DNA of 64,000 nt from Kiritimatiellia bacterium. GTDB lineage: Bacteria; Verrucomicrobiota; Kiritimatiellia; RFP12; UBA1067. The position numbers and the translations under genes were made by a program. The stretch lies in NCBI GenBank assembly GCA_017403825.1, contig JAFRDO010000043.1, positions 1 through 64,000 on the forward strand, written 5' to 3'. The notes under the pieces are model-generated. The model searched no databases, was not told where the DNA came from, and was given only the letters and a program-made list of their open reading frames with translations. Below, one piece after another: positions 1 to 64,000 of this stretch. Each line of letters begins with the position of its first letter. The stretch's first letter is position 1.

Positions 1-413
1 ACGCCGGCCTCGCCCAGCGCCTCGACGATTTCCGCCGCCCTGCGGGGAGCGCGTGCAGCCGTGCGGTAGGCGAGCGCCTGCAGCGCGTCGCCGGCAAGCA
101 CCGCCACGGCCTCGCCGAACTTCTTCCAGACGGAAGGCTTGCCGCGCCGCTCCACGTCGTCGTCCATCGCCGGCAGGTCGTCGTGAATCAGCGTGTAGCT
201 GTGGAGCAGCTCGACGGCGGCGGCGGGATACAGCGCGTCGTCGGCAAGGCCCCCGGCAGCGACGGCGGCGGCCAGGCATATCTTCGGGCGTATGCGCTTG
301 CCTCCGTCGCAGACTGCGTAGCGCATCGCGGAGGAAAGCGCGACGGGGCGCTCGCCCTCGTGCGGCAGCACCTCGCGCAGCGTCACCTCGATACGGTCTG
401 CGTCAAGATTCAT
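1..413 (-). CDS. ispA: Polyprenyl (farnesyl/geranylgeranyl) diphosphate synthase, 3' part cut by window edge
   Basis: Trans-isoprenyl diphosphate synthase, which condenses IPP with an allylic diphosphate to make farnesyl or geranylgeranyl diphosphate in the cytoplasm. About 137 residues are present. They show GGKRIRP (residues 37-43), HSYTLIHDDLPAMDDD with the first aspartate-rich motif (DDLPAMDDD, 78-86), a following RRGKPS, and AVLAGDALQ (104-112), all in family order. The second Asp-rich motif and the C terminus lie beyond base 1. Three in-frame ATGs exist at 425, 419 and 413. The -10 box at 424-429 overlaps the first, so 413 (10 nt downstream of the box) is the best start for a nearly leaderless mRNA. 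Chain length of the product cannot be told from this fragment. Confidence 0.9.
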   Translation of the reverse strand, partial: MNLDADRIEVTLREVLPHEGERPVALSSAMRYAVCDGGKRIRPKICLAAAVAAGGLADDALYPAAAVELLHSYTLIHDDLPAMDDDVERRGKPSVWKKFGEAVAVLAGDALQALAYRTAARAPRRAAEIVEALGEAG

Positions 414-423
414 CTTCATGCGC

Positions 424-432
424 ATTATACCA
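424..432 (-). promoter_or_regulatory. Extended -10 promoter for ispA
   Basis: The minus strand reads TGGTATAAT. The hexamer ends 10 nt before the ATG at 413, leaving at most a few leader bases. It sits in the short gap downstream of the ClC gene. Confidence 0.7.
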
Positions 433-443
433 CAAAATCACGA

Positions 444-1862
444 CTATGCGGCGGACACCCGGCAGTGCACCTGGCTGCGGTACAGCGACCAGCCGTTGTT
501 GAGCCAGAAGGAGATGCCGCAGACCCACATGGCCGGCAGCAGGAGGCCGTGGTTGCCGGAGATCTCGGCGACCATGACGATGGCGGTGATGGGGATCCGT
601 ATCGACGACGCAAGGAACCCGGCCATGCCGACGAGCGCGAACGCGGCGGGATGGATGTTGAACCAGGCCGGCAGGACTTGCTCGAAGAAAATCCCAACCG
701 CCGCGCCAAGCGTGCCGCCACAGACGAGCGCCGGCGCGAACAGCCCGCCAGACCCGCCGCTGCCGACGGTGAACGACGTCGCCAGGGCCTTCATGAAGAA
801 GAAGCCGACGAACCCGAGAAGCACGGCAAGCGACCCGTGGCCCGCGAACAGCTCGCCCTGCCCTGCGGTAAGGGACGTCTGTATGACCGAATAGCTGGCT
901 CCCATGACGTCGGGGAAGAAAAACCCGATGACGCCGGTGAACAGTCCGCCGATCGCGACCTTGGCGGGACGCGGCAAGCGCATCGTCGCGAACTTCATCT
1001 CGGCCTCCCGGAAGCAGCGTATGTAGAAGCGCACGCCGAACGTGACCACAAGCGCAAGCGCGAAGTACGGCAGGAGGCGGAGCCCGGAATCGTAGACGCA
1101 GTCTGCCGGCATCGAGAAGAGCGGCGCCCAGCCGAAGAAGTAGGCGTATATGGTGTACGACACGACCGACGCGATGAAGCAGGGCAGAAGCGTCTCATAG
1201 GCGACGTCGCTCGACGAGTAGAATATCTCGAACCCGAATATGGCGCCGGCGAGCGGAGCTTGGAAGAGCGCGGCGATGCCGGCGGCAAGGCCGGCAGCCA
1301 TAAGGATGCGGCATGCGCGAGCCGTCAAGCCGAGGCGCCTCGCGATGACGCTGCCGACGGCTGCGCCCATCAGCGTGACCGGGCCCTCGTAGCCGGCAGA
1401 GCCGCCGGACGACACGGTAAGCACGGACGCGACGGACTTTACGGGAATCACGGCGCCGGGAATCTCGCCGTTGCGGTGGTGGAACGCGCGGATCGCGCTA
1501 TCCGTTCCACGGACGTGTTCGACAGACGAGAACCTGCGGATCAAGAGGTAGCCGAGGCAGGCGCCGACGGCAGGAAGGAATACCATTATCCAGCGATGGG
1601 GGTCAAGCAGGGCCTCTTGCGTGAACATCTGCCCGAAAGCGCAGCCGTCTGCAAACCCGGCGAGTTGCGCATGGCCGCCGAGCCCGTCCAGTATGAAGCG
1701 ACGGCCGAGGTCTATCATGTAGCGGAACGCCACGACGACCAGTCCGGTGACCGCCCCGACGAGCATGGACTCGCCGAAGTACTGGCCCGTCCTGAAGGAA
1801 AGGCCCTTGCCGGCGAAGAAGAACTTCCAGGCGTGAAGCAGGAGACCCCTGACGCTCATCAT
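444..1862 (-). CDS. ClC-family chloride channel / H+-Cl- antiporter
   Basis: Inner-membrane protein of 472 residues with about ten hydrophobic segments. ClC signatures are in order: GYEGP (157-161, the gating-glutamate motif, GREGP in the E. coli protein), QAPLAGAIFGFE (about 201-212), and GSGGSGGLFAP (367-377, the GxFxP anion-filter motif). It has no CBS domains after the last helix, so it is the short bacterial form. The start ATG overlaps the stop of the DJ-1 gene by 4 nt (ATGA), so the two are translationally coupled. Whether it is a channel or an antiporter cannot be settled by sight. It is probably the last gene of the RRM / DJ-1 / ClC transcript. Confidence 0.93.
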   Translation of the reverse strand: MMSVRGLLLHAWKFFFAGKGLSFRTGQYFGESMLVGAVTGLVVVAFRYMIDLGRRFILDGLGGHAQLAGFADGCAFGQMFTQEALLDPHRWIMVFLPAVGACLGYLLIRRFSSVEHVRGTDSAIRAFHHRNGEIPGAVIPVKSVASVLTVSSGGSAGYEGPVTLMGAAVGSVIARRLGLTARACRILMAAGLAAGIAALFQAPLAGAIFGFEIFYSSSDVAYETLLPCFIASVVSYTIYAYFFGWAPLFSMPADCVYDSGLRLLPYFALALVVTFGVRFYIRCFREAEMKFATMRLPRPAKVAIGGLFTGVIGFFFPDVMGASYSVIQTSLTAGQGELFAGHGSLAVLLGFVGFFFMKALATSFTVGSGGSGGLFAPALVCGGTLGAAVGIFFEQVLPAWFNIHPAAFALVGMAGFLASSIRIPITAIVMVAEISGNHGLLLPAMWVCGISFWLNNGWSLYRSQVHCRVSAA

Positions 1863-2422
1863 GCGTCGTCAAGGACGTCCGTCACCATCGCTCGGGCGAC
1901 TTTCCTCGCCGTCGGCTCGCCCATGAGCACCTGAAGCACCACCAGCGAGAACAGGAGCGCGGAGCCCGGGGCCTGGCCGGTGATCACGTTCGCGTCGGCC
2001 ACGACGGGGACGGGCGACCAGGCGCGATCAAGCTCCATCTGGCACGTCGGGTAGCACGTGACGTGGACGCCCGGCTCAAGCACGCCGGCCTCGACCAGCA
2101 CCGTGGGCGCCGCGCAGATGGCGCAGATGAGCCGCCCCTCCTCGGCCTGCCGCCGGAGCCTGCGCACGAGGGCGTCGGAGTTCCTGAGACGCTCGGTCCC
2201 AGGGCCGCCGCCCGGCAGCACGATGGCGTCGAATTCCTCGGACTCCGCCTCGGAGAACAGAACGTCGGCCTTCACGGCGATGCCATGCGCGCCGAGCGTC
2301 TCCAGCTCGTCGCCGATGGCGGCGAGCACGACGCCTACGCCTCCGCGGCGCAGGACGTCGGCTATGGTCACGGCCTCGACTTCCTCAAAGCCCTCTGCCA
2401 GCGGAATAAGCACGCGTGCCAT
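1859..2422 (-). CDS. DJ-1/PfpI superfamily protein
   Basis: A 187-residue flavodoxin-like alpha/beta protein of the DJ-1/ThiJ/PfpI group. Visible marks are EGFEEVEAVT with Glu13 (equivalent to Glu18 of DJ-1), LPGGGPG at the strand-3 turn (69-75), and the nucleophile elbow AICAAPTVL with Cys103. The length matches the DJ-1/YajL subgroup, whose members are linked to oxidative or carbonyl stress; the exact chemistry here is unknown. It starts 5 nt after the RRM gene and overlaps the ClC gene by 4 nt, indicating one operon. Confidence 0.9.
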   Translation of the reverse strand: MARVLIPLAEGFEEVEAVTIADVLRRGGVGVVLAAIGDELETLGAHGIAVKADVLFSEAESEEFDAIVLPGGGPGTERLRNSDALVRRLRRQAEEGRLICAICAAPTVLVEAGVLEPGVHVTCYPTCQMELDRAWSPVPVVADANVITGQAPGSALLFSLVVLQVLMGEPTARKVARAMVTDVLDDA

Positions 2423-2427
2423 GACGG

Positions 2428-2922
2428 TCAGATCAGGTTCTTTGCCTCATTGCACTTCATGCGACGGCCCATGAAGTCCTTGTCGTTCAAGGCCGCCACA
2501 GCCTTCTCGGCCTCCTCGCGGTTCGGCATCTGCACGAAGCCGAAGCCCTTGGACTTGCCGTTGTAGCGGTTTGTGATCAGGCGGACCGATCCCACCGCGC
2601 CGTACGCCGCGAACGCCTGGCGGAGCTGTTCCTCCGTCATGTCGTAGCTGAGATTGCCCACGTATATCTCGACAGATCCGTCCGCCGGAGCCGGGTGCGG
2701 CTTGCGCTTCTCGAAGGGCTTCTTCTCGCCCCTGTTCGACTGCATGCGCCACGAGGACGCCGTGCGCGACTTGCCGCAACGGCAGAACGCCTTGAGCAGG
2801 ATCCACATAGCCGCCATTCCGAGCAGGAACGCGATGATGGCCACGGCCGTCGCCGCGCACCTGCAGTCGCCCTGGAAGAGGGCGCAGATTCCGTCAATGC
2901 ATGACTGATGACACTGGTTCAT
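2428..2922 (-). CDS. Membrane-anchored RNA-recognition-motif (RRM) protein
   Basis: A 164-residue protein in three parts. Residues 1-50 are cysteine-rich (Cys 4, 8, 13, 20, 22, 47 and 49) around a hydrophobic helix at about 23-46. Residues 51-83 form a basic, proline-containing linker. Residues 84-160 are a full RRM with RNP2 IYVGNL (86-91) and RNP1 KGFGFVQM (125-132). The RRM binds single-stranded RNA. Bacterial RRM proteins of this size are known from cyanobacteria and PVC bacteria, but they are usually soluble. The helix suggests tethering of RNA to the inner membrane, or an N-terminal region with another role. The leader is strongly purine-rich with GGAGAG before the ATG. The gene heads the RRM / DJ-1 / ClC operon and lies 81 nt after rpoD. 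Confidence 0.88.
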   Translation of the reverse strand: MNQCHQSCIDGICALFQGDCRCAATAVAIIAFLLGMAAMWILLKAFCRCGKSRTASSWRMQSNRGEKKPFEKRKPHPAPADGSVEIYVGNLSYDMTEEQLRQAFAAYGAVGSVRLITNRYNGKSKGFGFVQMPNREEAEKAVAALNDKDFMGRRMKCNEAKNLI

Positions 2923-2980
2923 TTACTTCTCTCTCCTTTCCTTTTCTTCTTTCTTCTTCCTGTCTTTTCTCTTCTTGGTT
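2923..2980 (-). promoter_or_regulatory. Polypurine leader of the RRM gene
   Basis: For roughly 50 nt upstream of the RRM start the minus strand is nearly all A and G, ending in a GGAGAGAG ribosome-binding stretch. No clear -10 box is seen in the gap to rpoD, so the leader may belong to an rpoD read-through transcript. A-rich/purine leaders are plausible self-binding sites for RRM proteins; that role is inference. Confidence 0.45.
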
Positions 2981-3003
2981 ATGCCGCCGGCCTTACGAGG
3001 CCG

Positions 3004-5052
<2,049 letters not shown>

Positions 5053-5061
5053 AGCCTCTCC

Positions 5062-5113
5062 AGTATACAATCCACCCACTTACACTTTGTCAAGTGGTTT
5101 GTATATTATATCA
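5062..5113 (-). promoter_or_regulatory. Promoter region of rpoD (two candidate start sites)
   Basis: An upstream extended -10, TGATATAAT (5105-5113 on the minus strand), lies about 52 nt before the rpoD ATG. Inside that leader a TTGACA -35 (5088-5093) is followed at 18-20 nt by TGTATA/TATACT (5062-5069). Two tandem promoters are therefore likely. A GGAGAGG ribosome-binding site lies between the second and the ATG at 5052. Confidence 0.6.
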
Positions 5114-5167
5114 TAAATTCGAGGCGCGTGGCGGAAGAAATTGCGGCACTGCGCATTGGGGTATTTA

Positions 5168-5176
5168 TGGTATAAT
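5168..5176 (+). promoter_or_regulatory. Extended -10 promoter of the methyltransferase gene
   Basis: TGGTATAAT ends 6 nt before the ATG at 5183, so the predicted transcript start falls on the start codon (leaderless). It is divergent from the rpoD promoter region. Confidence 0.75.
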
Positions 5177-5182
5177 TTCCCT

Positions 5183-6055
5183 ATGGACGACTACGAACTT
5201 CTAGATTCTGGCGGCGGACGCAAGCTGGAGCGCTTCGGGCGCTATGTACTGGCGCGTCCCTGCTCCCAGGCGCTGTGGCAGCCGTCCCTGCCCGACGCAG
5301 AATGGAGCCGCGCCGACGCCTCCTTCGACCGCGAGGACGGCAACCGCTGGCACGGACGCGCCAACCTGCCGAAGGAATGGGCCGTGGAGACAGCCGGAAT
5401 CCGGCTCCTGCTCGGCGGAACCGACTTCGGGCATCTCGGCGTTTTCCCGGAGCAGCGCAAGCAATGGGAATGGATACGGAAGACCGTGAGCGCGGCCTGC
5501 GCCGGCGGGCACGTCCCAAGCGTACTCAACCTCTTCGCATATTCCGGCGGCTCGACGCTGGCCGCCGCGCTCGGCGGCGCGGAGGTCTGCCACCTCGACG
5601 CCTCAAAGGGCATGGTCGAATGGGCCCGCAGAAACGCGCGACTGAACAGCCTGGACGGACACCCGATCCGCTGGATCACGGATGACGCGCACAAGTTCAT
5701 GCGCCGGGAGGTGCGCCGCGGGCGCCGGTACGACGCGATCATACTCGACCCGCCGACATTCGGGCGCGGCACGTCCGGCGAAATGTACAAGATCGAGCGC
5801 GACCTCCAGAAGACGCTCTCGCTGGCAAACGACCTCCTGTCAGACGATCCGATCTTCGTGCTCCTGTCATCGCACACACCCGGCCTCACCCGCACCGTGG
5901 CCGAGAACGTCATGGGGCAGCGCTTCCCCGACGCCAGGATAGAATCGGGCGAGATGCTCCTCGAGGGACGCGAGCTGCCGTGTCCCAGCGGCATATACTG
6001 CCGCGCGGTTTTTGATATACTACCGGCAGAAGGGAAAGAAGGACCCAGGAAATGA
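5183..6055 (+). CDS. Class I SAM-dependent methyltransferase, RlmI/RlmK-like (probable rRNA methyltransferase)
   Basis: A 290-residue Rossmann-fold methyltransferase. SAM-binding motif I is VLNLFAYSGGSTLAAA, followed by an acidic ribose-binding Asp (CHLDASKGMVEWARRN) and the catalytic loop DPPTFGRG, the form seen in COG1092 enzymes that make 5-methylcytosine or N2-methylguanine in 23S rRNA. There is no N-terminal PUA domain, so target and position are uncertain. The start at 5183 is set by the -10 box 6 nt upstream; the open frame extends further but would include the promoter. The stop codon overlaps the next gene by 4 nt (ATGA). Confidence 0.85.
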   Translation: MDDYELLDSGGGRKLERFGRYVLARPCSQALWQPSLPDAEWSRADASFDREDGNRWHGRANLPKEWAVETAGIRLLLGGTDFGHLGVFPEQRKQWEWIRKTVSAACAGGHVPSVLNLFAYSGGSTLAAALGGAEVCHLDASKGMVEWARRNARLNSLDGHPIRWITDDAHKFMRREVRRGRRYDAIILDPPTFGRGTSGEMYKIERDLQKTLSLANDLLSDDPIFVLLSSHTPGLTRTVAENVMGQRFPDARIESGEMLLEGRELPCPSGIYCRAVFDILPAEGKEGPRK

Positions 6056-6690
6056 GAGACCTTTTCATAGTAGGCGCAGGCGGGTTCGGACGCGAGGCTG
6101 TCTGGACTGTCGAACGCATAAACAAGGCCGCGGCGGAGCCGCAGTGGCGCGTCATAGGCTTTGCCGACGACGACCCGGCCAAGTCGTCAGGCAATTTCGA
6201 GGGCTATCCGATGCTCGGCTCGCCGGAACGCGCGTCTGCCGACAACCCAGGCGCGTCCGTATTCATAGCCATCGGCGACAACAAGATACGCCGCGACGTC
6301 TACAGGCGGCTGCGCGGACACGACTTCCCGGCGATCATCGACCCTACCGCGCAGGTCTCGCCCACGACGGAGTTCAGGCATGGCGTTTACATAGCGGTCG
6401 GCGCGGTAGTCTCGGTCGGCACTGACATCGGCAAGTTCGTGATCGTCAACGCGCGCGCCGGCGTCGGCCACGACTCGACCGTCGGCGACTTCGCCAACAT
6501 CGCGCCGGGCGTCTCGCTCTCCGGCCACACGCGCATAGGCGAGGGCGCCTTCATGGGCACCAACAGCTGCACCGCGCCGGGAATGACGGTGGGCGACGGG
6601 GCTGCGGTCGCGTGCGGCACTCCCGTCCTGAAGGACGTCGCGCCCGGCTGCACGCTGTCGCCTTTCGGAATGCTTAAGTCTATGCAGTAG
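6052..6690 (+). CDS. NeuD/PglD-family sugar O-/N-acyltransferase
   Basis: A 212-residue left-handed beta-helix acyltransferase. The N-terminal dinucleotide-like domain begins FIVGAGGFGREAV. The C-terminal half shows hexapeptide repeats (for example GKFVIVNARAGVGHDSTVGDF), with the His in GVGHD at the position of the catalytic base of PglD. Family members transfer acetyl groups from acetyl-CoA to amino- or sialic-acid sugars. It is coupled to the methyltransferase by an ATGA overlap but has no sugar genes next to it, so the substrate is unknown. Its 3' end overlaps the convergent gatB by 11 bp, with no terminator between them. Confidence 0.85.
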   Translation: MRDLFIVGAGGFGREAVWTVERINKAAAEPQWRVIGFADDDPAKSSGNFEGYPMLGSPERASADNPGASVFIAIGDNKIRRDVYRRLRGHDFPAIIDPTAQVSPTTEFRHGVYIAVGAVVSVGTDIGKFVIVNARAGVGHDSTVGDFANIAPGVSLSGHTRIGEGAFMGTNSCTAPGMTVGDGAAVACGTPVLKDVAPGCTLSPFGMLKSMQ

Positions 6691-8119
6691 CGGCAAGCTT
6701 CCTGGCGACGATTCCGCCGACGATCTTCGGATCGGCCTTGCCCTTCGAAAGCTTCATTACCTGCCCCACGAAAAAGCCGGCGGCGGCCTTCTTGCCGGCC
6801 TTGAAGTCGGCTACCACGTTCGGGTTCGCGGCAATGGCCTGGTCGACGAACGCCTCCAGCGCGGCTGCGTCGCTGACCGCGCCAAGGCCGCGCTCCCTGA
6901 CTATCGCCTCAGGATCGCCGCCCTTCTCGAATATCTCCGGCAGCAGCTCCTTCAGCGTCGGACCGTTGATCGTGCCGGATGCGGCAAGGCGGACGAGCGC
7001 CGCAAGCGCCGTCGGCGTCATGGCGCACTCGGAGATCGCCTTTCCGCTGGCGTTCAAAAGCGCCATCACGTCGCTCATGTAGAGGTTGCAGAGCTGCTTG
7101 GCGAGCTTCCTGTCCAGCCCCTTCGCAGCCGCCTCGAAGTAATCGGCGTTGACCTTGTGCTGCGAAAGCACCTCGGCGTCGTACTCGGCGATGCCGTAGT
7201 CGGCGACCATGCGCGCGCGACGCGCCTCCGGCTTCTCCGGCAGCAGCCGGCGCCATTCCTCGATCTGCTCGTCGGCCAGCTCGACCGGCACGAGGTCCGG
7301 CTCCGGGAAGTAGCGGTAGTCGTGCGCGTTCTCCTTCGAGCGCATCGACGCCGTCTCCATCGCCTCCGGATCCCACCGGCGCGTCTCCTGCACGATCGGA
7401 ATGGAATGAGCCATGCACTCGCGCTGGCGACGCGCCTCGTACTCGAGCGCGGCATGGATGCCGCTGAACGAGTTCATGTTCTTGATCTCGACCTTGACGC
7501 CAAGCTTCGCGGCGCCGACGGGACGTATCGAGATGTTCACGTCCGAGCGCATGTTGCCCTCTTCGAGGTTGCAGTCGCTGACGCCCGCGTAGACGAGCAT
7601 CTCCTTGAGAGCCGTCAGGTAGGCGATCGCCTCGTCAGCGCTCGCCATGTCCGGTTCGGAGACGATCTCCATCAAAGGCGTCCCGCCGCGGTTGAAGTCC
7701 ACGCCCGAGGTCGTCGCGTAGTGGTTGATCTTCGCGGCGTCCTCCTCAAGGTGGATGTGGTTGATGCGGATAAACTTCTTAGTGCCGTCGGCGCGCACGA
7801 TCTCGACCCCTCCGCCGATGCAGAGAGGCTGCCCGTTCTCGGATATCTGGTAGTCCTTCGCCATGTCGGGGTAGAAATAGTTCTTCCGGTCGAACGTGGC
7901 GTGGCGGCTCACTTCGCAGCCGAGCATCATTCCGCTCATGACCGTCAGCTTCACCGCCTCCTTGTTCATTACCGGCAGCGCCCCCGGATAACCGAGGCAG
8001 ACGGGACATACGTTAGTGTTCGGCTCGCAGCCGGTCTTCAGCAGGCACGAGCAGAACATCTTGGTTCTGGTCTTCAGCTGGACGTGCGTCTCAAGCCCGA
8101 TGGTGTTCTCGAATTCCAT
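6680..8119 (-). CDS. gatB: Aspartyl/glutamyl-tRNA amidotransferase subunit B (GatB)
   Basis: The GatB kinase/tRNA-binding subunit of the GatCAB complex, which converts Glu-tRNA(Gln) or Asp-tRNA(Asn) to the amide form. Its 479 residues are full length. It begins GLETHVQLKTRTKMFCSC, contains zinc cysteines of the CxxC...CPVC type, SGMMLGCEVSRHATFDRKNYFYPD, and DFNRGGTPLMEIVSEPD, and ends in a C-terminal YqeY-like tail. gatA and gatC are not in the window. The start at 8119 lies 6 nt after a TATAAT box and has no Shine-Dalgarno sequence. Confidence 0.97.
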   Translation of the reverse strand: MEFENTIGLETHVQLKTRTKMFCSCLLKTGCEPNTNVCPVCLGYPGALPVMNKEAVKLTVMSGMMLGCEVSRHATFDRKNYFYPDMAKDYQISENGQPLCIGGGVEIVRADGTKKFIRINHIHLEEDAAKINHYATTSGVDFNRGGTPLMEIVSEPDMASADEAIAYLTALKEMLVYAGVSDCNLEEGNMRSDVNISIRPVGAAKLGVKVEIKNMNSFSGIHAALEYEARRQRECMAHSIPIVQETRRWDPEAMETASMRSKENAHDYRYFPEPDLVPVELADEQIEEWRRLLPEKPEARRARMVADYGIAEYDAEVLSQHKVNADYFEAAAKGLDRKLAKQLCNLYMSDVMALLNASGKAISECAMTPTALAALVRLAASGTINGPTLKELLPEIFEKGGDPEAIVRERGLGAVSDAAALEAFVDQAIAANPNVVADFKAGKKAAAGFFVGQVMKLSKGKADPKIVGGIVARKLAATA

Positions 8120-8125
8120 AAGCGT

Positions 8126-8134
8126 ATTATACCA
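8126..8134 (-). promoter_or_regulatory. Extended -10 promoter of gatB
   Basis: TGGTATAAT on the minus strand ends 6 nt before the gatB ATG, predicting a leaderless mRNA. It lies in the 24-bp gap after the upstream membrane-protein gene. Confidence 0.75.
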
Positions 8135-8143
8135 TAACCGCCG

Positions 8144-8902
8144 TCAGAGCTCGGCGAACCCGGGCTCGGGCGAGTCCGGCGCATAGATGGCGTGAGCCTG
8201 AAGGATCGCAAGGAGCGCGAACGCCGCAAGCATCATCTCACCGCCCTCCTCAAGCGCCGTCATGAGCGCCGCAAGGGAACCGGTGGTCTTGTCCAGCAGC
8301 TCCGGACGGATCCACCCCGTATTGCGCAGCATTGACGGCAGGCGGTCGCTCATCTGCACCATGACGCCCGTGGCGCCGAAGCAGGCCATCGTCCATGCGA
8401 CGGGGTGATAGCTGAACAGTCCCTTTATCAGCCGCCTTATGAAGTACAGGAGAGGGCCGACCGTCGCGGCGAAGAACAACACGAAGAAAAACAGCACGAA
8501 AAGCTTCGGCATGAACGGCACGTCGCCGGAAGTGAGAAAGCGCATCTTGAAGACCGTGCCACTGAACGATGCAGTCACCTCAGGCCACAGCTGCGCGAAC
8601 CAGATCTTATGCCAGTCCAGCTCGCGCACAAGCGCCATGAAGCCGAGGACCGAGAAGACGAAGCTCCAGAATGCCTTGCGGCGGACACTCCCGGCGACGG
8701 GACAGCAAAGCCACGAGAGAGGGATGACCATTGCGAAGAGCGGCAGGGTCATCAGCTCGACCATGGAATGTCCGTCTGCATCGAAGTTCGCTATCAGTGC
8801 CTCAGGGGCTGCGACCGTCCAGCAGCAGAGAAACACGGTGATGCCGGCGAAGAACAGGGCCGGTGAAAGCAGCCATGCGTTGCGCGATACGAGAATGTTC
8901 AT
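8144..8902 (-). CDS. Unknown integral membrane protein
   Basis: A 252-residue protein with about six hydrophobic segments (near residues 10-35, 50-70, 80-100, 140-165, 175-195 and 225-242) and a cluster of basic residues between them. I do not recognise a family; SLiM-like catalytic motifs are absent. The start at 8902 has a GGAGG ribosome-binding site 5 nt upstream. A TGCTATAAT box lies about 35 nt upstream, so this gene has its own promoter and a true 5' leader, unlike its neighbours. It is placed between rsmE and gatB on the same strand, and nothing in this context indicates a role. Confidence 0.7.
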   Translation of the reverse strand: MNILVSRNAWLLSPALFFAGITVFLCCWTVAAPEALIANFDADGHSMVELMTLPLFAMVIPLSWLCCPVAGSVRRKAFWSFVFSVLGFMALVRELDWHKIWFAQLWPEVTASFSGTVFKMRFLTSGDVPFMPKLFVLFFFVLFFAATVGPLLYFIRRLIKGLFSYHPVAWTMACFGATGVMVQMSDRLPSMLRNTGWIRPELLDKTTGSLAALMTALEEGGEMMLAAFALLAILQAHAIYAPDSPEPGFAEL

Positions 8903-8937
8903 TTGCCTCCAATGATATTTGACAGGTGACGGCACAT

Positions 8938-8946
8938 ATTATAGCA
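8938..8946 (-). promoter_or_regulatory. Extended -10 promoter of the membrane-protein gene
   Basis: TGCTATAAT on the minus strand, about 35 nt before the ATG at 8902. A GGAGG Shine-Dalgarno lies between. Confidence 0.55.
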
Positions 8947-8963
8947 CAAAGCGCCGCGCCTGT

Positions 8964-9695
8964 TCATTCCGCACCGATGCGGGACAGGAGGGCGATGACG
9001 GCGGTGTCGGTGCGCAAGATGCGCTGGCCGAGCGACATGCGGCGAAAGCCATGCTCCTCAAGGAGGGCAACCTCGCCGTCCGTCCAGCCGCCCTCCGGGC
9101 CAACCGCCAGCAGAGGCCGCCCTGCCGGGGAAGCGACTCCGCCGGAGCCGTCGCACTGACCGTAAGGATGCGCTACGATCCTGTTCGCCGTGGGAAAAAG
9201 CGCGTCCAGCTCGTCTCGCACGAACCGCCGGAAGCTCCGCCGCGTCTCGACCGTCGGCAGGACGCCCGTGCCGGCCTGCATCAGTCCTTCCACAAGCAAC
9301 GGACGCCAGTTAGCCTCCTTCAGCAGCGTCGCACCCCAAAAGTCTTTCTCTACCTTCTGCGCCCCGACAAGCACGATGCGCCCGACGCCCAACGTCGCCA
9401 ACTGCGGCAGCAGGCGCTTCATCGCGCGAGGACGCGGTGGCGCGAGGATCAAATCCGCCCATGACGGCAGCGGCACCTCCGCATGGCTGACGCGAACTGT
9501 TACCAGGGGTCCGTCTGCGCCGCCGCTGTCAATGCTGAGAATCTCCGACGTGCCGTTGAGCCCGCCAATCTCGCCGGTCTTCAGCGTTTGCCCTGCTTCC
9601 CCATGCAAGACGCCGACGACGTGCGCCGCACGTGCGCCGCCGAATGTCGCGACGCCGTCCTTGATCTCGCCAGGCTCTAGGAGTATGCGGTTCAT
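8964..9695 (-). CDS. rsmE: 16S rRNA (uracil-1498-N3)-methyltransferase RsmE
   Basis: A 243-residue SPOUT-fold methyltransferase. It starts MNRILLEPGEI and has an N-terminal PUA-like domain, then the SPOUT core with LAVGPEGGWTDGEV (the SAM-binding knot loop) and SLGQRILRTDTAVIALL, the characteristic C-terminal RsmE motif. It methylates N3 of U1498 in 16S rRNA using S-adenosylmethionine. The length matches E. coli RsmE. Its ATG overlaps the murI stop by 4 nt, and it is the last gene of the M18 / release-factor-like / murI / rsmE operon. Confidence 0.95.
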   Translation of the reverse strand: MNRILLEPGEIKDGVATFGGARAAHVVGVLHGEAGQTLKTGEIGGLNGTSEILSIDSGGADGPLVTVRVSHAEVPLPSWADLILAPPRPRAMKRLLPQLATLGVGRIVLVGAQKVEKDFWGATLLKEANWRPLLVEGLMQAGTGVLPTVETRRSFRRFVRDELDALFPTANRIVAHPYGQCDGSGGVASPAGRPLLAVGPEGGWTDGEVALLEEHGFRRMSLGQRILRTDTAVIALLSRIGAE

Positions 9696-10399
9696 GCAAG
9701 GAGCCCTCGTGACGCAAGAATCCGCCGCGCCTGCCGCGCCACCGCCTCGGACGAATCCACGACCTCCGCGCGTCCCGCGCAGACCAGCTCTATCACCGGC
9801 TTAAGGTGCGGAAAGTGCGTGCAGCCGAGCACGATGCGGTCCGCCCCAGCCTCCAGCAGCGGCTCAACCCGTGCACGGACAATCCGCTCGACCTCCGGTC
9901 CCGAAGTCTCGCCGCGCTCCACAAGCCGTACGAACTCGTCGGCAACCGCCGTGACGACCTTGACGTCCTTCGCGAACCTGGCCTTCGTCTCGCCGTAAAG
10001 CCGTCCGCGCAGGGTGCCGGCCGTCGCGAGAATGCCGATCACTCCGCTGCGCGTCGTCAGCGCCGCAGGCTTCAGCGCCGGCTCCATGCCGACAAACGGA
10101 ATGTCTGGATACTCCGCCCGCAGAACATCGATCGCCGCCGCCGTCGCCGTGTTGCAGGCAACGACTATCATCTTGCAGTCACGCCCGAGAAGCCGGCGCA
10201 CGCACGCCTCGGTCAGTCGCAACACCTCCTCCGGCGGACGGTTCCCGTACGGACAGTGCTCAGTGTCGGCCAGGTAGACTGTCTTTTCCAGCGGGCACAG
10301 TCTCCGGAACGCATCAAGGACGCACCTGCCGCCGACGCCGCTGTCGAAGAATCCGACGGGCCGGGCAGCCGGACTTTTCTCGTCGGCGGCGCTAGGCAT
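9692..10399 (-). CDS. murI: Glutamate racemase MurI
   Basis: Cofactor-independent racemase making D-glutamate for peptidoglycan. Its 235 residues show FFDSGVGG near the N terminus, the first catalytic cysteine in VACNTATAAA, and the second in VLGCTHFPHL, with the PYG motif (CPYGNRPPEEV) between. The start is taken at 10399 (MPSAADEK), because upstream codons in frame give an Arg/Ser-rich run typical of out-of-frame reading. It overlaps the release-factor-like gene by 8 nt and rsmE by 4 nt. Confidence 0.95.
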   Translation of the reverse strand: MPSAADEKSPAARPVGFFDSGVGGRCVLDAFRRLCPLEKTVYLADTEHCPYGNRPPEEVLRLTEACVRRLLGRDCKMIVVACNTATAAAIDVLRAEYPDIPFVGMEPALKPAALTTRSGVIGILATAGTLRGRLYGETKARFAKDVKVVTAVADEFVRLVERGETSGPEVERIVRARVEPLLEAGADRIVLGCTHFPHLKPVIELVCAGRAEVVDSSEAVARQARRILASRGLLA

Positions 10400-10796
10400 C
10401 TGGATCGACCTTGCGCCGCATCGCCTTGACAGCGGAATGGGCGTGCTTGTCGTCAAGCATCTTCTGCTTCTGGCGACGGCTGCGGCGGCGCTTCTGGCGG
10501 CGAATCTTCTCGCGCTTCTGCTGCGCCTCGGACTTCCTGCCGCGCTCGCGCTCGAGTATCGCCTCGGCAAGCATGCGCCTGGCGAGCCACCTGTTCGTCT
10601 CACGGCTGCGGGTCGCCCCGCACTTCACCTGCATGCCGCTCGGCGCATGCGAAAGCCGGACTACGCTCGACGTCTTGTTGGTCTTCTGGCCGCCTGGCCC
10701 GCCGCCGAGAATAAAGCTCTCCTCGATGTCCTCCTCGAAGACGGACGCCTCAACCATGAGCGACCGTATGCGCTCGATTGTCTCGGGGGAGATCAT
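10392..10796 (-). CDS. GGQ-domain release-factor-like ribosome rescue protein
   Basis: A 134-residue protein built only of the peptidyl-tRNA-hydrolysing domain of class I release factors (GGGPGGQKTNKTSSVVRL) followed by a very basic tail (KREKIRRQKRRRSRRQKQK). It has no codon-recognition domains. The pattern GPGGQ-TNKTS, then SGMQVKC, TRSRETNRWLARR, is closer to mitochondrial MTRFR/C12orf65 and its bacterial relatives than to ArfB. The basic tail would enter the mRNA channel or bind 23S rRNA on stalled ribosomes. Cells with an intact GGQ domain alone use it to free peptidyl-tRNA. It starts 29 nt after the aminopeptidase gene with no obvious Shine-Dalgarno. Confidence 0.85.
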   Translation of the reverse strand: MISPETIERIRSLMVEASVFEEDIEESFILGGGPGGQKTNKTSSVVRLSHAPSGMQVKCGATRSRETNRWLARRMLAEAILERERGRKSEAQQKREKIRRQKRRRSRRQKQKMLDDKHAHSAVKAMRRKVDPDA

Positions 10797-10825
10797 GACG
10801 CAGGCATGGCTGGAATCAGGACCGC

Positions 10826-12178
10826 TCAGCTCCTCAGGTAGGCGCTGTAGGCACGGTAGGTCTGCCAGCAGTCGTTCGCCGAGACGATCTCCCACGGCGC
10901 ATGCATGTTCCACATGGGCGTGCCCATGTCGAGAACCTTCATGCCGAAGCGCGCCATGTACTGCGAGATCGTGCCGCCGCCGCCCTTCTCCATCTTGCCA
11001 AGCTCCGCCATCTGCCACATCACGCCGTCCTTCTCCATGATCCGGCGGATCTCGGCGATGAACTCGGGGCCGCAGTCGCTCGCGCCACCCTTCGACGTTC
11101 CGCCGGTGTACTTCGAAGCGGCGACGCCCTTGTGGAGACGGGCCTCGTTCCCGGTCGAATCGACGTCGGGGAAATGCGGGTCGGCCGCCGCCGTCACGTC
11201 CGCAGACAGCATCGTGGACATCTCGAGCGCGCGCCGCACAAGTATGTCGCGGGCATTGCGCTCCTGGCGCTCGATCAGCTCGGCGACGGTGTTCTCGAAG
11301 AAGGAGCTCTGCATTCCCGTCGAGCCCATTGAGCCGATCTCCTCCTTGTCACACATGAGGATGGACGCCGTCCTGTCAGGAATCTCTCCGGCCGCGTCGA
11401 TGAGGGCGTGAAGCCCTGCGAACGAGCAAACGCGGTCGTCGTGCCCGTAGCCTGCGATGAGGGCCTTGTCAAGTCCGAGATAGCGCGGCATTCCCGCCGG
11501 CACGATCTCCAGCTCGGCGCTGAGAAGATCCGCCTCGTCAATCTTGTATGTCTTCTTCAGGTATGCGACAAGACCGTCCTTGGACTTTTTCTTCTTACCG
11601 TCGTCCGCATTGCCGCTCGTGGACCACGCGATGACGTCAAGGTCTTCGGCCGGGAAGAACTCGTCGCGCGTCTTACTCGCCTGGTCCTTGCCGAGGTGCG
11701 GCAGGATGTCAGAAATCATGAAGACCGGATCGCCTGGCTCATCGCCAACCGCGACCTGGACCTTGGTGCCGTCCTTGCGCACTACCGTTCCGTAGAGCGC
11801 GAGCGGCAGGGTGAGCCACTGGTACTTCTTTATTCCGCCGTAGACGTGGCAGTCGAAGTAGACGACGCCGCCCTTCTCGTAGAGAGGCCTGGGCTTGAGG
11901 TCAAGGCGAGGCGCGTCGGTGTGGCCGCCGACGACCTTGAGGCCGGCTTCAGAAATCTTCTTCCTGCCGATCACCGCCGCCATGAGCGTGCGGTCCTCGT
12001 ATCCGCGGTAGACGCGGTCGCCGGCCTTCAGCTTCGCAAACGAGGAAAGTTCGCGAAACCCCTTGGCCTTCAGGAGTCTTACGCTCTCGGCATAGCTGCG
12101 GCGTTCGGTCTTGGCGACGCCGAGGTAACTCATGTAGTCGCGGCAATACTGCGCGAGCGGCACATATTTCGTTTTCAT
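10826..12178 (-). CDS. M18-family metallo-aminopeptidase
   Basis: A di-zinc aminopeptidase of the M18 (aspartyl aminopeptidase-like) family, 450 residues. Metal and catalytic elements are visible: GGHTDAPRLDLKPRP (His ligand and Asp), CDKEEIGS (catalytic Glu pair), LSADVTAAADPHF, and YTGGTSKGGAS near the C terminus. The enzyme removes N-terminal residues, often acidic ones, from peptides in the cytoplasm. The start at 12178 lies 7 nt after TATAAT. It heads the operon with the release-factor-like gene, murI and rsmE. Confidence 0.93.
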   Translation of the reverse strand: MKTKYVPLAQYCRDYMSYLGVAKTERRSYAESVRLLKAKGFRELSSFAKLKAGDRVYRGYEDRTLMAAVIGRKKISEAGLKVVGGHTDAPRLDLKPRPLYEKGGVVYFDCHVYGGIKKYQWLTLPLALYGTVVRKDGTKVQVAVGDEPGDPVFMISDILPHLGKDQASKTRDEFFPAEDLDVIAWSTSGNADDGKKKKSKDGLVAYLKKTYKIDEADLLSAELEIVPAGMPRYLGLDKALIAGYGHDDRVCSFAGLHALIDAAGEIPDRTASILMCDKEEIGSMGSTGMQSSFFENTVAELIERQERNARDILVRRALEMSTMLSADVTAAADPHFPDVDSTGNEARLHKGVAASKYTGGTSKGGASDCGPEFIAEIRRIMEKDGVMWQMAELGKMEKGGGGTISQYMARFGMKVLDMGTPMWNMHAPWEIVSANDCWQTYRAYSAYLRS

Positions 12179-12185
12179 TGCCGTG

Positions 12186-12194
12186 ATTATACCA
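12186..12194 (-). promoter_or_regulatory. Extended -10 promoter of the M18 peptidase operon
   Basis: TGGTATAAT (minus strand) ends 7 nt before the ATG at 12178. A TTGTAG -35-like hexamer lies 18 nt further upstream. Predicts a leaderless mRNA. Confidence 0.75.
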
Positions 12195-12242
12195 CAATGT
12201 GCGACAGCACTACAAGACGAGCATACGCCGCAAGGCCTATCG

Positions 12243-12974
12243 TCAGGGAGCGAGGACGGCCGTCGCGTTGGCGAACGTAAGCTCGGCAAAATCCTCAGCA
12301 GGCATATTGCGCAGCCGGGCAAGAAACTCGCATGTGTAGCGGACGAACGCCGGCTCATTCGGCCGCCCCCGCATCGGCACCGGCGCAAGGAACGGAGAGT
12401 CAGTCTCAATGAGAATGCGGTCGTCGGGCACGACGCGTACGGCTTCGCGGACGTTCTCTGCCGCGCGAAACGTTACGATTCCCGAAATAGAGATGTAGAA
12501 TCCCAGGTCAAGAAAGCTCCGAGCGGCTTCGGGCGTACCGGTAAAGCAGTGAATGATGCCGCGCGAAGGAATCTCGCGAAGGAGGCCGAGCGTGTCATCG
12601 TCGGCCTCGCGCGTATGAATTACAACCGGCAAGTCGCGCCGTCGGGCCTCCTCCAGCTGTTCGGCGAAAAGCCGCCTCTGCGCGTCGCGCGTCTCAGGCG
12701 AATAGTGGTAGTCGAGGCCGATCTCCCCCCACGCCGCCAGTCGCGGAGCGTCCGGAACAGGCGGACGATCCGCCAAGGCCTGGTCGCGGTCGTAGCCGCA
12801 GGCGAGCAGGCAGCCGCACGTCTCCGCCGCGCACGTTGCCGATGCGTTTAGCGCGACACTGCCGCCGACAGCCATCACCCTCTCCACACCTGCGGCCCTG
12901 GCGCGCTCCATCACGGCGGCAATCTCGCCTGCTTCCGCCGTCTCGAAATGGCAGTGCGTGTCGAAGAGCCTCAT
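12243..12974 (-). CDS. TatD-family metal-dependent hydrolase (3'-5' DNase)
   Basis: A 243-residue TIM-barrel hydrolase. Metal ligands appear in order: DTHCHF (5-10), GEIGLDYHYSPE, VIHTREADDD, HCFTGTPE and ETDSPFLAP. TatD proteins act as magnesium-dependent 3'-5' exonucleases or D-aminoacyl-tRNA-related hydrolases. The start at 12974 overlaps the amidohydrolase stop by 4 nt (ATGA), making this the last gene of the long operon that begins with the pilin genes. It lies just upstream of the M18 promoter. Confidence 0.93.
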   Translation of the reverse strand: MRLFDTHCHFETAEAGEIAAVMERARAAGVERVMAVGGSVALNASATCAAETCGCLLACGYDRDQALADRPPVPDAPRLAAWGEIGLDYHYSPETRDAQRRLFAEQLEEARRRDLPVVIHTREADDDTLGLLREIPSRGIIHCFTGTPEAARSFLDLGFYISISGIVTFRAAENVREAVRVVPDDRILIETDSPFLAPVPMRGRPNEPAFVRYTCEFLARLRNMPAEDFAELTFANATAVLAP

Positions 12975-14551
12975 CTTTTCCTTTCGAGGAAGCGTCCGCC
13001 CCTGTCGCCGGTGAACGTGCCGTCCCGATACGGAATCCTGCCATTGACCATCACGAGCGAGATGCCGGACGCAAAGCGGTGCGGCGCAACGTATGTGGCC
13101 TGCGCACGGAACCCGTCCTCCTTCCACACCGCGATGTCGGCGAAGGCTCCGCGCTCTATGACGCCGCGCCCTGCGATGTCGAAGCGCCGCGCCGGGACGG
13201 ACGTCATTCGGGCCACGGTCTCTTCGCGGCTGAAGCCAAGGGCGCGGACGCGCCTGTAGAACTCCGGCATGGTAGCATAGGCGCGCGGGTGCGGATAATC
13301 CGCACCGAGCGGTCCCCACGGTGCGCGGAGCGACGCATCGGAACCTGGAACGATCCATGGGCGCGAGTATATCTTCGCAAGGTTCTCCTCGCTCATAACG
13401 AAGAAGAACGCGCCCGTCTTGCACCCGTCAAGCAGAAGAATCCTGCAAATCAGTTCGCCAGGAGAACGCGCGACGGCTCCGTCTCCAGGCGAGCGAAGTA
13501 TTTCCGCTATCGTCTTGCCGCTGAAGTGCTTGTTCTCCTCGGCCCACGTGCCGCCTACCGTCACAGTCGACCAGTCGCGTTCCGAGGCATCGATCTCTGC
13601 GGCAATGCGCTCGCGCAGCGCGGGGTCGCCAAGTCGCTCCGTCTCGGCCTTGGCCGCTCCCTCCTGCGCCCATTCGGGCAGCACCACGTCGAGATCGGTG
13701 CCTGCCGCGCAGTACGGATAACGGTCGCTGCCGAGAAGCAGTCCTTCGCCGACGGCATTCCCGATCTTTTCCAGCACTGCGTCGATCTTGCCCCAGTTGC
13801 GCGAACCGCTCGTCTTGAGATGCGATATCTCCGCGCGTATGCCTGTCGCCCTTACAAGGCCTAGCACCTCGTCGATAGATTCCAGTATGGCATCGCCTTC
13901 CGAACGCATGTGCGTCGCATAGAAGCCGCCCCTGGCGGCAGCGACGCGTGCCAGCGCCTCGACCTCCACCGGAACGGAGTATTTGCCCGGCTGGTATATT
14001 AGCCCCGTGGTAAGGCCCCATCCGCCTTCGTCAAGGGCCTGTTCCAGCATGCGCTCCATCGCCCGCAGCTCGTCTGGCGAGGACGGACGGGCTGCATAGC
14101 CGACTACAGAAGACCTGAGTGTGTTGTGTCCTATGAACTGGACGGTGTTGACGGCAGGCTTCGCCGCGTCCAGGGCCTCTCGATATTCCGCCAGCGACCG
14201 CCACGTCAGCCGATCGCCGAGGATTGCCGCCCAGTCGGACGAAAGCCTCGCTTCGCCGTAGCGCGGCGCAGCGGAGCCGCCGCACTGCCCGTTTATCTCG
14301 GTGGTGATGCCCTGCGCGATTTTCGACGGGGCGTCCGGCTCAATTACTAGATATGCGTCCGAATGAGTGTGCGCATCGATGAAGCCGGGGGTAACGAGGC
14401 TGCCCGTAGCGTCAATGACCTGCGCATCGCCGTACGATGCGCCGCCGCCCGGAACGACGTCAACGATCCTGTCGCCATCGACGACGACATCGCCAGCGAA
14501 CCCGGCCCTGCCGGTTCCATCGACGATCGTGCCGCCTCGGACTACGGTCAT
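12971..14551 (-). CDS. D-aminoacylase / N-acyl-D-amino-acid deacylase-family amidohydrolase
   Basis: A 526-residue amidohydrolase-3 family enzyme. The N-terminal beta domain is followed by GFIDAHTHSDAYL (His61 and His63 metal pair), the family cysteine in GQCGGSAAP (Cys90), YATHMRSEGD, and ISHLKTSG. The C-terminal beta strands close the small domain (GAFADIAVW). The family removes acyl groups from N-acyl-D-amino acids, or cleaves related D-amino-acid or dihydropyrimidine-like substrates. It overlaps the SGNH hydrolase gene by one base (TAATG) and tatD by 4 nt. The substrate here is unknown; a link to turnover of D-amino acids or peptidoglycan fragments is possible. Confidence 0.88.
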   Translation of the reverse strand: MTVVRGGTIVDGTGRAGFAGDVVVDGDRIVDVVPGGGASYGDAQVIDATGSLVTPGFIDAHTHSDAYLVIEPDAPSKIAQGITTEINGQCGGSAAPRYGEARLSSDWAAILGDRLTWRSLAEYREALDAAKPAVNTVQFIGHNTLRSSVVGYAARPSSPDELRAMERMLEQALDEGGWGLTTGLIYQPGKYSVPVEVEALARVAAARGGFYATHMRSEGDAILESIDEVLGLVRATGIRAEISHLKTSGSRNWGKIDAVLEKIGNAVGEGLLLGSDRYPYCAAGTDLDVVLPEWAQEGAAKAETERLGDPALRERIAAEIDASERDWSTVTVGGTWAEENKHFSGKTIAEILRSPGDGAVARSPGELICRILLLDGCKTGAFFFVMSEENLAKIYSRPWIVPGSDASLRAPWGPLGADYPHPRAYATMPEFYRRVRALGFSREETVARMTSVPARRFDIAGRGVIERGAFADIAVWKEDGFRAQATYVAPHRFASGISLVMVNGRIPYRDGTFTGDRGGRFLERKR

Positions 14552-16038
14552 TACTTGCCGCAGACTTTCCTGAATGTCGGCAGAATGGCGTCAAGCCAGA
14601 TCTGGTAACCCTTCTCGTTCGGGTGCAGGAGGTCGTTCATGACCTCCTTCGTCAGCTTCCCCTCGGCGTTGAAGAACTTGTCGTTGAAGTCGAGCCAAAG
14701 CACCGTCTCGCCGTCGGCATAAGGCTTGATGAGCGCGTTGATCTTCTCGTTCTTCACGCGAATCGGGTCGTCAGCCGTGGCCCGGCACGGGAATATCGGC
14801 ATGAGGACAATCTTGGACTCCGGGTGCTTCTCGCGTATAATGTCAATTATGCGCTTTATGCCCGCCGCGACCCCTTCTGGAGGCGAGTGCTTGTCGTGAT
14901 GGCTGTTGTTCGTGCCGATCATGAGGGTGAAGAGCTTGGCCTTGTAGCCTTCCAACTCGCCATTCTCCATGCGCCAGATGACGTGCTGCGTCTGGTCTCC
15001 GCCGTAGCCGAGGTTCAGCACGCGGTACGTCTCCTTCAGCTTCGCGAACAGCTCGCGTCCTTCGCCACCCTCGCGCTCCCAGCGGTGAGTGATGGAGTCG
15101 CCGACCATCACGATGTCGTATTCGGCGCCGCCGTTCTCGACGATCTCGTTGCGCTTCTCGAGGCAGCGGGTATCCCACCAGTTGCTCTTCGGGAACGCGG
15201 CCACGGGCTCGGCGGCCATCTGAGAGGCCATCGAGTACACGCGCGGATTCGTCGGCCAGACGGACGGTATCACTTCCGACGGGTCGGCGGCCATTACGGC
15301 GTCAATGAGCGGAATGACTGCGCTCGCCCAGATCTCGTAGCCAAGACCGTTCGGGTGCAACAGGTCTGGGAACAGCTCGCGGCTGAGCCGGCCCTCGGAG
15401 TCAAGATACTTGTCGCTGAAGTCGCACCAGATGACGCGCTTCCCGTCCGCAAACTTCGCGATCTCCCTGTTCACGATGTCATTGCGCCTGCGGCACTGGT
15501 CGGACGGCGTCGCGCCGCGCGGAAAGATTGACGTCAGAATGGTACGTGCGTTTGGCTGCTTCTCGGCGATGACCCTAAGTATCTCGCGTATGCCAAGGAT
15601 CGTATCCACGGGCGGCTCCTCCGCGAACTTGAAGTGCCCCGAATTGTTAGTGCCGATCATAAGCAGTATGCACTTCGCCTCGTAGCCATCAAGCTCTCCG
15701 CCCTCGGTGATGCGCCAAAGCACGTGTTCCGTGCGGTCGGCGCTCGTGCCGAGGTTGAGCGCCTTGCGCTTTCCTTCGGCAAAATACTTCTTCCACTGCG
15801 ACTTGCCGCGCGTCTCCCAGTTGTGCGTGATGGAGTCGCCTATGAAGACGACCTTTGCGCCTCCGTTGGTGACGGAGGCCATCTTCTCCATGTGGCGCCG
15901 CATCTGCCAGCAGTTAGGATCGCCGTTCCAGGCGGTCGGGGTGACGGCGCGAATCGCGCCAAACGATGACGCCGCCGCGAGGACGGCAACAGCCAGCGCG
16001 GAAATCCGCGCGGCAATGATGCATGGTGTCTTTTTCAT
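14551..16038 (-). CDS. Secreted protein with two tandem SGNH/GDSL hydrolase domains
   Basis: A 495-residue protein with an N-terminal signal peptide (about 1-28, ending ...SSFGA) and two homologous SGNH domains. Domain 1 has FIGDSITHNWE (Ser69), LLMIGTNN and PDLLHPNGLGYEIW (Asp225, His228). Domain 2 has MVGDSITHRWE (Ser315), TLMIGTNN and NDLLHPNEKGYQIW. Both copies keep Ser, Asn and Asp-His, so both look active. This GDSL subgroup resembles platelet-activating-factor acetylhydrolase / sialate-O-acetylesterase-like enzymes that remove ester groups from glycans or lipids. It follows the pilin-like genes by 16 nt and precedes the amidohydrolase with a 1-nt overlap. Confidence 0.88.
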   Translation of the reverse strand: MKKTPCIIAARISALAVAVLAAASSFGAIRAVTPTAWNGDPNCWQMRRHMEKMASVTNGGAKVVFIGDSITHNWETRGKSQWKKYFAEGKRKALNLGTSADRTEHVLWRITEGGELDGYEAKCILLMIGTNNSGHFKFAEEPPVDTILGIREILRVIAEKQPNARTILTSIFPRGATPSDQCRRRNDIVNREIAKFADGKRVIWCDFSDKYLDSEGRLSRELFPDLLHPNGLGYEIWASAVIPLIDAVMAADPSEVIPSVWPTNPRVYSMASQMAAEPVAAFPKSNWWDTRCLEKRNEIVENGGAEYDIVMVGDSITHRWEREGGEGRELFAKLKETYRVLNLGYGGDQTQHVIWRMENGELEGYKAKLFTLMIGTNNSHHDKHSPPEGVAAGIKRIIDIIREKHPESKIVLMPIFPCRATADDPIRVKNEKINALIKPYADGETVLWLDFNDKFFNAEGKLTKEVMNDLLHPNEKGYQIWLDAILPTFRKVCGK

Positions 16039-16054
16039 GTCGTGTTGCAGCGAC

Positions 16055-17041
16055 TTACTTGTCGCCGTCCGTAATGTAATCGTAGATGGAGCCGTCGAAC
16101 GAGACGTCGACGCCGCCGCAGAGCAAAGCCGTCAGCTGGACGGAGTTCAATCCTCCAGATCGCTTCGGCAGCAACAGTTTTTCCACGTGGCCGTCGCCAA
16201 ACGCCACATGGGCGCAGTAGCGCTTGCCGCTCTTGTGGTTGAAGGCTATAGCCTCAGCCGTTCCGCTCCAGTCGGAATTGTAGTCCTTCCCCTTATAGGC
16301 CGCCTTGTACTGGAGCGTGCAGTCCACCAGGTAGGAGTCATTAGCCCTGGCATATGCCTCGTCCTCCGAGATTTCGTTCGCAGAGTCGCTTGCGCCCGGT
16401 ATGCCGAACGGCAGTTCGGAGAAAAGCAGCCTGCGGTCGAGGCGGCTGTTGCTGTTCAGCGTGACGAAGCCGGCGTGGACGGACGTAGCGGATTTCGAGC
16501 CCTTCGTCCAGTCATAGCCGAAATAGGCGCTCATCGCATAGCTGAAGCGCGCCGTCACCGCATGCTTCTTGGCGCGGATTGCATGAGACGGGCAAATGTA
16601 AGTCTCGCGGTTCTGCCCTACAAACTTCCAGATCGCGCCATTGGTTATGGCAAAGGCGGCGTCATCCTCGTCGGCGCAAAAGGCGCTTATGTTGGAGCAC
16701 TTCTGGAAGCTACGCGCCAGACCGCCCTTGGAACGACGGGTGTTGTACTCGTCGTTCTTGGAAAGCCAGCTGATCCAGCCGACGTTCTCCTGATAGTAGG
16801 TCTTGCCCTCACTGTCGACGCCTATCGCCGCGTGGCTGCCGGCGTAGGGAAAGCGCTCGCGGTCGGACGCATAGGCGATGACCCCCTGCGCAAGGTTGCG
16901 CATATTGGAGAGGCACTTCGCGGCCCGGGCGGACTCCGTACCGCCAGAGAAGCTCGTCATCAGCACGCCTGCGAGGACGCCTATGATGCCGATCACGACG
17001 ATAAGTTCGATGATGGTGAAAGCTTTTTTCATGGTTTTCAT
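16055..17041 (-). CDS. Pilin-like protein with prepilin leader and H-X9-DG type C-terminus
   Basis: A 328-residue protein. It starts MKTMKKAFTIIELIVVIGIIG, a short basic prepilin leader cleaved before Phe, followed by the class III pilin helix with Glu at +5. The C-terminal region contains CAHVAFGDGHVEKL, which resembles the processing-associated H-X9-DG segment common in planctomycete and verrucomicrobial pilin-like proteins. The protein is expected to be cleaved and N-methylated by a prepilin peptidase and anchored in the inner membrane or assembled in a filament. It is the last pilin-like gene of the cluster, 3 nt after the GspK-like gene. Confidence 0.85.
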   Translation of the reverse strand: MKTMKKAFTIIELIVVIGIIGVLAGVLMTSFSGGTESARAAKCLSNMRNLAQGVIAYASDRERFPYAGSHAAIGVDSEGKTYYQENVGWISWLSKNDEYNTRRSKGGLARSFQKCSNISAFCADEDDAAFAITNGAIWKFVGQNRETYICPSHAIRAKKHAVTARFSYAMSAYFGYDWTKGSKSATSVHAGFVTLNSNSRLDRRLLFSELPFGIPGASDSANEISEDEAYARANDSYLVDCTLQYKAAYKGKDYNSDWSGTAEAIAFNHKSGKRYCAHVAFGDGHVEKLLLPKRSGGLNSVQLTALLCGGVDVSFDGSIYDYITDGDK

Positions 17042-17044
17042 CGC

Positions 17045-20000
17045 TTAGTCAAACTGATGATAGAACAAAACCCTTGTCCTGTGTGGCGGACACTGTTCTC
17101 GGACATTAAGCAAGGCGGACAACGAACTGATGGCAGAACGATTAACGCGACTCGCCGCGTTCTTCTCGGGTACGGCGGGATCGCGCCAGACAAGCGCGAC
17201 GGCGCGCGCACCAAGCTGCGACGAAGCACGGCTCAGGCTGCCGCCGCCGACGGACGATGGCTCGGCCCGCACGAAGATCAGGAACAGTTGCTGCCGGTTG
17301 TCGAAGCAGTCGCGCCAGAACGAGTACAGGTACTTGCGGTCGACGCCATGGAGCGGTTTAGCCAGCGTAAGGCTCGGATCAATGAACGTTTTGTTGTCGT
17401 CGTTTATGCGATTGCCAGCGATTTCCTGCCACATTAGAGAGTTCCAGCCAGTCACCCAATCAGTGCTGCCACGGTGAGCGCGCTGACGGAACACGTCGCT
17501 GATTGCTCCGGCAATTTCGAACAACTCGTCCGACGACATCTCAGCAAGCTGGCTTTTGCCAAACGACAACTCATTCATCATTTTCGTCAAATCAGTATTA
17601 CCACCATACGCCTCGCTCACTAAATTATTCTGCACGCCAGCCTGCGTATAGTGGTCGTAGTTTGTCGAAGCGACGTAGTAGTCAAACGGGGTTCCTATAA
17701 GTGCAGCGGTTACGACACGATCGTCGTCTGAGAACGGGTTGAGCTTGAACCCGCCGGAACCGGAAAGGACTGAGACCGTCTTGCCATTGTACTGCATCGA
17801 GTATGGGTTGATTTCCATTGTGCCGTTGCCGTCATTGTCGAATGCTGTGTATGTCTTCCAGAAGCGTGAACCATTGGCGAAATTGTTGAAGTTGCCACCC
17901 TCTATCGTATCAGATGCTTTGCGGTCCGAGAATGGCTTGCCATTGAAGTTAGGCGTATAGTCGCCGCTGTTGAAGCTGGCCGAACCGTCAAAGACGTCAA
18001 GGCGCGGCAGGAACTGCAGCTCGCCGATGGACTGCAGATACTCCTGGTCGGAGACGAACATGAAGATGTCGCGGTCGCGTCCGTCCTGTCCCATAACCTT
18101 GGAGGTCGTTCCATTCAGCCCAAGAAACTTCATCCATTCGGACTTGCTGGCCGCCTCGCTTTTATCGTCCGAGAACCAGTCCTCCGGCGCGAAGTTGTAG
18201 CGCGGATCGACGGCATAGAGAGCCTTCCACTCCGTGAAAGCAGGCTGGGCGACAAGCGTCGTCTCGATGTCCTCGTACTTTATATCCGCAGCGGACTTGA
18301 AATTGAGGAGCGGGATGTCGTCGCCACACCACCTGTTGTATAGATTGCTGTCTGGATTCGGCAAGTTTGCACCTAGCCATATAGGATCGTCTTTTGCACA
18401 CGCCGGCACCATATCCACGACCTGATTACCATCCATGACCTGAACCCACACGGCCGCGTAGAGGCGGTATGCGTCCGGAAGCTTGGTTACGTCAAGCTCA
18501 GTCACACCGTTGGGATACGGGACTGCCGTATTGAAGTTTGCTTTCTGGGCCAGGTCTTGCCAGGCTCTATCAATGCCGCCGTTGACAGTCAGAGGACGCA
18601 ACGCTTTGGGAACATTATTCAAGTCCCCGAACGAAGAATAGGCATTCTGGAAGTTTTTGCCATCTGGAATAGCGCCGGTGTAGCCATCAGCCCTCGGATT
18701 GACCTCCTCTACCTTGTAATATATCGGCATCTGAACGTCAAGATCGGAGAATGTCAGCGTCACCTCGGCTCCATCGACTATGGCATCCGCAGTAGTCTGG
18801 ATGTCGCGGTTGAAGCTTGACATCGTCCTCGAATCGCTGAGAAACGTTGCCACGCCATACCTGACCTCACCATTCTTCCAATCGGCCGGTTCAGGATAAA
18901 GGTTATTGGCAATACCACGGCAGCCCATTCCGTCTGGTGCCAGCCACACACGCAGAAGTCCACGGATCGTGTAGTCCTTGGTCCTCTCCTCCGTCTTCAA
19001 CCGCTTGAACGGACATATAACGACTGCAGTAACCGTAACACGGTTGCCGAACGAGGTAATGCCGAACGGACGGCAGAGGCGATCGATGACGATGTTGTTG
19101 ACATCAACCTCATTCCCATCGCTGTCTCTCGCCTTTCCAAAAAGGTTCGGAACTTGGGTTTTGACCTGATTCCCGATTTCGCCAAGCGATGGCTGAAGAC
19201 CAGCGGGGTGGCCGATGCCTACCACCATCGGCACAGCCTCAACCGTAGGAATGAAGAGAGAAATCGGCTTCGAGTCACTGTCAAGGTAGTCGTAGAGACA
19301 GGCGATGCCAAGACCAAGGTTTTTCTCGTACAGCTTGTCCACGCCGTCCGTATTGTTTAGCGACGTTAGCGTAGCCAGCAACGACGAGGCGTTGTAGTCC
19401 TTGAACGGCTGGGCGTTGGAACCGAGGTCGAATACCATCGTCTTGTCGTCGGTAACGGGCGGAAGCCACCAAGTGTCGGTGATGAACATCGCATTCGCCG
19501 TCCTGGATGACTCGCCTAAGTTCTGGAGAGGACCTCTCATTGACGTGCCTATGAAATCCATAAAAGGCGCATATTGACCTGAACCTGCAACGACGTTAAA
19601 GTCCGCTATGGAAGTGAACGGCACGACGTTGCCATACAACTTGCCTTTCTGCTCGACTTTTTCGAGGATAGTGTCAAGATCGGTGACGGCACTGTCGTCT
19701 AGATCGGTCGGCTCGCCGAAGCTTTTGGCGCAAAGCGATGCGAGGGTGATACGGTCGAGACCAGAGTTGCGCGGCACGTTCGCCCTGAGGCGGTTTATGT
19801 CGAACATGTCGGACACGTTTACAGCGCAGTATGCATAACGGCCGGCGTCGTAGGGGAATGGACGCCAGCTTGCCGTGCGCGTAAGTCGGGAGAGCCGACG
19901 CACGTCGTCGATGATGGCGGGCGGCAGGTAGGCAAGGGCCTCCAAGGTCAGCGTCGGCACCGTCGCGTCGGTACTTTCCACGGGACCGAACGGCATGAAA

Positions 20001-20392
20001 ACGCGTCCCAACCAGAAGTCGCCGTTCAGTCTGGGATTATCACGCTCGGTATTGCTGTTCAGCACGACGCCGGGGTACGGGTCGTCATAGATGCCGTAGA
20101 AGCGCACCAACCTCTCATCGTCATTGTTATTGCTGTTGTCGTCTCCCGTCAAGCCCCAATCTGGGTTGGAATTGAAGTCGCCCTCCAGTTCTTCGATCGC
20201 TTTTGCAAGGGCCGAACGCACCAGATAGCGCGCAGCGACGTTGCGCCGGAGGTAGCTCGACGGAATGCGGCTGGAACGCATGTAGAACGAGAACCCCACG
20301 GCTGAGACGACCATGAACGACAGCATGCCGAGCACAATCAGCAGGGCAGAGCCAGGCTTGAAACCTCCCAAACCTATGTACTTCTTTCCCAT
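17045..20392 (-). CDS. Very large GspK/PilX-like minor pilin protein
   Basis: A 1,115-residue protein with an N-terminal hydrophobic helix (GSALLIVLGMLSFMVVSAVGF, about 14-34) preceded by a basic stretch. An SSYLRRNVAARYLVRSALAKAIEEL helix follows, the arrangement seen in GspK/PilX minor pilins. A section with DMFDINRLRANVP...GLDRITLASLC resembles the helical GspK domain. It is far longer than GspK (about 320 residues). The rest (about 300-1,115) is rich in Asn, Asp, Gly and Thr, without a domain I recognise. It lacks Glu at +5, as GspK does, and could cap a pseudopilus. It sits 1 nt after the 151-residue pilin gene. Confidence 0.75.
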   Translation of the reverse strand: MGKKYIGLGGFKPGSALLIVLGMLSFMVVSAVGFSFYMRSSRIPSSYLRRNVAARYLVRSALAKAIEELEGDFNSNPDWGLTGDDNSNNNDDERLVRFYGIYDDPYPGVVLNSNTERDNPRLNGDFWLGRVFMPFGPVESTDATVPTLTLEALAYLPPAIIDDVRRLSRLTRTASWRPFPYDAGRYAYCAVNVSDMFDINRLRANVPRNSGLDRITLASLCAKSFGEPTDLDDSAVTDLDTILEKVEQKGKLYGNVVPFTSIADFNVVAGSGQYAPFMDFIGTSMRGPLQNLGESSRTANAMFITDTWWLPPVTDDKTMVFDLGSNAQPFKDYNASSLLATLTSLNNTDGVDKLYEKNLGLGIACLYDYLDSDSKPISLFIPTVEAVPMVVGIGHPAGLQPSLGEIGNQVKTQVPNLFGKARDSDGNEVDVNNIVIDRLCRPFGITSFGNRVTVTAVVICPFKRLKTEERTKDYTIRGLLRVWLAPDGMGCRGIANNLYPEPADWKNGEVRYGVATFLSDSRTMSSFNRDIQTTADAIVDGAEVTLTFSDLDVQMPIYYKVEEVNPRADGYTGAIPDGKNFQNAYSSFGDLNNVPKALRPLTVNGGIDRAWQDLAQKANFNTAVPYPNGVTELDVTKLPDAYRLYAAVWVQVMDGNQVVDMVPACAKDDPIWLGANLPNPDSNLYNRWCGDDIPLLNFKSAADIKYEDIETTLVAQPAFTEWKALYAVDPRYNFAPEDWFSDDKSEAASKSEWMKFLGLNGTTSKVMGQDGRDRDIFMFVSDQEYLQSIGELQFLPRLDVFDGSASFNSGDYTPNFNGKPFSDRKASDTIEGGNFNNFANGSRFWKTYTAFDNDGNGTMEINPYSMQYNGKTVSVLSGSGGFKLNPFSDDDRVVTAALIGTPFDYYVASTNYDHYTQAGVQNNLVSEAYGGNTDLTKMMNELSFGKSQLAEMSSDELFEIAGAISDVFRQRAHRGSTDWVTGWNSLMWQEIAGNRINDDNKTFIDPSLTLAKPLHGVDRKYLYSFWRDCFDNRQQLFLIFVRAEPSSVGGGSLSRASSQLGARAVALVWRDPAVPEKNAASRVNRSAISSLSALLNVREQCPPHRTRVLFYHQFD

Positions 20393-20393
20393 C

Positions 20394-20849
20394 TCACTCC
20401 TTCTCCTCGTCTAAAAGCCGATAGAAGTTTGGTAGACTTGGAGCCGTCTGGTAACCAGAACTGCTCGGCGGCGTGATGGCACCGGCCCTCTTTATCATGA
20501 ACTCGTATGGATTGCCCCATGGGTCAAGTATCTGCCCGTTGCTGATCTGCGCGTTGTAAAGGATAGGCACCTGCTCGCCGCTATCTGAATCCTCGCCGCC
20601 AAGAATCATAGACAGTGACGTTTTCGTGGCTTCCTTCCAGCTGCCCGTTGCGTAGTTCTTCAGCGAACGACCCTTGGCGTAGTTCTCGAAGGCAAGAATC
20701 GCGTTAGTCATCTCCTTGGCGTCCTGAGTCGCCCTGGCAATCTGTGCGCGGCGCCGCGCCTGGCTCATGCTCGAGCCGACGGCACCTGTGAGGACGGCGA
20801 TCATGCCGATCACCACCAGCAGTTCTATCAAAGTGAAGCCGCGCCTCAT
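20394..20849 (-). CDS. Small pseudopilin, GspG-like
   Basis: A 151-residue class III prepilin. MRRGFTLIELLVVIGMIAVLTG has a leader cleaved after Gly, Phe at +1 and Glu at +5. The C-terminal part contains QILDPWGNPYEFMI, the DPWGxPY motif of major pseudopilin GspG. Among the cluster members this is the best candidate for the major filament subunit. It overlaps the upstream gene by one base (TGATG) and ends 1 nt before the GspK-like gene. Confidence 0.88.
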   Translation of the reverse strand: MRRGFTLIELLVVIGMIAVLTGAVGSSMSQARRRAQIARATQDAKEMTNAILAFENYAKGRSLKNYATGSWKEATKTSLSMILGGEDSDSGEQVPILYNAQISNGQILDPWGNPYEFMIKRAGAITPPSSSGYQTAPSLPNFYRLLDEEKE

Positions 20850-21391
20850 CAGTTTACATCCTCCGGGAAGGTGTTGATGTCATCGGCAGTGTTCAGCTTC
20901 TTGTCTGGTCCTCTGCTGCGCACGCCGACGACAAAGGCGCTGCCGCCCTGAACCGTGCCTGAGCCAACGCCTGTGTTGGCTCTGCCGACGCGTGCATCCT
21001 GCATGCCGAACTGTATCGCCGATGCCTCGCCCCAATCAATCCGGTCGTAGAGACGGCCCGAACAACCCCTGCTGATGCTGTTGGCATTAAGCTTGCCACT
21101 TCCGCCCCAATTCCTAAAAATCGACACTGTGCGATATTCTATTTGACGGCTGTCGCTTGAACCGGCCCCCGCCTGGGACGTAGTCTGCCCGAGACCGGGC
21201 AATGCGTCATCTTCTATGTCGTGATAGGTGCCGAGGCGGACGCGCACGCGGTCAAGCTCGACGACGCCCGCGACGCCAGTTCGCCATGCGATCGACGACT
21301 GGTTGAAGATCATGGTCAGTATGGTGACGAGCATCGAGAGCAGAAGCGACGCCACCAGCAACTCAAGCACGGTGAATCCAGAACGCTTCAC
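20849..21391 (-). CDS. Minor pseudopilin, GspJ-like
   Basis: A 180-residue prepilin with MKRSGFTVLELLVASLLLSMLVTIL (cleavage Gly-Phe, Glu at +5), followed by a Ser/Trp-containing stretch and LDRVRVRLGTYHDIEDD, the kind of R/E-rich helix found in GspJ. The C-terminal half is Gly- and Ser-rich and carries no domain I recognise. The start overlaps the upstream gene by 4 nt (ATGA). Confidence 0.78.
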   Translation of the reverse strand: MKRSGFTVLELLVASLLLSMLVTILTMIFNQSSIAWRTGVAGVVELDRVRVRLGTYHDIEDDALPGLGQTTSQAGAGSSDSRQIEYRTVSIFRNWGGSGKLNANSISRGCSGRLYDRIDWGEASAIQFGMQDARVGRANTGVGSGTVQGGSAFVVGVRSRGPDKKLNTADDINTFPEDVN

Positions 21392-21966
21392 TGATCCGTC
21401 CTCCCCTGGAAATGAACTTCAGTGTAATATACCGGCTGGCTCATTAACGCTTCGCGTCGCCGGCTCGCCCGAAACGCCAGCGAGATAGCCGAACCCTTGC
21501 GCGTCGCGACAAGCCCGTAGTAATAGCCGGAACTGACCGCCGGGAAAGACCCCTTATACTCTGCCGGAGCCTCCCCGACGATTCGGTCAAAGACTTGCCT
21601 GGCCAAGCTGTTACACCCGGAGGCGACGCGATACGACTCGTATCTGCCGTCATTGTCGGAGTCCAGTTTCGAGACGTAGGCCACCCAGCCGCCATTCGGC
21701 GCAAGCCCGTTGCAGCCATAACTGTTGTCCACCTGGGGCACGGCATTGCACCAACCGCTCCACGTCATGTTGGTGGCGGAAAGCCCCGCCACGAGCGGCG
21801 CGAAAAACGCATCGGCGAGACCGGCGGAAGCGACGTCCTCCTCGCTCTGGCGGCTTTCGCGGAAACCCAGCGAGTACAGCGAAACCATGCCCAGCACACC
21901 CGTCGCCATGATGAAGATGGCGAGGTTTACTTCCATAAGGGTAAAAGCCTGTCTCATGCGCTTCAT
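21388..21966 (-). CDS. Minor pseudopilin, GspI/PilV-like
   Basis: A 192-residue prepilin with a short leader, MKRMRQAFTLMEVNLAIFIMATGVLGM. The FTLMEVxLAIxI...GxLG pattern is typical of PilV/GspI proteins. A helix (ESRQSEEDVASAGLADAFF) follows, then a globular domain without a known family. It overlaps its neighbours at both ends by 4 nt. Confidence 0.8.
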   Translation of the reverse strand: MKRMRQAFTLMEVNLAIFIMATGVLGMVSLYSLGFRESRQSEEDVASAGLADAFFAPLVAGLSATNMTWSGWCNAVPQVDNSYGCNGLAPNGGWVAYVSKLDSDNDGRYESYRVASGCNSLARQVFDRIVGEAPAEYKGSFPAVSSGYYYGLVATRKGSAISLAFRASRRREALMSQPVYYTEVHFQGRTDQ

Positions 21967-22856
21967 TTGGCATTGTCTCCGGAGCTGGAAGCCGTGCCAG
22001 CCTTGTGATGCGCCCGCAGTACGCCGCTAGCGTCCGTCCGGCACGCCCAGATGTCAATTGACTTGTTCGCGGAAAAGTTGGCGGGATTAAATGTAAACGT
22101 GTCGGCTATTACAATGCTTCCCACTCTCGCCGGAACTTTGCTCCCGAACAAGAACCCTTCCGGAAGACGGATCGTCTGGAACTCAAAACCGTAGCCGCTG
22201 CCAACCTGCCAAGTCGGCTCTCGATCGCTCATGTTAAGGTTATAAAACGCGCAAGCGCGGATCTTAGGCATTTTATTAACCAACAGCTCTTTTTGCAATT
22301 CTTGGACAGACGCGTCACTGCTCAACTGGGCACCTTCGCCTTCACTCAGCCGGTCGCCCCATGATGTGAACGAATACGCCGCGCCGATGTCATCATTGTC
22401 ATACACCGCATCTGCAACCACCGAATACTGCATCTGGACCTCGTCAGTGTCGTCAAAACGCCAAAGACGCATTCCCTTGCCGTTCTCCAGCTTGGACTTT
22501 TCTGTCTGCCTGTCATAGCTACGGTCTAAGTCACCGAACTCGTCGTAAAGGTATCTGCCCTGCACGCACGTGATGCGCCCGTAGCGACGAATCGCCACGG
22601 CCTCGCCCACTATTACGGCATTCTCGTCCTCCGATGCCTCACGAAGCATGCGGTTGTAGCAGAAGACCGCCGTCGGCACGCGGTCGACCATGGCACGCTC
22701 CTTGGCGGCCTTCAGCAGCGCACTGGCGGCGTCGACCGCACCACGTTCCGCCATGCCGCGCTGGAGGGCGTTATAACCGTTCGTAGCGGCAACGCCGAGG
22801 AACGCCATGATTCCCACGACGACCATCAGCTCCATCAATGTGAACGCGCGGCGCAT
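21963..22856 (-). CDS. Pilin-like protein, GspH/FimT-like N terminus
   Basis: A 297-residue prepilin with MRRAFTLMELMVVVGIMAFLGVAA followed by AALLKAAKERAMVDRVPTAVF, which matches the GspH/FimT layout (a helix and then a strand beginning R-x-P-T). It is longer than typical GspH. The ATG at 22856 is preferred over an upstream TTG that would overlap the previous gene. GGGAG lies 12 nt upstream. Confidence 0.78.
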   Translation of the reverse strand: MRRAFTLMELMVVVGIMAFLGVAATNGYNALQRGMAERGAVDAASALLKAAKERAMVDRVPTAVFCYNRMLREASEDENAVIVGEAVAIRRYGRITCVQGRYLYDEFGDLDRSYDRQTEKSKLENGKGMRLWRFDDTDEVQMQYSVVADAVYDNDDIGAAYSFTSWGDRLSEGEGAQLSSDASVQELQKELLVNKMPKIRACAFYNLNMSDREPTWQVGSGYGFEFQTIRLPEGFLFGSKVPARVGSIVIADTFTFNPANFSANKSIDIWACRTDASGVLRAHHKAGTASSSGDNAK

Positions 22857-22864
22857 CTCAATCG

Positions 22865-23515
22865 TCACTCCCAATCTACAGGATAAGTCTTGTCTGGATG
22901 CTTGCGCGACACGCTAACGGAATCCGTCTGCGAATTGTACGTTATCCAGAAGCGGCAGAACTTGCCGTTGGTGCGACCTTGCCAGCCGAACGCCATGTTA
23001 TTGAGCGAAATGTGCACCTTCGAGTCCTTGTTGGCGGCAAGCGAAAAGTCTACGCCATTGATGCATTGCTTGTCGCCGCAGTAAGCCGTGCAGTTCCGGT
23101 CGCCGTGCACGTCAAAGCAGCCGTCTCCGCGCACCCTGCTCGCGTTCGCCACGAAAAGCGCCGTAGCGTCGACGAGCGGACGCGACGCACCAGTTCCGAC
23201 GGACTTGCGGACGACTTCGCGGAGTATCTGGTCGCCTTCGGTGGCGGTGAAGGTGTACTTGATCTTGTTGCCCATGTTGCCGCTGCGCGACTCTATCACC
23301 TCCGGCCAGCGGCCCTCTTGCGCGTAGTACGCCGCAATCGCCTGCTGCAGGGCGCTTGCCATCGCCTGGGCACGGCGCGTCCGCCCGTTCTTGATCGACC
23401 CCGTGGCGGCCGTAGTCACGATGCCGAGCAAAATGCCGATGATTGAGATCACCACCAACAGCTCGACGATGGTGAAGCCCGCCGACAGTCCCTTGCCTCT
23501 GGTCCCTCTCGTCAT
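22865..23515 (-). CDS. Pilin-like protein (prepilin-type cleavage/methylation)
   Basis: A 216-residue prepilin. Its long basic leader ends SAG before FTIVELLVVISIIGILLGI. It then has RAQAMASALQQAIAAYYAQEGRWPE, a GspG-like helix and loop, and a C-terminal domain with four cysteines (about 135-160, CFDVHGDRNCTAYCGDKQC), which could form disulfides in the periplasm. The start at 23515 has GGAAAG upstream; an earlier TTG is possible. It follows the previous gene by 13 nt. Confidence 0.78.
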   Translation of the reverse strand: MTRGTRGKGLSAGFTIVELLVVISIIGILLGIVTTAATGSIKNGRTRRAQAMASALQQAIAAYYAQEGRWPEVIESRSGNMGNKIKYTFTATEGDQILREVVRKSVGTGASRPLVDATALFVANASRVRGDGCFDVHGDRNCTAYCGDKQCINGVDFSLAANKDSKVHISLNNMAFGWQGRTNGKFCRFWITYNSQTDSVSVSRKHPDKTYPVDWE

Positions 23516-23528
23516 CTTTCCAGCCCCC

Positions 23529-24182
23529 TTACTTCTCAACCTGCTGACGGCTCCAGCTGTAGCAGTTGTCGCGCTTCAGCCCGTCTGAATACTTCCATAT
23601 CTTGCCGTCACGTCCGCAGCTCCACGCCACGGCGGAAGCACGGATCTTCAGCGTTTCGCCGCCGACTGAAGCATTAACGTAACCAAGGCCCTCGGTATCG
23701 ACGGCGAAATGTATGCGGTGGTCCCTGATCGTGCCGCCAGACGGCACCGCCGTGCCGTCCGAGACTCCCTTGTTGCCCTTGCGTTTCACCGTGTCCTGTC
23801 CCCATGGCGTGAGGATGCCGCACCTATCGGCGCCTACTGTCTTCTTCGTGCTGCTGTCGTATGTCAGCGTCATCGCGTTTCGCTTCGCCAGCTCGTAGGC
23901 CACATCGGCCGTCATCTCGCCGTCGCGGCTGCCGTTGCTGATTACCCGTCGCGGAAAGCTGCTCTCGCGCTGGTAGATTGCCTCTAGCGCAGTCGCCACG
24001 TTGCTCACGACCTCGCGAGCGCGGGCTTGCTGAGCCTTCTTGGTCGCCGACGAGAACGTGGTCATTCCCGCGCCGATAAGAATGGCCAGGATTCCCATCA
24101 CCACAAGCATCTCAATCAGGGTGAAGCCAGAAAGCGCCCCACCCCTTACCTTTCTAAATCTTCCAAACCTCTGTACCTTCAT
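23529..24182 (-). CDS. Pilin-like protein (prepilin-type cleavage/methylation)
   Basis: A 217-residue prepilin. The basic leader MKVQRFGRFRKVRGGALSG is cleaved before FTLIEMLVVMGILAILIGAG. The helix SSATKKAQQARAREVVSNVATALEAIYQRESSFP is GspG-like. The remainder ends in a Trp-containing segment (SCGRDGKIWKYSDG), which also appears in related pilin-like proteins of this phylum-level group. The start at 24182 leaves a 14-nt gap to the operon's first gene. Confidence 0.78.
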   Translation of the reverse strand: MKVQRFGRFRKVRGGALSGFTLIEMLVVMGILAILIGAGMTTFSSATKKAQQARAREVVSNVATALEAIYQRESSFPRRVISNGSRDGEMTADVAYELAKRNAMTLTYDSSTKKTVGADRCGILTPWGQDTVKRKGNKGVSDGTAVPSGGTIRDHRIHFAVDTEGLGYVNASVGGETLKIRASAVAWSCGRDGKIWKYSDGLKRDNCYSWSRQQVEK

Positions 24183-24196
24183 ACCTCTACACCTTC

Positions 24197-25369
24197 TCAA
24201 TTCTTCATATGCACGATATCGTCGGCCATCCATTGCTGTGCCGTCGCGCGGTCTCTAAGCCTTGACAGCTCCTCGTCCGTCACCCACGGCGGGAACGTCT
24301 TGCCGTTCGGCCCCGCGCTCCACAGCGTGTAGGTCTGATGCGGCGATGGCGAATAGTAGTAGAATTCATGGTACCAACCGTCCACGACCGTCACGTTGTC
24401 GAGCAGATACTGCCCCGAACTGCTGCTGCTGGCACCGCTCTGCGAATTGCCTGACGAGTATACCACAGGATCGGTCGTGTCGGCAGAGACCGAAACGGAA
24501 CCGTGGATATCATCGCGAAGGCGTACGCCATAGACGTATCGGTCCTTCGAGCTAAGGACAATGCCCTCTAGGTTAGGCAGCCAACGCGCACAGACAGACT
24601 GTGACGGCAGGGCCGTGATCTTCCAACCGTCGGTTTTATTCCACCTTTCATTGATCACGGTTGCCCAGTCGAGATACGGCTGCCCGGTTGTAAAGTCGCA
24701 CGGCAGTTCGTTATGCATGCCCCACTGATTCTGTTCCGTGAAGAATCCCACGAACTCGCTCGGCGGAGAATTTTCAGAACCCGAAGGATAGAAGATAACC
24801 AGGAGACGCGGCAACAGGTAGCTCATAAGCCCGAGCTTAAAGACCTGCGCATGAGACCATGACGAATATTTAGCCTTGTCTTTTATCCGACTGCTGTCGG
24901 TAAGGGCACTGAAGCCACCCTTGAGAACCGGGTTGTTCCTGAATTGCGCGTAACGGGCCTCGCTGGAGTTGGCCTTTTCCATCAGCAACCTGGCTATCTC
25001 ATCGACATAGTCGGCCATGCTCTTGTTCGAGAACGGAAAGCTCATTCCGACCGGCTGGCTGCGGCAGGCGGCTTCTACGCGCTTCCATTCCAGGTTGTCC
25101 ATATGAAGGTCTTTTTCGGTCTGCTGTATGCCGTGGAGGTCGACCTGGTAAGTGTAGTCGCGGCTGCCGTGCAGGCCGACCGGCGGATAGCTGCCGTACG
25201 CGGCGTAATAGCCCGAAAGGCAGTTTTCGAGCCGCTGCATGCGGTTGATAGTGCGTGACTTGTATGTCGATTCCGAACCGACGCTGCCGAGGCGGAAGGT
25301 AACCGCCATCAGCGTGACGATCACCACCACAACAACAAGCAGCTCGACGAGTGTGAATGCCCTTCTCAT
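24197..25369 (-). CDS. Pilin-like protein, first gene of the pseudopilin operon
   Basis: A 390-residue prepilin-type protein with MRRAFTLVELLVVVVVIVTLMAV, a short leader followed by the conserved helix with Glu at +5. The NRMQRLENCLSGYYAAYGSYPPVGL segment after it matches the GspG-type helix and loop. The C-terminal half carries LWSAGPNGKTFPPWV, a SAGPDG-like element common in GspG-type pseudopilins. It is the largest of the pilin-type members apart from the GspK-like protein. It heads the operon, 10 nt after a TATAAT box. Confidence 0.8.
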   Translation of the reverse strand: MRRAFTLVELLVVVVVIVTLMAVTFRLGSVGSESTYKSRTINRMQRLENCLSGYYAAYGSYPPVGLHGSRDYTYQVDLHGIQQTEKDLHMDNLEWKRVEAACRSQPVGMSFPFSNKSMADYVDEIARLLMEKANSSEARYAQFRNNPVLKGGFSALTDSSRIKDKAKYSSWSHAQVFKLGLMSYLLPRLLVIFYPSGSENSPPSEFVGFFTEQNQWGMHNELPCDFTTGQPYLDWATVINERWNKTDGWKITALPSQSVCARWLPNLEGIVLSSKDRYVYGVRLRDDIHGSVSVSADTTDPVVYSSGNSQSGASSSSSGQYLLDNVTVVDGWYHEFYYYSPSPHQTYTLWSAGPNGKTFPPWVTDEELSRLRDRATAQQWMADDIVHMKN

Positions 25370-25379
25370 GCCAAGTGAG

Positions 25380-25388
25380 ATTATACCA
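25380..25388 (-). promoter_or_regulatory. Extended -10 promoter of the pseudopilin operon
   Basis: TGGTATAAT (minus strand) ends 10 nt before the ATG at 25369. No other promoter-like element was noticed until the end of tatD, so it may drive twelve genes over 13 kb. It lies in the short gap after the VWA gene. Confidence 0.7.
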
Positions 25389-25422
25389 CAAGTCTGCGCC
25401 TCTCGGCAAGCGAGAACGTCGC

Positions 25423-27069
25423 CTATTTCGCGTGCGAACCAAGCCTCCGGTCGATTGCCAGTTCCTCGTTCCAGGAGGTCGCGACTGACGGATCGGCTGG
25501 CGCCGCTCCAAGCTGCAGTTTGAAGAAGCCCTCGTAAGCGTCCTTGCCGTTCAGGCCCTTCAGCGAGAACGCGACCTCCTTCGTGCCGGACGGCACCCGC
25601 CCGACGAATGAAATTGTCTCGCCGCGATAGAGGTTGCGCAGGAGCCTCGGATACGCCTCGGCGCGCGTGCCGGACGCGAACACGATGCGCAGGTCGGTCA
25701 GAACAGGGTCGCGGAAGCGCTCGGTGAGACTCTCTATGCCGCTACCGGCCCTCCGCCGCTGCCAACCGTCGAAGATGAGGCTCTCGCCACGGTTGCCGCG
25801 AGTGAGCACGTCTATGAGCGCACGGTTGGCCGACGTCTTCACCCCGTACATGTAGACGGAGACCAGCCCGTCGTTGAGCGCCGTGAACTTGGACAGTATC
25901 TCCCCGGTGTCGCTCACGCCTTCGTTCGCCTCGCCGTCGGTGACGACTAGCGCGATCAGCGGGCGCGTCGGGTCGCGCGGCAGCGTAAGGACCGAGCTGA
26001 TCGTCGAGAACACGTCCGTGCGCCCGTGCGCGGCGAGGTTGTCGATCCACTTGTCCGCAGCGTCGAAGGAGGCCTTCGTGCATTCCTGCCATTGGCGGAA
26101 CGCATACGAGAACTTGTCGCGGAACGCGACGAGGTTGAAACGGTCGTCGGAGTTCGCCGCGCTGCGCAGTATCCGCCGCGCCGCGCCGCGTATCGACGCC
26201 ATGCGGTCCTTGCCGATGGACCCGGACGCGTCAATCAGCACTACGAAGTCCTTGGGCACGACCGACAGCGACGAGCGGGGCGAGAGCATAACGCGAAAAT
26301 ACGTCCAGCCGTCCTTGGCGGTCGCAGTCATGACGGCGTTGACAGCCTTCGAGAGCTCCTTGGCGTCCTCTGCTGCGACAAGCGCGCTCACGGCCTTCTT
26401 CTCTGCGGCGACGACTTGCTCGTCGACCTTCTCGTAGACTTCCGACGCCGGCGTGAACGTAGGCGGCGGAGCGGCGCGCGACGCCTCTTCGCGCAAGATC
26501 TTCGCCGGCTCAAGGGACTCGACCGGGTCGCTGGCAGCGACGGCAGACGGCACTGACGGCGGAGGCGGAACCTCGCGAACCACGGTCTTCGGAACCTCAA
26601 TGGAGAACGTCGGCGCCGAATTCGCCGCCGCCGCGGCCTCGGGCGTCTCGATGCGCGTAATTGGAACGGCAACGCCTCCCACGGCGTCCTTGCCGCCGGT
26701 CTTCACGGGACTCACGTCAAACACCGGGGCCGTCGGGGGCGGCGGCACGGTATCGTCCACTGCCGACGGTGCCGGCGCGTCCGGCGCACGGACGGGCCCG
26801 TCGGCCACTGCCTCAGCCACGGGGACTGACACGGTGGCGACAGGCGCGTCCTTAGCCGCCTGCAGATCCTCCAGCGCACCGATTCCGACCGTATCCGGCC
26901 TTTGCTCCGCCTTGACGACGCGCATCGGCGGGTGGCGGGCGTGCCTCGTCGCATCGGTCACGACGTGCGTCATGACATGGGGCCGCACGAGCAGCATCAG
27001 CGCGACGTGTATCGCCACCGATGCCGCGACTGCCACAAGCACGGCTTCCTCGCGGCGCTCCTTCGTCAT
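25423..27069 (-). CDS. VWA-domain protein with a TonB-like N-terminal anchor
   Basis: A 548-residue protein in the TonB position of an exbBD operon. Residues 1-28 resemble the TonB anchor: a short charged cytoplasmic tail, then a helix containing Ser17-Val-Ala-Ile-His21, which matches the S-x3-H motif (Ser16, His20) that TonB needs for coupling to ExbB/ExbD. Residues 60-215 are rich in Pro, Ala and Val, like TonB's periplasmic spacer. Residues 275-440 form a von Willebrand A domain with a metal-ion site (DASGS, 280-284, plus TDVFS and VVTDGEAN). No TonB C-terminal domain is present. The best reading is an energised envelope protein in which a VWA domain replaces TonB's receptor-binding domain. 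It overlaps the TPR gene by 4 nt. Confidence 0.82.
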   Translation of the reverse strand: MTKERREEAVLVAVAASVAIHVALMLLVRPHVMTHVVTDATRHARHPPMRVVKAEQRPDTVGIGALEDLQAAKDAPVATVSVPVAEAVADGPVRAPDAPAPSAVDDTVPPPPTAPVFDVSPVKTGGKDAVGGVAVPITRIETPEAAAAANSAPTFSIEVPKTVVREVPPPPSVPSAVAASDPVESLEPAKILREEASRAAPPPTFTPASEVYEKVDEQVVAAEKKAVSALVAAEDAKELSKAVNAVMTATAKDGWTYFRVMLSPRSSLSVVPKDFVVLIDASGSIGKDRMASIRGAARRILRSAANSDDRFNLVAFRDKFSYAFRQWQECTKASFDAADKWIDNLAAHGRTDVFSTISSVLTLPRDPTRPLIALVVTDGEANEGVSDTGEILSKFTALNDGLVSVYMYGVKTSANRALIDVLTRGNRGESLIFDGWQRRRAGSGIESLTERFRDPVLTDLRIVFASGTRAEAYPRLLRNLYRGETISFVGRVPSGTKEVAFSLKGLNGKDAYEGFFKLQLGAAPADPSVATSWNEELAIDRRLGSHAK

Positions 27070-28967
27070 TTCGCAGCCTCCGGGTGCGCGGCAAGTATCC
27101 GCTTGGCCTCGGCGCACAGGGCCTCGTCGTCAAACAGAGACACGACTACCGTGGCGTATGCGCATGCCGACTGCACGTCTCCGCTCTGCTCCGCGTTCTT
27201 TGCAAGCGTGACGTAAGCCTCGGCGCGGGCGCGGGCGTTGGCGGCATTCAGCGCAATCGCCTTCTTCAGCGAATTTTCCGCCTGCGCAAACTCCCCGGCG
27301 CGGAACTCAAGCTTGCCGAGGCGCAGCGCCGCGTCGGCAGCAGCCTCCGTCCTGGCTGGCTCGGCCAGGCACTTGCGGTAGGCGTCGATGGCAGCTGCAT
27401 AGGACTCGCGGCTCTCCTCGCACGAGCCAAGCAACGCCCAGCCGGCCTGACGCCATTCCGACGCATCGCTCTTCGTAAGCTCACGCGCGCACGTCTCGGC
27501 CTCGGCCCCGCCGAGGAACCTCCCCACGGAAAGCATGCGCGACGCGCTCATGCGGGCACAGGCGCCGTCGCGAACCAGCTCGGAGTATGCGGTCCGCGCC
27601 GCATCAAGCCTGCCGGACTTGTAATCGAAGTCAGCTACCATCAGCTTCGCCTCGCGGGCCTCGTCCAGCGAAAGCCCGGACTCGATAGCCTCACGCAAGA
27701 ACCCGGCGCCGGTCTCCTCGTGGCCGAGCTTCATCGCGGCCACGCCGCGCCAGTAGAGCGCCTCGCCCTTGCGCTTCCCAAGGCGGCCAGTCGCCAGCGC
27801 CTCCGCAAGCGCCAGCTCCGCGCCAGACCAGTTGCTGTCCGCCGCCGCGATCATCGCCCTGCGGTACATGGCCTCGGCCGCCTCGTCTGTGCCGGGGAAC
27901 TTCTTCGCCACCTGCGCGTACTCCTCGGCGGCGGCCTCCGCCTTGCCCGCCTTCTCGTAGGCCCATGCAAGCCGTATCTGGTCGGACGCCAGCTTCGACA
28001 GCCCGAAGCTGCGGCGTGCCGTCTCGACCGTCTTCGCGGAGTCGTCGCTCTTGCGGGCCGCCTCGAACTCAATGCGCGCTACAGGCAGCTCCGCGTCAGC
28101 CCGGTAATGCCCTTCCGGGTAGTCCTCCAGGTACTTCTTGAACAGGGTCAGCGCCCGTGCGTTGTCGCCCGTCGCATATGCGCAAGCAGCACGTATGTAG
28201 GCAAGGTCGTCAGACTCGCCTTCGCCGCAAGCCGCAGCCGCGTCGGCGTAGCGGCCTTCGAGGAAGTCGCACCAGACGGACATCGTTCGCGTCTCTGCGG
28301 CATGCTCCCCCGACGGATACAGCTTGCGGTAGCGCCGAAAGAGGCTGCCGGCCTCGCCGTAGCGGCGGTCGCGGTAGCACTGCAGGGCTGCGAGATAAAG
28401 CGCCTCGGACCCCATCGGGCCGCCTGCGAAGGCGATCCCTAGCAGCGTCTCCACGCCCTTGCGGCGCACGGCCGGGTCGTCCGACGAGGTGAACTTCGTT
28501 CCTATCTTAAGGTTGGCGTAAGGGGCGTACTTGCCCTTCGGCTCGAGCTTCACGCAACGGGCCAGGATCTCCGTGTCGGAGGTCTCAGAGCCAAGATAGT
28601 AGAGCGCGGCGGCCCGCACGTCGGGCGCAACGCGGTCGGAGTCCAGCTCGGCCAGCAGGTGCGTGCGCTCGGCCCCCCGCGCCCCCATCGCGTACATGAA
28701 CCGCGACCGCGAGGCGTGCCGCGAATCCGGGTAGCGGTTGAATATCTCGGCGTATCCTCTACGCGCGGCCTCGTTGCGGCCGGCGACGCGGTCGCACTCC
28801 GCCAGCCTGAACAGCAGCTCGTCTGCCGCAATTCCCTTCACGCCGGAAAGCGTACGGTACTCCGCCTCCGCGTCAGCGTAGCGCCCGCGGTTGAAGAGAC
28901 GGTCGGCCATTGCCAGCCTATCGGATGGCAGCACCGCGATCGCCAGCGCCAGGGCCGCGAAAATCAC
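27066..28967 (-). CDS. Periplasmic TPR-repeat protein of the exbBD operon
   Basis: A 633-residue protein that starts with a hydrophobic signal/anchor segment (IFAALALAIAVLPSDRLA). It continues as a solenoid of degenerate tetratricopeptide repeats (for example NRGRYADAEAEYRTLSGV, DAALRLGKLEFRAGEFAQAE), resembling the YbgF/CpoB/BamD type of envelope TPR proteins. The start is taken as GTG at 28967, because it forms a GTGA overlap with the exbD stop, as all other junctions here do, and has GGAGGG upstream. An ATG at 29006 is the alternative. It probably acts as a periplasmic scaffold for the ExbBD-VWA machine. Confidence 0.83.
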   Translation of the reverse strand: MIFAALALAIAVLPSDRLAMADRLFNRGRYADAEAEYRTLSGVKGIAADELLFRLAECDRVAGRNEAARRGYAEIFNRYPDSRHASRSRFMYAMGARGAERTHLLAELDSDRVAPDVRAAALYYLGSETSDTEILARCVKLEPKGKYAPYANLKIGTKFTSSDDPAVRRKGVETLLGIAFAGGPMGSEALYLAALQCYRDRRYGEAGSLFRRYRKLYPSGEHAAETRTMSVWCDFLEGRYADAAAACGEGESDDLAYIRAACAYATGDNARALTLFKKYLEDYPEGHYRADAELPVARIEFEAARKSDDSAKTVETARRSFGLSKLASDQIRLAWAYEKAGKAEAAAEEYAQVAKKFPGTDEAAEAMYRRAMIAAADSNWSGAELALAEALATGRLGKRKGEALYWRGVAAMKLGHEETGAGFLREAIESGLSLDEAREAKLMVADFDYKSGRLDAARTAYSELVRDGACARMSASRMLSVGRFLGGAEAETCARELTKSDASEWRQAGWALLGSCEESRESYAAAIDAYRKCLAEPARTEAAADAALRLGKLEFRAGEFAQAENSLKKAIALNAANARARAEAYVTLAKNAEQSGDVQSACAYATVVVSLFDDEALCAEAKRILAAHPEAAK

Positions 28968-29383
28968 TTGCCCTCCCCTCCTTCGGTTGCGAGCGAAAAG
29001 TTCCACACATCGGCCTCGCGGCAGGTGTCGATCACGCCGACGAGCTTCTCGTAGGCCGTGGCGCGGTCAGCCCGAATGATGACCGGCTGGCCGGGATAGA
29101 ACTTCGAGATACGCGCCAGACGGGTCTTCAGGTCTCCCAGGGCAAGCTCGCGCCCGTTGACCGTAACCTTCCCCTCCTTTGACAGGTTGATCACGATCTC
29201 CCCGGGAAGGCGGTCCGGCTCCTTTGCGGACTCCGCCGACGGCAGCTGGATCGAAATCTCGTTCTCCCACTGCGAGAAGACGCTGACCGTCACGAAGAAG
29301 CAAAGCAGAAGGAAGATCACGTCGAGCATCGACGTCAGCGCCAGCCGTGGCGCGCGGGAGGCTGTTCGGCGCACGAACTTCAT
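28964..29383 (-). CDS. exbD: ExbD/TolR-family biopolymer transport protein
   Basis: A 139-residue single-pass inner-membrane protein. The N-terminal helix carries the essential aspartate (LTSMLDVIFLLLCFFVT, Asp21), followed by a periplasmic domain ending in VIIRADRATAYEKLVGVIDTCREADVWNFSLAT. It forms the proton-conducting stator with ExbB. The start at 29383 overlaps the exbB stop by 4 nt (ATGA). Length and motifs are normal for the family. Confidence 0.93.
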   Translation of the reverse strand: MKFVRRTASRAPRLALTSMLDVIFLLLCFFVTVSVFSQWENEISIQLPSAESAKEPDRLPGEIVINLSKEGKVTVNGRELALGDLKTRLARISKFYPGQPVIIRADRATAYEKLVGVIDTCREADVWNFSLATEGGEGK

Positions 29384-29853
29384 GCCAGCTCCTCGATCTC
29401 GGCTATGCGGCGCTGGGCGCGGCGGCGGAAGAACGCATGGGCGAGAAGCGCGGGTATGGCCACGACGAGGCCGAAGATAGTCGTAACGATCGCCTGCGAG
29501 ACGCCTTGCGCAAGCACCACGGGCTTCGCGCCTGCGGCCACGTCGGAAGCGATGCCGCCGAACGCGCGGAACATTCCGAGCACCGTGCCCAGAAGTCCGA
29601 CGAGCGGCGCGATGGCCGCTATGTCCGCCAGCCAGTCCACCGACGCCATCATGCGGTCTGCGATGCGTCCGCCTTCCGCCGCCGGGTCCTTCGCCGCGCG
29701 TATCCGCGAGACGGCGTCGGGCACGCAGATGCCGCGACGCTGGGAATACCAGAGGTAGAACATCACCGCAAGCCCCATCACCGAGAAGAACGCAAGCACC
29801 CACATGAGGGGCCCGCCGAAGTTCCATGCCTGCTCGAAAGTTATGTCGCCCAT
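29380..29853 (-). CDS. exbB: ExbB/TolQ/MotA-family proton channel
   Basis: A 157-residue protein with three transmembrane segments (about 13-33, 80-100 and 117-140). It carries the family signature ADIAAIAPLVGLLGTVLGMFRAF and GVSQAIVTTIFGLVVAIPALLAH. It is shorter than E. coli ExbB (244 residues), mostly from a reduced cytoplasmic loop. The start at 29853 has an AAGGCAGAA ribosome-binding stretch. It is the first gene of the exbB-exbD-TPR-VWA operon. Confidence 0.92.
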   Translation of the reverse strand: MGDITFEQAWNFGGPLMWVLAFFSVMGLAVMFYLWYSQRRGICVPDAVSRIRAAKDPAAEGGRIADRMMASVDWLADIAAIAPLVGLLGTVLGMFRAFGGIASDVAAGAKPVVLAQGVSQAIVTTIFGLVVAIPALLAHAFFRRRAQRRIAEIEELA

Positions 29854-29913
29854 TTCTGCCTTGCCTTTCCTGATTGGTCCTGTCACCGCAGCCCGTCAGG
29901 GCCGTTTCCGTGA

Positions 29914-29922
29914 ATTATACCA
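29914..29922 (-). promoter_or_regulatory. Extended -10 promoter of the exbBD operon
   Basis: TGGTATAAT on the minus strand, about 60 nt before the exbB ATG at 29853. Unlike the leaderless promoters elsewhere, this one leaves a real 5' leader with a ribosome-binding site. Confidence 0.65.
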
Positions 29923-29946
29923 AAAAATCCGCCGCGTGCGTCGCCC

Positions 29947-31941
29947 CTACAGATCCGTCCAGTCGTAAGCGAAGTAGGCCGCAGGAACGATGTCGGCGTA
30001 ATACGTCATCTGCATGCGCTTCGCTCCTCCCTCTACGCAGTCCCGCCATGACGGCGGAGCGTCCTTTACTACCAGGCCGGACCATGCCGCGGCGTCCGCC
30101 GCGCGGGCATGCGCCGCCGGAATCGCAAGCGGACCGGAAGCGACAAGCAGCGGCTTCGCGCCGCCGCACCGCTTCGACAGCGCGTCCGCCAAGACGAGCA
30201 TGTCAGTCGCGCGGCGCCCCACCAGCGTTTCGCCCATCAGGTAGCACATGGCGCCAAGGCCCTCGTCGGGACGGTCCTTCGCCCCGTAGAAGATATGGCT
30301 CTCCTTGCCGATCTCGCCCGTGCCGGAGACGTCGGCAATCATGACCGTGCGCCCGGCGACAAGATATTCCCTGGCCGTTTCCAACCCCTTCTCCCTGCCG
30401 CCCCACGCGGCGACCAGCACCGGCGCGCCAGACGCCCCGGCCTTCGAAACGCAGACGGCCGGCAGCATGTGCCCCGTCTTCGGATACTGCGCAACAATGC
30501 GGACGGTCTCGTAGCCGCCAACCTGCGCAACGCCCGTCTCCTTCACACGGCACCCGGTCTCGGCAGGAATCCGCACCTTGGCAAGGCGCCTCACGGCATC
30601 CGCCTTGGCCGCAGCGTCAAGCGGCCGGCGCGCCTCGCGCACCTTCGCCGCGCGTTCGGCTATGATGTCCATTATGGAGCGCCAGCCCGGCAGAGTCTCG
30701 GTCGTGCGGCCCTCGGTGCAGCCACACTCTTTCTCCGACAGGCCAGTGTCTACCTTCGACATGTCGAAGCCAAGGTCGAGCTGCCAGAGGTCTTCAAGGT
30801 CGATGGCAAGGTCGCGACGCTCCGGCATGAGGTGCTTCGCAAGATACATGACCGACGACTGCTCGGTCGCCTCGGTCCAGCCGTGCGGACCCGGCGCGCA
30901 GTTGAGGAAGGCCCGCTCCCCTATGCCGACGTTCGTCTCAAGCGTACGCACAGTCGCGAAGAGCGTCTTCACGCCAGCGTATGGGAACATATCCGCGAAC
31001 TTGCAGGTGACGGCCACCGGTATGTCGGGTATCAGCGCGTACCCGGTGTGGTTGAGGCCGAACGCGAGCTGCCCGTAGATGTTCTGCTCGCCGTCCTGCG
31101 GACCCATGTGGACGCACAGTTCGCGCAGGCTCGTAAGGAAGCAGCTCGGCGCCGCCGCCTTGATGCGGTTGTCGGCAGCCTCCATGAGAGCGGTCATCGT
31201 GCCGCCGCCGGACTGCCCCATATAGCCTATGCGCGAAGCGTCCACCTCTGGACGCGACTCGACGTAATCTATCGCCCTCATGCCGTCCCAGATGCGCAGA
31301 AGCGGGGCCGACCAGTCTATCAGCGACGCACGTATGCCCATCTCGTTGTGCGACCACGTTGAGTTACGGCGCAGGGCGGTTCTGCGCTCGCCCTGATAGT
31401 ACGGATCAAACATGAGCGCGACGAATCCGCTCTTCACGGCGATCACGCACGCCCGGAGATACGTCGTGCAGTCCTTGCCCTCGTCGGCGTGCCCGCAGCT
31501 CATCACGACGGCAGGTCTCCTGCCCTCGCCGTCGGGTACGAACAGGTTCGCCGTCACGAACACGCCCGGCATCGACTCGAAAATCACTTTTTCTATCCTG
31601 TAGCCGTCGCGGCGATACGTCGCCACGGTGCGGGCGTTGAGCGGAGTGCGCTCTGGCATGGTGCCGATGGCCGCTAGCATCTTCCCCCTGAGACGCAGGC
31701 GGAAGGCGTCATACTCCGCCCTGGACTTCAGCGAACGCCATGCATCATCGCACGCCGTGTCCATCTCGTCGATCTCGCGTATGGCGAAGCCCGCGCTCGC
31801 CACCTGCTTCGAGCCCCACGGCAGCACCCTGCTGGCCACTTGCTTCGCCAGCTCCGACTCTTCGGCGGACGGCTGTTCATCGGCTCCGGCCTCAACAGCG
31901 AATGCCGCCAACATCGCGGCCAGCGCAAACATTCTCCTCAT
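29947..31941 (-). CDS. Secreted alpha/beta hydrolase, acetylxylan-esterase/prolyl-oligopeptidase-like
   Basis: A 664-residue protein with a signal peptide (MRRMFALAAMLAAFAVEAGA) and an alpha/beta hydrolase core. Before the core is ANLFVPDGEGRRPAVVMSCGHADEGKD, with the nucleophile elbow in GYMGQSGGGTMT, then LNCAPGPHGWTEA carrying a candidate catalytic His. The second half is another alpha/beta-like stretch (TGHMLPAVCVSKAG...PVLVAAWGGREKG) without a clear nucleophile. Similar proteins in Planctomycetes and Verrucomicrobia are annotated as acetylxylan esterases or dienelactone-hydrolase-like; the true substrate is unknown. Strong GGAGGTG before the start. Last gene of the ChrA-fusion / dehydrogenase / hydrolase operon. 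Confidence 0.78.
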   Translation of the reverse strand: MRRMFALAAMLAAFAVEAGADEQPSAEESELAKQVASRVLPWGSKQVASAGFAIREIDEMDTACDDAWRSLKSRAEYDAFRLRLRGKMLAAIGTMPERTPLNARTVATYRRDGYRIEKVIFESMPGVFVTANLFVPDGEGRRPAVVMSCGHADEGKDCTTYLRACVIAVKSGFVALMFDPYYQGERRTALRRNSTWSHNEMGIRASLIDWSAPLLRIWDGMRAIDYVESRPEVDASRIGYMGQSGGGTMTALMEAADNRIKAAAPSCFLTSLRELCVHMGPQDGEQNIYGQLAFGLNHTGYALIPDIPVAVTCKFADMFPYAGVKTLFATVRTLETNVGIGERAFLNCAPGPHGWTEATEQSSVMYLAKHLMPERRDLAIDLEDLWQLDLGFDMSKVDTGLSEKECGCTEGRTTETLPGWRSIMDIIAERAAKVREARRPLDAAAKADAVRRLAKVRIPAETGCRVKETGVAQVGGYETVRIVAQYPKTGHMLPAVCVSKAGASGAPVLVAAWGGREKGLETAREYLVAGRTVMIADVSGTGEIGKESHIFYGAKDRPDEGLGAMCYLMGETLVGRRATDMLVLADALSKRCGGAKPLLVASGPLAIPAAHARAADAAAWSGLVVKDAPPSWRDCVEGGAKRMQMTYYADIVPAAYFAYDWTDL

Positions 31942-31958
31942 CGCTTCACCTCCATGAT

Positions 31959-32897
31959 TCAGACAAGGCCATCTTCCTTAAGCTCTCTTATGCACCGCTC
32001 CAGGTAGCGGGGCGAAAACGCCGCGCCGTGCGGCATGACGATGCAATTCGGCAGGTCGGCCAGCTCCGGCACGTAGCCTGGCGACTCCAGCGCGGCTGCG
32101 GACGGCTCGTGACAGCGCACGTCGAGATATGCGCCGGCGAGGCGATGCGACTTGAGCGCGGCGAAAAGCGCCTTCTCGTCGACCGCATTGCCCCGCCCGA
32201 CGTTGACAACCACGCAGCGGCGTGGCAGCTTCGAAATCATTCGCGCAGAAAGGAATCCGTCGGTGCCGGTCGTGGACGGCAGGGCCAGGACGAACCAGTC
32301 TGCCGCAGCCATCAGCTTGTCCAGGCGCGAACGCGCCAGCCGCCGGTCGCCGGCGAACACGCCGTGGCGCGTGATGCCCGCGACCGAGACGCCGAGCGCC
32401 TCCAGCTTCGCGCCTATGGCCCGGCCGACCTTTCCGTAGCCCGCGATCACCGCGCACGTGCCGGCGACTTCGGTGCAGACTCCGCTCAGCTCCGTGCGCG
32501 GCCAGGCCTTCTCACGAAGTTCCGGCCGGAAGAATCCGCGCGCCCACGCAAGCACGAACGCCGCGACCGATTCCGCCATGATTGTGCCGTGGAAGCCGCC
32601 GAAATGGATCGTCACCCCATCCGGCCCGGTGGTGGGCACCAGCTCCTGCCCGGCCGCAGGCGTCGCAAGCACCTTTAGCCGCGGCGCACGGGCGAACCAC
32701 TCGCTCTTGAAGCTCCAGACGATCGCATGCGTCGCCTTGGGCAACTCTCGCAGAAACGCGCGCTCGCCAGTCACTCGCACGACGCGGCTCCCCTTCGGCG
32801 CCAGCGACTTCAGCAGCGCGACTTCCGCCGCGCCGGCACGGAAACAACGCTCCGGCCAGTCAAGCCAGATCAGGTAGAAATTCAAAGTGCCCGCCAT
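31959..32897 (-). CDS. D-isomer-specific 2-hydroxyacid dehydrogenase
   Basis: A 312-residue NAD(P)-dependent dehydrogenase. The Rossmann motif is VIAGYGKVGRAIG. Catalytic residues follow in family order: Arg in VVVNVGRGNAV, Glu in CHEP and His in MPHGAAF. It is of the GhrA/phosphoglycerate-dehydrogenase-like type. The N-terminal catalytic half is short. It oxidises or reduces a 2-hydroxy/2-keto acid; the substrate cannot be told. It sits 1 nt after the ChrA/transglutaminase gene. Confidence 0.87.
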   Translation of the reverse strand: MAGTLNFYLIWLDWPERCFRAGAAEVALLKSLAPKGSRVVRVTGERAFLRELPKATHAIVWSFKSEWFARAPRLKVLATPAAGQELVPTTGPDGVTIHFGGFHGTIMAESVAAFVLAWARGFFRPELREKAWPRTELSGVCTEVAGTCAVIAGYGKVGRAIGAKLEALGVSVAGITRHGVFAGDRRLARSRLDKLMAAADWFVLALPSTTGTDGFLSARMISKLPRRCVVVNVGRGNAVDEKALFAALKSHRLAGAYLDVRCHEPSAAALESPGYVPELADLPNCIVMPHGAAFSPRYLERCIRELKEDGLV

Positions 32898-32898
32898 G

Positions 32899-35800
32899 TC
32901 ACTTGCCCTTAAGCCGCCGCACGGTTATGGTGCGGTTGCCGCGCGAAGTGGCGATGCGACGCCAGTCCTTGACCAGTTCGTGGAACTCCGGGCGGTACCA
33001 TGACTCCCCGCGTTTCAGCACCTTGCGCTTTATCGTTACCGCCAGGCGTCCGTCCGCGCCGGTCGCCGACGAGACCTCGCTCTCCAGCCAGACCTTGCCG
33101 GGATCGGACGGGTCGGAGAACATGAACGGCGAAGGCAGATGCTCGAGCGCACCGTATCCCTCCGGGAATTTCACCGTCACCGTCTCCTCCTCCGGGTCGC
33201 ACGCGCCAACCTCAAACGGCGTCTGGCGGACGTTCCCTGCGGCAGACGGAATGGACGACGACAGCGGCGGCAGCTGGATCGTGATCGCGTCGCCCTGCAC
33301 GGTCGCGAAGTCCGGTATGAAGCAGGAGAACTTCATGCGCGCCGGATAAGATTCGACGTCAGTCTCCAGGTCGCCGGTGGCCGTCGCTGCCTGTGCGACA
33401 TTGCCAAGAATCTCCTGGTAGCGGCGCGAACGCTCTTCAGGCAGGATCTCGGAATAGCGCTTGCGGAACGCGCCGACGCCCGGCCCGGCGATCTCGTTCA
33501 CGACCGTAAGGTCGACCGAGCCGTTCTCCCGCACGTCGTATTCGCTGGCTTCGCTCGTCGCCCGCTCGAACTTCGGATCCGGCACGGTCACGACGCCGAA
33601 CTCACCCGTCGCAGGGTCGAAGTAGTCGCTGCCGGCATACGACGACGGCCCAAGCGGCGAATACTGGGTTTCCGTGCCAAGGAAGAAAGTCCTTTCCTCT
33701 CCGCCGAAGCAAAGGAAGCCGCCTTCGCGCACCGTAACGCGGCAAAGCGCCGACGAGAACTCGCGCACGTTCGGCTTCTCGAACATGATGCGGCGCTTCA
33801 CCGCCTCCGGCTCGTCGGCGTCGGACGACGCGAACACGACGTCCGCCTCGAAGCCTGCGCCACGCAGCAGCGAGCACAGCGTGCGCACGTAGTCCAGCCG
33901 CGTGGCGTAGCGCTCGCGAAGCACCGTCTCGGGCGGCGTGAGCTGAAGCCCGACCGGCAGATCCCAGAGCCCCGGCCCTGCCACCTTCACATACTTCGCC
34001 ATCCAGTCGCGGATCGCACGAATCCTGTCCTCCGCAGTGCCGCCTGCCGCGCCTTCCCCAAGCGCCTTCGCCGGGTCGAGCGGACTGATCGCGAGGTCAA
34101 GCCTCTCAAACCTGTTGGACGACACTATCACCACGTCGCGCCAAAGCGCGGCGTCGGGCTGGTCGGGTTCCTTCGGCACGCGGCGCGGACCAGTGACTTC
34201 GCGACGCCAGTCGTTGACGCGCACGATGCGCCTGTCGAGAGGCTCCGTGGAGTCGAAGCCGTACTCCGCGTAGAATGCGGCAGGTGCGTTCGTCACGGCG
34301 CGGACGAGCGAGAATGAAATGACGCTGCCGATCTCGACCGCCGGCAGGTTGACCACGAGCATCTTGCCGGCCGGGTAACGCGGCGCGGCGGCGGCCCAGC
34401 CGCAGTCCATTACGTTCTTCTCCCGGTCGGACACGAAACGCACCTCGCCGTTGCGGTTGCTGACCGACGCATGCAACAGCTCGACGGTCTCCACGGCTGG
34501 GTTGAAATTGAACTTCAGCTCGGCGAACTTCTTCTTGCCGGCGTAGGTCAGCACCTCGCGGACCATGGTGTTGGTCGTGGTCCACTCCCGGTCGGAGAAC
34601 ACCGTCGTCTCGGTGGAGCAGAGCACGCACCGGGAGTCCGCCTCGCGGAGCGGATCCACCGCGAACACCGGCTTCCGCCTCGCCGCCGCCTCGATGCGCT
34701 TGATATCCTCGCGAAGCTCCGCGTATGCCTTCGGAGAGAACTCGACCGCGCCGATAGAGAACGAGCGCACGGCGCGGAGTTCGCCGTTGGTGACGGAGAA
34801 CGACCGCTCGAACCTGCAGCCTGACGACTCTCCGACCGAGTCGTCAGGCAACTCCACCGCCGCGCCGACAGAGTCCCCAAGGTCGATACGCACGCGCTCA
34901 GAGACCCGCGCCGTCGTGTCGAGTAGGAGCGGATAGCGCCGCTGCGCCAGCGACGTGTTGCCGGAAAGCAGGAAGTTCGCCATTCCCAGCGCACCGGACA
35001 GGAACGGCACGTTCAGCACGGACTGCGTCTCGCCGCGTATCACCGCCTCGGGGACGTTTACCGCCATCCGCACCACCACCGGACGCTCCGTGTCGCGCAT
35101 GTCCTTCGGCTCGACGTCGCACCTCACCAGCTCCGCACCAGGCGCGATGCCGCGCACGATCTTCTCGAAGAGCTTGACGCGGTCGCCCGGCTGGCGGCGG
35201 ACGAGCGCGCCGCGGTACGCCGTGTCGTTGATGCCCATGAAGCGTATCTCGCTCTCAATGAAAAGTGCCCCGTCCTTCGACACGGAACCCGACGACTCCA
35301 CGTCCAGCAGGTTCCGCCCGGGCGAAGGAACCGCGGACGTCTTCAGGCATTCGCCCTCCGGGCAGCACACGAGATAGCTCCTGTTGCAGAGGTACGAGGG
35401 AAAGATGTCCTTGGCGTTCTCGTTCGTCGGGTCCATGAGGACGTACCTGCCGTCCTCGCTACCGCGTTCCGCCTTGTCGATCTCGCTTCCTTCCGCCTCG
35501 ACCGCCACGATCGCGTGGTTGAAGAACGGCTGGGGAACGTCGGGGTCGAGCTTGGCGCCGACATGGATCAGCACGGGGTACGCCTTGAACCCGGCGAGGC
35601 GGAGCATCGCCACGAGTAGCGCCGCCTTGTCGCGACAGACTCCGTAACGGTTGTCGAAGGTGATGTCGACGTCATGCGGGGCGTAGCCGGGAGACGTGTC
35701 CTCCATCATCAGGCCCATGTACCGCACTTCCTGCGAGACGAACTTGAATATCGCGCGGAGATCGCGCCCGAGCTCGGCCGTCTTGGCGCACATGGCGGCG

Positions 35801-36600
35801 TTCGTCTTCGCGAGATGCGGGGCGCAGAGATCCCAGTACCAGCGCGAGATCTCCAGCCAGTCCGCCGCCGTCGAGACGCGCACGTGCTGCACCTGCGTGT
35901 AGAGCGGCGGCATGTCCGGCTCCGGGAACGCCTGCGGGGAGTTGGTGACGGTGAACGTATGGACGGTCGAGCCGTCGGCAAGGCGCGTGGCGTTTGTGAC
36001 GATGTTGCCGAGGGGATTGCGTATCAGTATCCGATTCAGCGGACGTGACGGCGGCGCCGTCACCTCGTAGACGCCGCGCACGATCGGCACCTTCCACTCC
36101 ATCACCGAGAGGTCGGACCACTTGTCGCGGCAGCGCGGCTTCTTCGCCGTGCGGCGCGTCTTCACGTGCAGAGTGTCACCGACCTTCAGGCCAGGAATCG
36201 TGCATACGATCTGCCGGTCCAGCGGATCGTAGATGTTCGCCGACATCGACCCGTTGTCGGTCGACTCCTTCGTCGTCGCCGAGACGTCGATCTCGCGCTC
36301 CCGCCCGTCCTCGCCGACCGCCCTGACGAACACTATCTCGGCCTCGCCGTAGCGACGCGAGTAGTCGAGGCGCAACGTACTCTCGTCGCGCCTGCCCTTC
36401 TCCGTCAGTATCTTCGTCCAGCATTCCTCGATCGACTCGTACGTACCGTCGGGGTTGTAGCGCACGCGCTCCGCCTCGTCCACGATCACGGCGTCTGCGT
36501 CGGGGAAGCGGGCGGAGGTGACGGGTTCGTCGGCCCGAAGGACGAGCGCGGCGAACGCCGAAAGGACTATGAGTAACACTACGTTTGCTTTTTTCTTCAT
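32899..36600 (-). CDS. Possible internally started DUF3857/transglutaminase protein (nested start)
   Basis: ATG at 36600 begins MKKKANVVLLIVLSAFAALV, a complete signal peptide (basic n-region, 15-residue hydrophobic core, cleavage near LRA-DEP) for the periplasmic transglutaminase part. A consensus TGGTATAAT lies 42 nt upstream inside the ChrA coding frame. A 1,233-residue secreted form could thus be made separately from the fused form. No Shine-Dalgarno is seen before this ATG. Shown as an alternative start, not a separate gene. Confidence 0.45.
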   Translation of the reverse strand: MKKKANVVLLIVLSAFAALVLRADEPVTSARFPDADAVIVDEAERVRYNPDGTYESIEECWTKILTEKGRRDESTLRLDYSRRYGEAEIVFVRAVGEDGREREIDVSATTKESTDNGSMSANIYDPLDRQIVCTIPGLKVGDTLHVKTRRTAKKPRCRDKWSDLSVMEWKVPIVRGVYEVTAPPSRPLNRILIRNPLGNIVTNATRLADGSTVHTFTVTNSPQAFPEPDMPPLYTQVQHVRVSTAADWLEISRWYWDLCAPHLAKTNAAMCAKTAELGRDLRAIFKFVSQEVRYMGLMMEDTSPGYAPHDVDITFDNRYGVCRDKAALLVAMLRLAGFKAYPVLIHVGAKLDPDVPQPFFNHAIVAVEAEGSEIDKAERGSEDGRYVLMDPTNENAKDIFPSYLCNRSYLVCCPEGECLKTSAVPSPGRNLLDVESSGSVSKDGALFIESEIRFMGINDTAYRGALVRRQPGDRVKLFEKIVRGIAPGAELVRCDVEPKDMRDTERPVVVRMAVNVPEAVIRGETQSVLNVPFLSGALGMANFLLSGNTSLAQRRYPLLLDTTARVSERVRIDLGDSVGAAVELPDDSVGESSGCRFERSFSVTNGELRAVRSFSIGAVEFSPKAYAELREDIKRIEAAARRKPVFAVDPLREADSRCVLCSTETTVFSDREWTTTNTMVREVLTYAGKKKFAELKFNFNPAVETVELLHASVSNRNGEVRFVSDREKNVMDCGWAAAAPRYPAGKMLVVNLPAVEIGSVISFSLVRAVTNAPAAFYAEYGFDSTEPLDRRIVRVNDWRREVTGPRRVPKEPDQPDAALWRDVVIVSSNRFERLDLAISPLDPAKALGEGAAGGTAEDRIRAIRDWMAKYVKVAGPGLWDLPVGLQLTPPETVLRERYATRLDYVRTLCSLLRGAGFEADVVFASSDADEPEAVKRRIMFEKPNVREFSSALCRVTVREGGFLCFGGEERTFFLGTETQYSPLGPSSYAGSDYFDPATGEFGVVTVPDPKFERATSEASEYDVRENGSVDLTVVNEIAGPGVGAFRKRYSEILPEERSRRYQEILGNVAQAATATGDLETDVESYPARMKFSCFIPDFATVQGDAITIQLPPLSSSIPSAAGNVRQTPFEVGACDPEEETVTVKFPEGYGALEHLPSPFMFSDPSDPGKVWLESEVSSATGADGRLAVTIKRKVLKRGESWYRPEFHELVKDWRRIATSRGNRTITVRRLKGK

Positions 36601-37614
36601 TATCAGAACCATTGTTGCGAATGCAATCAGTATTGCCGTTACATTATACCAAATGTTCGCGGCGAAGATGCGCAGGGCGCAGAGCATAAGCGCCACGGAC
36701 GCCGGCCTTGCGCCACGCATTATGCCGGCAACGATCTTGCTGTCTTGAAACCGCGCCAGCGACCTGACGGCGACGAAACACAGCACGGCGCCGGGCAGCA
36801 GAAGAAGCACGGACGCGGCGACTGCGCCCGGCAACCCGCACAGCCTGTAGCCGAAGAACGTCGCACAGTTCACGCCGATCGGACCCGGCGTCATCTGCGA
36901 GAGCGCCATCACGTTGGCGAAATCCTCGGACGTGACCTGCAGGTACGCGGCGGCCGGGCCTACGAAGTCGGCGACGTAGAGCGGCACGAGCGCAAAGCCG
37001 CCGCCGAAGCCCACGAGCCCGTACTTGAGAAACACAAGCAGCGCCAGCGGCGACGAGCGGAACGTGCGGCGGCCTGCCGCCGCGCCGCCGGACGCCTGCG
37101 ACGCGAGCCCGGCAACCATCGCCGCGACAAGCACCAGCACCGCGCTTGCGCCAAGCGCGCCTATCGCCAGAGCAGCCGCGGCGGCCAGCACGAAGGAGAA
37201 TGCGTCCGGCAGGCTACGCCGCCAGCCACGGAGCAGAGCCGCCGCGACGATGCCGGCGAGCGCGGCCCTAATGCCGACGAACGCGCTCTTCAGCAACGCG
37301 TTATCGAGCGGCAGCGACCGATAGCCGACGGCAACCAGCGAAAACACAACTACGCTCGGCAGCGCCACGGCAACTACGGCGATGGCTGCTCCAAGTCCGC
37401 CGGCGACCTTGTTGCCCACGTAGACGGCGGAATGAGCGGCTATCAGCCCAGGGATCGACTGGAAGATCGGCAGACGGTCCAGCAGCTCCCCTTCCGCCGT
37501 CCAGCCCCGCCTAGCGCACGCATCGTCGGCAACGGCTATGATGGCATATCCTCCGCCAATCACAAAAAGCGAAAGGCGGAGGAATTCCCAGAACAGCTGG
37601 AGCAGAACGCGCAT
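32899..37614 (-). CDS. ChrA-like transporter fused in frame to a DUF3857/transglutaminase protein
   Basis: One uninterrupted frame of 1,571 codons. Residues 1-376 match a two-domain chromate-transporter (CHR) protein: both halves keep the Gly-rich motif (GGGYAIIAV at 20-28; GFGGGFALVPLY) and the SIPGLIA / MTPGPIGV motif. The CHR fold's final two helices are completed by IAFATMVLIM plus the following KKKANVVLLIVLSAFAALV. That last segment (from residue 339) is also a textbook signal peptide for the next region. Residues about 380-600 are DUF3857-like; about 600-760 are a transglutaminase-like fold (YGVCRDKAALLV, Cys660). A second DUF3857/transglutaminase-like unit (about 960-1,350) has lost the Cys (RYATRLDYVRTLCSLL). 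The start lies 7 nt after TATACT. No stop codon lies between the two parts. Confidence 0.78.
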   Translation of the reverse strand: MRVLLQLFWEFLRLSLFVIGGGYAIIAVADDACARRGWTAEGELLDRLPIFQSIPGLIAAHSAVYVGNKVAGGLGAAIAVVAVALPSVVVFSLVAVGYRSLPLDNALLKSAFVGIRAALAGIVAAALLRGWRRSLPDAFSFVLAAAAALAIGALGASAVLVLVAAMVAGLASQASGGAAAGRRTFRSSPLALLVFLKYGLVGFGGGFALVPLYVADFVGPAAAYLQVTSEDFANVMALSQMTPGPIGVNCATFFGYRLCGLPGAVAASVLLLLPGAVLCFVAVRSLARFQDSKIVAGIMRGARPASVALMLCALRIFAANIWYNVTAILIAFATMVLIMKKKANVVLLIVLSAFAALVLRADEPVTSARFPDADAVIVDEAERVRYNPDGTYESIEECWTKILTEKGRRDESTLRLDYSRRYGEAEIVFVRAVGEDGREREIDVSATTKESTDNGSMSANIYDPLDRQIVCTIPGLKVGDTLHVKTRRTAKKPRCRDKWSDLSVMEWKVPIVRGVYEVTAPPSRPLNRILIRNPLGNIVTNATRLADGSTVHTFTVTNSPQAFPEPDMPPLYTQVQHVRVSTAADWLEISRWYWDLCAPHLAKTNAAMCAKTAELGRDLRAIFKFVSQEVRYMGLMMEDTSPGYAPHDVDITFDNRYGVCRDKAALLVAMLRLAGFKAYPVLIHVGAKLDPDVPQPFFNHAIVAVEAEGSEIDKAERGSEDGRYVLMDPTNENAKDIFPSYLCNRSYLVCCPEGECLKTSAVPSPGRNLLDVESSGSVSKDGALFIESEIRFMGINDTAYRGALVRRQPGDRVKLFEKIVRGIAPGAELVRCDVEPKDMRDTERPVVVRMAVNVPEAVIRGETQSVLNVPFLSGALGMANFLLSGNTSLAQRRYPLLLDTTARVSERVRIDLGDSVGAAVELPDDSVGESSGCRFERSFSVTNGELRAVRSFSIGAVEFSPKAYAELREDIKRIEAAARRKPVFAVDPLREADSRCVLCSTETTVFSDREWTTTNTMVREVLTYAGKKKFAELKFNFNPAVETVELLHASVSNRNGEVRFVSDREKNVMDCGWAAAAPRYPAGKMLVVNLPAVEIGSVISFSLVRAVTNAPAAFYAEYGFDSTEPLDRRIVRVNDWRREVTGPRRVPKEPDQPDAALWRDVVIVSSNRFERLDLAISPLDPAKALGEGAAGGTAEDRIRAIRDWMAKYVKVAGPGLWDLPVGLQLTPPETVLRERYATRLDYVRTLCSLLRGAGFEADVVFASSDADEPEAVKRRIMFEKPNVREFSSALCRVTVREGGFLCFGGEERTFFLGTETQYSPLGPSSYAGSDYFDPATGEFGVVTVPDPKFERATSEASEYDVRENGSVDLTVVNEIAGPGVGAFRKRYSEILPEERSRRYQEILGNVAQAATATGDLETDVESYPARMKFSCFIPDFATVQGDAITIQLPPLSSSIPSAAGNVRQTPFEVGACDPEEETVTVKFPEGYGALEHLPSPFMFSDPSDPGKVWLESEVSSATGADGRLAVTIKRKVLKRGESWYRPEFHELVKDWRRIATSRGNRTITVRRLKGK
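36643..36651 (-). promoter_or_regulatory. Promoter-like -10 box inside the ChrA frame
   Basis: TGGTATAAT on the minus strand lies within codons for the NIWYN segment of the ChrA part, 42 nt before the in-frame ATG at 36600. It has the same nine bases as the box used by the leaderless genes in this window. Confidence 0.45.
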
Positions 37615-37621
37615 GCCGCAC

Positions 37622-37630
37622 AGTATACCA
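37622..37630 (-). promoter_or_regulatory. Extended -10 promoter of the ChrA-fusion operon
   Basis: TGGTATACT on the minus strand ends 7 nt before the ATG at 37614. It fills most of the 45-bp gap to the secreted-protein gene. Confidence 0.7.
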
Positions 37631-37659
37631 CAAACCGTGCGGCTGCGGCGTCAGACGCC

Positions 37660-38523
37660 TCAGAAGGCGTCGACCGTGTCGTTCACCCAGCGGTTGCGCC
37701 TCTCGGCCGCCTTCTTGCGGGCTTCCGCACGTATCTCCTCCGACTCGTCCGCAGCCGTCGTCAGCAGCGCGTCGTCCCACCCGACGACAACCGTCTCGTA
37801 GTCGCGCGACGCACCAGCCAGGCATGCCGTCACGTACCGCCCGCCGCCAACGTCGAACGTGTAGACCGGTCGGCACCAGCTGCGCGGACGCGCCCAGGTC
37901 TGGTAGCGCTTCTCCAGCGCCTCGATAAGGTAGTTGCGCCGCCAGTTAGCGCCGCCGTCCACCGCCTTCTTCGCGCAAGCGTACACCTTCGCCACCTTGT
38001 GCGTCTTCGGCGTCACGTAGACGTAGTAGTCGTTGAAGTCGGCCAGCTTCTTCTTCGGCGTGAACTCGGCCCTGAGCAGCGTAGGCTCGTCGACGTCCTC
38101 AACGAAGTTCGTGCCCTTGAACACGGAGCCGAACTTCAGCCCCATGAAGGAGTCGACGTCCGCCGCAGGAACAGCCTCGCCTCCCTTCGCGTTGATCGAC
38201 GCCGACAGTGGCGCCATGCCCGCGTCGCCGACCGAATAGCTCTGCGCGTACTCGCTCGTCGAGGACTCGAGCATGTTCCCGTCGGCGTCAAGCGTCGTGC
38301 GCGTCTCGCGCCTGCGCTCGGTCACCATGCTGCCGTTCGTGGCCACAGTGCTTTCGGTGAACGTGCGCGACACGCTGCCGTTCTCGTTGGTCACCACAGT
38401 CGCCTCTGACGACTTCTGCGAGACCTGCTTCTTTTCGTCGCAAGTGGCTGCGGCGAACCCTATCAGCGTGGCCGCCGCCAGCGTGACCGCCACGGCACCA
38501 GTGACTTTACCCTTGTTTCTCAT
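37660..38523 (-). CDS. Secreted protein of unknown function
   Basis: A 287-residue protein. It begins with a signal sequence (MRNKGKVTGAVAVTLAAATLIGFAAATC); the Cys is not in a canonical lipobox, so lipidation is doubtful. Residues 30-75 are Ser/Thr/Glu-rich with repeated VxTNxxGS elements (ATVVTNENGSVSR, STVATNGSMVTE). The C-terminal 170 residues look globular and contain KLADFNDYYVYVTPKTHKVAKVYA and CRPVYTFDVGGGRYVTACLAG. I do not recognise a family. The 5' leader is purine-rich (AAAGGAAAGGAAGG). Confidence 0.65.
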   Translation of the reverse strand: MRNKGKVTGAVAVTLAAATLIGFAAATCDEKKQVSQKSSEATVVTNENGSVSRTFTESTVATNGSMVTERRRETRTTLDADGNMLESSTSEYAQSYSVGDAGMAPLSASINAKGGEAVPAADVDSFMGLKFGSVFKGTNFVEDVDEPTLLRAEFTPKKKLADFNDYYVYVTPKTHKVAKVYACAKKAVDGGANWRRNYLIEALEKRYQTWARPRSWCRPVYTFDVGGGRYVTACLAGASRDYETVVVGWDDALLTTAADESEEIRAEARKKAAERRNRWVNDTVDAF

Positions 38524-38586
38524 GTTTCGCCTTCCTTTCCTTTTGTCCCCGGGACAGGACCATCCAGTCCCTTCAGGACACCGCGA

Positions 38587-38592
38587 ATTATA
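38587..38592 (-). promoter_or_regulatory. -10 box of the secreted-protein gene
   Basis: TATAAT on the minus strand, 63 nt before the ATG at 38523, preceded by GAC rather than TGG. The leader between carries GGAAAGGAAGG before the start and a short GTCCC/GGGAC hairpin. Confidence 0.55.
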
Positions 38593-38725
38593 GTCCGCCG
38601 ATGTTAACGGATTGTAAAGGAAAGGAAGTTTCCGAGTGCGCCGAGACTTTTATGCACAAATGCACAGCCGCCATTTCCAGAAGTGAATGCAAAGTGGTGT
38701 TTCCGGGCTGCGGGGGTGTTGGTTT

Positions 38726-39026
38726 AGTCGCAGAGTTCGCAGAATTTGCGTCCGATTCCCGATTGTCGTCGCCTCCCCGCCTGCGACTCAACATTGGCAT
38801 TCCATTGACTCTTCATTTGCGCGAGGCGACAATCGGAATCGTCCGCGGTTGTTCGCCTATGGCAGTCGGTGGCACCGTCGATGCCGTACCTGCCTTTTGA
38901 AACCGCGCTCAAGACCGATTGTCGCCCGCCCGAACGCTTGGCGATTTGCGTGCGAATCAAGGTCTAATGAAGGCGGGAGGCGACGACAATCGGGTCTTGA
39001 GCGCAACCTCTGCGGCGTCTGCGACT
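38726..39026. repeat. Palindromic mobile-type element (MITE/BIME-like), about 300 bp
   Basis: The outer arms (38726-38780 and the reverse complement of 38972-39026) align over about 55 bp, both starting AGTCGCAGA and both containing CCCGATTGTCGTCGCCTCCC. Two further copies of the CCGATTGTCG core lie inside, at about 38819-38842 (inverted) and 38905-38929 (direct). The order is thus direct-inverted-direct-inverted. The right half folds into a long hairpin (38905-39002, arms beginning GCGCTCAAGAC). No transposase is encoded. Alignments were done by eye. Confidence 0.65.
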
Positions 39027-39155
39027 GCTGCAATCCGACAACCCATTACGGAACAAACGGAGGCAAGACATGGGATTTTTCGTGTCGGTTCGTGTCGGGC
39101 TTCAGGCCCGCTTTATTGCCGCACAGCAGATGCAGCGTGTGGTCGCGCGAAGCGC

Positions 39156-40160
39156 TCACATCGCATTGACTTTGCATAAATAATTCGTTGCACCCGAAGT
39201 TTCTACGCCGACGCAGCGGCAGCCGTCCGCAAGCGTGCGGACCGTACCGAAGCGGGCGCGCAGGGCGGCGGCTCCGGGGCAACCGCTGAAATAACGGAAT
39301 AGATGCGTTCGCATCTTAAGGGCGGCGAAGGCGTCGGCGCTCGGTATGCGGTCCCCCGGGAAACGCCCGGCCAGCCGATCGCGGAACTTCAGAAGGAAAT
39401 CGAGGTGGCGGAGAAACAGCTTGCGCGCCTTCTCGACATCCGGAGGGCTTGGAGGCTCGCCTGCCTTCAGTCGGCGGAAGATTCCCGGTTCCTTCAGCGC
39501 CGCCCTGCCGACCATGACCGCCGCCACGCCGGTCGCGGCCATCGCCGCGGCAGACGCCGGATCGGTCACCGAGCCGTTGCCCGTCACCGGGACGTGCGCA
39601 CGGCGGACGACTTCCGCGAGCGTCTCGAGGTCAACCGGTCCCGAATGCAGCTGCGAGACATAGCGAGCATGCACAATGATTCCGCGTGCACCAGCCTGCT
39701 CCGCGGCATCGAGAATCTCGAATATGGCGTTCTCCTTCGGACGGAGGCCCAGGCGCGTCTTCACCGTGACTGGCAGGTCCGTATTCTCGGCCATAGTCCG
39801 GACAAGCCTTCCGATCTTTTCGGGGTCCTCGATCAGCTTTGCGCCCGCGCCTGTGCGCACGACTTTCGTCATGGGGCAACCGGCGTTAAGGTTAAGCTCG
39901 CAGAACGACGCGCGGCAGGTGCGCTGAATGAGGGCCGTCGCCGCCGCGACGTCACGCTCGTCAGCGCCGAAGATCTGGCACGCCACAGGCCCTTCACCAT
40001 CCATCGTCTCAAGAAGCTGCTGTGTCGGCAAAGAGCCGTGGGCAAGTCCGGCGGCCGACACCATCTCGGTGTAGGCCAGGTCCGCTCCGCCTTCGGAGCA
40101 AAGACGGCGGAACGGGGCGTCGGTGAAGTCCGCAAGCGGCGCAAGGACGAAGCGCGTCAT
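39156..40160 (-). CDS. dus: tRNA-dihydrouridine synthase (Dus)
   Basis: An FMN- and NADPH-dependent enzyme that reduces uridines in the tRNA D-loop, 334 residues. It begins with LAPLADFTDAPFRRLC and contains the active cysteine in LNAGCPMTKVVRTGAGAKL, VTVKTRLGLRPKE, the FMN-phosphate region VTGNGSVTDPASA and VAAVMVGRAALKEPGIF. The subtype (DusA/B/C) is not resolved. It overlaps the upstream gene by 4 nt (ATGA) and is the last gene of the GYF operon. Its last few residues (after about 315) are not conserved. Confidence 0.92.
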   Translation of the reverse strand: MTRFVLAPLADFTDAPFRRLCSEGGADLAYTEMVSAAGLAHGSLPTQQLLETMDGEGPVACQIFGADERDVAAATALIQRTCRASFCELNLNAGCPMTKVVRTGAGAKLIEDPEKIGRLVRTMAENTDLPVTVKTRLGLRPKENAIFEILDAAEQAGARGIIVHARYVSQLHSGPVDLETLAEVVRRAHVPVTGNGSVTDPASAAAMAATGVAAVMVGRAALKEPGIFRRLKAGEPPSPPDVEKARKLFLRHLDFLLKFRDRLAGRFPGDRIPSADAFAALKMRTHLFRYFSGCPGAAALRARFGTVRTLADGCRCVGVETSGATNYLCKVNAM

Positions 40161-41707
40161 TCCTCGGCCTTTGCCGGGCTTGGAGTGAGCAGCGGATCGG
40201 AATACGGCGCGGAGGGATCCATGCGAGAGAAGGACACGTAGCTAGGCGCGCCCCAGCCTGTGCCGGGGTTGCGTCCGAACGCTGCGATGTCCACGCGGCT
40301 GGTCGGGGACAGGCCGCGGCGGCTGATGGTGACTCGCGCCTCGTTCGGAGCGATCTGCTCCACCGCGACGTCAACTCCCTTGCCATGCGTCTGCACAAAG
40401 CGGTATTCAGACGCGCCGCAGGCCTTGATCTTAAAGGCGCGCCGCTCGTCGTCGGAGCGAAGCACGTAGGCCCAGGCGAACGCCGTGGCATAGGTAAGCT
40501 CCGGCTGCGGCGGAGCGGCGGAGGGAGGCTCCGCCGTAACGCTGATCACAGCCAGCGGTGGAATCGACTTTACAGTCATCGCGCCGGCCGCTGCCATGAG
40601 CCGCGTGACGTCCACGCCTCTCGGAGGGAATGCCGTCGGGTGGGCCGCCGCGCTCAGGTAGGCGACCTCGTTTGTGACGTTCCGAAGAGACTTGCGGATC
40701 AGGGTCTGGATTGTGGGGGCGAGCAGGCCTCGCTTGACTATCTCCTCCTTGACGTCGGTCTGGAACGAGCGCGACGCCTGGAGCGCGGCGCGGAGATATG
40801 GCATGTCGGAATAGCTCCGCCCAGCCGTGATGATCCAGTAGGGGGCGATGGACGCAAAGACGTCGCCGTTGGTGCCGACCGGAGCGGTGTCGGCGTTGGA
40901 GGGGAAAACCCACGTCTGGTTCGAGAGGTAGAACTTGACCATCATCTTAAGCCGCCACGCCTCCGCCGTGAGCAAGACGCGCGGCAGGGACCGCCACATG
41001 GGCCCATGCGTATAAGCCCGCGAGCAGTTGCCAAACAGCGGATACGGCACAAGAAGGTTCGGGATGTCCAGGTCCATGCCGCGGCTACGCCCCTCCTGGT
41101 CTAAGCGGACAGGGGTTATGCCCGGAAACGCGTCAAGATTCAGGGGGGAGTGCCCGCCGTCGCGGTTCATATAGAGGTCGCCTGTGTTTCCGCCGGCGGA
41201 GGCGACAGCAAGCTTCATTTCCGCATTGAAGCAGCCGATGTCGAAGTTCCACCCGAGGTTCTGCTCGCCGAGAGCCACGGATTGCCCGAAGACGCCGGTC
41301 GCTGGCACGACGGCCAGGGGACCGAACATGATCGGACGACGGCTCATCTCGTCCGCATACTCGATAAGCTCCTCGTAGCGGCGCACCTTCGACAACTTCG
41401 CAAGGTCGGCGTCGGCCCGAATGGCCTTGGAATCCCTAAAGCCGAGGTCGATCGCCTTTTCAAGCGCGTCAAGAGCCTCGTTCTGCCTGTTCTCGAAATG
41501 CGCGAGGGAACAGGCCAGGTTGTATCGCCATGTCGGGTCGTCCGGCAGCAGTTCAACGCCCTGCTGGCAGGTCTTCTCCATCCCGGCGGCATCACCCTTG
41601 CGGCACGCGGCCAGGAACTGGCGGCGGAGAAGCTCGTGCGAGGGATAACGTGCCGGATAGTCCCAGATCGAGAGCGCGGCCAGCAAGACACAAAATATCG
41701 CGTTCAT
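40157..41707 (-). CDS. Secreted TPR-like protein of unknown function
   Basis: A 516-residue protein with a short N-terminal signal-like helix (MNAIFCVLLAALSIW). It then has about two TPR-type helix pairs (LPDDPTWRYNLACSLAHFENRQNEALDALEKAIDLGF). The rest is a larger domain with an N-terminal half rich in Gly/Asn and a C-terminal half ending in beta-rich sequence (VEQIAPNEARVTISRRGLSPTSRVDIAAFGRNPG). I do not recognise the large domain. It overlaps dus by 4 nt and the coiled-coil gene by 4 nt. Confidence 0.7.
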   Translation of the reverse strand: MNAIFCVLLAALSIWDYPARYPSHELLRRQFLAACRKGDAAGMEKTCQQGVELLPDDPTWRYNLACSLAHFENRQNEALDALEKAIDLGFRDSKAIRADADLAKLSKVRRYEELIEYADEMSRRPIMFGPLAVVPATGVFGQSVALGEQNLGWNFDIGCFNAEMKLAVASAGGNTGDLYMNRDGGHSPLNLDAFPGITPVRLDQEGRSRGMDLDIPNLLVPYPLFGNCSRAYTHGPMWRSLPRVLLTAEAWRLKMMVKFYLSNQTWVFPSNADTAPVGTNGDVFASIAPYWIITAGRSYSDMPYLRAALQASRSFQTDVKEEIVKRGLLAPTIQTLIRKSLRNVTNEVAYLSAAAHPTAFPPRGVDVTRLMAAAGAMTVKSIPPLAVISVTAEPPSAAPPQPELTYATAFAWAYVLRSDDERRAFKIKACGASEYRFVQTHGKGVDVAVEQIAPNEARVTISRRGLSPTSRVDIAAFGRNPGTGWGAPSYVSFSRMDPSAPYSDPLLTPSPAKAEE

Positions 41708-43107
41708 CGCTTGAGGCGCATCCAGGACGGCAACTTAATCTGCCGCGTCTCCCGGCTCTGGTTGGTTGACAACGTCTGTGCCGTGCCGATCGAAGGCGAC
41801 TCGAGCGTGGCGAGGCGGGCCATTAGCATCTGCTGCCGCGTGGCCTGCTGCTGGCGCAGCTCTTCGTTGCGCTGACGTTCGGCCAGGAGCTCCTGCTCTC
41901 GTATCTGCAGGCGTTCGCGGAGGGCCTGCGCCTCCTGACGGAGCTGGGTCACGTCCTTAAGGTTTTCGGCGGCGCGCGCATCTTCGGCCTCCTTCCGGCG
42001 CAGCTTCTCGGAAAGCTCCTTCTCCTTCGCTTCGGCGTCGAGCATCTGACGCTCGTGCGTCCGGCGCAGCTCCTCAAGCTCCCTGCGAAGCTGCGTGGTG
42101 CGAGGATCCTCCGGACGCTCCAGGAGCGCCCGGCGCGTCATGTCCTCGATGTTGACGCCCGTGCGCTTCAGCAGCTCCCTGCGCCGCTCGAGCAGCCGGT
42201 CGCCGCGCGCGAGATGGCGCTGGCGGAACGACTCGAATTCCTGCTTCTCGGCCTCTATCAGCCGGTCAAGCTCCTCGGCCTCGTCCTTCATGATGGCGTA
42301 GACTGCCGCCTGAATGTCCGCCACCTCGCTCGCAGCCTGAGGCAACCGGCGAAGCTCGTCCTCGAGATGCGCGACCTGTTCGGCGTACTTGCTTTCCCGT
42401 TCGGACGCCTCCTTGAGCTCCGCCTCAAGCTTCTCAACTTGCCCGGCGGCATCCCGCAGCTTCGCGTCAAGGTCGGCCTCGCGCGCAACGGCCGACTTCG
42501 CAGCCTCTGCGGCATTCGCGACAGCGGCGTCCATTCGCGACTGAAGCTCCGCTGTGTGGCGCCGCTCCTCGGCCAGCAGCTCCTCCAGCTCGCGAACGCG
42601 CGTCTCGTCCACGACAACCTTCTCGACGATCTTCTCGACCGGCACCTCCACGCGCACTTCCTTCTCCACTATCTTCTCTACAGGAACCTCCACGCGCACT
42701 TCCTTCTCGACGACCTTCTCGACGACGCGCGGCTCCGGCTCGGGACGCGACTCCTGCGCCGCAGGCTGCTCCTGGTCTTTCGTAGCCTCGGGCTTCGCCG
42801 GTTCCTGCGCGAACGGTTGCCGCGTCTCGACCATCGTCGCCGTCGGCGGCAGCCTGCCGCTCGCAAGCAGGGACTCCGCCGCGACCCTGTTGAACGGGCC
42901 CCTGGGGTTCCCGTCGCCTATGTCGATCGAGAAGCGCATGTCAAGAAACGGTATGTCCTCGACGCGCCGCCACTCGATGTTGTCGTCGGAGACCTCCTGC
43001 CCGGGCTGGACGCGCCCGAGCTTGGCCCAATCAAGAAGCTGCGCCGCCGTCACGGGGCCAAACGTCTCGTCCTGCGTGCGCAGATACCACTTTGCGTCCT
43101 TCATCAT
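41704..43107 (-). CDS. GYF-type domain protein with VEK repeats and long coiled coil
   Basis: A 467-residue cytoplasmic-looking protein. Residues 1-50 form a GYF_2/DUF4339-like domain (KWYLRTQDETFGPVTAAQLLDWA...PGQEVS). A second, weaker copy lies around 58-92 (GNPRGPFNRVAAESLLASG). Two imperfect VEKEVRVEVPVEKIVEK repeats follow at about 130-165. From 170 to the end it is an almost continuous heptad coiled coil, Glu/Arg/Lys/Leu-rich. GYF_2 domains bind proline-rich partners or signal membrane association. It is a paralog of the next gene upstream, and the pair is coupled by ATGA. Possible cytoskeletal or scaffold role. Confidence 0.8.
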   Translation of the reverse strand: MMKDAKWYLRTQDETFGPVTAAQLLDWAKLGRVQPGQEVSDDNIEWRRVEDIPFLDMRFSIDIGDGNPRGPFNRVAAESLLASGRLPPTATMVETRQPFAQEPAKPEATKDQEQPAAQESRPEPEPRVVEKVVEKEVRVEVPVEKIVEKEVRVEVPVEKIVEKVVVDETRVRELEELLAEERRHTAELQSRMDAAVANAAEAAKSAVAREADLDAKLRDAAGQVEKLEAELKEASERESKYAEQVAHLEDELRRLPQAASEVADIQAAVYAIMKDEAEELDRLIEAEKQEFESFRQRHLARGDRLLERRRELLKRTGVNIEDMTRRALLERPEDPRTTQLRRELEELRRTHERQMLDAEAKEKELSEKLRRKEAEDARAAENLKDVTQLRQEAQALRERLQIREQELLAERQRNEELRQQQATRQQMLMARLATLESPSIGTAQTLSTNQSRETRQIKLPSWMRLKR

Positions 43108-43817
43108 TTCCTCCCGAAGAAGTTTGCGTGAATCCCAAGACGCCGCCCTTTCGCGAGCTCCCGCTGCGCCGCCGCCTCCAACGCCGCCAGCCGGCTGCGG
43201 TCCAGGTTGCCGAAGATGGCGCCCGGCGAACGCACGGGCGGCTCGTCGCCGACAGGAGACGGAGCGTCGTTCACGACGATGCCGGTGCGCGCAGGCGGCG
43301 CGACCTCGATGACGCGCTCCACAATCTTCTCCACCGGAACTTCAACGCGCACTTCCTTCTCCACGACCTTCTCCACGACCTTCTCGACGACCTTCTCGAC
43401 TGGAACCTCAACGCGCACTTCCTTCTCCACAACCTTCTCAACAATCTTCTCGACAGGAACCTCCACGCGCACTTCCTTGACCACAGGCGGCGGATCACGG
43501 TCCACCGGCAGTTCGTGAAGTCGGTATGCCTTTGCGTCCGCCGAGACCGATCCTCGCGCGAAGAGCGAAATCACCAGCGCGCGGTTGAACGGGCCGAACA
43601 CCTTCCCGGGCTCCGTCTCGATCAGCCACTTCATCTCCAGCTCCGGCATGAGTTGCGCAGGAGTCCAGCTGAGACGGTCCCGCGAGACAAAGCCCGACGG
43701 CTCGATCCGCCCGTCCTGCGCCCATGCGACAAGGGACGCGACGTCGGCCGGACCGTACACGCGCCCGTCCTCGGTACGGACGAACCACTCCTTCGCGTTA
43801 TCGGCCATTGCACACAT
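43104..43817 (-). CDS. GYF-type domain protein with VEK repeats (paralog)
   Basis: A protein of 237 residues (234 if the later ATG at 43808 is used). It has two GYF_2-like domains (KEWFVRTEDGRVYGPADVASLVAWAQDG; MKWLIETEPGKVFGPFNRALVISLFARG). Then comes a string of repeats of VEK(I/V)VEK...EVRVEVPVEK (about 135-195), then a short tail. It lacks the long coiled coil of its neighbour, but the VEK repeats are longer. ATG 43817 is 7 nt downstream of a TATAAT box, matching the leaderless rule of this window. First gene of the GYF / GYF-coil / TPR-like / dus operon. Confidence 0.78.
   Translation of the reverse strand: MCAMADNAKEWFVRTEDGRVYGPADVASLVAWAQDGRIEPSGFVSRDRLSWTPAQLMPELEMKWLIETEPGKVFGPFNRALVISLFARGSVSADAKAYRLHELPVDRDPPPVVKEVRVEVPVEKIVEKVVEKEVRVEVPVEKVVEKVVEKVVEKEVRVEVPVEKIVERVIEVAPPARTGIVVNDAPSPVGDEPPVRSPGAIFGNLDRSRLAALEAAAQRELAKGRRLGIHANFFGRK
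43318..43480 (-). repeat. DNA repeat encoding VEK(V/I)VEK-EVRVEVP units
   Basis: Imperfect in-frame repeats on the minus strand code for VEKxVEKEVRVEVPVEK blocks, with three copies of EVRVEVPVEK. Related units occur in the paralog at about 42610-42725. The DNA is near-identical between units, consistent with slippage or recombination. Confidence 0.7.
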
Positions 43818-43824
43818 CGCACAT

Positions 43825-43833
43825 ATTATAGCA
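43825..43833 (-). promoter_or_regulatory. Extended -10 promoter of the GYF operon
   Basis: TGCTATAAT on the minus strand ends 7 nt before the ATG at 43817. Confidence 0.65.
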
Positions 43834-43846
43834 AACGCCCCCGCCG

Positions 43847-43903
43847 AAAAAAAGAGCGCACCGGCTTTTCGAACCGGTGCGCACATGCGGCTTTTCGAAC
43901 CGC
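43847..43903 (-). terminator. Rho-independent terminator (with a second, smaller hairpin) after the histone-like gene
   Basis: On the minus strand, the first hairpin (43887-43903) has a 4-bp GCGG/CCGC stem with loop TTCGAAAAG. It is followed by a second (43856-43882) with a perfect 9-bp stem GCGCACCGG/CCGGTGCGC and the same loop sequence, then a run of T (7 A at 43847-43853 on the plus strand). The strong second hairpin plus the T-run is a standard intrinsic terminator. It ends the transcript of the 61-residue protein. Confidence 0.85.
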
Positions 43904-43909
43904 TCTCGC

Positions 43910-44095
43910 TTACTTCTTCGCCTTCTTCGCCGGGGCCTTCTTGGCGACGGCCTTCTTTGCAGGGGCCTTCTTCGCCGGGGCCGCCTTCTTGCAGCACGCC
44001 TTCTTGCAGCACGCCTTCTTGGCAGGAGCCGCCTTCGCGACCTTCTTGACCGCCTTCGCAGCGGGCTTCTTTGCAGCAACCTTCTTGGTAGCCAT
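43910..44095 (-). CDS. Small histone-H1-like Lys/Ala-rich protein with paired cysteines
   Basis: A 61-residue protein made almost only of Lys, Ala, Pro and Val, in KKAPAKKA-type repeats like histone H1 tails and chlamydial Hc2. It carries two KKACC units (APAKKACCKKACCKKAAP), giving two Cys-Cys pairs. It probably binds DNA or RNA non-specifically. The start at 44095 has AAAGGAT before it. The long 5' leader (about 110 nt) precedes a weak promoter with TTGCGC and TTATCA, 16 nt apart. A strong terminator lies downstream, so it is a single-gene unit. The Lys/Ala-rich tail of RpoD has similar composition. Confidence 0.82.
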   Translation of the reverse strand: MATKKVAAKKPAAKAVKKVAKAAPAKKACCKKACCKKAAPAKKAPAKKAVAKKAPAKKAKK

Positions 44096-44226
44096 TAGTT
44101 TGATCCTTTTTGTTTCAGAGCTGTCGGCACATCCATTCGGACGCAACATCCGCAACTTCTGGTGGAATGATAACGAATTTTTTTCGTTTGCGCAAGGGGT
44201 CAATTTGAAAAATTTTTTCGGGGGTC

Positions 44227-44311
44227 TGGTGCTCGGGGCGGGACTCGAACCCGCAAGGATCTCTCCACATGCACCTCAAGCATGCGTGTCTGCCAATTTC
44301 ACCACCCGAGC
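44227..44311 (-). tRNA. tRNA-Leu (anticodon GAG), CCA encoded
   Basis: The minus strand folds as a class II tRNA. The acceptor stem is GCTCGGG/CCCGAGC, the D-arm TGGTGAAATTGGCAGAC, and the anticodon loop TTGAGGT (GAG) is closed by CATGC/GCATG. A short variable arm precedes the T-arm GCGGG-TTCGAGT-CCCGC. Discriminator A and CCA are encoded at 44227-44230. It reads CUU/CUC codons. Confidence 0.93.
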
Positions 44312-44332
44312 AGGGTCATGAAAGTGGAAGTT

Positions 44333-44341
44333 AGTATACCA
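44333..44341 (-). promoter_or_regulatory. Promoter of tRNA-Leu
   Basis: TGGTATACT (minus strand) ends 21 nt before the tRNA 5' end. A TTGCGC -35-like hexamer lies 17 nt further upstream. The element sits directly after the EEP-family gene. Confidence 0.6.
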
Positions 44342-44398
44342 TAACCGACTGCGGCGCGCAAGGGGGCAAGTTGCAAAAATGAATCTGCAGCAAAGCGC

Positions 44399-45244
44399 TC
44401 ACTTGACCGTCACGAAGAGCGCGTAGTGGTCGGAAAGCCCGTCATTCGGAACTATCGTCGGCATCCCTGCATCAAAGCCACGCACGAACACGTAGTCAAG
44501 AGCGCTGTCTCCGTAACGCGCCGAGGGATGCGTGCCTCGCGCGTCTGCAGGCAGCTGCGCCAAAGGATTGTCGAAGCCGGCTTTTTCCAAGATCGCGAAC
44601 AGTCGCTCGTCGGCGAAATTCTTCTGCCACTTGTCGGCGTTCATGTCGCCGGCAACGATGACCGGACGCCGCGCCGCGCGACCACGCGCGCGCTCCTGCT
44701 CGACGAGCTGTTCCACGGCCCGCGTCCGCTTAGCGCGGAACAGGTCGCGCAGCTCCTTGGTGGTGGCGCCGTAGTTGGACTTCAGGTGCACCGCATAGAC
44801 GTTCGCCGTCACGGCAGGACTCGTCACCACCGCCGCGAACGCATAGCCGCGCGGAGGAGTCTCCTTCCCGGCGACCTTCCATTTGCTCCAATGAGTCTCC
44901 ACGACCGGCAGCGTCGTCGCAATCGCGTCCTGCTGCTGGTCGAAGCGGTCGCGGCGCCTGTAACCCGACACCGACACGACGCGCAGCCCGCGCCGCCCGA
45001 TGCGCTCGACCAGGTTCGACGCCGCGCGCGGCCCGCGCATCTCGTGGAGGCAGAGTATCACGTCGTTCGTTCCGGACGGGTCGGCCGCCGCAAGGCCGCG
45101 CGCCAGCATCGCCGCAGACGCCTTGACCGTAGCTTCCTCGACGTCAGGATGCGCGCGGTGCTCGGCACGGCCAGACGGAAACCAGTTCCCGTTCCACGTT
45201 CCGACGACGACCGCCGCCAGCACCGCCAGAATTGCATTATGCAT
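44399..45244 (-). CDS. Exonuclease-endonuclease-phosphatase (EEP) family protein
   Basis: A 281-residue metal-dependent EEP-fold hydrolase. The N terminus is a hydrophobic signal/anchor (MHNAILAVLAAVVVGTW). Fold motifs: NWF near the start, catalytic Glu in VILCLHEMRG, VYAVHLKSN, VIVAGDMNADKW, and the C-terminal GLSDHYALFV (Asp-His). Family members include DNases, sphingomyelinases and inositol phosphatases; the substrate is unknown. Extracytoplasmic location is inferred from the leader. It overlaps the glycosyltransferase gene by 8 nt and closes the rfbC/glycosyltransferase operon. Confidence 0.85.
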   Translation of the reverse strand: MHNAILAVLAAVVVGTWNGNWFPSGRAEHRAHPDVEEATVKASAAMLARGLAAADPSGTNDVILCLHEMRGPRAASNLVERIGRRGLRVVSVSGYRRRDRFDQQQDAIATTLPVVETHWSKWKVAGKETPPRGYAFAAVVTSPAVTANVYAVHLKSNYGATTKELRDLFRAKRTRAVEQLVEQERARGRAARRPVIVAGDMNADKWQKNFADERLFAILEKAGFDNPLAQLPADARGTHPSARYGDSALDYVFVRGFDAGMPTIVPNDGLSDHYALFVTVK

Positions 45245-46076
45245 CGCACACCTCCATGATCGCCGCGCAAAGAAGCCGCACGCGGCTGTCGTCAGCCCCG
45301 TCGCGGAACCCTTCGACATACGCGACGCCAGGCTGTCCCCGCCACACAGGGGCGCCGTCGGTCGTGATGACACGCTTGCCGCGCTCAAGCGCCTCTGCAA
45401 CTACAAGACCGAAGTTCTCGCTCAATGTCGGAAGCACCAGCGCATCGCACCATTCCCACGCGCGCTCCTTCTCTTCTCCGACGAGAGACGACTCGATCCT
45501 CAGCTCCACTTTCCCTGGCGCAGAAACGTTGACCTCGCCGACCGCACGCTCCAGAAACTCAACGCCCTTCAGCGGGTGCCGCCTTCCGAGATACAGCAGG
45601 TGCAGGCTCCTTCCGCTCTCGCGTCTCTCCTGACCCTCGCGCCGCCAGCGCTTCAAGTCGAAGAACTTCTTTATGTCCTTGACTTCGATCGGCGGATGAC
45701 GCTTGCCGAGATAGCGTTCGACCCATTCCCTTTCCGCATCGCACGTCACGACGATGCGCTCCGCCCTTCTCAGGAAGAACCGCTCTATCGGCCCGACGAG
45801 ACGCTTCTTCCAGCCGCGATAGGCAAGCCGCACGGGATCGTAGCAGGCCTCGGGCATTCGCACGGACCGTCTCGCAAGCAGGCCGGCCCACCAGAGGCAC
45901 GGAAGCCAGCCGCAGTGCACCCACACCTCGTCGGCGCACCTAAGTGCCCGCGGCGAGGCCCACGTGGAAAAGCTAACGGTATCGCCGCGCGCCACCTGCT
46001 CTCGGGCCACAAGCCGCGCGATGACGGCCGCCCCGTTCGTTTCCTCCCAGCCGGCGCAGACATGCAAAACGTTCAT
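45237..46076 (-). CDS. Family 4 (GT-B) glycosyltransferase
   Basis: A 279-residue GT-B glycosyltransferase, short for the family. N-terminal MNVLHVCAGWEETNGAAVIARLV is followed by LLYLGRRHPLKGVEFLERAV (start of the donor-binding domain) and LPTLSENFGLVVAEALERGKRVITTDG, the E-x7-E motif of GT4. It probably adds a sugar to a lipid-linked glycan in the cytoplasm. The start at 46076 overlaps the methyltransferase stop by 4 nt. Confidence 0.88.
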   Translation of the reverse strand: MNVLHVCAGWEETNGAAVIARLVAREQVARGDTVSFSTWASPRALRCADEVWVHCGWLPCLWWAGLLARRSVRMPEACYDPVRLAYRGWKKRLVGPIERFFLRRAERIVVTCDAEREWVERYLGKRHPPIEVKDIKKFFDLKRWRREGQERRESGRSLHLLYLGRRHPLKGVEFLERAVGEVNVSAPGKVELRIESSLVGEEKERAWEWCDALVLPTLSENFGLVVAEALERGKRVITTDGAPVWRGQPGVAYVEGFRDGADDSRVRLLCAAIMEVCDA

Positions 46077-46669
46077 CGGACAGCCCTTTTGATCCAGCAC
46101 ATTCCGACAACCTCGTCCGGCTCACCGAAGACCTCGCGCACCGCACGCGTGACGCCGAAGCGAGGATTGCCGAAGTCGTGTCCGGCAACGATGCCTACGC
46201 ACTGAGCTTTACACAACTCTATTTCGCGCTTCACGTCAGCGTACGCATGGCTGCCGTCCAGGAACACGAGCGCCCTGGACGGATCCATGCGTCCGGACAG
46301 CGACGCCAAAAACGGTTCTGCGTCGCCGCGCACCAGCTCCACGCCGCCGCCCGACAGGATCTTCCGCGTGAACGCCTCGTGCTGCGCCGACGTGAGCCCG
46401 AACGGATTCCAGCAGAAGTTGTCGACGGCCACGACCCTCTTGCCTGTCAACTGCGCGACAGTCCGCGCAGTAAGGCCGAACAAGGTCCCTATCTCGACGA
46501 ACGCATCGACGACCGGCTCCTTCGCCCAGCGAACGAGCGCCGCCGTCTCGGCGTCCGTAAGCCCGCCGAGGGCGTCGTCGCCGGCAAGCCGCACGCCAAG
46601 ACCGGAGAGAGCCATGCGCAGCTCCCGCGGATGCGTCGCGATGCGCCACAGCTGCAGAACCTTGTTCAT
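46073..46669 (-). CDS. Class I SAM-dependent methyltransferase in the polysaccharide operon
   Basis: A 198-residue Methyltransf_24-like protein with SAM-binding motif VVDAFVEIGTLFGLTARTVA, acidic VAVDNFCWN, and LVFLDGSHAYADVKREIELC. It probably methylates a sugar or lipid-linked glycan, given that glycosyltransferase genes lie on both sides. It overlaps its neighbours by 4 nt at each end. Confidence 0.82.
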   Translation of the reverse strand: MNKVLQLWRIATHPRELRMALSGLGVRLAGDDALGGLTDAETAALVRWAKEPVVDAFVEIGTLFGLTARTVAQLTGKRVVAVDNFCWNPFGLTSAQHEAFTRKILSGGGVELVRGDAEPFLASLSGRMDPSRALVFLDGSHAYADVKREIELCKAQCVGIVAGHDFGNPRFGVTRAVREVFGEPDEVVGMCWIKRAVR

Positions 46670-47673
46670 TCCAACTCTCCTTCTCCTGTCAGTTCCTTTG
46701 CGAATGCAAGCGTGCGTTCGACCCACTCGCGGCAATCGTACCGCTCCAGCACGCCATCCGCCGCCTCGCACTTTCCCTTTCCATCTTTGCTCCCGCGCTC
46801 GACGCGCAGCATCTCCCGCGCCATCGCCTCGACGTCGCCGAAGCGCACCACGCTCACGTCAGGCAGTTCGAAGCGATTGCCGCAACGGTCGGACATTATG
46901 ACTTCGCAGCCAGCGGCCTTCGCTTCCAGCACAACGAGGGGCCAGGGATCAAACGCGCTCGACAGGAGAAGGCAGGCGTGTTCCGCGTAGATGCGCGGCA
47001 TCTCGTTCGGTTGGACAAACCTGCCTCCCTGCCCGTAGCAATCCAACTCCCACGAGCCGCCAAGTTCGCGGTAGCGGCGGTGCGCCGCCTCAATGATGTC
47101 CACTCGCTTCTCGACCGACATCCGCCCGACATAAAGGAATCCCCTGCGCTCCGAAGCGGCACGCGCTGCGCGGAACCTGTCCATGTCGATGCTGAACAGT
47201 CCGGTACGCACATCCCTGAAGCCCAGCCACTTCGCGTACCTGGCGCATATGCGCCCAGGCACATACGCGGCGACGTAATTGCGCAGGAAAGGACGAAGCA
47301 CCCATCGTGCGGCCAGGCACCGGAGAGACCAGCGCCACGGCATGTCAAAGCAACAGACCTTGGGGACATTCCTCCAATCACTGCGCCTGACCAGTTCGCG
47401 CACCATGACCGAATGCCAACCGACGGCAAAAACGACGTCCGGCGTCCAACCTCCGAGCAAACCGCCCAGCGCGGCATCCCCCGCGCCATCTTGCGCCCCG
47501 CCGCCGACCATCGTGCAGTCAAGCCCGCTTAATACGCGCTCGGCGTCAAAGGCCCGCCCGCTGCGGACGTTCTCCACCGCCACCTTCAAGTCAACGCCAT
47601 CGACTGACTGCAGCCTTCGCCAGCAGTCGGCCATATAGCTCGTGACGCCCGTCCATGCAAAAAGTATCTTCAT
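46666..47673 (-). CDS. Family 4 (GT-B) glycosyltransferase
   Basis: A 335-residue GT-B glycosyltransferase: MKILFAWTGVTSYMADCW at the N terminus, then RRGFLYVGRMSVEKRVDIIEAA and LLSSAFDPWPLVVLEAKAAGCEVIMSD, the GT4 donor-site region. Cys-rich segments around the middle (CCFDMPWRWSLRCL) are unusual but not diagnostic. It overlaps the fused glycosyltransferase gene by 4 nt. Confidence 0.87.
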   Translation of the reverse strand: MKILFAWTGVTSYMADCWRRLQSVDGVDLKVAVENVRSGRAFDAERVLSGLDCTMVGGGAQDGAGDAALGGLLGGWTPDVVFAVGWHSVMVRELVRRSDWRNVPKVCCFDMPWRWSLRCLAARWVLRPFLRNYVAAYVPGRICARYAKWLGFRDVRTGLFSIDMDRFRAARAASERRGFLYVGRMSVEKRVDIIEAAHRRYRELGGSWELDCYGQGGRFVQPNEMPRIYAEHACLLLSSAFDPWPLVVLEAKAAGCEVIMSDRCGNRFELPDVSVVRFGDVEAMAREMLRVERGSKDGKGKCEAADGVLERYDCREWVERTLAFAKELTGEGELE

Positions 47674-49445
47674 TTCAAAAGACAAAGCAGAGTCAATAGA
47701 TGCAAGGTGAAGTTTACGGGATTGTAAAAGCCGAGCCCAACGGCAAAGTCAATCCTGAGCAGGAAGAAAACGTTGACGACAAGCACACAAAGCAGGACCT
47801 TGCGAATGCCCGACGACCGAGTCAGGCAGAGCGCAAGCGGAAACGCCAGCGACACCAGATCATAGCATCGGTGGTAACAAACGAGGTTGGCTAGGACAGC
47901 CAGCACGGAAAGGTCCAGGAGCAGGCTCGGATCCTTCTGCGAACGGCCAAGAAACCTCATGGCGGAATAGCCGACGATCGCAAGGCCAAAGACGACATAC
48001 CCCGCCTTGGCCCACGGCCAGACGTCGGCAACGCCAAACCAGCTGGCAAGGCCTGCAAGATCGGCGTCTCCACCCGACGGATTCAGCTTCACTCCCACCT
48101 CCATCGACTGGCGCACAAGAGTCAGCGGATCCGTCCCCGTCCACAATCCCAACACGACGGTCAAGGCGAAATGTATTGCAACGGCAGCGGCAAGCGCCCT
48201 CCACTGCCGTCGGATTACGAACACGAAGGCAAGGGGAACTGTCATAGTATACTTGAAAAGCCCGGCGGAAAGCAATGCCCCGACAAGGAGCCAGTGCTTT
48301 CGCCGTTCCATCGCCCAGACAGCTGCCGTAAAAAACGCAAGGGAAAACATCGCGTGCTGTCCGCAACCCATCCCCACACGCCACGGCACGCCGCAGAGAA
48401 AAAGCACTACGAAAGCCCAGAACACGAGTGACACTCCGTCACCGCGTCGGAAGAAGAGCCTTCCCATGAAAAGCAGGAACATGCAGGTGAAGCCGAGATT
48501 GCAGACGTCCCAAAGCACATTGGCGACACCGTGCGGCAAAAGCCCAAACGGAAGAAGAAACGCAATTGTGCTTGGCACCTGCGTTGCGTCGACGACCACA
48601 CCGTCGTAATAACGCCCTTCCAGGAACCATCGGTAAGGATTCTCGCCGCGAAGCAACAAGGCGGCAGACTCCCAGTGGAAATCCACCCATTCAAGTCCGT
48701 TCAAAAACCCCTTGACGACGCTGGCGGCCGTCAGGAAGACCGCCGCGGCGATGGCAAGCCGCGCCAGCCATCCGCACCTTGAGAACAGGCAACGGAACTC
48801 AAGCAGCATGTCGACGGCTCCTCGCATTCCATGCCAGGAAAGCCACCGCGCAAGACGCCGACGCCACGTACACCAGCTCATTGCGCAGCGGTGTATGCCG
48901 ATCGTCCTATCGGTGACATGCATCGTTCCGTCAAGGCCTATCGGGCAGAATGCTTCTGGCGGGAGAACGGCGAGCGAAAGGCCGATGCGGCCTAGCGTTT
49001 CGGCAAGTCTTTCACCTACGGTCTGACTCGCGTCAAACACTGCCTTGACATAATGTTCTAGCATGGCCGCCGCAACAGGGCTACCCTTCTCCAACGCCAT
49101 TACGGCCGGCTCCATGCCAATTCCGCCGCCCGGCAGACACTGCCCCGCAACAAACTCATTGTACGCTTCCAGCGGAGCGACCAGTTCGACATCCGTGTCA
49201 AAATAGACTCCGCCCTCGGCATAAAGCGCGGCAAAGCGCAACCAGTCCGCCGCAAAAGCCCACTTCCTCGCCTTGACCGCATCAGCCACGAACTGCGGCG
49301 GCGACATTGCGAGCAGGTCGTCAAGCCCCCATTCGCGGATATCAAAGTCCGGAGCGAACTTCCTCCAGCTTGCAAGGCATCTCTCGACAAGCGGCGTCTT
49401 AGGCTCTCCGCCGAACCAGCAGCAGTGTATGATCTTCGGAATCAT
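47670..49445 (-). CDS. Two-part glycosyltransferase: GT32-like domain fused to a GT87-like membrane domain
   Basis: A 591-residue protein. Residues 1-215 match GT32 (Och1/capsular type): IPKIIHCCWFGG, WAFAADWLRFAALYAEGGVYFDTDVEL (with the DxD at 83-85). Residues about 225-591 are a polytopic membrane protein of eight to ten helices resembling polyprenol-phosphate-dependent GT87 (DUF2029), with WVDFHWESAALLLRGENPY (donor-side acidic loop) and CGVPWRVGMGCGQH. Fusing a cytosolic nucleotide-sugar transferase to a membrane transferase could couple two sugar additions. It overlaps its neighbours by 4 nt at each end. Confidence 0.83.
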   Translation of the reverse strand: MIPKIIHCCWFGGEPKTPLVERCLASWRKFAPDFDIREWGLDDLLAMSPPQFVADAVKARKWAFAADWLRFAALYAEGGVYFDTDVELVAPLEAYNEFVAGQCLPGGGIGMEPAVMALEKGSPVAAAMLEHYVKAVFDASQTVGERLAETLGRIGLSLAVLPPEAFCPIGLDGTMHVTDRTIGIHRCAMSWCTWRRRLARWLSWHGMRGAVDMLLEFRCLFSRCGWLARLAIAAAVFLTAASVVKGFLNGLEWVDFHWESAALLLRGENPYRWFLEGRYYDGVVVDATQVPSTIAFLLPFGLLPHGVANVLWDVCNLGFTCMFLLFMGRLFFRRGDGVSLVFWAFVVLFLCGVPWRVGMGCGQHAMFSLAFFTAAVWAMERRKHWLLVGALLSAGLFKYTMTVPLAFVFVIRRQWRALAAAVAIHFALTVVLGLWTGTDPLTLVRQSMEVGVKLNPSGGDADLAGLASWFGVADVWPWAKAGYVVFGLAIVGYSAMRFLGRSQKDPSLLLDLSVLAVLANLVCYHRCYDLVSLAFPLALCLTRSSGIRKVLLCVLVVNVFFLLRIDFAVGLGFYNPVNFTLHLLTLLCLLK

Positions 49446-50689
49446 CGCTGACCTCCGCCGACGGATTCCACGAAGAAGACCTTGTCACCCACGCGGCAGC
49501 GCGGCGCCTTGAAGGTGGCCCAGCCGCCCTTCTCGCATGACGCAAGCCGCTCGTCGTCGCGCCACAGCTCTCCGACGGTCAGTTCCACGACGCCGGTCGT
49601 AGGCCCATGTATCTGAATCGCGTCGCCTGGCTTGACCGAATGGTCCTGCACCTTCACCTGCGCTATGCCGGCCTTGAGAAAGTAGTCAATCACGACCCCG
49701 ATGTGGCGCTTGACCGTCGTTGCGCGCGAATCCTCGGAGTCGGTGAACTGGTCCGCTCCGGGCCGCCCGAAGTACAGTCCGTCCGAGAACTCGCGGTGAA
49801 AGACGGTCTTCACGGAAGCCGTAAGCTCCTCGACGAGCGCCGGAGTGTAGGTCCCGTCCGCAACGGCATCGACGGCGCGGCGATAGGCCGCAGTCACGGT
49901 CTTCACGTAGTTGGCGTTGCGCGCACGGCCCTCGATCTTGAAGGACGCTATGCCGGCCGCCATCAGCCTGTCCACAAAACCTAGCGAACACAGGTCGCGC
50001 GCCGAAAGCACGGTGTGCGGCTCCACCTCGAACGCCGTATCGGACTCGTGGACAGGGCGCCCCTCCGCATCTTCGTAAAGGTCGACGGCCTTGACGATGA
50101 AACGACGGCGGCAGGGCTGCTTGCATTCGCCGCGGCAGGCGCTCTTGCCATAGGCGTCGTGGCTCATGAAGCACCGGCCCGACTCCGCCACGCATTGCGC
50201 CCCGTGCACGAAGCACTCGATCTCGACGGGGCTTCTGCGGACGATCTCAGCGACTTCGGCGAGAGTGCATTCGCGGGCCAGGACGACGCGGCTCGCGCCC
50301 TGCTCCGCAAGGAACCGCACGGCGGCAGAATTGGAGGTGGACATCTGCGTGGAGACGTGGAAGCGCGCGTCATGCCTGCGGCAAAGCGATATCACGCCCC
50401 AGTCGGACACGATGAACGCGTCCACATAGGGCTTGGCCTCCGCAATTACGCGATCTATCTCGTCCGTCTCGCCCTCGAACATGATGGCGTTGAGAGCCAG
50501 ATATCGCCGGACCCGTCCGCCGCAACGCCTGGCGATCTCGGGCAGGTCGCCTATCTTGAAGTTGACGCCGCTCCTGGCGCGCATGTTGAACGTGCCCAAG
50601 CCGAAGTAGACGGCATCCGCACCGGCGTCGATCGCGGCCTGGAGGCAGGTAAAGTCCCCAGCGGGAGACAGTATCTCCGGCGTCGCCAA
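49442..50689 (-). CDS. U32-family protein, TrhP/YegQ-like (tRNA hydroxylation)
   Basis: A 415-residue member of peptidase family U32, whose best-known members (TrhP/YegQ, RlhA) hydroxylate RNA bases rather than cleave peptides. It begins EILSPAGDFTCLQAAIDAGADAVYFGLGTFNMRAR. The four-cysteine Fe-S region is HGAQC..SGRC...CRGECKQPCRR. The start is TTG at 50689, the first start codon after an in-frame stop, with GGGAGG upstream. Its place in a sugar operon may be incidental. Confidence 0.88.
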   Translation of the reverse strand: MATPEILSPAGDFTCLQAAIDAGADAVYFGLGTFNMRARSGVNFKIGDLPEIARRCGGRVRRYLALNAIMFEGETDEIDRVIAEAKPYVDAFIVSDWGVISLCRRHDARFHVSTQMSTSNSAAVRFLAEQGASRVVLARECTLAEVAEIVRRSPVEIECFVHGAQCVAESGRCFMSHDAYGKSACRGECKQPCRRRFIVKAVDLYEDAEGRPVHESDTAFEVEPHTVLSARDLCSLGFVDRLMAAGIASFKIEGRARNANYVKTVTAAYRRAVDAVADGTYTPALVEELTASVKTVFHREFSDGLYFGRPGADQFTDSEDSRATTVKRHIGVVIDYFLKAGIAQVKVQDHSVKPGDAIQIHGPTTGVVELTVGELWRDDERLASCEKGGWATFKAPRCRVGDKVFFVESVGGGQR

Positions 50690-50710
50690 CCTCCCGAACC
50701 TCCCAGGCGA

Positions 50711-52165
50711 CTACGCCTTCCTCTCCGGCATCTTGCCGGTCGTGAAGTACTGCTCGATCTCTTCGAGGGTACGACCCTTCGTCTCAGGCAGGAAGAACGC
50801 CGCCGCGATGAAGTATACGACCGTGAAGCCGGCGAGACAGAAGAAGACTGTCTGGAAGCTCGTCGCCGCCACCCACGTCGGGAACACCGTCGCTATGAGC
50901 GCGGAGACTCCCTGGTTTATGATCATCGCAATCGACATGCCCGTAGCGCGAATGCGGGTCGGCATCAGTTCCGAAAGCGCGAGCCACACGCAGACGCCCG
51001 GACCGACGCCGTAGAACGCAATGAACATGAAGAAGAACAGCGTCGCGATGACGCCTGTCACCGGCGAGGCGGCAAGCCAGCCGTGCGATATCGCGAGGAA
51101 GGTCGCGCCTACGCCGCAGAGGCCGACGATGATGCCGCTCGTTCCCATCTTCAGCAGGAACTTGCGTCCCTTCTTGTCCACGAGCGTGCAGGCGACGATA
51201 GTCATCACCATGTTGACGACCTTGATCGCGAGGTCCGACCAGTTGGCGAACGCTCCCTGAAGGCCCGTCTTCTGGAAGATGTCCACCGAATAGTTCAAGA
51301 CGGAGTTGATGCCGGTCGTCTGGTTGCAGGCCAGGATCACGACGGCAAGAATGAACGGATATACGTACTTCCTCTGCAGAAGCGTATCGTTCTTCGCGTT
51401 CGCCTTCAGCTCTGCCTTCATCTTCGCATCGGCCTCGTCGGCGGCTATCATCTCTTCAAGAATCGACTTCGCTTTCTCCATGCCGTTGTTCGCCGCAAGG
51501 GACTCGAGGGCTTCGTCCCGGCGGCCCTTCTTGTAGAGCCAGCGCGGCGACTCCTTGAGCTTGAACGCGCCAAGGAAAAGGATAAGGCCGGGAACCGACG
51601 AGCACCAGAAGATCGTCTGCCACGCCGTGGTCTTAGAGGCGGCGGAGACGGTTTCCGCGTCGGCCGCGCCGACGACCGTCGTCACCACGAGGCCGATCAC
51701 CGCTGCGAAGACAAGGCCGATCGTAAGGAGCAGCTGGAACATGCCGGTACCCTTTCCGCGGTTGTCGGAATCAAGGCATTCGGCAAGGTACATGGGCACC
51801 ACCACGCCGACAAGACCGGCCGACGCGCCCTGAAGGCCACGACCGATCGTCATCAGTATGAAGTTCCCGCCTTCGAAGAGGCCCGACGCGCAGATGACCG
51901 GGATCGACAGGGTGAAGAAAAGCGCCGAGACTATGATTAGCTTCTTGCGGCCGAACAGTTCCGACAGGGATCCGGCAAAAAGCGAGGAGACTACGGAACC
52001 CCACAGCACCGCGCCGACGATCAGTCCCAGCTGGCCTTTCGTGAAGTTCGATGTCTTCTCTATGTACGGATACGCCGCCGCACAGACGCCGACGTCTATT
52101 CCGTAAATGAGCCCGCCGAGCCCCGCCATGATGAGCAGGTACTTCGCATATCCCTTTACCGTCAT
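50711..52165 (-). CDS. MFS sugar transporter (sugar-porter family)
   Basis: A 484-residue inner-membrane transporter with twelve helices. Sugar-porter signatures: GLIYGIDVGVC, SELFGRKKLI, VPMYLAECLDSDNRG, QTTGINSVLNYSVDIF and the C-terminal PETKGRTLEEIEQ. It probably imports a hexose or pentose with H+. The start at 52165 has GGGAGG upstream and is 1 nt after the rfbC stop. Confidence 0.93.
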   Translation of the reverse strand: MTVKGYAKYLLIMAGLGGLIYGIDVGVCAAAYPYIEKTSNFTKGQLGLIVGAVLWGSVVSSLFAGSLSELFGRKKLIIVSALFFTLSIPVICASGLFEGGNFILMTIGRGLQGASAGLVGVVVPMYLAECLDSDNRGKGTGMFQLLLTIGLVFAAVIGLVVTTVVGAADAETVSAASKTTAWQTIFWCSSVPGLILFLGAFKLKESPRWLYKKGRRDEALESLAANNGMEKAKSILEEMIAADEADAKMKAELKANAKNDTLLQRKYVYPFILAVVILACNQTTGINSVLNYSVDIFQKTGLQGAFANWSDLAIKVVNMVMTIVACTLVDKKGRKFLLKMGTSGIIVGLCGVGATFLAISHGWLAASPVTGVIATLFFFMFIAFYGVGPGVCVWLALSELMPTRIRATGMSIAMIINQGVSALIATVFPTWVAATSFQTVFFCLAGFTVVYFIAAAFFLPETKGRTLEEIEQYFTTGKMPERKA

Positions 52166-52166
52166 T

Positions 52167-52718
52167 TTATTCCTCCCAGGGTTCGATGTCCTTTAGAAGC
52201 GGATGCTTCGTGTCTTTTTCAGAAAGCAGTAATTCGCAGCCCGGATCGGGCCAGGCGATGCCCAGGGCCGGATCGTCGAACTTGAGCCCGCGCTCCGACT
52301 CCTTGCAGTAGAGATTGTCGCACTTGTAACTGAAAAGCGTATCGTCCTCGAGCACCACGAATCCGTGCGCGAAGCCTCTCGGAATGAAGAACTGCCGCCC
52401 GTTTTCTGCAGTCAGCTCGCAGCTGACGGACTTACCGAACGTCGGCGACCCCTTGCGTATGTCAACCGCCACGTCCCACACCGCGCCGCGGATGACGCGC
52501 ACGAGCTTCGCCTGAGAGTGCTCGCCCGCCTGCCAGTGAAGCCCGCGCAAGACCCCGCGCGAGGACTGACTCTCGTTGTCCTGAACGAACCGCACGGAAA
52601 TGCCGGCCTTCTCGTACCTCTCCTCATTATAGGTTTCGGCAAAATACCCCCGCGCATCCCGATGGACATCGGGAACTATGATCTTTACGCCGGCAATGCA
52701 AGTCGCAAGAAATTCCAT
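52167..52718 (-). CDS. rfbC: dTDP-4-dehydrorhamnose 3,5-epimerase (RfbC/RmlC)
   Basis: A 183-residue cupin epimerase for dTDP-rhamnose synthesis. Motifs: DARGYFAETYNEE, QDNESQSSRGVLRGLHWQ (active-site His), GAVWDVAVDIRKGSPTFG, and FIPRGFAHGFVVLEDDTLF. The start ATG at 52718 is 7 nt after TATAAT. rfbA, rfbB and rfbD are not in the window. It heads the eight-gene operon that ends with the EEP gene. Confidence 0.95.
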   Translation of the reverse strand: MEFLATCIAGVKIIVPDVHRDARGYFAETYNEERYEKAGISVRFVQDNESQSSRGVLRGLHWQAGEHSQAKLVRVIRGAVWDVAVDIRKGSPTFGKSVSCELTAENGRQFFIPRGFAHGFVVLEDDTLFSYKCDNLYCKESERGLKFDDPALGIAWPDPGCELLLSEKDTKHPLLKDIEPWEE

Positions 52719-52725
52719 GCCGCGC

Positions 52726-52734
52726 ATTATACCA
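52726..52734 (-). promoter_or_regulatory. Extended -10 promoter of the rfbC/glycosyltransferase operon
   Basis: TGGTATAAT on the minus strand ends 7 nt before the rfbC ATG. It lies in the 28-bp gap after clpB. Confidence 0.75.
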
Positions 52735-52746
52735 TATTCCCGCCGT

Positions 52747-54828
52747 CTACTCCACTGCGATCGATCCGTCTTTCGCCGTCACCTTGATCTCAGCACCGGG
52801 CAGGTACTTGCCGGCAATGATGAGCTTCGCTATCGGGTTCTCGAGCTCGCGCTGTATGGCGCGCTTCACGGGCCGTGCGCCGAAGGCCGGGTCGTAGCCG
52901 TCCTTGGCAAGCTGCGCAAGCGCCGCGTCGTCCACGACTAGCGTGAAGTTCTGCTCGGCAAGCCGCTTCGAGAAGTCCTTGAGCTGAAGCTTGACGATTT
53001 CCGCGATCTGCTTCTCGTTCAGCGAGTCAAACTCGAGTATCTCGTCAAGCCTGTTCAGGAACTCCGGGCGGAAGATGTCCTTCAGCGCGTCACGCGGCGC
53101 ATTGGAGGTCATGATGATCACAGTGTTCTTGAACGACACGGTGCGCCCGTGGCTGTCGGTAAGCCGCCCGTCATCCAGCACCTGCAGAAGCACGTTGAAG
53201 ACGTCAGGGGGCGCCTTCTCGATCTCGTCTAGAAGGACGACGGAGAACTGCTTGCGCCGGACGGCCTCGGTGAGCTGACCGCCCTCGTCGAAGCCGACGT
53301 ATCCGGGCGGCGCGCCCACGAGGCGCGACACCGCGAACTTTTCCATGTACTCCGACATGTCGAGGCGCACCATCGCGTTCTCGTCGTCGAAAAGCTCCTG
53401 CGCGAGCGCCTTCGCGAGCTCCGTCTTGCCGACGCCGGTCGGCCCGAGGAAGAGGAACGCCCCGACCGGGCGGTTGCGGTTCTTGATGCCTGCGCGCGAG
53501 CGCAGCACCGCGTCCGCCACTGCGTCGACGGCCTTGTCCTGCCCGATCACGCGCTCGTGCAGTATCGAGGCGAGCCGCATCAGCTTCTCGCGCTCGCCCT
53601 CTACGAGCTTCGTTACGGGAATGCCGCTCCAGCGCGAAACGACCTCGGCTATCTCGTCCGCAGTCACCTCCTCGCGCAGCAGCGTCGTGCCCGACTTCGA
53701 CCGAAGCGCGTCCTCATGCTCCTTAAGGCGCTTCTCAAGCGTCGGAATGTCGCCGTACTTCAGCCGCGCGGCCTCGTTGTAGTTGCCTTCCGTCTCGGCG
53801 CGCTCGGCGCGCGTCCTCAGCTCCTGCAGCTGGGTGCGGACCTTACGCACCTCTTCAAGGTCGGCCTTCTCGCGCTTCCACTGCGCGGTCATCGCGTCCG
53901 ACTTCTCCTTGAGGCCCTTCAGCTCTGCCTGCAGCTCCTCGAGACGCTTCTTCGAGTTTTCGTCCTTCTCCTTCTTGAGAGCGATCTCCTCGATCTCAAG
54001 GCGGCGCACGTGACGGGAAATCTCGTCCAGCTCCTGCGGACAGGAGTCCATCTCGGTGCGGATCCTTGCGCACGCCTCGTCAAGGAGGTCGATGGCCTTG
54101 TCCGGCAGGAAGCGGTCCTGTATGTAGCGCGACGAGAGCGTGACGGCGCTCACGAGCGCCTCGTCTCGTATGTGGACGTTATGGTACTTCTCGAACCGCT
54201 CCTTGATGCCGCGCAAGATGGAAATCGCGTCCTCCTCGCTCGGCGCATCGATCTGAACCGGCTGGAAGCGCCGTTCGAGCGCCTTGTCGGACTCCATGTA
54301 CTTGCGGTATTCGTCAAGTGTCGTCGCGCCTACGCAGTGCAGTTCCCCGCGCGCCAGTAGCGGTTTCAGCATGTTACCGGCGTCGGACGAGCCTTCCGTC
54401 TTGCCGGCGCCAACGATAGTGTGAATCTCGTCAATGAAAAGGATTATCTTCCCTTCCGACTCCTTAATCTTCTTAAGAACGGCCTTCAGTCGCTCCTCGA
54501 ACTGGCCGCGGTACATCGCGCCCGCCATAAGGGCCGTCATGTCCAGCGCAAAGACCGTGCGGTCCTTCAGCCCCTCCGGCACGTCGCCGCGCACGATCCG
54601 CTGCGCAAGGCCCTCGACTATGGCCGTCTTGCCGACGCCCGGCTCGCCGATTAGGACCGGATTGTTCTTCGTCTTGCGCGAAAGGATGCGGATTACGTCG
54701 CGAATCTCGGTGTCTCGGCCGATCACGGGGTCGAGTTTGCCCGTCCGCGCAAGCGCGGTCAGGTCGGTGCCATACTTCTCCAGGCAGTTCTCGTTGTTGT
54801 CTTCAGGCGGTGTGTAGCTTGCATTCAT
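52747..54828 (-). CDS. clpB: ClpB disaggregase lacking the N-terminal domain
   Basis: An AAA+ ATP-dependent disaggregase that rescues aggregated proteins with DnaK. Its 693 residues hold AAA-1 (Walker A GEPGVGKT at 61-68, [10 protein letters not shown]), the coiled-coil middle domain, and AAA-2 ([28 protein letters not shown]). Full-length ClpB has about 855 residues. The N-terminal substrate-binding domain (about 145 residues) is absent: the protein begins [20 protein letters not shown], which aligns just before AAA-1. GGAGGTT lies upstream of this ATG, so it is the true start, not a broken gene. It resembles the short ClpB isoform made from an internal start in E. coli. Confidence 0.93.
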
Positions 54829-54887
54829 GGTCTGAACCTCCAATAAAGGCAAGCAGACTTCGTGCCACCGCAAAAACGACGAGCAAA

Positions 54888-54906
54888 GCGGGACAACCTG
54901 TCCCGC
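54888..54906 (-). promoter_or_regulatory. Perfect hairpin in the clpB leader
   Basis: An 8-bp inverted repeat, GCGGGACA/TGTCCCGC with a 3-nt loop, lies 60-78 nt upstream of the clpB ATG. It is not CIRCE and has no T-run, so it may be an operator or a leader RNA hairpin. Confidence 0.4.
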
Positions 54907-54990
54907 CTAGCGACAAAACGCCGCTAAAACCGTCCGGCAGAGTGCCAAACGCAAACATTTTGCATAAGAAATGCAACATGAACGACTTTA

Positions 54991-54999
54991 TGATATAAT
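54991..54999 (+). promoter_or_regulatory. Extended -10 promoter of recC
   Basis: TGATATAAT, 55 nt before the recC ATG. The leader has GAGGAC upstream of the start. It lies in the 226-bp divergent clpB/recC gap; no clear clpB promoter was seen there. Confidence 0.55.
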
Positions 55000-55054
55000 G
55001 AAGGCATCTAACGAGAGAAGAAAGGCATAGTGAAGGAACGAAGAGGACAATCAG

Positions 55055-58000
55055 ATGAACGGTTCGTTGAAAGTTCGCTGGGGAGACAGGCTGGAGGCGA
55101 TGGCCAACCGTCTGTTCGATGAATGGGATGCATCGCCGGAAAAAGACCCATTCTCCCGCATCTGCATCGTCGTAGGCGACATGGCTACGCGCAGTTGGCT
55201 GCAAAGGCACTTCCTGTTGCACCGCAAGGCCGGGACGCGACGCATCCTCGCAAACATCGACTTCAAGCCGCTCGCCGAGTTCGTGAACGACTGGCTGTCG
55301 GCCGAGACTCACGGACAGAACGGCACGCATCGCCGTCCTGCCGAGCATCCGTACTCGAAAGGCGTGCTCGCCTGGCGCATCAATGCCATACTGAAGGCGG
55401 AGGTCAAAAACCCGGACCTCGCCGTTCCGCAAAAGTACATCGCGCGGGCGAACAGCCGGGTGGCAGACCGGCGTCGCTTCGAACTCGCAACGCGTCTCGC
55501 CGAGCTTTTCGACGGTTACCTCGAAAACAGGTACCAAATGCTGGCCAACTGGGAGGCGGGGAAAATGCCTTCCGGCGAAGAACGCTGGCAGGCCGCGCTG
55601 TACCGCCTGCTGGTCCGCGAGACGCCGGACACCTACACGCGCGACTACGCGCACGCTTTGGCGGAGAACGCCGACCCGTCCGTCGCGTTCGGCAACGGCT
55701 TTCCTCGTTACGCGGCCATTCATGTGTTCGACGTAGCCGCCGCGCCCTGGCCACATCTGCTGATGCTGCAAAAGATCTCAAAGGCAATCCCTACGACATT
55801 CTGGACCTTTAACCCGTCGCGTGCCTACTGGCTTGACGACCCCAACCTAAAAACGGCAAAGCGCGAGTCTGTCCGCAAGCTGCTCGAGGCGCTGCAGAAA
55901 GGCGAGACACCGCCAGAACCGAGGCTTGAAAACTCGTTCGAGACGCCCGACGCCCGGCTCCTTGGCGCACTGGCGGGCGGAACACGCGGCGTCCTTTCGG
56001 CCGAACTGGACCTCACGGAAGGAGACTGCGACTGGGTCGGAGACGAGAACGAGGAAACTTTCGCTGCGCTCGCCAGCATCGTCCCGGAGGTTCACGTGTG
56101 CCATTCGCCACGTCGCGAACTGGAGGCAGCCCGCGACGCTCTGCACAGGTTCTTCGACGAAACGCCGGACGCGCGTCCTTCCGACGCCATCGTCCTCTGT
56201 GCCGACTGGGGGACGTATTCGCCTCTTGTGGAATCGGTGTTCAACACCGGCGGCGAAGGCGGAATCCCATTCTCGCTGGACGGAGGAGTGCAGGAGGAGA
56301 CGCCGATATCACATTCTCTCGGCGCTCTCTTCGATTTCCGCACGAACCGGTTCGAGGTGAACGCCGTGTTCGCGCTCCTGGGCGTCCCGGCGATCCGCGA
56401 CCGCTTCGGCATCGACGCCGACGGACTCTCCGTGCTACGCGAAATGGTGCGCAATAACAACATACACTGGGGATACGACGATGCCGATGTGGACGCCATG
56501 CTTGGCATCGAGAGCGCACACGAGACACACCCCTTCACCTGGCGCCGCGGACTGGATCGTTTCATCGCGGACGCACTGCTTGGCCAACGCGACAACGAGG
56601 ACGAACTCGTCGACGTCGGGCGGCTCGGCAGGCTTCTGCCCTGCGGCCACGTTGAGGCCGAACGGGCGAGGCTCATTGGCGCACTGGCGAAGTTTGTCGA
56701 CACGCTTGCGCAACTGCGGACGTTCCTGCAGGCGCCGCACTCTATCGAGGAATGGCGAGACGGTCTCCTGCATGCAGTTGACGACTTCTACCTTGACGTG
56801 GATTCAGTGAGCGACGAGCTTGCCGGGCTGCGCCACGCCATCGTCTCCGCCTCGAACGACGCGTTGATCGCCTGTTCGACGAGCAAATCCACAAGCCGCA
56901 GCGACCCTGTGCCGGGCGACGTGATGTGCGCAGCGATCCTCGAAGCCGTCAAGTCCGGCATGCGGCGCGTGTCGTCTGCGGGCGATGCGGTCCGTTTCGC
57001 TCCGTTGGGGAACGGCACCGCTGTGCCGGCGCGGTTCGTTTGGATATGCGGACTGAACGACGGCACGTTCCCGAGGACGGAACGGCGCGCGTCGTTCGAC
57101 CTTATCGGACGCCATCCGACGCTGTTCGACGTGACGCCTCGCGACAAGGACACCGGCGCGCTTTTGAAAGCGGCGCTCGGCGCGCGGGACCGCCTGTCGC
57201 TGAGCTACATCGGACGGGACATTCGTTCCAACGAAGAAGTGCCGGCGGCCGTGCCGTTGATCGACCTGATCGAGTGGTTCAAGGGGACGGGGCGGGACGT
57301 CAAGACCTACCGTCACCCGCTTCAGGCCTACAGTCCGCGCTACTTTATGGAAGGAGAAAAACTGCCGCCGAGCTATTCCGCCGCGAACCACGATGCTGCC
57401 GTGGCGCTGCTGCGGGACTCGCCGGAGGACAATGACGATCTGTTTTCCGCAATCCCGTTCCCGTTGTCGGAGTCCGGCAAGACCGTCATCGATCTCAATG
57501 ACCTGGTGGCGTTCTATTCACGGCCCAACTACTTCCTTGCGTCAAGGAGGCTTGGCGTTCGTCTCTCAAAGCCAAAATACGACATTCTGGACGACGACGA
57601 TGCTCTCGAGACGTCAATCGACGGAAATTTCCAAGATGCCGTACTTCTCGGGAAGAAAGAGTTTGACGACCCGGCAATCTTTGCGGAATCCGAGCGAATG
57701 GTTGAATCCGGCTACGCGGCCAACGCAGACCAGGCCAGCGCTGCGCTCAAGACCGTATTGTCCGACGAAGCAATAAAAGAATTCCAGTCTAAAACTATAG
57801 AATTCGCAAAGACTTCAGAAGAACAGCGGAAGTTAGGCTGTCCAAACCATCCAGTTGCACAGGGAATAAGGGCGTTTGAGGCCGCGGAGCCGGTAAGATT
57901 TGCCGTAGAATTGTCTGTCGAAAAGTACCAAAAGCCTACCGAGGTGGCCGTCGTAGGGAGCCAGCTTCCTACGGTCAAACTCGTCAACGGCAACGGGGAC

Positions 58001-58336
58001 CCGATTCAGTATTCGTTTGTCTACAAAGAAAAACTCTGGCCGTCCGACTGGTTTGCAATCTGGATCCGCCATCTGGTCCGTCAGACAACGGAGGGCGGTG
58101 AAGGTTGCGCGACTGCCGTCGTCTCCCCAGAATGGAAACATGTGAAGGTTCTCTGCCCTGTTCCTGCCGATGAGGCCGAGGAACGACTCGCCAAGATTGT
58201 GACGCTCGCCACAAAGCCAATGCCAGTGGACCTTGAAAAGGCCCGCGGAGTCGACGAACTCCCCGAAGAACTTGCGACTGCGGCTGACTACAGCGCTTTC
58301 CTCAAGTACAAGGGACAGAGGTCAAAGAAGAAATAG
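55055..58336 (+). CDS. recC: Exodeoxyribonuclease V subunit gamma (RecC)
   Basis: The RecC subunit of RecBCD, which splits the DNA ends and reads Chi, 1,093 residues. Motifs: the N-terminal inactive helicase half (FSRICIVVGDMATRSWLQ), VHVCHSPRRELEAARDALHRFF (the HSPRRE-type motif of RecC), and VRFAPLGNGTAVPARFVWICGLNDGTFPR, which aligns with the GxNDGxYPR motif. The C-terminal nuclease-like domain is present but lacks a clear active site, as expected for RecC. The length is close to E. coli RecC (1,122). recB follows after 10 nt. Confidence 0.88.
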   Translation: MNGSLKVRWGDRLEAMANRLFDEWDASPEKDPFSRICIVVGDMATRSWLQRHFLLHRKAGTRRILANIDFKPLAEFVNDWLSAETHGQNGTHRRPAEHPYSKGVLAWRINAILKAEVKNPDLAVPQKYIARANSRVADRRRFELATRLAELFDGYLENRYQMLANWEAGKMPSGEERWQAALYRLLVRETPDTYTRDYAHALAENADPSVAFGNGFPRYAAIHVFDVAAAPWPHLLMLQKISKAIPTTFWTFNPSRAYWLDDPNLKTAKRESVRKLLEALQKGETPPEPRLENSFETPDARLLGALAGGTRGVLSAELDLTEGDCDWVGDENEETFAALASIVPEVHVCHSPRRELEAARDALHRFFDETPDARPSDAIVLCADWGTYSPLVESVFNTGGEGGIPFSLDGGVQEETPISHSLGALFDFRTNRFEVNAVFALLGVPAIRDRFGIDADGLSVLREMVRNNNIHWGYDDADVDAMLGIESAHETHPFTWRRGLDRFIADALLGQRDNEDELVDVGRLGRLLPCGHVEAERARLIGALAKFVDTLAQLRTFLQAPHSIEEWRDGLLHAVDDFYLDVDSVSDELAGLRHAIVSASNDALIACSTSKSTSRSDPVPGDVMCAAILEAVKSGMRRVSSAGDAVRFAPLGNGTAVPARFVWICGLNDGTFPRTERRASFDLIGRHPTLFDVTPRDKDTGALLKAALGARDRLSLSYIGRDIRSNEEVPAAVPLIDLIEWFKGTGRDVKTYRHPLQAYSPRYFMEGEKLPPSYSAANHDAAVALLRDSPEDNDDLFSAIPFPLSESGKTVIDLNDLVAFYSRPNYFLASRRLGVRLSKPKYDILDDDDALETSIDGNFQDAVLLGKKEFDDPAIFAESERMVESGYAANADQASAALKTVLSDEAIKEFQSKTIEFAKTSEEQRKLGCPNHPVAQGIRAFEAAEPVRFAVELSVEKYQKPTEVAVVGSQLPTVKLVNGNGDPIQYSFVYKEKLWPSDWFAIWIRHLVRQTTEGGEGCATAVVSPEWKHVKVLCPVPADEAEERLAKIVTLATKPMPVDLEKARGVDELPEELATAADYSAFLKYKGQRSKKK

Positions 58337-58346
58337 GAGTCTTGCC

Positions 58347-61300
58347 ATGTGCATGTGTTTCAACGAACAGATATTTGACCCATCGTTCCCGATGGATGGG
58401 CCGCATCTCGTCGCGGCGTCCGCCGGCACCGGAAAAACCTACAACATCCAGAACATCTACGCGCGTCTCGTCGCGGAAAAGGGATTTCGCACGTCCCAGA
58501 TACAGGTAATGACCTTCACGGAAAAGGCCACGAAGGAACTGCGCGATCGCGTGCGCAAGGTCCTCGCCAACCTGTCCCTGCTGTTCGCAGGCCGCGAAGA
58601 CGAGATCCTGGATGGCGACGGCAAGAAAGACGAACATGAGATCGAACGCCTCAACAAATTGCGCGACTGTGCGCGGGCAACGATCGGAGGCGAATCCGCA
58701 GACGCAGTCGCGCGGGCACAGATCGAGCTCGCGCTCATGGAATTCGACCAGGCGGCAATCACCACCATTCACGGATTCTGCCATCGTGCGCTCGTGCGCT
58801 TCGCGTTCGAGACAAACAGCGCGTTCAAGAGCGAGTTCGCGGACACGAAGGCGCAGGATCTCGCGCGACGCGTCCGCGACTGGTGGCGTTGCAAACGCCA
58901 GGCCATCCCCGACGCGGTGAAGGACGGCGTGGACATCGGAACGCTACAGGCATATGTGACGGCACTGTCTGGGAAGACCGGCTGGGCCTTGGACACTGGC
59001 GACGACGACGATCCAAGAACGTTCACCCTCGCCCGCGCAAAGGAAATAGTCGCGGCATACGAGGCGGACCGTCCGGCGCGCACCACGCAGACCTACGACG
59101 ACCTTCTGCGCAGTCTGCGGGACGCTTTGCTAGACAAGGAGAAAGGACCAGCGCTGGCCGCATGCCTGAGGGATGAGTTCAAGGCCGCGCTCGTCGATGA
59201 ATTCCAAGACACCGATCCCGTCCAGTACGACATCTTCCGCCTCGTGTTCCTCGACCCCGCCATACGTCCCGCCCCGACACTCTTTTTCGTGGGCGACCCA
59301 AAGCAGGCCATCTATTCGTTCCGCGGCGGCGACATCTACACCTACAAGAAAGCCGTAACCGATCCGGCGGTCAAGGCGAGCACCTTTCACTTGGACCAGA
59401 ACTTCAGGTCGACGCCCCGCCTCATCGATGCAGTCAATGCATTGTTCATGGACAAGAAGAATGGCAATTCGTACGTCCGCACGTTCGGCGACGACGCAAT
59501 CGGTTATCCGAGCCCGCTGCGATCCTCCGACAAGGAACCACTGAAGTTGCCGGACGGAACGCCAGATCCGTCGCCATTCCGCATTGTCATGGCCAGAAAA
59601 GCAGGCGAGCGTTCTCAGGCCGTGATCGACACAGTCCTGACCGTCCTAGAAGAGCAGCGTGGAAGCGGCATTACGCCAAAGGACATTGCCATACTCACGA
59701 CATCAAACGACGCAGGGGCAGAATTTCGCAATGCGCTGCATGCAGTCAACGTGCCTGCCGTTCTGCAGAGAGCCGGCAATGTCTTTGCCGGGCAGATGGC
59801 GAACGATTTCCGCCAAGTGCTGATGGCGATGGCACAGGAGGGCGGGCGCGGACAGGTGCGCTCAGCCTTGCTGACAAGCTTATTCTCCCCCGACGAGGCC
59901 AAGCTTGAAGACGAGTCCTTCCTTGCAGACATGATAGGCTTCTTCAGCGAACTCAACCAAATCTGGCTCACGCGAGGGCTCAACGCCGCCCTGGCCGCGC
60001 TAGAGAACAACAAGGAATGCGACTTTCGGCGGAAACTGGCGGGGCGGCCGGACGGCGAACGCCTGCTGGCCGACCTGATGCAGATCATCGACCTTGCCGA
60101 CGCAGCCGTGAAGGAGCTTGGCCCGGCACCGGAAACGCTTGTCGATTGGCTCACCGAGCGGATCAACCAGTCGGGCGATGATGACAGCGAAAAGAACGCC
60201 GAGGAGTATGCGCGGCAGCTGGAGAGCGAAAACGATGCGCTCAAGATAATGACGATCCATGTCGCAAAGGGCCTTGAATTCCAGATTGTGATCGTGCCGA
60301 TGACAAAAGGCATGGACGTGGAACCTCCGTATTTCTACCATGACGCAAAAATGAATCTGCATGTTGCCGCAGATGACAAGGCGTGCGAAAAGGCAAAATC
60401 GGAGCATGATGCCGAACGCATGCGCCTATTGTACGTCGCGCTTACTCGCGCTACAAAGCGGACAGTCCTTGTGACGACAGCGCCGGACCCTGATTCTCCG
60501 CTTGGCCGCCTGCTGGAAAATGCGCGACACAACGGCGCGGGAGAGAATTCTACGGGCTCACCGATCGCTTGGACGGAGTACGAGCCGCCGGAACCGCCCT
60601 TGCCGCCGCATGGGGGTTCGCCTTCCGGCATAAAGGCAGAAGACCTTTCGTCCGCAAAGGTCCCACGTCCATATTCCACCCTTCCCACGAAGGGAAGTTA
60701 TTCTTCGCTCTCGCCGGGCGAACATGAGGTACGCGACGACGAGTTCGATTTCGATTCCACCGCCAGCGACAGCAAGAGCGAAAGCGCAGATGGCATCTTA
60801 GCCATGCCTGGCGGAACAAAAACCGGAACATGCTGGCATGACATTCTGGAGCGGCTGCCTTTTGACGCGGACGATGCAACGATCCTAACGGAAACGCGCC
60901 GGGCGTTGTCGGTCCATGGTCTGACCTCGTCAGCGAAAGATGCAGACAAAGACACTTCAGAAAACGACGCCAAGCTCGTCGCTGGAATGATCAAATCCAC
61001 CCTGGAATGTCCGCTCCACGCCCCCGACGGAACAACGTTCTCGCTGCGGGATATCGGCTGGCAAGATCGGTTTAGTGAATGGGAGTTCGACTTCTCCTCG
61101 GCTGCGTCCGCCTCCACTACGGCGGCAATTGCCGCAATTCTGCGCGAGGAATGGAGCGGCGACAAATCCAGGCAGGCTTTTCTGGACGCGCTCGAAGGAT
61201 GGAACCGCCACATTCCCAAAGGATTTCTCAAAGGGTTTCTTGATCTTGTTTTCAGGAAGAACGGCTACCACTACGTCGTAGACTGGAAGTCTAACAGCCT

Positions 61301-61574
61301 CACACGCCAAATTGCCGACTTCACTGAGACTGGCATTACGGCAGAAATGGCGACAGCCGGGTATTTCTTCCAGTACTTGCTGTATTCGGCGGTGCTCCAT
61401 CGGTTCCTGAAGGAGACTATGGGGGCGGATTATTCGTGGGAGCGGAATTTCGGCGGCGTTAGGTACTACTTTCTGCGCGGGATTCCGTCCAACGGCGAGA
61501 AGTCCGTCTTCTCGGACCGTCCGAGCGAGACGTTGCTGGACAAACTTTGCGCCGCATTGGGACTGGAGGGCTGA
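58347..61574 (+). CDS. recB: Exodeoxyribonuclease V subunit beta (RecB)
   Basis: The SF1 helicase-nuclease subunit of RecBCD, 1,075 residues. Walker A is AASAGTGKTYNI (24-31 inside it). Other helicase motifs are LVDEFQDTDPVQYDIF, FVGDPKQAIYSFRGGDI, MTIHVAKGLEFQIVIV and LLYVALTRATKR. The C-terminal nuclease keeps GFLDLVFRKNGYHYVVDWKSN, with both Asp and the Lys of the RecB nuclease site. The start at 58347 has TAGGAGT upstream. It is somewhat shorter than E. coli RecB (1,180). Confidence 0.95.
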   Translation: MCMCFNEQIFDPSFPMDGPHLVAASAGTGKTYNIQNIYARLVAEKGFRTSQIQVMTFTEKATKELRDRVRKVLANLSLLFAGREDEILDGDGKKDEHEIERLNKLRDCARATIGGESADAVARAQIELALMEFDQAAITTIHGFCHRALVRFAFETNSAFKSEFADTKAQDLARRVRDWWRCKRQAIPDAVKDGVDIGTLQAYVTALSGKTGWALDTGDDDDPRTFTLARAKEIVAAYEADRPARTTQTYDDLLRSLRDALLDKEKGPALAACLRDEFKAALVDEFQDTDPVQYDIFRLVFLDPAIRPAPTLFFVGDPKQAIYSFRGGDIYTYKKAVTDPAVKASTFHLDQNFRSTPRLIDAVNALFMDKKNGNSYVRTFGDDAIGYPSPLRSSDKEPLKLPDGTPDPSPFRIVMARKAGERSQAVIDTVLTVLEEQRGSGITPKDIAILTTSNDAGAEFRNALHAVNVPAVLQRAGNVFAGQMANDFRQVLMAMAQEGGRGQVRSALLTSLFSPDEAKLEDESFLADMIGFFSELNQIWLTRGLNAALAALENNKECDFRRKLAGRPDGERLLADLMQIIDLADAAVKELGPAPETLVDWLTERINQSGDDDSEKNAEEYARQLESENDALKIMTIHVAKGLEFQIVIVPMTKGMDVEPPYFYHDAKMNLHVAADDKACEKAKSEHDAERMRLLYVALTRATKRTVLVTTAPDPDSPLGRLLENARHNGAGENSTGSPIAWTEYEPPEPPLPPHGGSPSGIKAEDLSSAKVPRPYSTLPTKGSYSSLSPGEHEVRDDEFDFDSTASDSKSESADGILAMPGGTKTGTCWHDILERLPFDADDATILTETRRALSVHGLTSSAKDADKDTSENDAKLVAGMIKSTLECPLHAPDGTTFSLRDIGWQDRFSEWEFDFSSAASASTTAAIAAILREEWSGDKSRQAFLDALEGWNRHIPKGFLKGFLDLVFRKNGYHYVVDWKSNSLTRQIADFTETGITAEMATAGYFFQYLLYSAVLHRFLKETMGADYSWERNFGGVRYYFLRGIPSNGEKSVFSDRPSETLLDKLCAALGLEG

Positions 61575-61578
61575 CGAA

Positions 61579-63132
61579 ATGAAGAACGCAGTACGCGACT
61601 TTGTAAAAAGAATGTCCGGCGGAAACGAGGCCGTCGCCGAAATCTGCGCCTCGACAGTTGCCGATGTTGAAGAAGGCGACGTCTGCCGCCGTCTTAACGA
61701 AGATGAGAGCAAGCTTCTTTCGGAAGCGCCGGAAGCCGTTCGCCAGGTTGACGAGCAAACGCCGATCGGAGACGTGAATGTGCCGTTCGTAATGTGCGAG
61801 GGCCTCCTTTATACGCGGCGGAACTGGCAATACGAACGTAACGTAGCCGAACGGATCGGACGAATGGCGAAAAGTGTTCGTAAAAGCAAAGTGACGCTGC
61901 CCGACGGCGAGTTCTATGCGCAGCTGCGCGACGAGCAGAGAGACGCGGTCTTGGCGATGTGCAAATCTCAGTTCTCAATCCTTACCGGCGGGCCCGGAAC
62001 CGGCAAGACGCACACGATCGCGCGTGCGGTGCGGTACTTTCAAGAGACTAGCCCAGACCTGAGGCTTGCCTTGGCTGCACCGACGGGCAAAGCGGCCGCT
62101 CGAATGACGGAGTCCATGACAAAAGCCGGCGTTCAGGCTGCGCCGGCAACGACCATTCATACGTTGCTGGGATCAAACTACGACCTGGTGAGTTTCCGAC
62201 ATGACCGCAGCAATCCGCTGTCCGTCGATTGGCTGATCGTGGACGAGGCCAGCATGATCGGCCTGCCGCTCATGTCAAAGCTGCTTGACGCGCTGCCCGA
62301 CGAATGCCGACTGACGCTGGTAGGAGACGTCGACCAGCTGGCGTCCGTGGAACGCGGACACGTGTTCGGCGACCTCTGCCGCATGCCGGGCGTGTCGATC
62401 AGCAGACTCAGGGAGAGCACGCGCTTCCCGCCAGGCGGCGACATAGCACGCATCGCGGATGCGGTGAACGGAAACCGTCCGGACGAAGTGATGGAAATTC
62501 TGGGGGCGGGGGAAGGCGTCGTTTCGTATTCCGACCTCTCCGGACGGGCTTCTACGGCGCCTGCGACTTGGCCGGGGTTCGTGGAGACGTGCCAAAAAGG
62601 ATTTGCGGCGTTCGCCGCCTGCAAGGACGCAAAGTCTGCGCTTGAGAGATTGAACGATTTCCGTATCCTCTGCGCATTGCGCCAAGGCCCGTATGGAGTT
62701 GAGGATCTGAACGCGTTCATAAAGAAACTGATGGGGCGCAAATGCCCTGTGCCGATGATGATCACTCAGAACGACAATCTGCAGGGCGTCTCGAACGGAG
62801 ACGTTGGGGTGGTGCTGCCAGACGATCCGCGAAGCCTGTACCTGTCAACGGAAGGCGTGACGCGATCCATACGGCTGGAGCTTCTGCCCGCCAGGGAACT
62901 GGCGTTCGCGACGACGATCCACAAGGCGCAGGGATCGGAATTCGGCGACGTGGCGATTGTTCTGCCGCCCGGCGGCGACTCACCGATCCTGACGCGAGAG
63001 ATCCTATACACGGGCATTACCCGAACGAAAGGAACAGTACGCATCTATGCAGGCGAGGCCTCCGTAACCGCTTGTTGCCGAAACGCGGTAGAGCGAGTCA
63101 CCGGCCTGGTAAAGAGGAGAAAAGTAAAATGA
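61579..63132 (+). CDS. recD: Exodeoxyribonuclease V subunit alpha (RecD)
   Basis: The 5'-3' SF1B helicase subunit of RecBCD, 517 residues. The N-terminal domain (1-115) matches RecD. Walker A is GGPGTGKT (137-144), followed by AAPTGKAAARM, WLIVDEASMIGLPLM, and the C-terminal FATTIHKAQGSEFGDVAIVLP. It starts 4 nt after recB and overlaps the alcohol dehydrogenase gene by 4 nt (ATGA). Shorter than E. coli RecD (608). Confidence 0.93.
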   Translation: MKNAVRDFVKRMSGGNEAVAEICASTVADVEEGDVCRRLNEDESKLLSEAPEAVRQVDEQTPIGDVNVPFVMCEGLLYTRRNWQYERNVAERIGRMAKSVRKSKVTLPDGEFYAQLRDEQRDAVLAMCKSQFSILTGGPGTGKTHTIARAVRYFQETSPDLRLALAAPTGKAAARMTESMTKAGVQAAPATTIHTLLGSNYDLVSFRHDRSNPLSVDWLIVDEASMIGLPLMSKLLDALPDECRLTLVGDVDQLASVERGHVFGDLCRMPGVSISRLRESTRFPPGGDIARIADAVNGNRPDEVMEILGAGEGVVSYSDLSGRASTAPATWPGFVETCQKGFAAFAACKDAKSALERLNDFRILCALRQGPYGVEDLNAFIKKLMGRKCPVPMMITQNDNLQGVSNGDVGVVLPDDPRSLYLSTEGVTRSIRLELLPARELAFATTIHKAQGSEFGDVAIVLPPGGDSPILTREILYTGITRTKGTVRIYAGEASVTACCRNAVERVTGLVKRRKVK

Positions 63133-64000
63133 CAGATTTCGACTACTGGTCGCCGACCTACATTGCGTTCGGCAAGGACAAGGAATCGCGCACTGGCGAG
63201 CTCGTGCGGCGGTTTGGCGGACGCAAGGCTCTCATGATCTACGGCGGCGGAAGCGCCGTCAGGAGCGGACTCATCGGACGCGTCGAGGCGTCGCTCTCCA
63301 AGGCCGGCGTAGGTTTCATCAAGCTTGGCGGCGTCAAGCCCAACCCGCGCAGCTCGCTCGTCGAGGAAGGCGTGCGCCTCGCCCTGTCCGAAAAGGTTGA
63401 CTTCATGCTCGCTGTCGGCGGCGGCAGCGTGATCGACACCGCAAAGGCGATTGCAATCGGCGCGGCCAACGGCGGTGAATGGCGCCGGTTCTACGTTGGC
63501 AAAGAAGTGAAGGTGCGCCCTGCGATTCCCGCCGCGCTGCCTGTAGGCGTCGTGCTCACGATAGCGGCCGCGGGGAGCGAAGGTTCGACGAACAGCATCA
63601 TAAACCTGGAGCCTGAGAATCTCAAGCGCGGAGCAGGCGGCGACATCCTGCGCCCGAAGTTCGCCGTCCTGAATCCGGAACTGACCATGAGCCTGCCTCC
63701 GTTCCAGACGGCGTGCGGCCTTGCGGACATGTTCGCGCATCTCTGCGAGCGATACTTCACGCCGACAGCCGACGTGACGCTCTCGGACAACCTCTGCGAG
63801 GCGGTTATGCGCACTGTCGTGGATGAGAGCGCAAAGATTATGGCCAACCCGACGGACTACCAGGCACGGGCGAACGTCATGTGGGCCGGCACGCTCGCGC
63901 ACAACGACATCTGCGGCGCCGGACGCGTCCAGGACTGGGCCAGCCACGGCATCGAGCACGAGCTCTCGGCCCTCTACGACTGCGCCCACGGCGCCGGACT
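63129..64000 (+). CDS. Iron-containing alcohol dehydrogenase, 3' part cut by window edge
   Basis: About 290 residues of a group III, YqhD/BdhA-like NAD(P)H-dependent alcohol or aldehyde dehydrogenase. It has the dinucleotide site MIYGGGSAVRSG and VGGGSVIDTAKAIAIG, and the metal ligands Asp and His in CGLADMFAHLCERY and two His in HGIEHELSALYDCAHG. The last residues lie past the window. It starts by ATGA overlap with recD. Reduction of reactive aldehydes is one likely role. Confidence 0.9.
   Translation, partial: MTDFDYWSPTYIAFGKDKESRTGELVRRFGGRKALMIYGGGSAVRSGLIGRVEASLSKAGVGFIKLGGVKPNPRSSLVEEGVRLALSEKVDFMLAVGGGSVIDTAKAIAIGAANGGEWRRFYVGKEVKVRPAIPAALPVGVVLTIAAAGSEGSTNSIINLEPENLKRGAGGDILRPKFAVLNPELTMSLPPFQTACGLADMFAHLCERYFTPTADVTLSDNLCEAVMRTVVDESAKIMANPTDYQARANVMWAGTLAHNDICGAGRVQDWASHGIEHELSALYDCAHGAG

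Follow-up and report, generated by a model that had tools for sequence, protein, structure and literature searches.

Four genes on the minus strand of a Kiritimatiellia contig, within a stretch of 64,000 nucleotides that was analysed as a whole (hereafter the window), encode an ExbB/TolQ-like protein, an ExbD/TolR-like protein, a TPR protein and a membrane-anchored VWA protein (Table 1). A trans-envelope machine driven by the proton motive force (PMF), built from ExbB-ExbD, the VWA protein and the TPR protein, is the best explanation for this operon and is likely to be the right one. The VWA family is real and widely conserved, and sequence comparisons across the phylum indicate that it is probably coupled to the motor. 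Force transducers of the vWA type were first proposed, and defined from Tichowtungia, by Williams-Jones et al. 2025 (PMC12204202); as that proposal is already published, the motor-driven VWA idea is here a rediscovery, and the present operon is set against it below.

The Operon and Its VWA Protein

The genes overlap by 4 nt at each of the three junctions (ATGA for ExbB/ExbD, GTGA for ExbD/TPR and ATGA for TPR/VWA), and the junctions and Pfam matches together bear out the gene set and the overlaps described in a first-pass annotation of this DNA. The overlapping start of the TPR gene is a GTG at 28967, and a second GTG lies upstream at 29006; relatives use the start equivalent to 28967, which favors the overlap start. 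None of the four operon proteins matched a PADLOC model at E 0.01, and with no such match among them a role in anti-phage defence was dropped.

Table 1. Features of the four-gene operon and of its VWA protein, in window positions.
Feature	Position	Strand	Evidence
ExbB/TolQ-like motor protein, 157 aa	29380..29853	(-)	PF01618 (MotA_ExbB) 88.1 bits, above cut-off
ExbD/TolR-like motor protein, 139 aa	28964..29383	(-)	PF02472 (ExbD) 95.6 bits, above cut-off
TPR protein, 633 aa, hydrophobic signal-like N-terminus	27066..28967	(-)	TPR_6 60.7 bits, above cut-off
Membrane-anchored VWA protein, 548 aa, proposed force transducer	25423..27069	(-)	PF00092 (VWA) 39.7 bits, above cut-off
TM helix, residues 3-27, with Ser17-x3-His21	26989..27063	(-)	Helix in AlphaFold2 model; conservation
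Pro/Ala/Val-rich disordered spacer, residues 30-215	26425..26982	(-)	pLDDT mostly <60; composition
VWA domain, residues 270-455; MIDAS DASGS 26218-26232, Thr351, Asp378	25705..26262	(-)	Conservation; structural matches with Z up to 24
Beta-sandwich, residues 243-264 and 455-519	25513..26343	(-)	Model secondary structure; ITIH1 match

By their Pfam matches, channel threonines and proton-binding Asp, ExbB and ExbD belong to the ExbB-ExbD/TolQ-TolR type of motor. Asp21 of ExbD, already reported in the earlier annotation, lies in the TM helix (codon 29321-29323) and is invariant in 25/25 operon ExbDs, and Thr90 and Thr125 of ExbB, which we take to be the channel threonines of ExbB/TolQ from their position in the aligned helices, are invariant in 23/23 ExbBs. 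The window proteins also align with solved structures, ExbB with those of ExbB/TolQ and ExbD with those of ExbD/TolR, including 7ajq_F. Among NCBIfam models, the best match for ExbB is tolQ (63 bits, cut-off 221), with exbB at 55 bits (cut-off 206), such that neither equivalog cut-off is reached; ExbD scores highest with tolR, far under the equivalog cut-off; and the TPR protein scores 109 bits with tol_pal_ybgF (cut-off 90), which is a TPR-repeat model, and this match to YbgF may be unspecific. TolQ, TolR and YbgF are likewise the top NCBIfam matches for related operons. The ExbB of the window is unusually small (157 aa) compared with order-level relatives because ~45 residues between the TM segments are missing from it and from its genus relatives; an N-terminal extension that occurs in the ExbB of other families is also absent from this genus.

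The VWA protein has the N-terminus MTKERREEAVLVAVAASVAIHVALMLLV, which places Ser17 and His21. In an alignment of 75 homologues from across the phylum (18-58% identity to the window protein), Ser17 is kept in 73/75 and His21 in 74/75, against a TM background of 7% Ser and 0.2% His, while the remainder of the first 240 residues is mostly variable; both residues are invariant in the 34 order-level sequences. The two departures, Thr-x3-His and Thr-x3-Tyr, both belong to family f45 (L115:5682-7391 and L125:6694-8412) and have an intact MIDAS. Downstream of the helix, residues 34-215 comprise 16% Pro, 18% Ala and 15% Val, and the MIDAS is formed by D280-A-S282-G-S284 together with T351 and D378; D280, S282, S284, G349, T351, D378 and G379 are conserved in all 75 homologues. 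Both the Ser-x3-His helix and the Pro/Ala/Val-rich spacer followed by an intact MIDAS VWA domain, as proposed in the first-pass annotation, are upheld by these data, and since S-x3-H is kept in the homologues, the objection raised there, that related proteins might lack this helix, falls away.

The VWA protein was matched in 36/40 relatives, and VWA profile matches occur in 184/289 phylum genomes, part of them being other VWA proteins. VIT-VWA paralogues from the same phylum (L144-L146) have no TM helix of the S-x3-H type, and the window protein scores 80 bits with TIGR03788 over residues 241-520 (cut-off 552). A phmmer search of its first 48 residues against PDB sequences gave no match, so the case for homology of the helix to that of TonB/TolA is one of motif and context.

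The AlphaFold2 model of the VWA protein (single chain, built on the 75-sequence alignment; pLDDT 79.6) has a confident helix at residues 3-27 and is disordered to approximately residue 215; the VWA domain is again confident, and strands on either side of it build a beta-sandwich. As regards the beta-strand motor box that follows the TM helix in the published vWA transducers, the model contains no strand before residue 243, in a region of low pLDDT. The best structural match, over residues 159-548 of the model, is inter-alpha-inhibitor heavy chain 1 (ITIH1; Z 24.0, rmsd 3.5, 299 residues), and further structural matches to the VWA module are other VWA proteins. What the predicted model shares with ITIH1 is a likeness of fold, not a demonstration of function.

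Gene Order and Co-inheritance

The order ExbB-ExbD-TPR-VWA, for which the earlier annotation had recommended a survey of relatives, recurs at the genus, family, order and class level with varying flanking genes. Three close named relatives of the locus are two Kiritimatiellae MAGs, of which one comes from yak duodenum, and one genome labelled Lentisphaerae. In many families the VWA gene is unlinked and lies next to housekeeping genes such as secA and rho, with S-x3-H retained, and TPR orthologues are found in both linked and split loci. Unlinking of the VWA gene, named beforehand, together with a separate TonB beside exbBD, as grounds for rejecting the idea, does occur in these families, but the cognate ExbB-ExbD is still kept there as an operon of its own: a separate ExbB-ExbD is present in all 20 of the examined genomes with unlinked VWA, and ExbB-ExbD-TPR in 16 of them.

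The ExbB of the cognate subfamily is usually distinct by score (47 genomes searched, linked ones included). Across 96 class genomes, 72 have both the VWA protein and the cognate ExbB, two have VWA without ExbB, three have ExbB without VWA, and 19 have neither (Fisher p 5e-15, calculated without regard to kinship and mostly from incomplete MAGs). The E-value threshold for this comparison was picked after inspection, with a looser one for the window genus because its ExbB is short, and assembly gaps may account for some of the five discordant genomes. No other evidence speaks as strongly as this co-inheritance for a single machine made of these parts.

The genes around the operon are a separate matter. 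Directly downstream of the VWA gene is a series of pseudopilin-like genes whose products carry methylation motifs at the N-terminus (window 16055-25369, minus strand), within which sits a 1115-aa protein (17045-20392) without a Pfam match; in relatives, this series does not accompany the VWA gene. Since the genes downstream of VWA vary among the genus relatives read, the pseudopilin genes at 21963-25369 were discarded as candidate partners. Elsewhere in the window (32899-37614, minus strand), one 1571-aa frame comprises a two-domain chromate transporter and a DUF3857/transglutaminase-like protein, with an internal Met and a signal-like stretch after the transporter part, and may have arisen by loss of a stop codon or be a genuine fusion.

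Proposed Mechanism, Alternatives and Possible Role

Because the helix-spacer-VWA architecture is conserved and goes together with one particular ExbB-ExbD pair, even when unlinked, motor coupling is the best reading of the VWA protein, and one that we hold to be very likely on the strength of these comparisons. From their families, ExbB and ExbD would constitute the inner-membrane motor, on which the N-terminal helix of the VWA protein would dock through Ser17/His21 in the manner of TolA/TonB, as the invariance of these residues and the co-inheritance suggest. The disordered, Pro-rich spacer is predicted to cross the periplasm, and movement of the motor would then pull, release or remodel whatever partner the MIDAS-bearing VWA/beta-sandwich tip holds, with the TPR protein probably acting as a periplasmic partner or adaptor. 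That the VWA protein transduces force is something we infer by analogy with TolA/TonB.

MIDAS VWA domains are ligand-binding switches, and the same parts could instead make up a sensor or regulator, in which ligand sensing by the VWA tip would gate the motor via the TM helix, with no force carried. The present observations do not separate gating from pulling, but a TM helix joined by an extended Pro-rich spacer to a globular tip is the architecture of a force transducer, and the operon encodes no other transducer; we regard a pure sensor as unlikely. A machine for surface motility or adhesion like CglB/AglRQS of Myxococcus, which the 2025 paper suggests for vWA transducers, would use the same ingredients, a MIDAS VWA protein and a PMF motor (PMC12204202). 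Gliding is disfavored because all five of the tabulated cultured Kiritimatiellota strains are non-motile cocci (PMC10880615), and the VWA protein, whose TM helix anchors it in the inner membrane, is not exported to the surface, such that a machine of this sort is quite improbable here.

The VWA protein could also be the organism's TonB and energize TonB-dependent receptors, of which the window genome has two, while a TonB_C search of that genome gave no match. We give this reading very little credence. Among the four ExbB-like genes of the window genome, one on contig 41 (L060:4973-7145) belongs to an ExbB-ExbD pair followed by a TonB-like protein, which has a TM helix with Ala-x3-His in place of Ser-x3-His, a long Pro-rich spacer, and a weak TonB_2 match at its C-terminus (14.7 bits). 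TonB_C is found in 104/116 class genomes, many with the VWA system among them, and the VWA protein itself matches neither TonB_C nor TonB_2. Given a separate TonB-like gene with its own ExbB-ExbD, the VWA protein is no substitute for TonB at the level of the cell; what it fills is the TonB/TolA position in the operon. The statement in the first-pass annotation that a VWA protein takes the place of TonB thus holds for the operon and fails for the genome, and the separate TonB that would have counted against the proposal exists, but alongside an ExbB-ExbD pair of its own. Finally, the VWA gene stands apart in many families, as would be expected if the VWA protein were merely co-located and its S-x3-H helix a relic, but S and H are near-invariant in the unlinked copies too and VWA is co-inherited with one ExbB subfamily, leaving this last reading with almost no likelihood.

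Another transducer-like set was observed in two distant class genomes, on contig 66 of the window genome (L061:3468-7019) and at L202:4049-7722. In both, ExbB is followed by two ExbDs and by a protein that has a TM anchor, an acidic/Pro-rich spacer and a weakly matching squalene-hopene-cyclase/TED-like alpha-toroid domain, which may be a third type of tip on a motor-driven transducer.

For the machine formed by ExbB-ExbD, the VWA protein and the TPR protein, Tol-like envelope maintenance is a tentative assignment, and a likelier one than nutrient import; it is preferred because the motor and TPR proteins score nearest to TolQ/TolR/YbgF and because hardly any genome of the class has canonical TolB. 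TolB_N was found in 5/116 class genomes, four of the five from family f11, and none was found in the window genome (assembly 91% complete). Family f11 has no VWA system, and two of its loci (G072 and G085) have a clear operon of TolQ-like, TolA-like, TolB and lipoprotein genes in that order; the TolB_N match of G122 lies outside any such TolB/Pal-type operon. The partial complementarity of TolB and VWA suggests that Tol-like work may be done by the VWA machine. Several families lack TolB and the VWA system alike, and one genome (G209) appears to combine the VWA system with TolB and lipoprotein genes, so replacement of Tol-Pal by VWA would not be strict.

More speculatively, and on balance doubtfully, a TolQR-type motor with a metal-dependent, integrin-like VWA tip may have replaced Tol-Pal as the PMF-powered outer-membrane stabilizer in Kiritimatiellia and related lineages, gripping an envelope ligand by MIDAS coordination and not by beta-strand addition. 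Metal-dependent ligand recognition is a chemistry known from integrins. If the machine works as proposed above, proton-driven envelope motors power tips with metal-dependent, integrin-like ligand recognition, and a phylum in which TolB is largely missing may have a different means of holding its outer membrane. The VWA family provides a concrete, widely conserved test set, with a near-invariant Ser/His, an invariant MIDAS and a cognate ExbB-ExbD, and the naturally split VWA and ExbB-ExbD loci allow reconstitution.

Comparison With Known Systems

The proton-driven VWA envelope machine put forward in the first-pass annotation stands as regards its conserved architecture, which tracks ExbB-ExbD; it does not stand as a replacement of TonB in the cell or as a new idea, having been published in 2025 (PMC12204202). 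According to that paper, vWA transducers adjoin TPR, tolQ and paired tolR genes, and they share with the present family a Ser/His TM helix, a disordered Pro-rich linker, a VWA-fold tip, TPR and TolQ-like neighbors, occurrence in PVC bacteria, and a proposed PMF-driven transduction. In contrast with the heterologous pair described there, the window and each related operon read have one ExbD per operon. The published SHLS motif is not conserved in full here (Leu at H+7 in 16/75, Ser at H+11 in 5/75), and the present family has an invariant MIDAS DxSxS and a post-VWA beta-sandwich; neither MIDAS nor metal is mentioned in the main text of PMC12204202. The published layout itself was found in two genomes of family f7 (G116 and G066), with ExbD pairs, S-x3-H proteins, and VWA-like domains without DxSxS. 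The present family is absent from both genomes, and a profile comparison between it and their proteins is weak (probability 59%, VWA part only).

What appears to be new here is a widespread branch with one ExbD and an intact MIDAS, in which only the S and H of SHLS are kept; the claim is a moderate one, since the survey in PMC12204202 may include members of the present family. The second vWA family of that paper has a transpore-helix, an Asp in the TM segment and no ExbD, whereas in the present family there is no TM Asp and ExbD is present.

Compared with Tol-Pal (TolQ-TolR-TolA-TolB-Pal-CpoB), the type of motor, the proposed docking through a TM Ser/His and the presence of a TPR protein in the gene set are the same, but a VWA domain stands in place of the TolA C-terminal domain and the window genome has no TolB_N. 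With TonB-ExbB-ExbD, the operon shares the type of motor, a Ser-x3-His TM helix near residues 16-21 and a Pro-rich spacer; unlike TonB, the VWA protein lacks TonB_C and has a TPR partner, and a separate TonB-like set is present in the genome. The VWA proteins of the ITIH1/TIGR03788 kind have the same VWA and beta-sandwich fold, and it is their VIT/secretion part that is replaced here by a spacer and a putative motor-binding TM helix.
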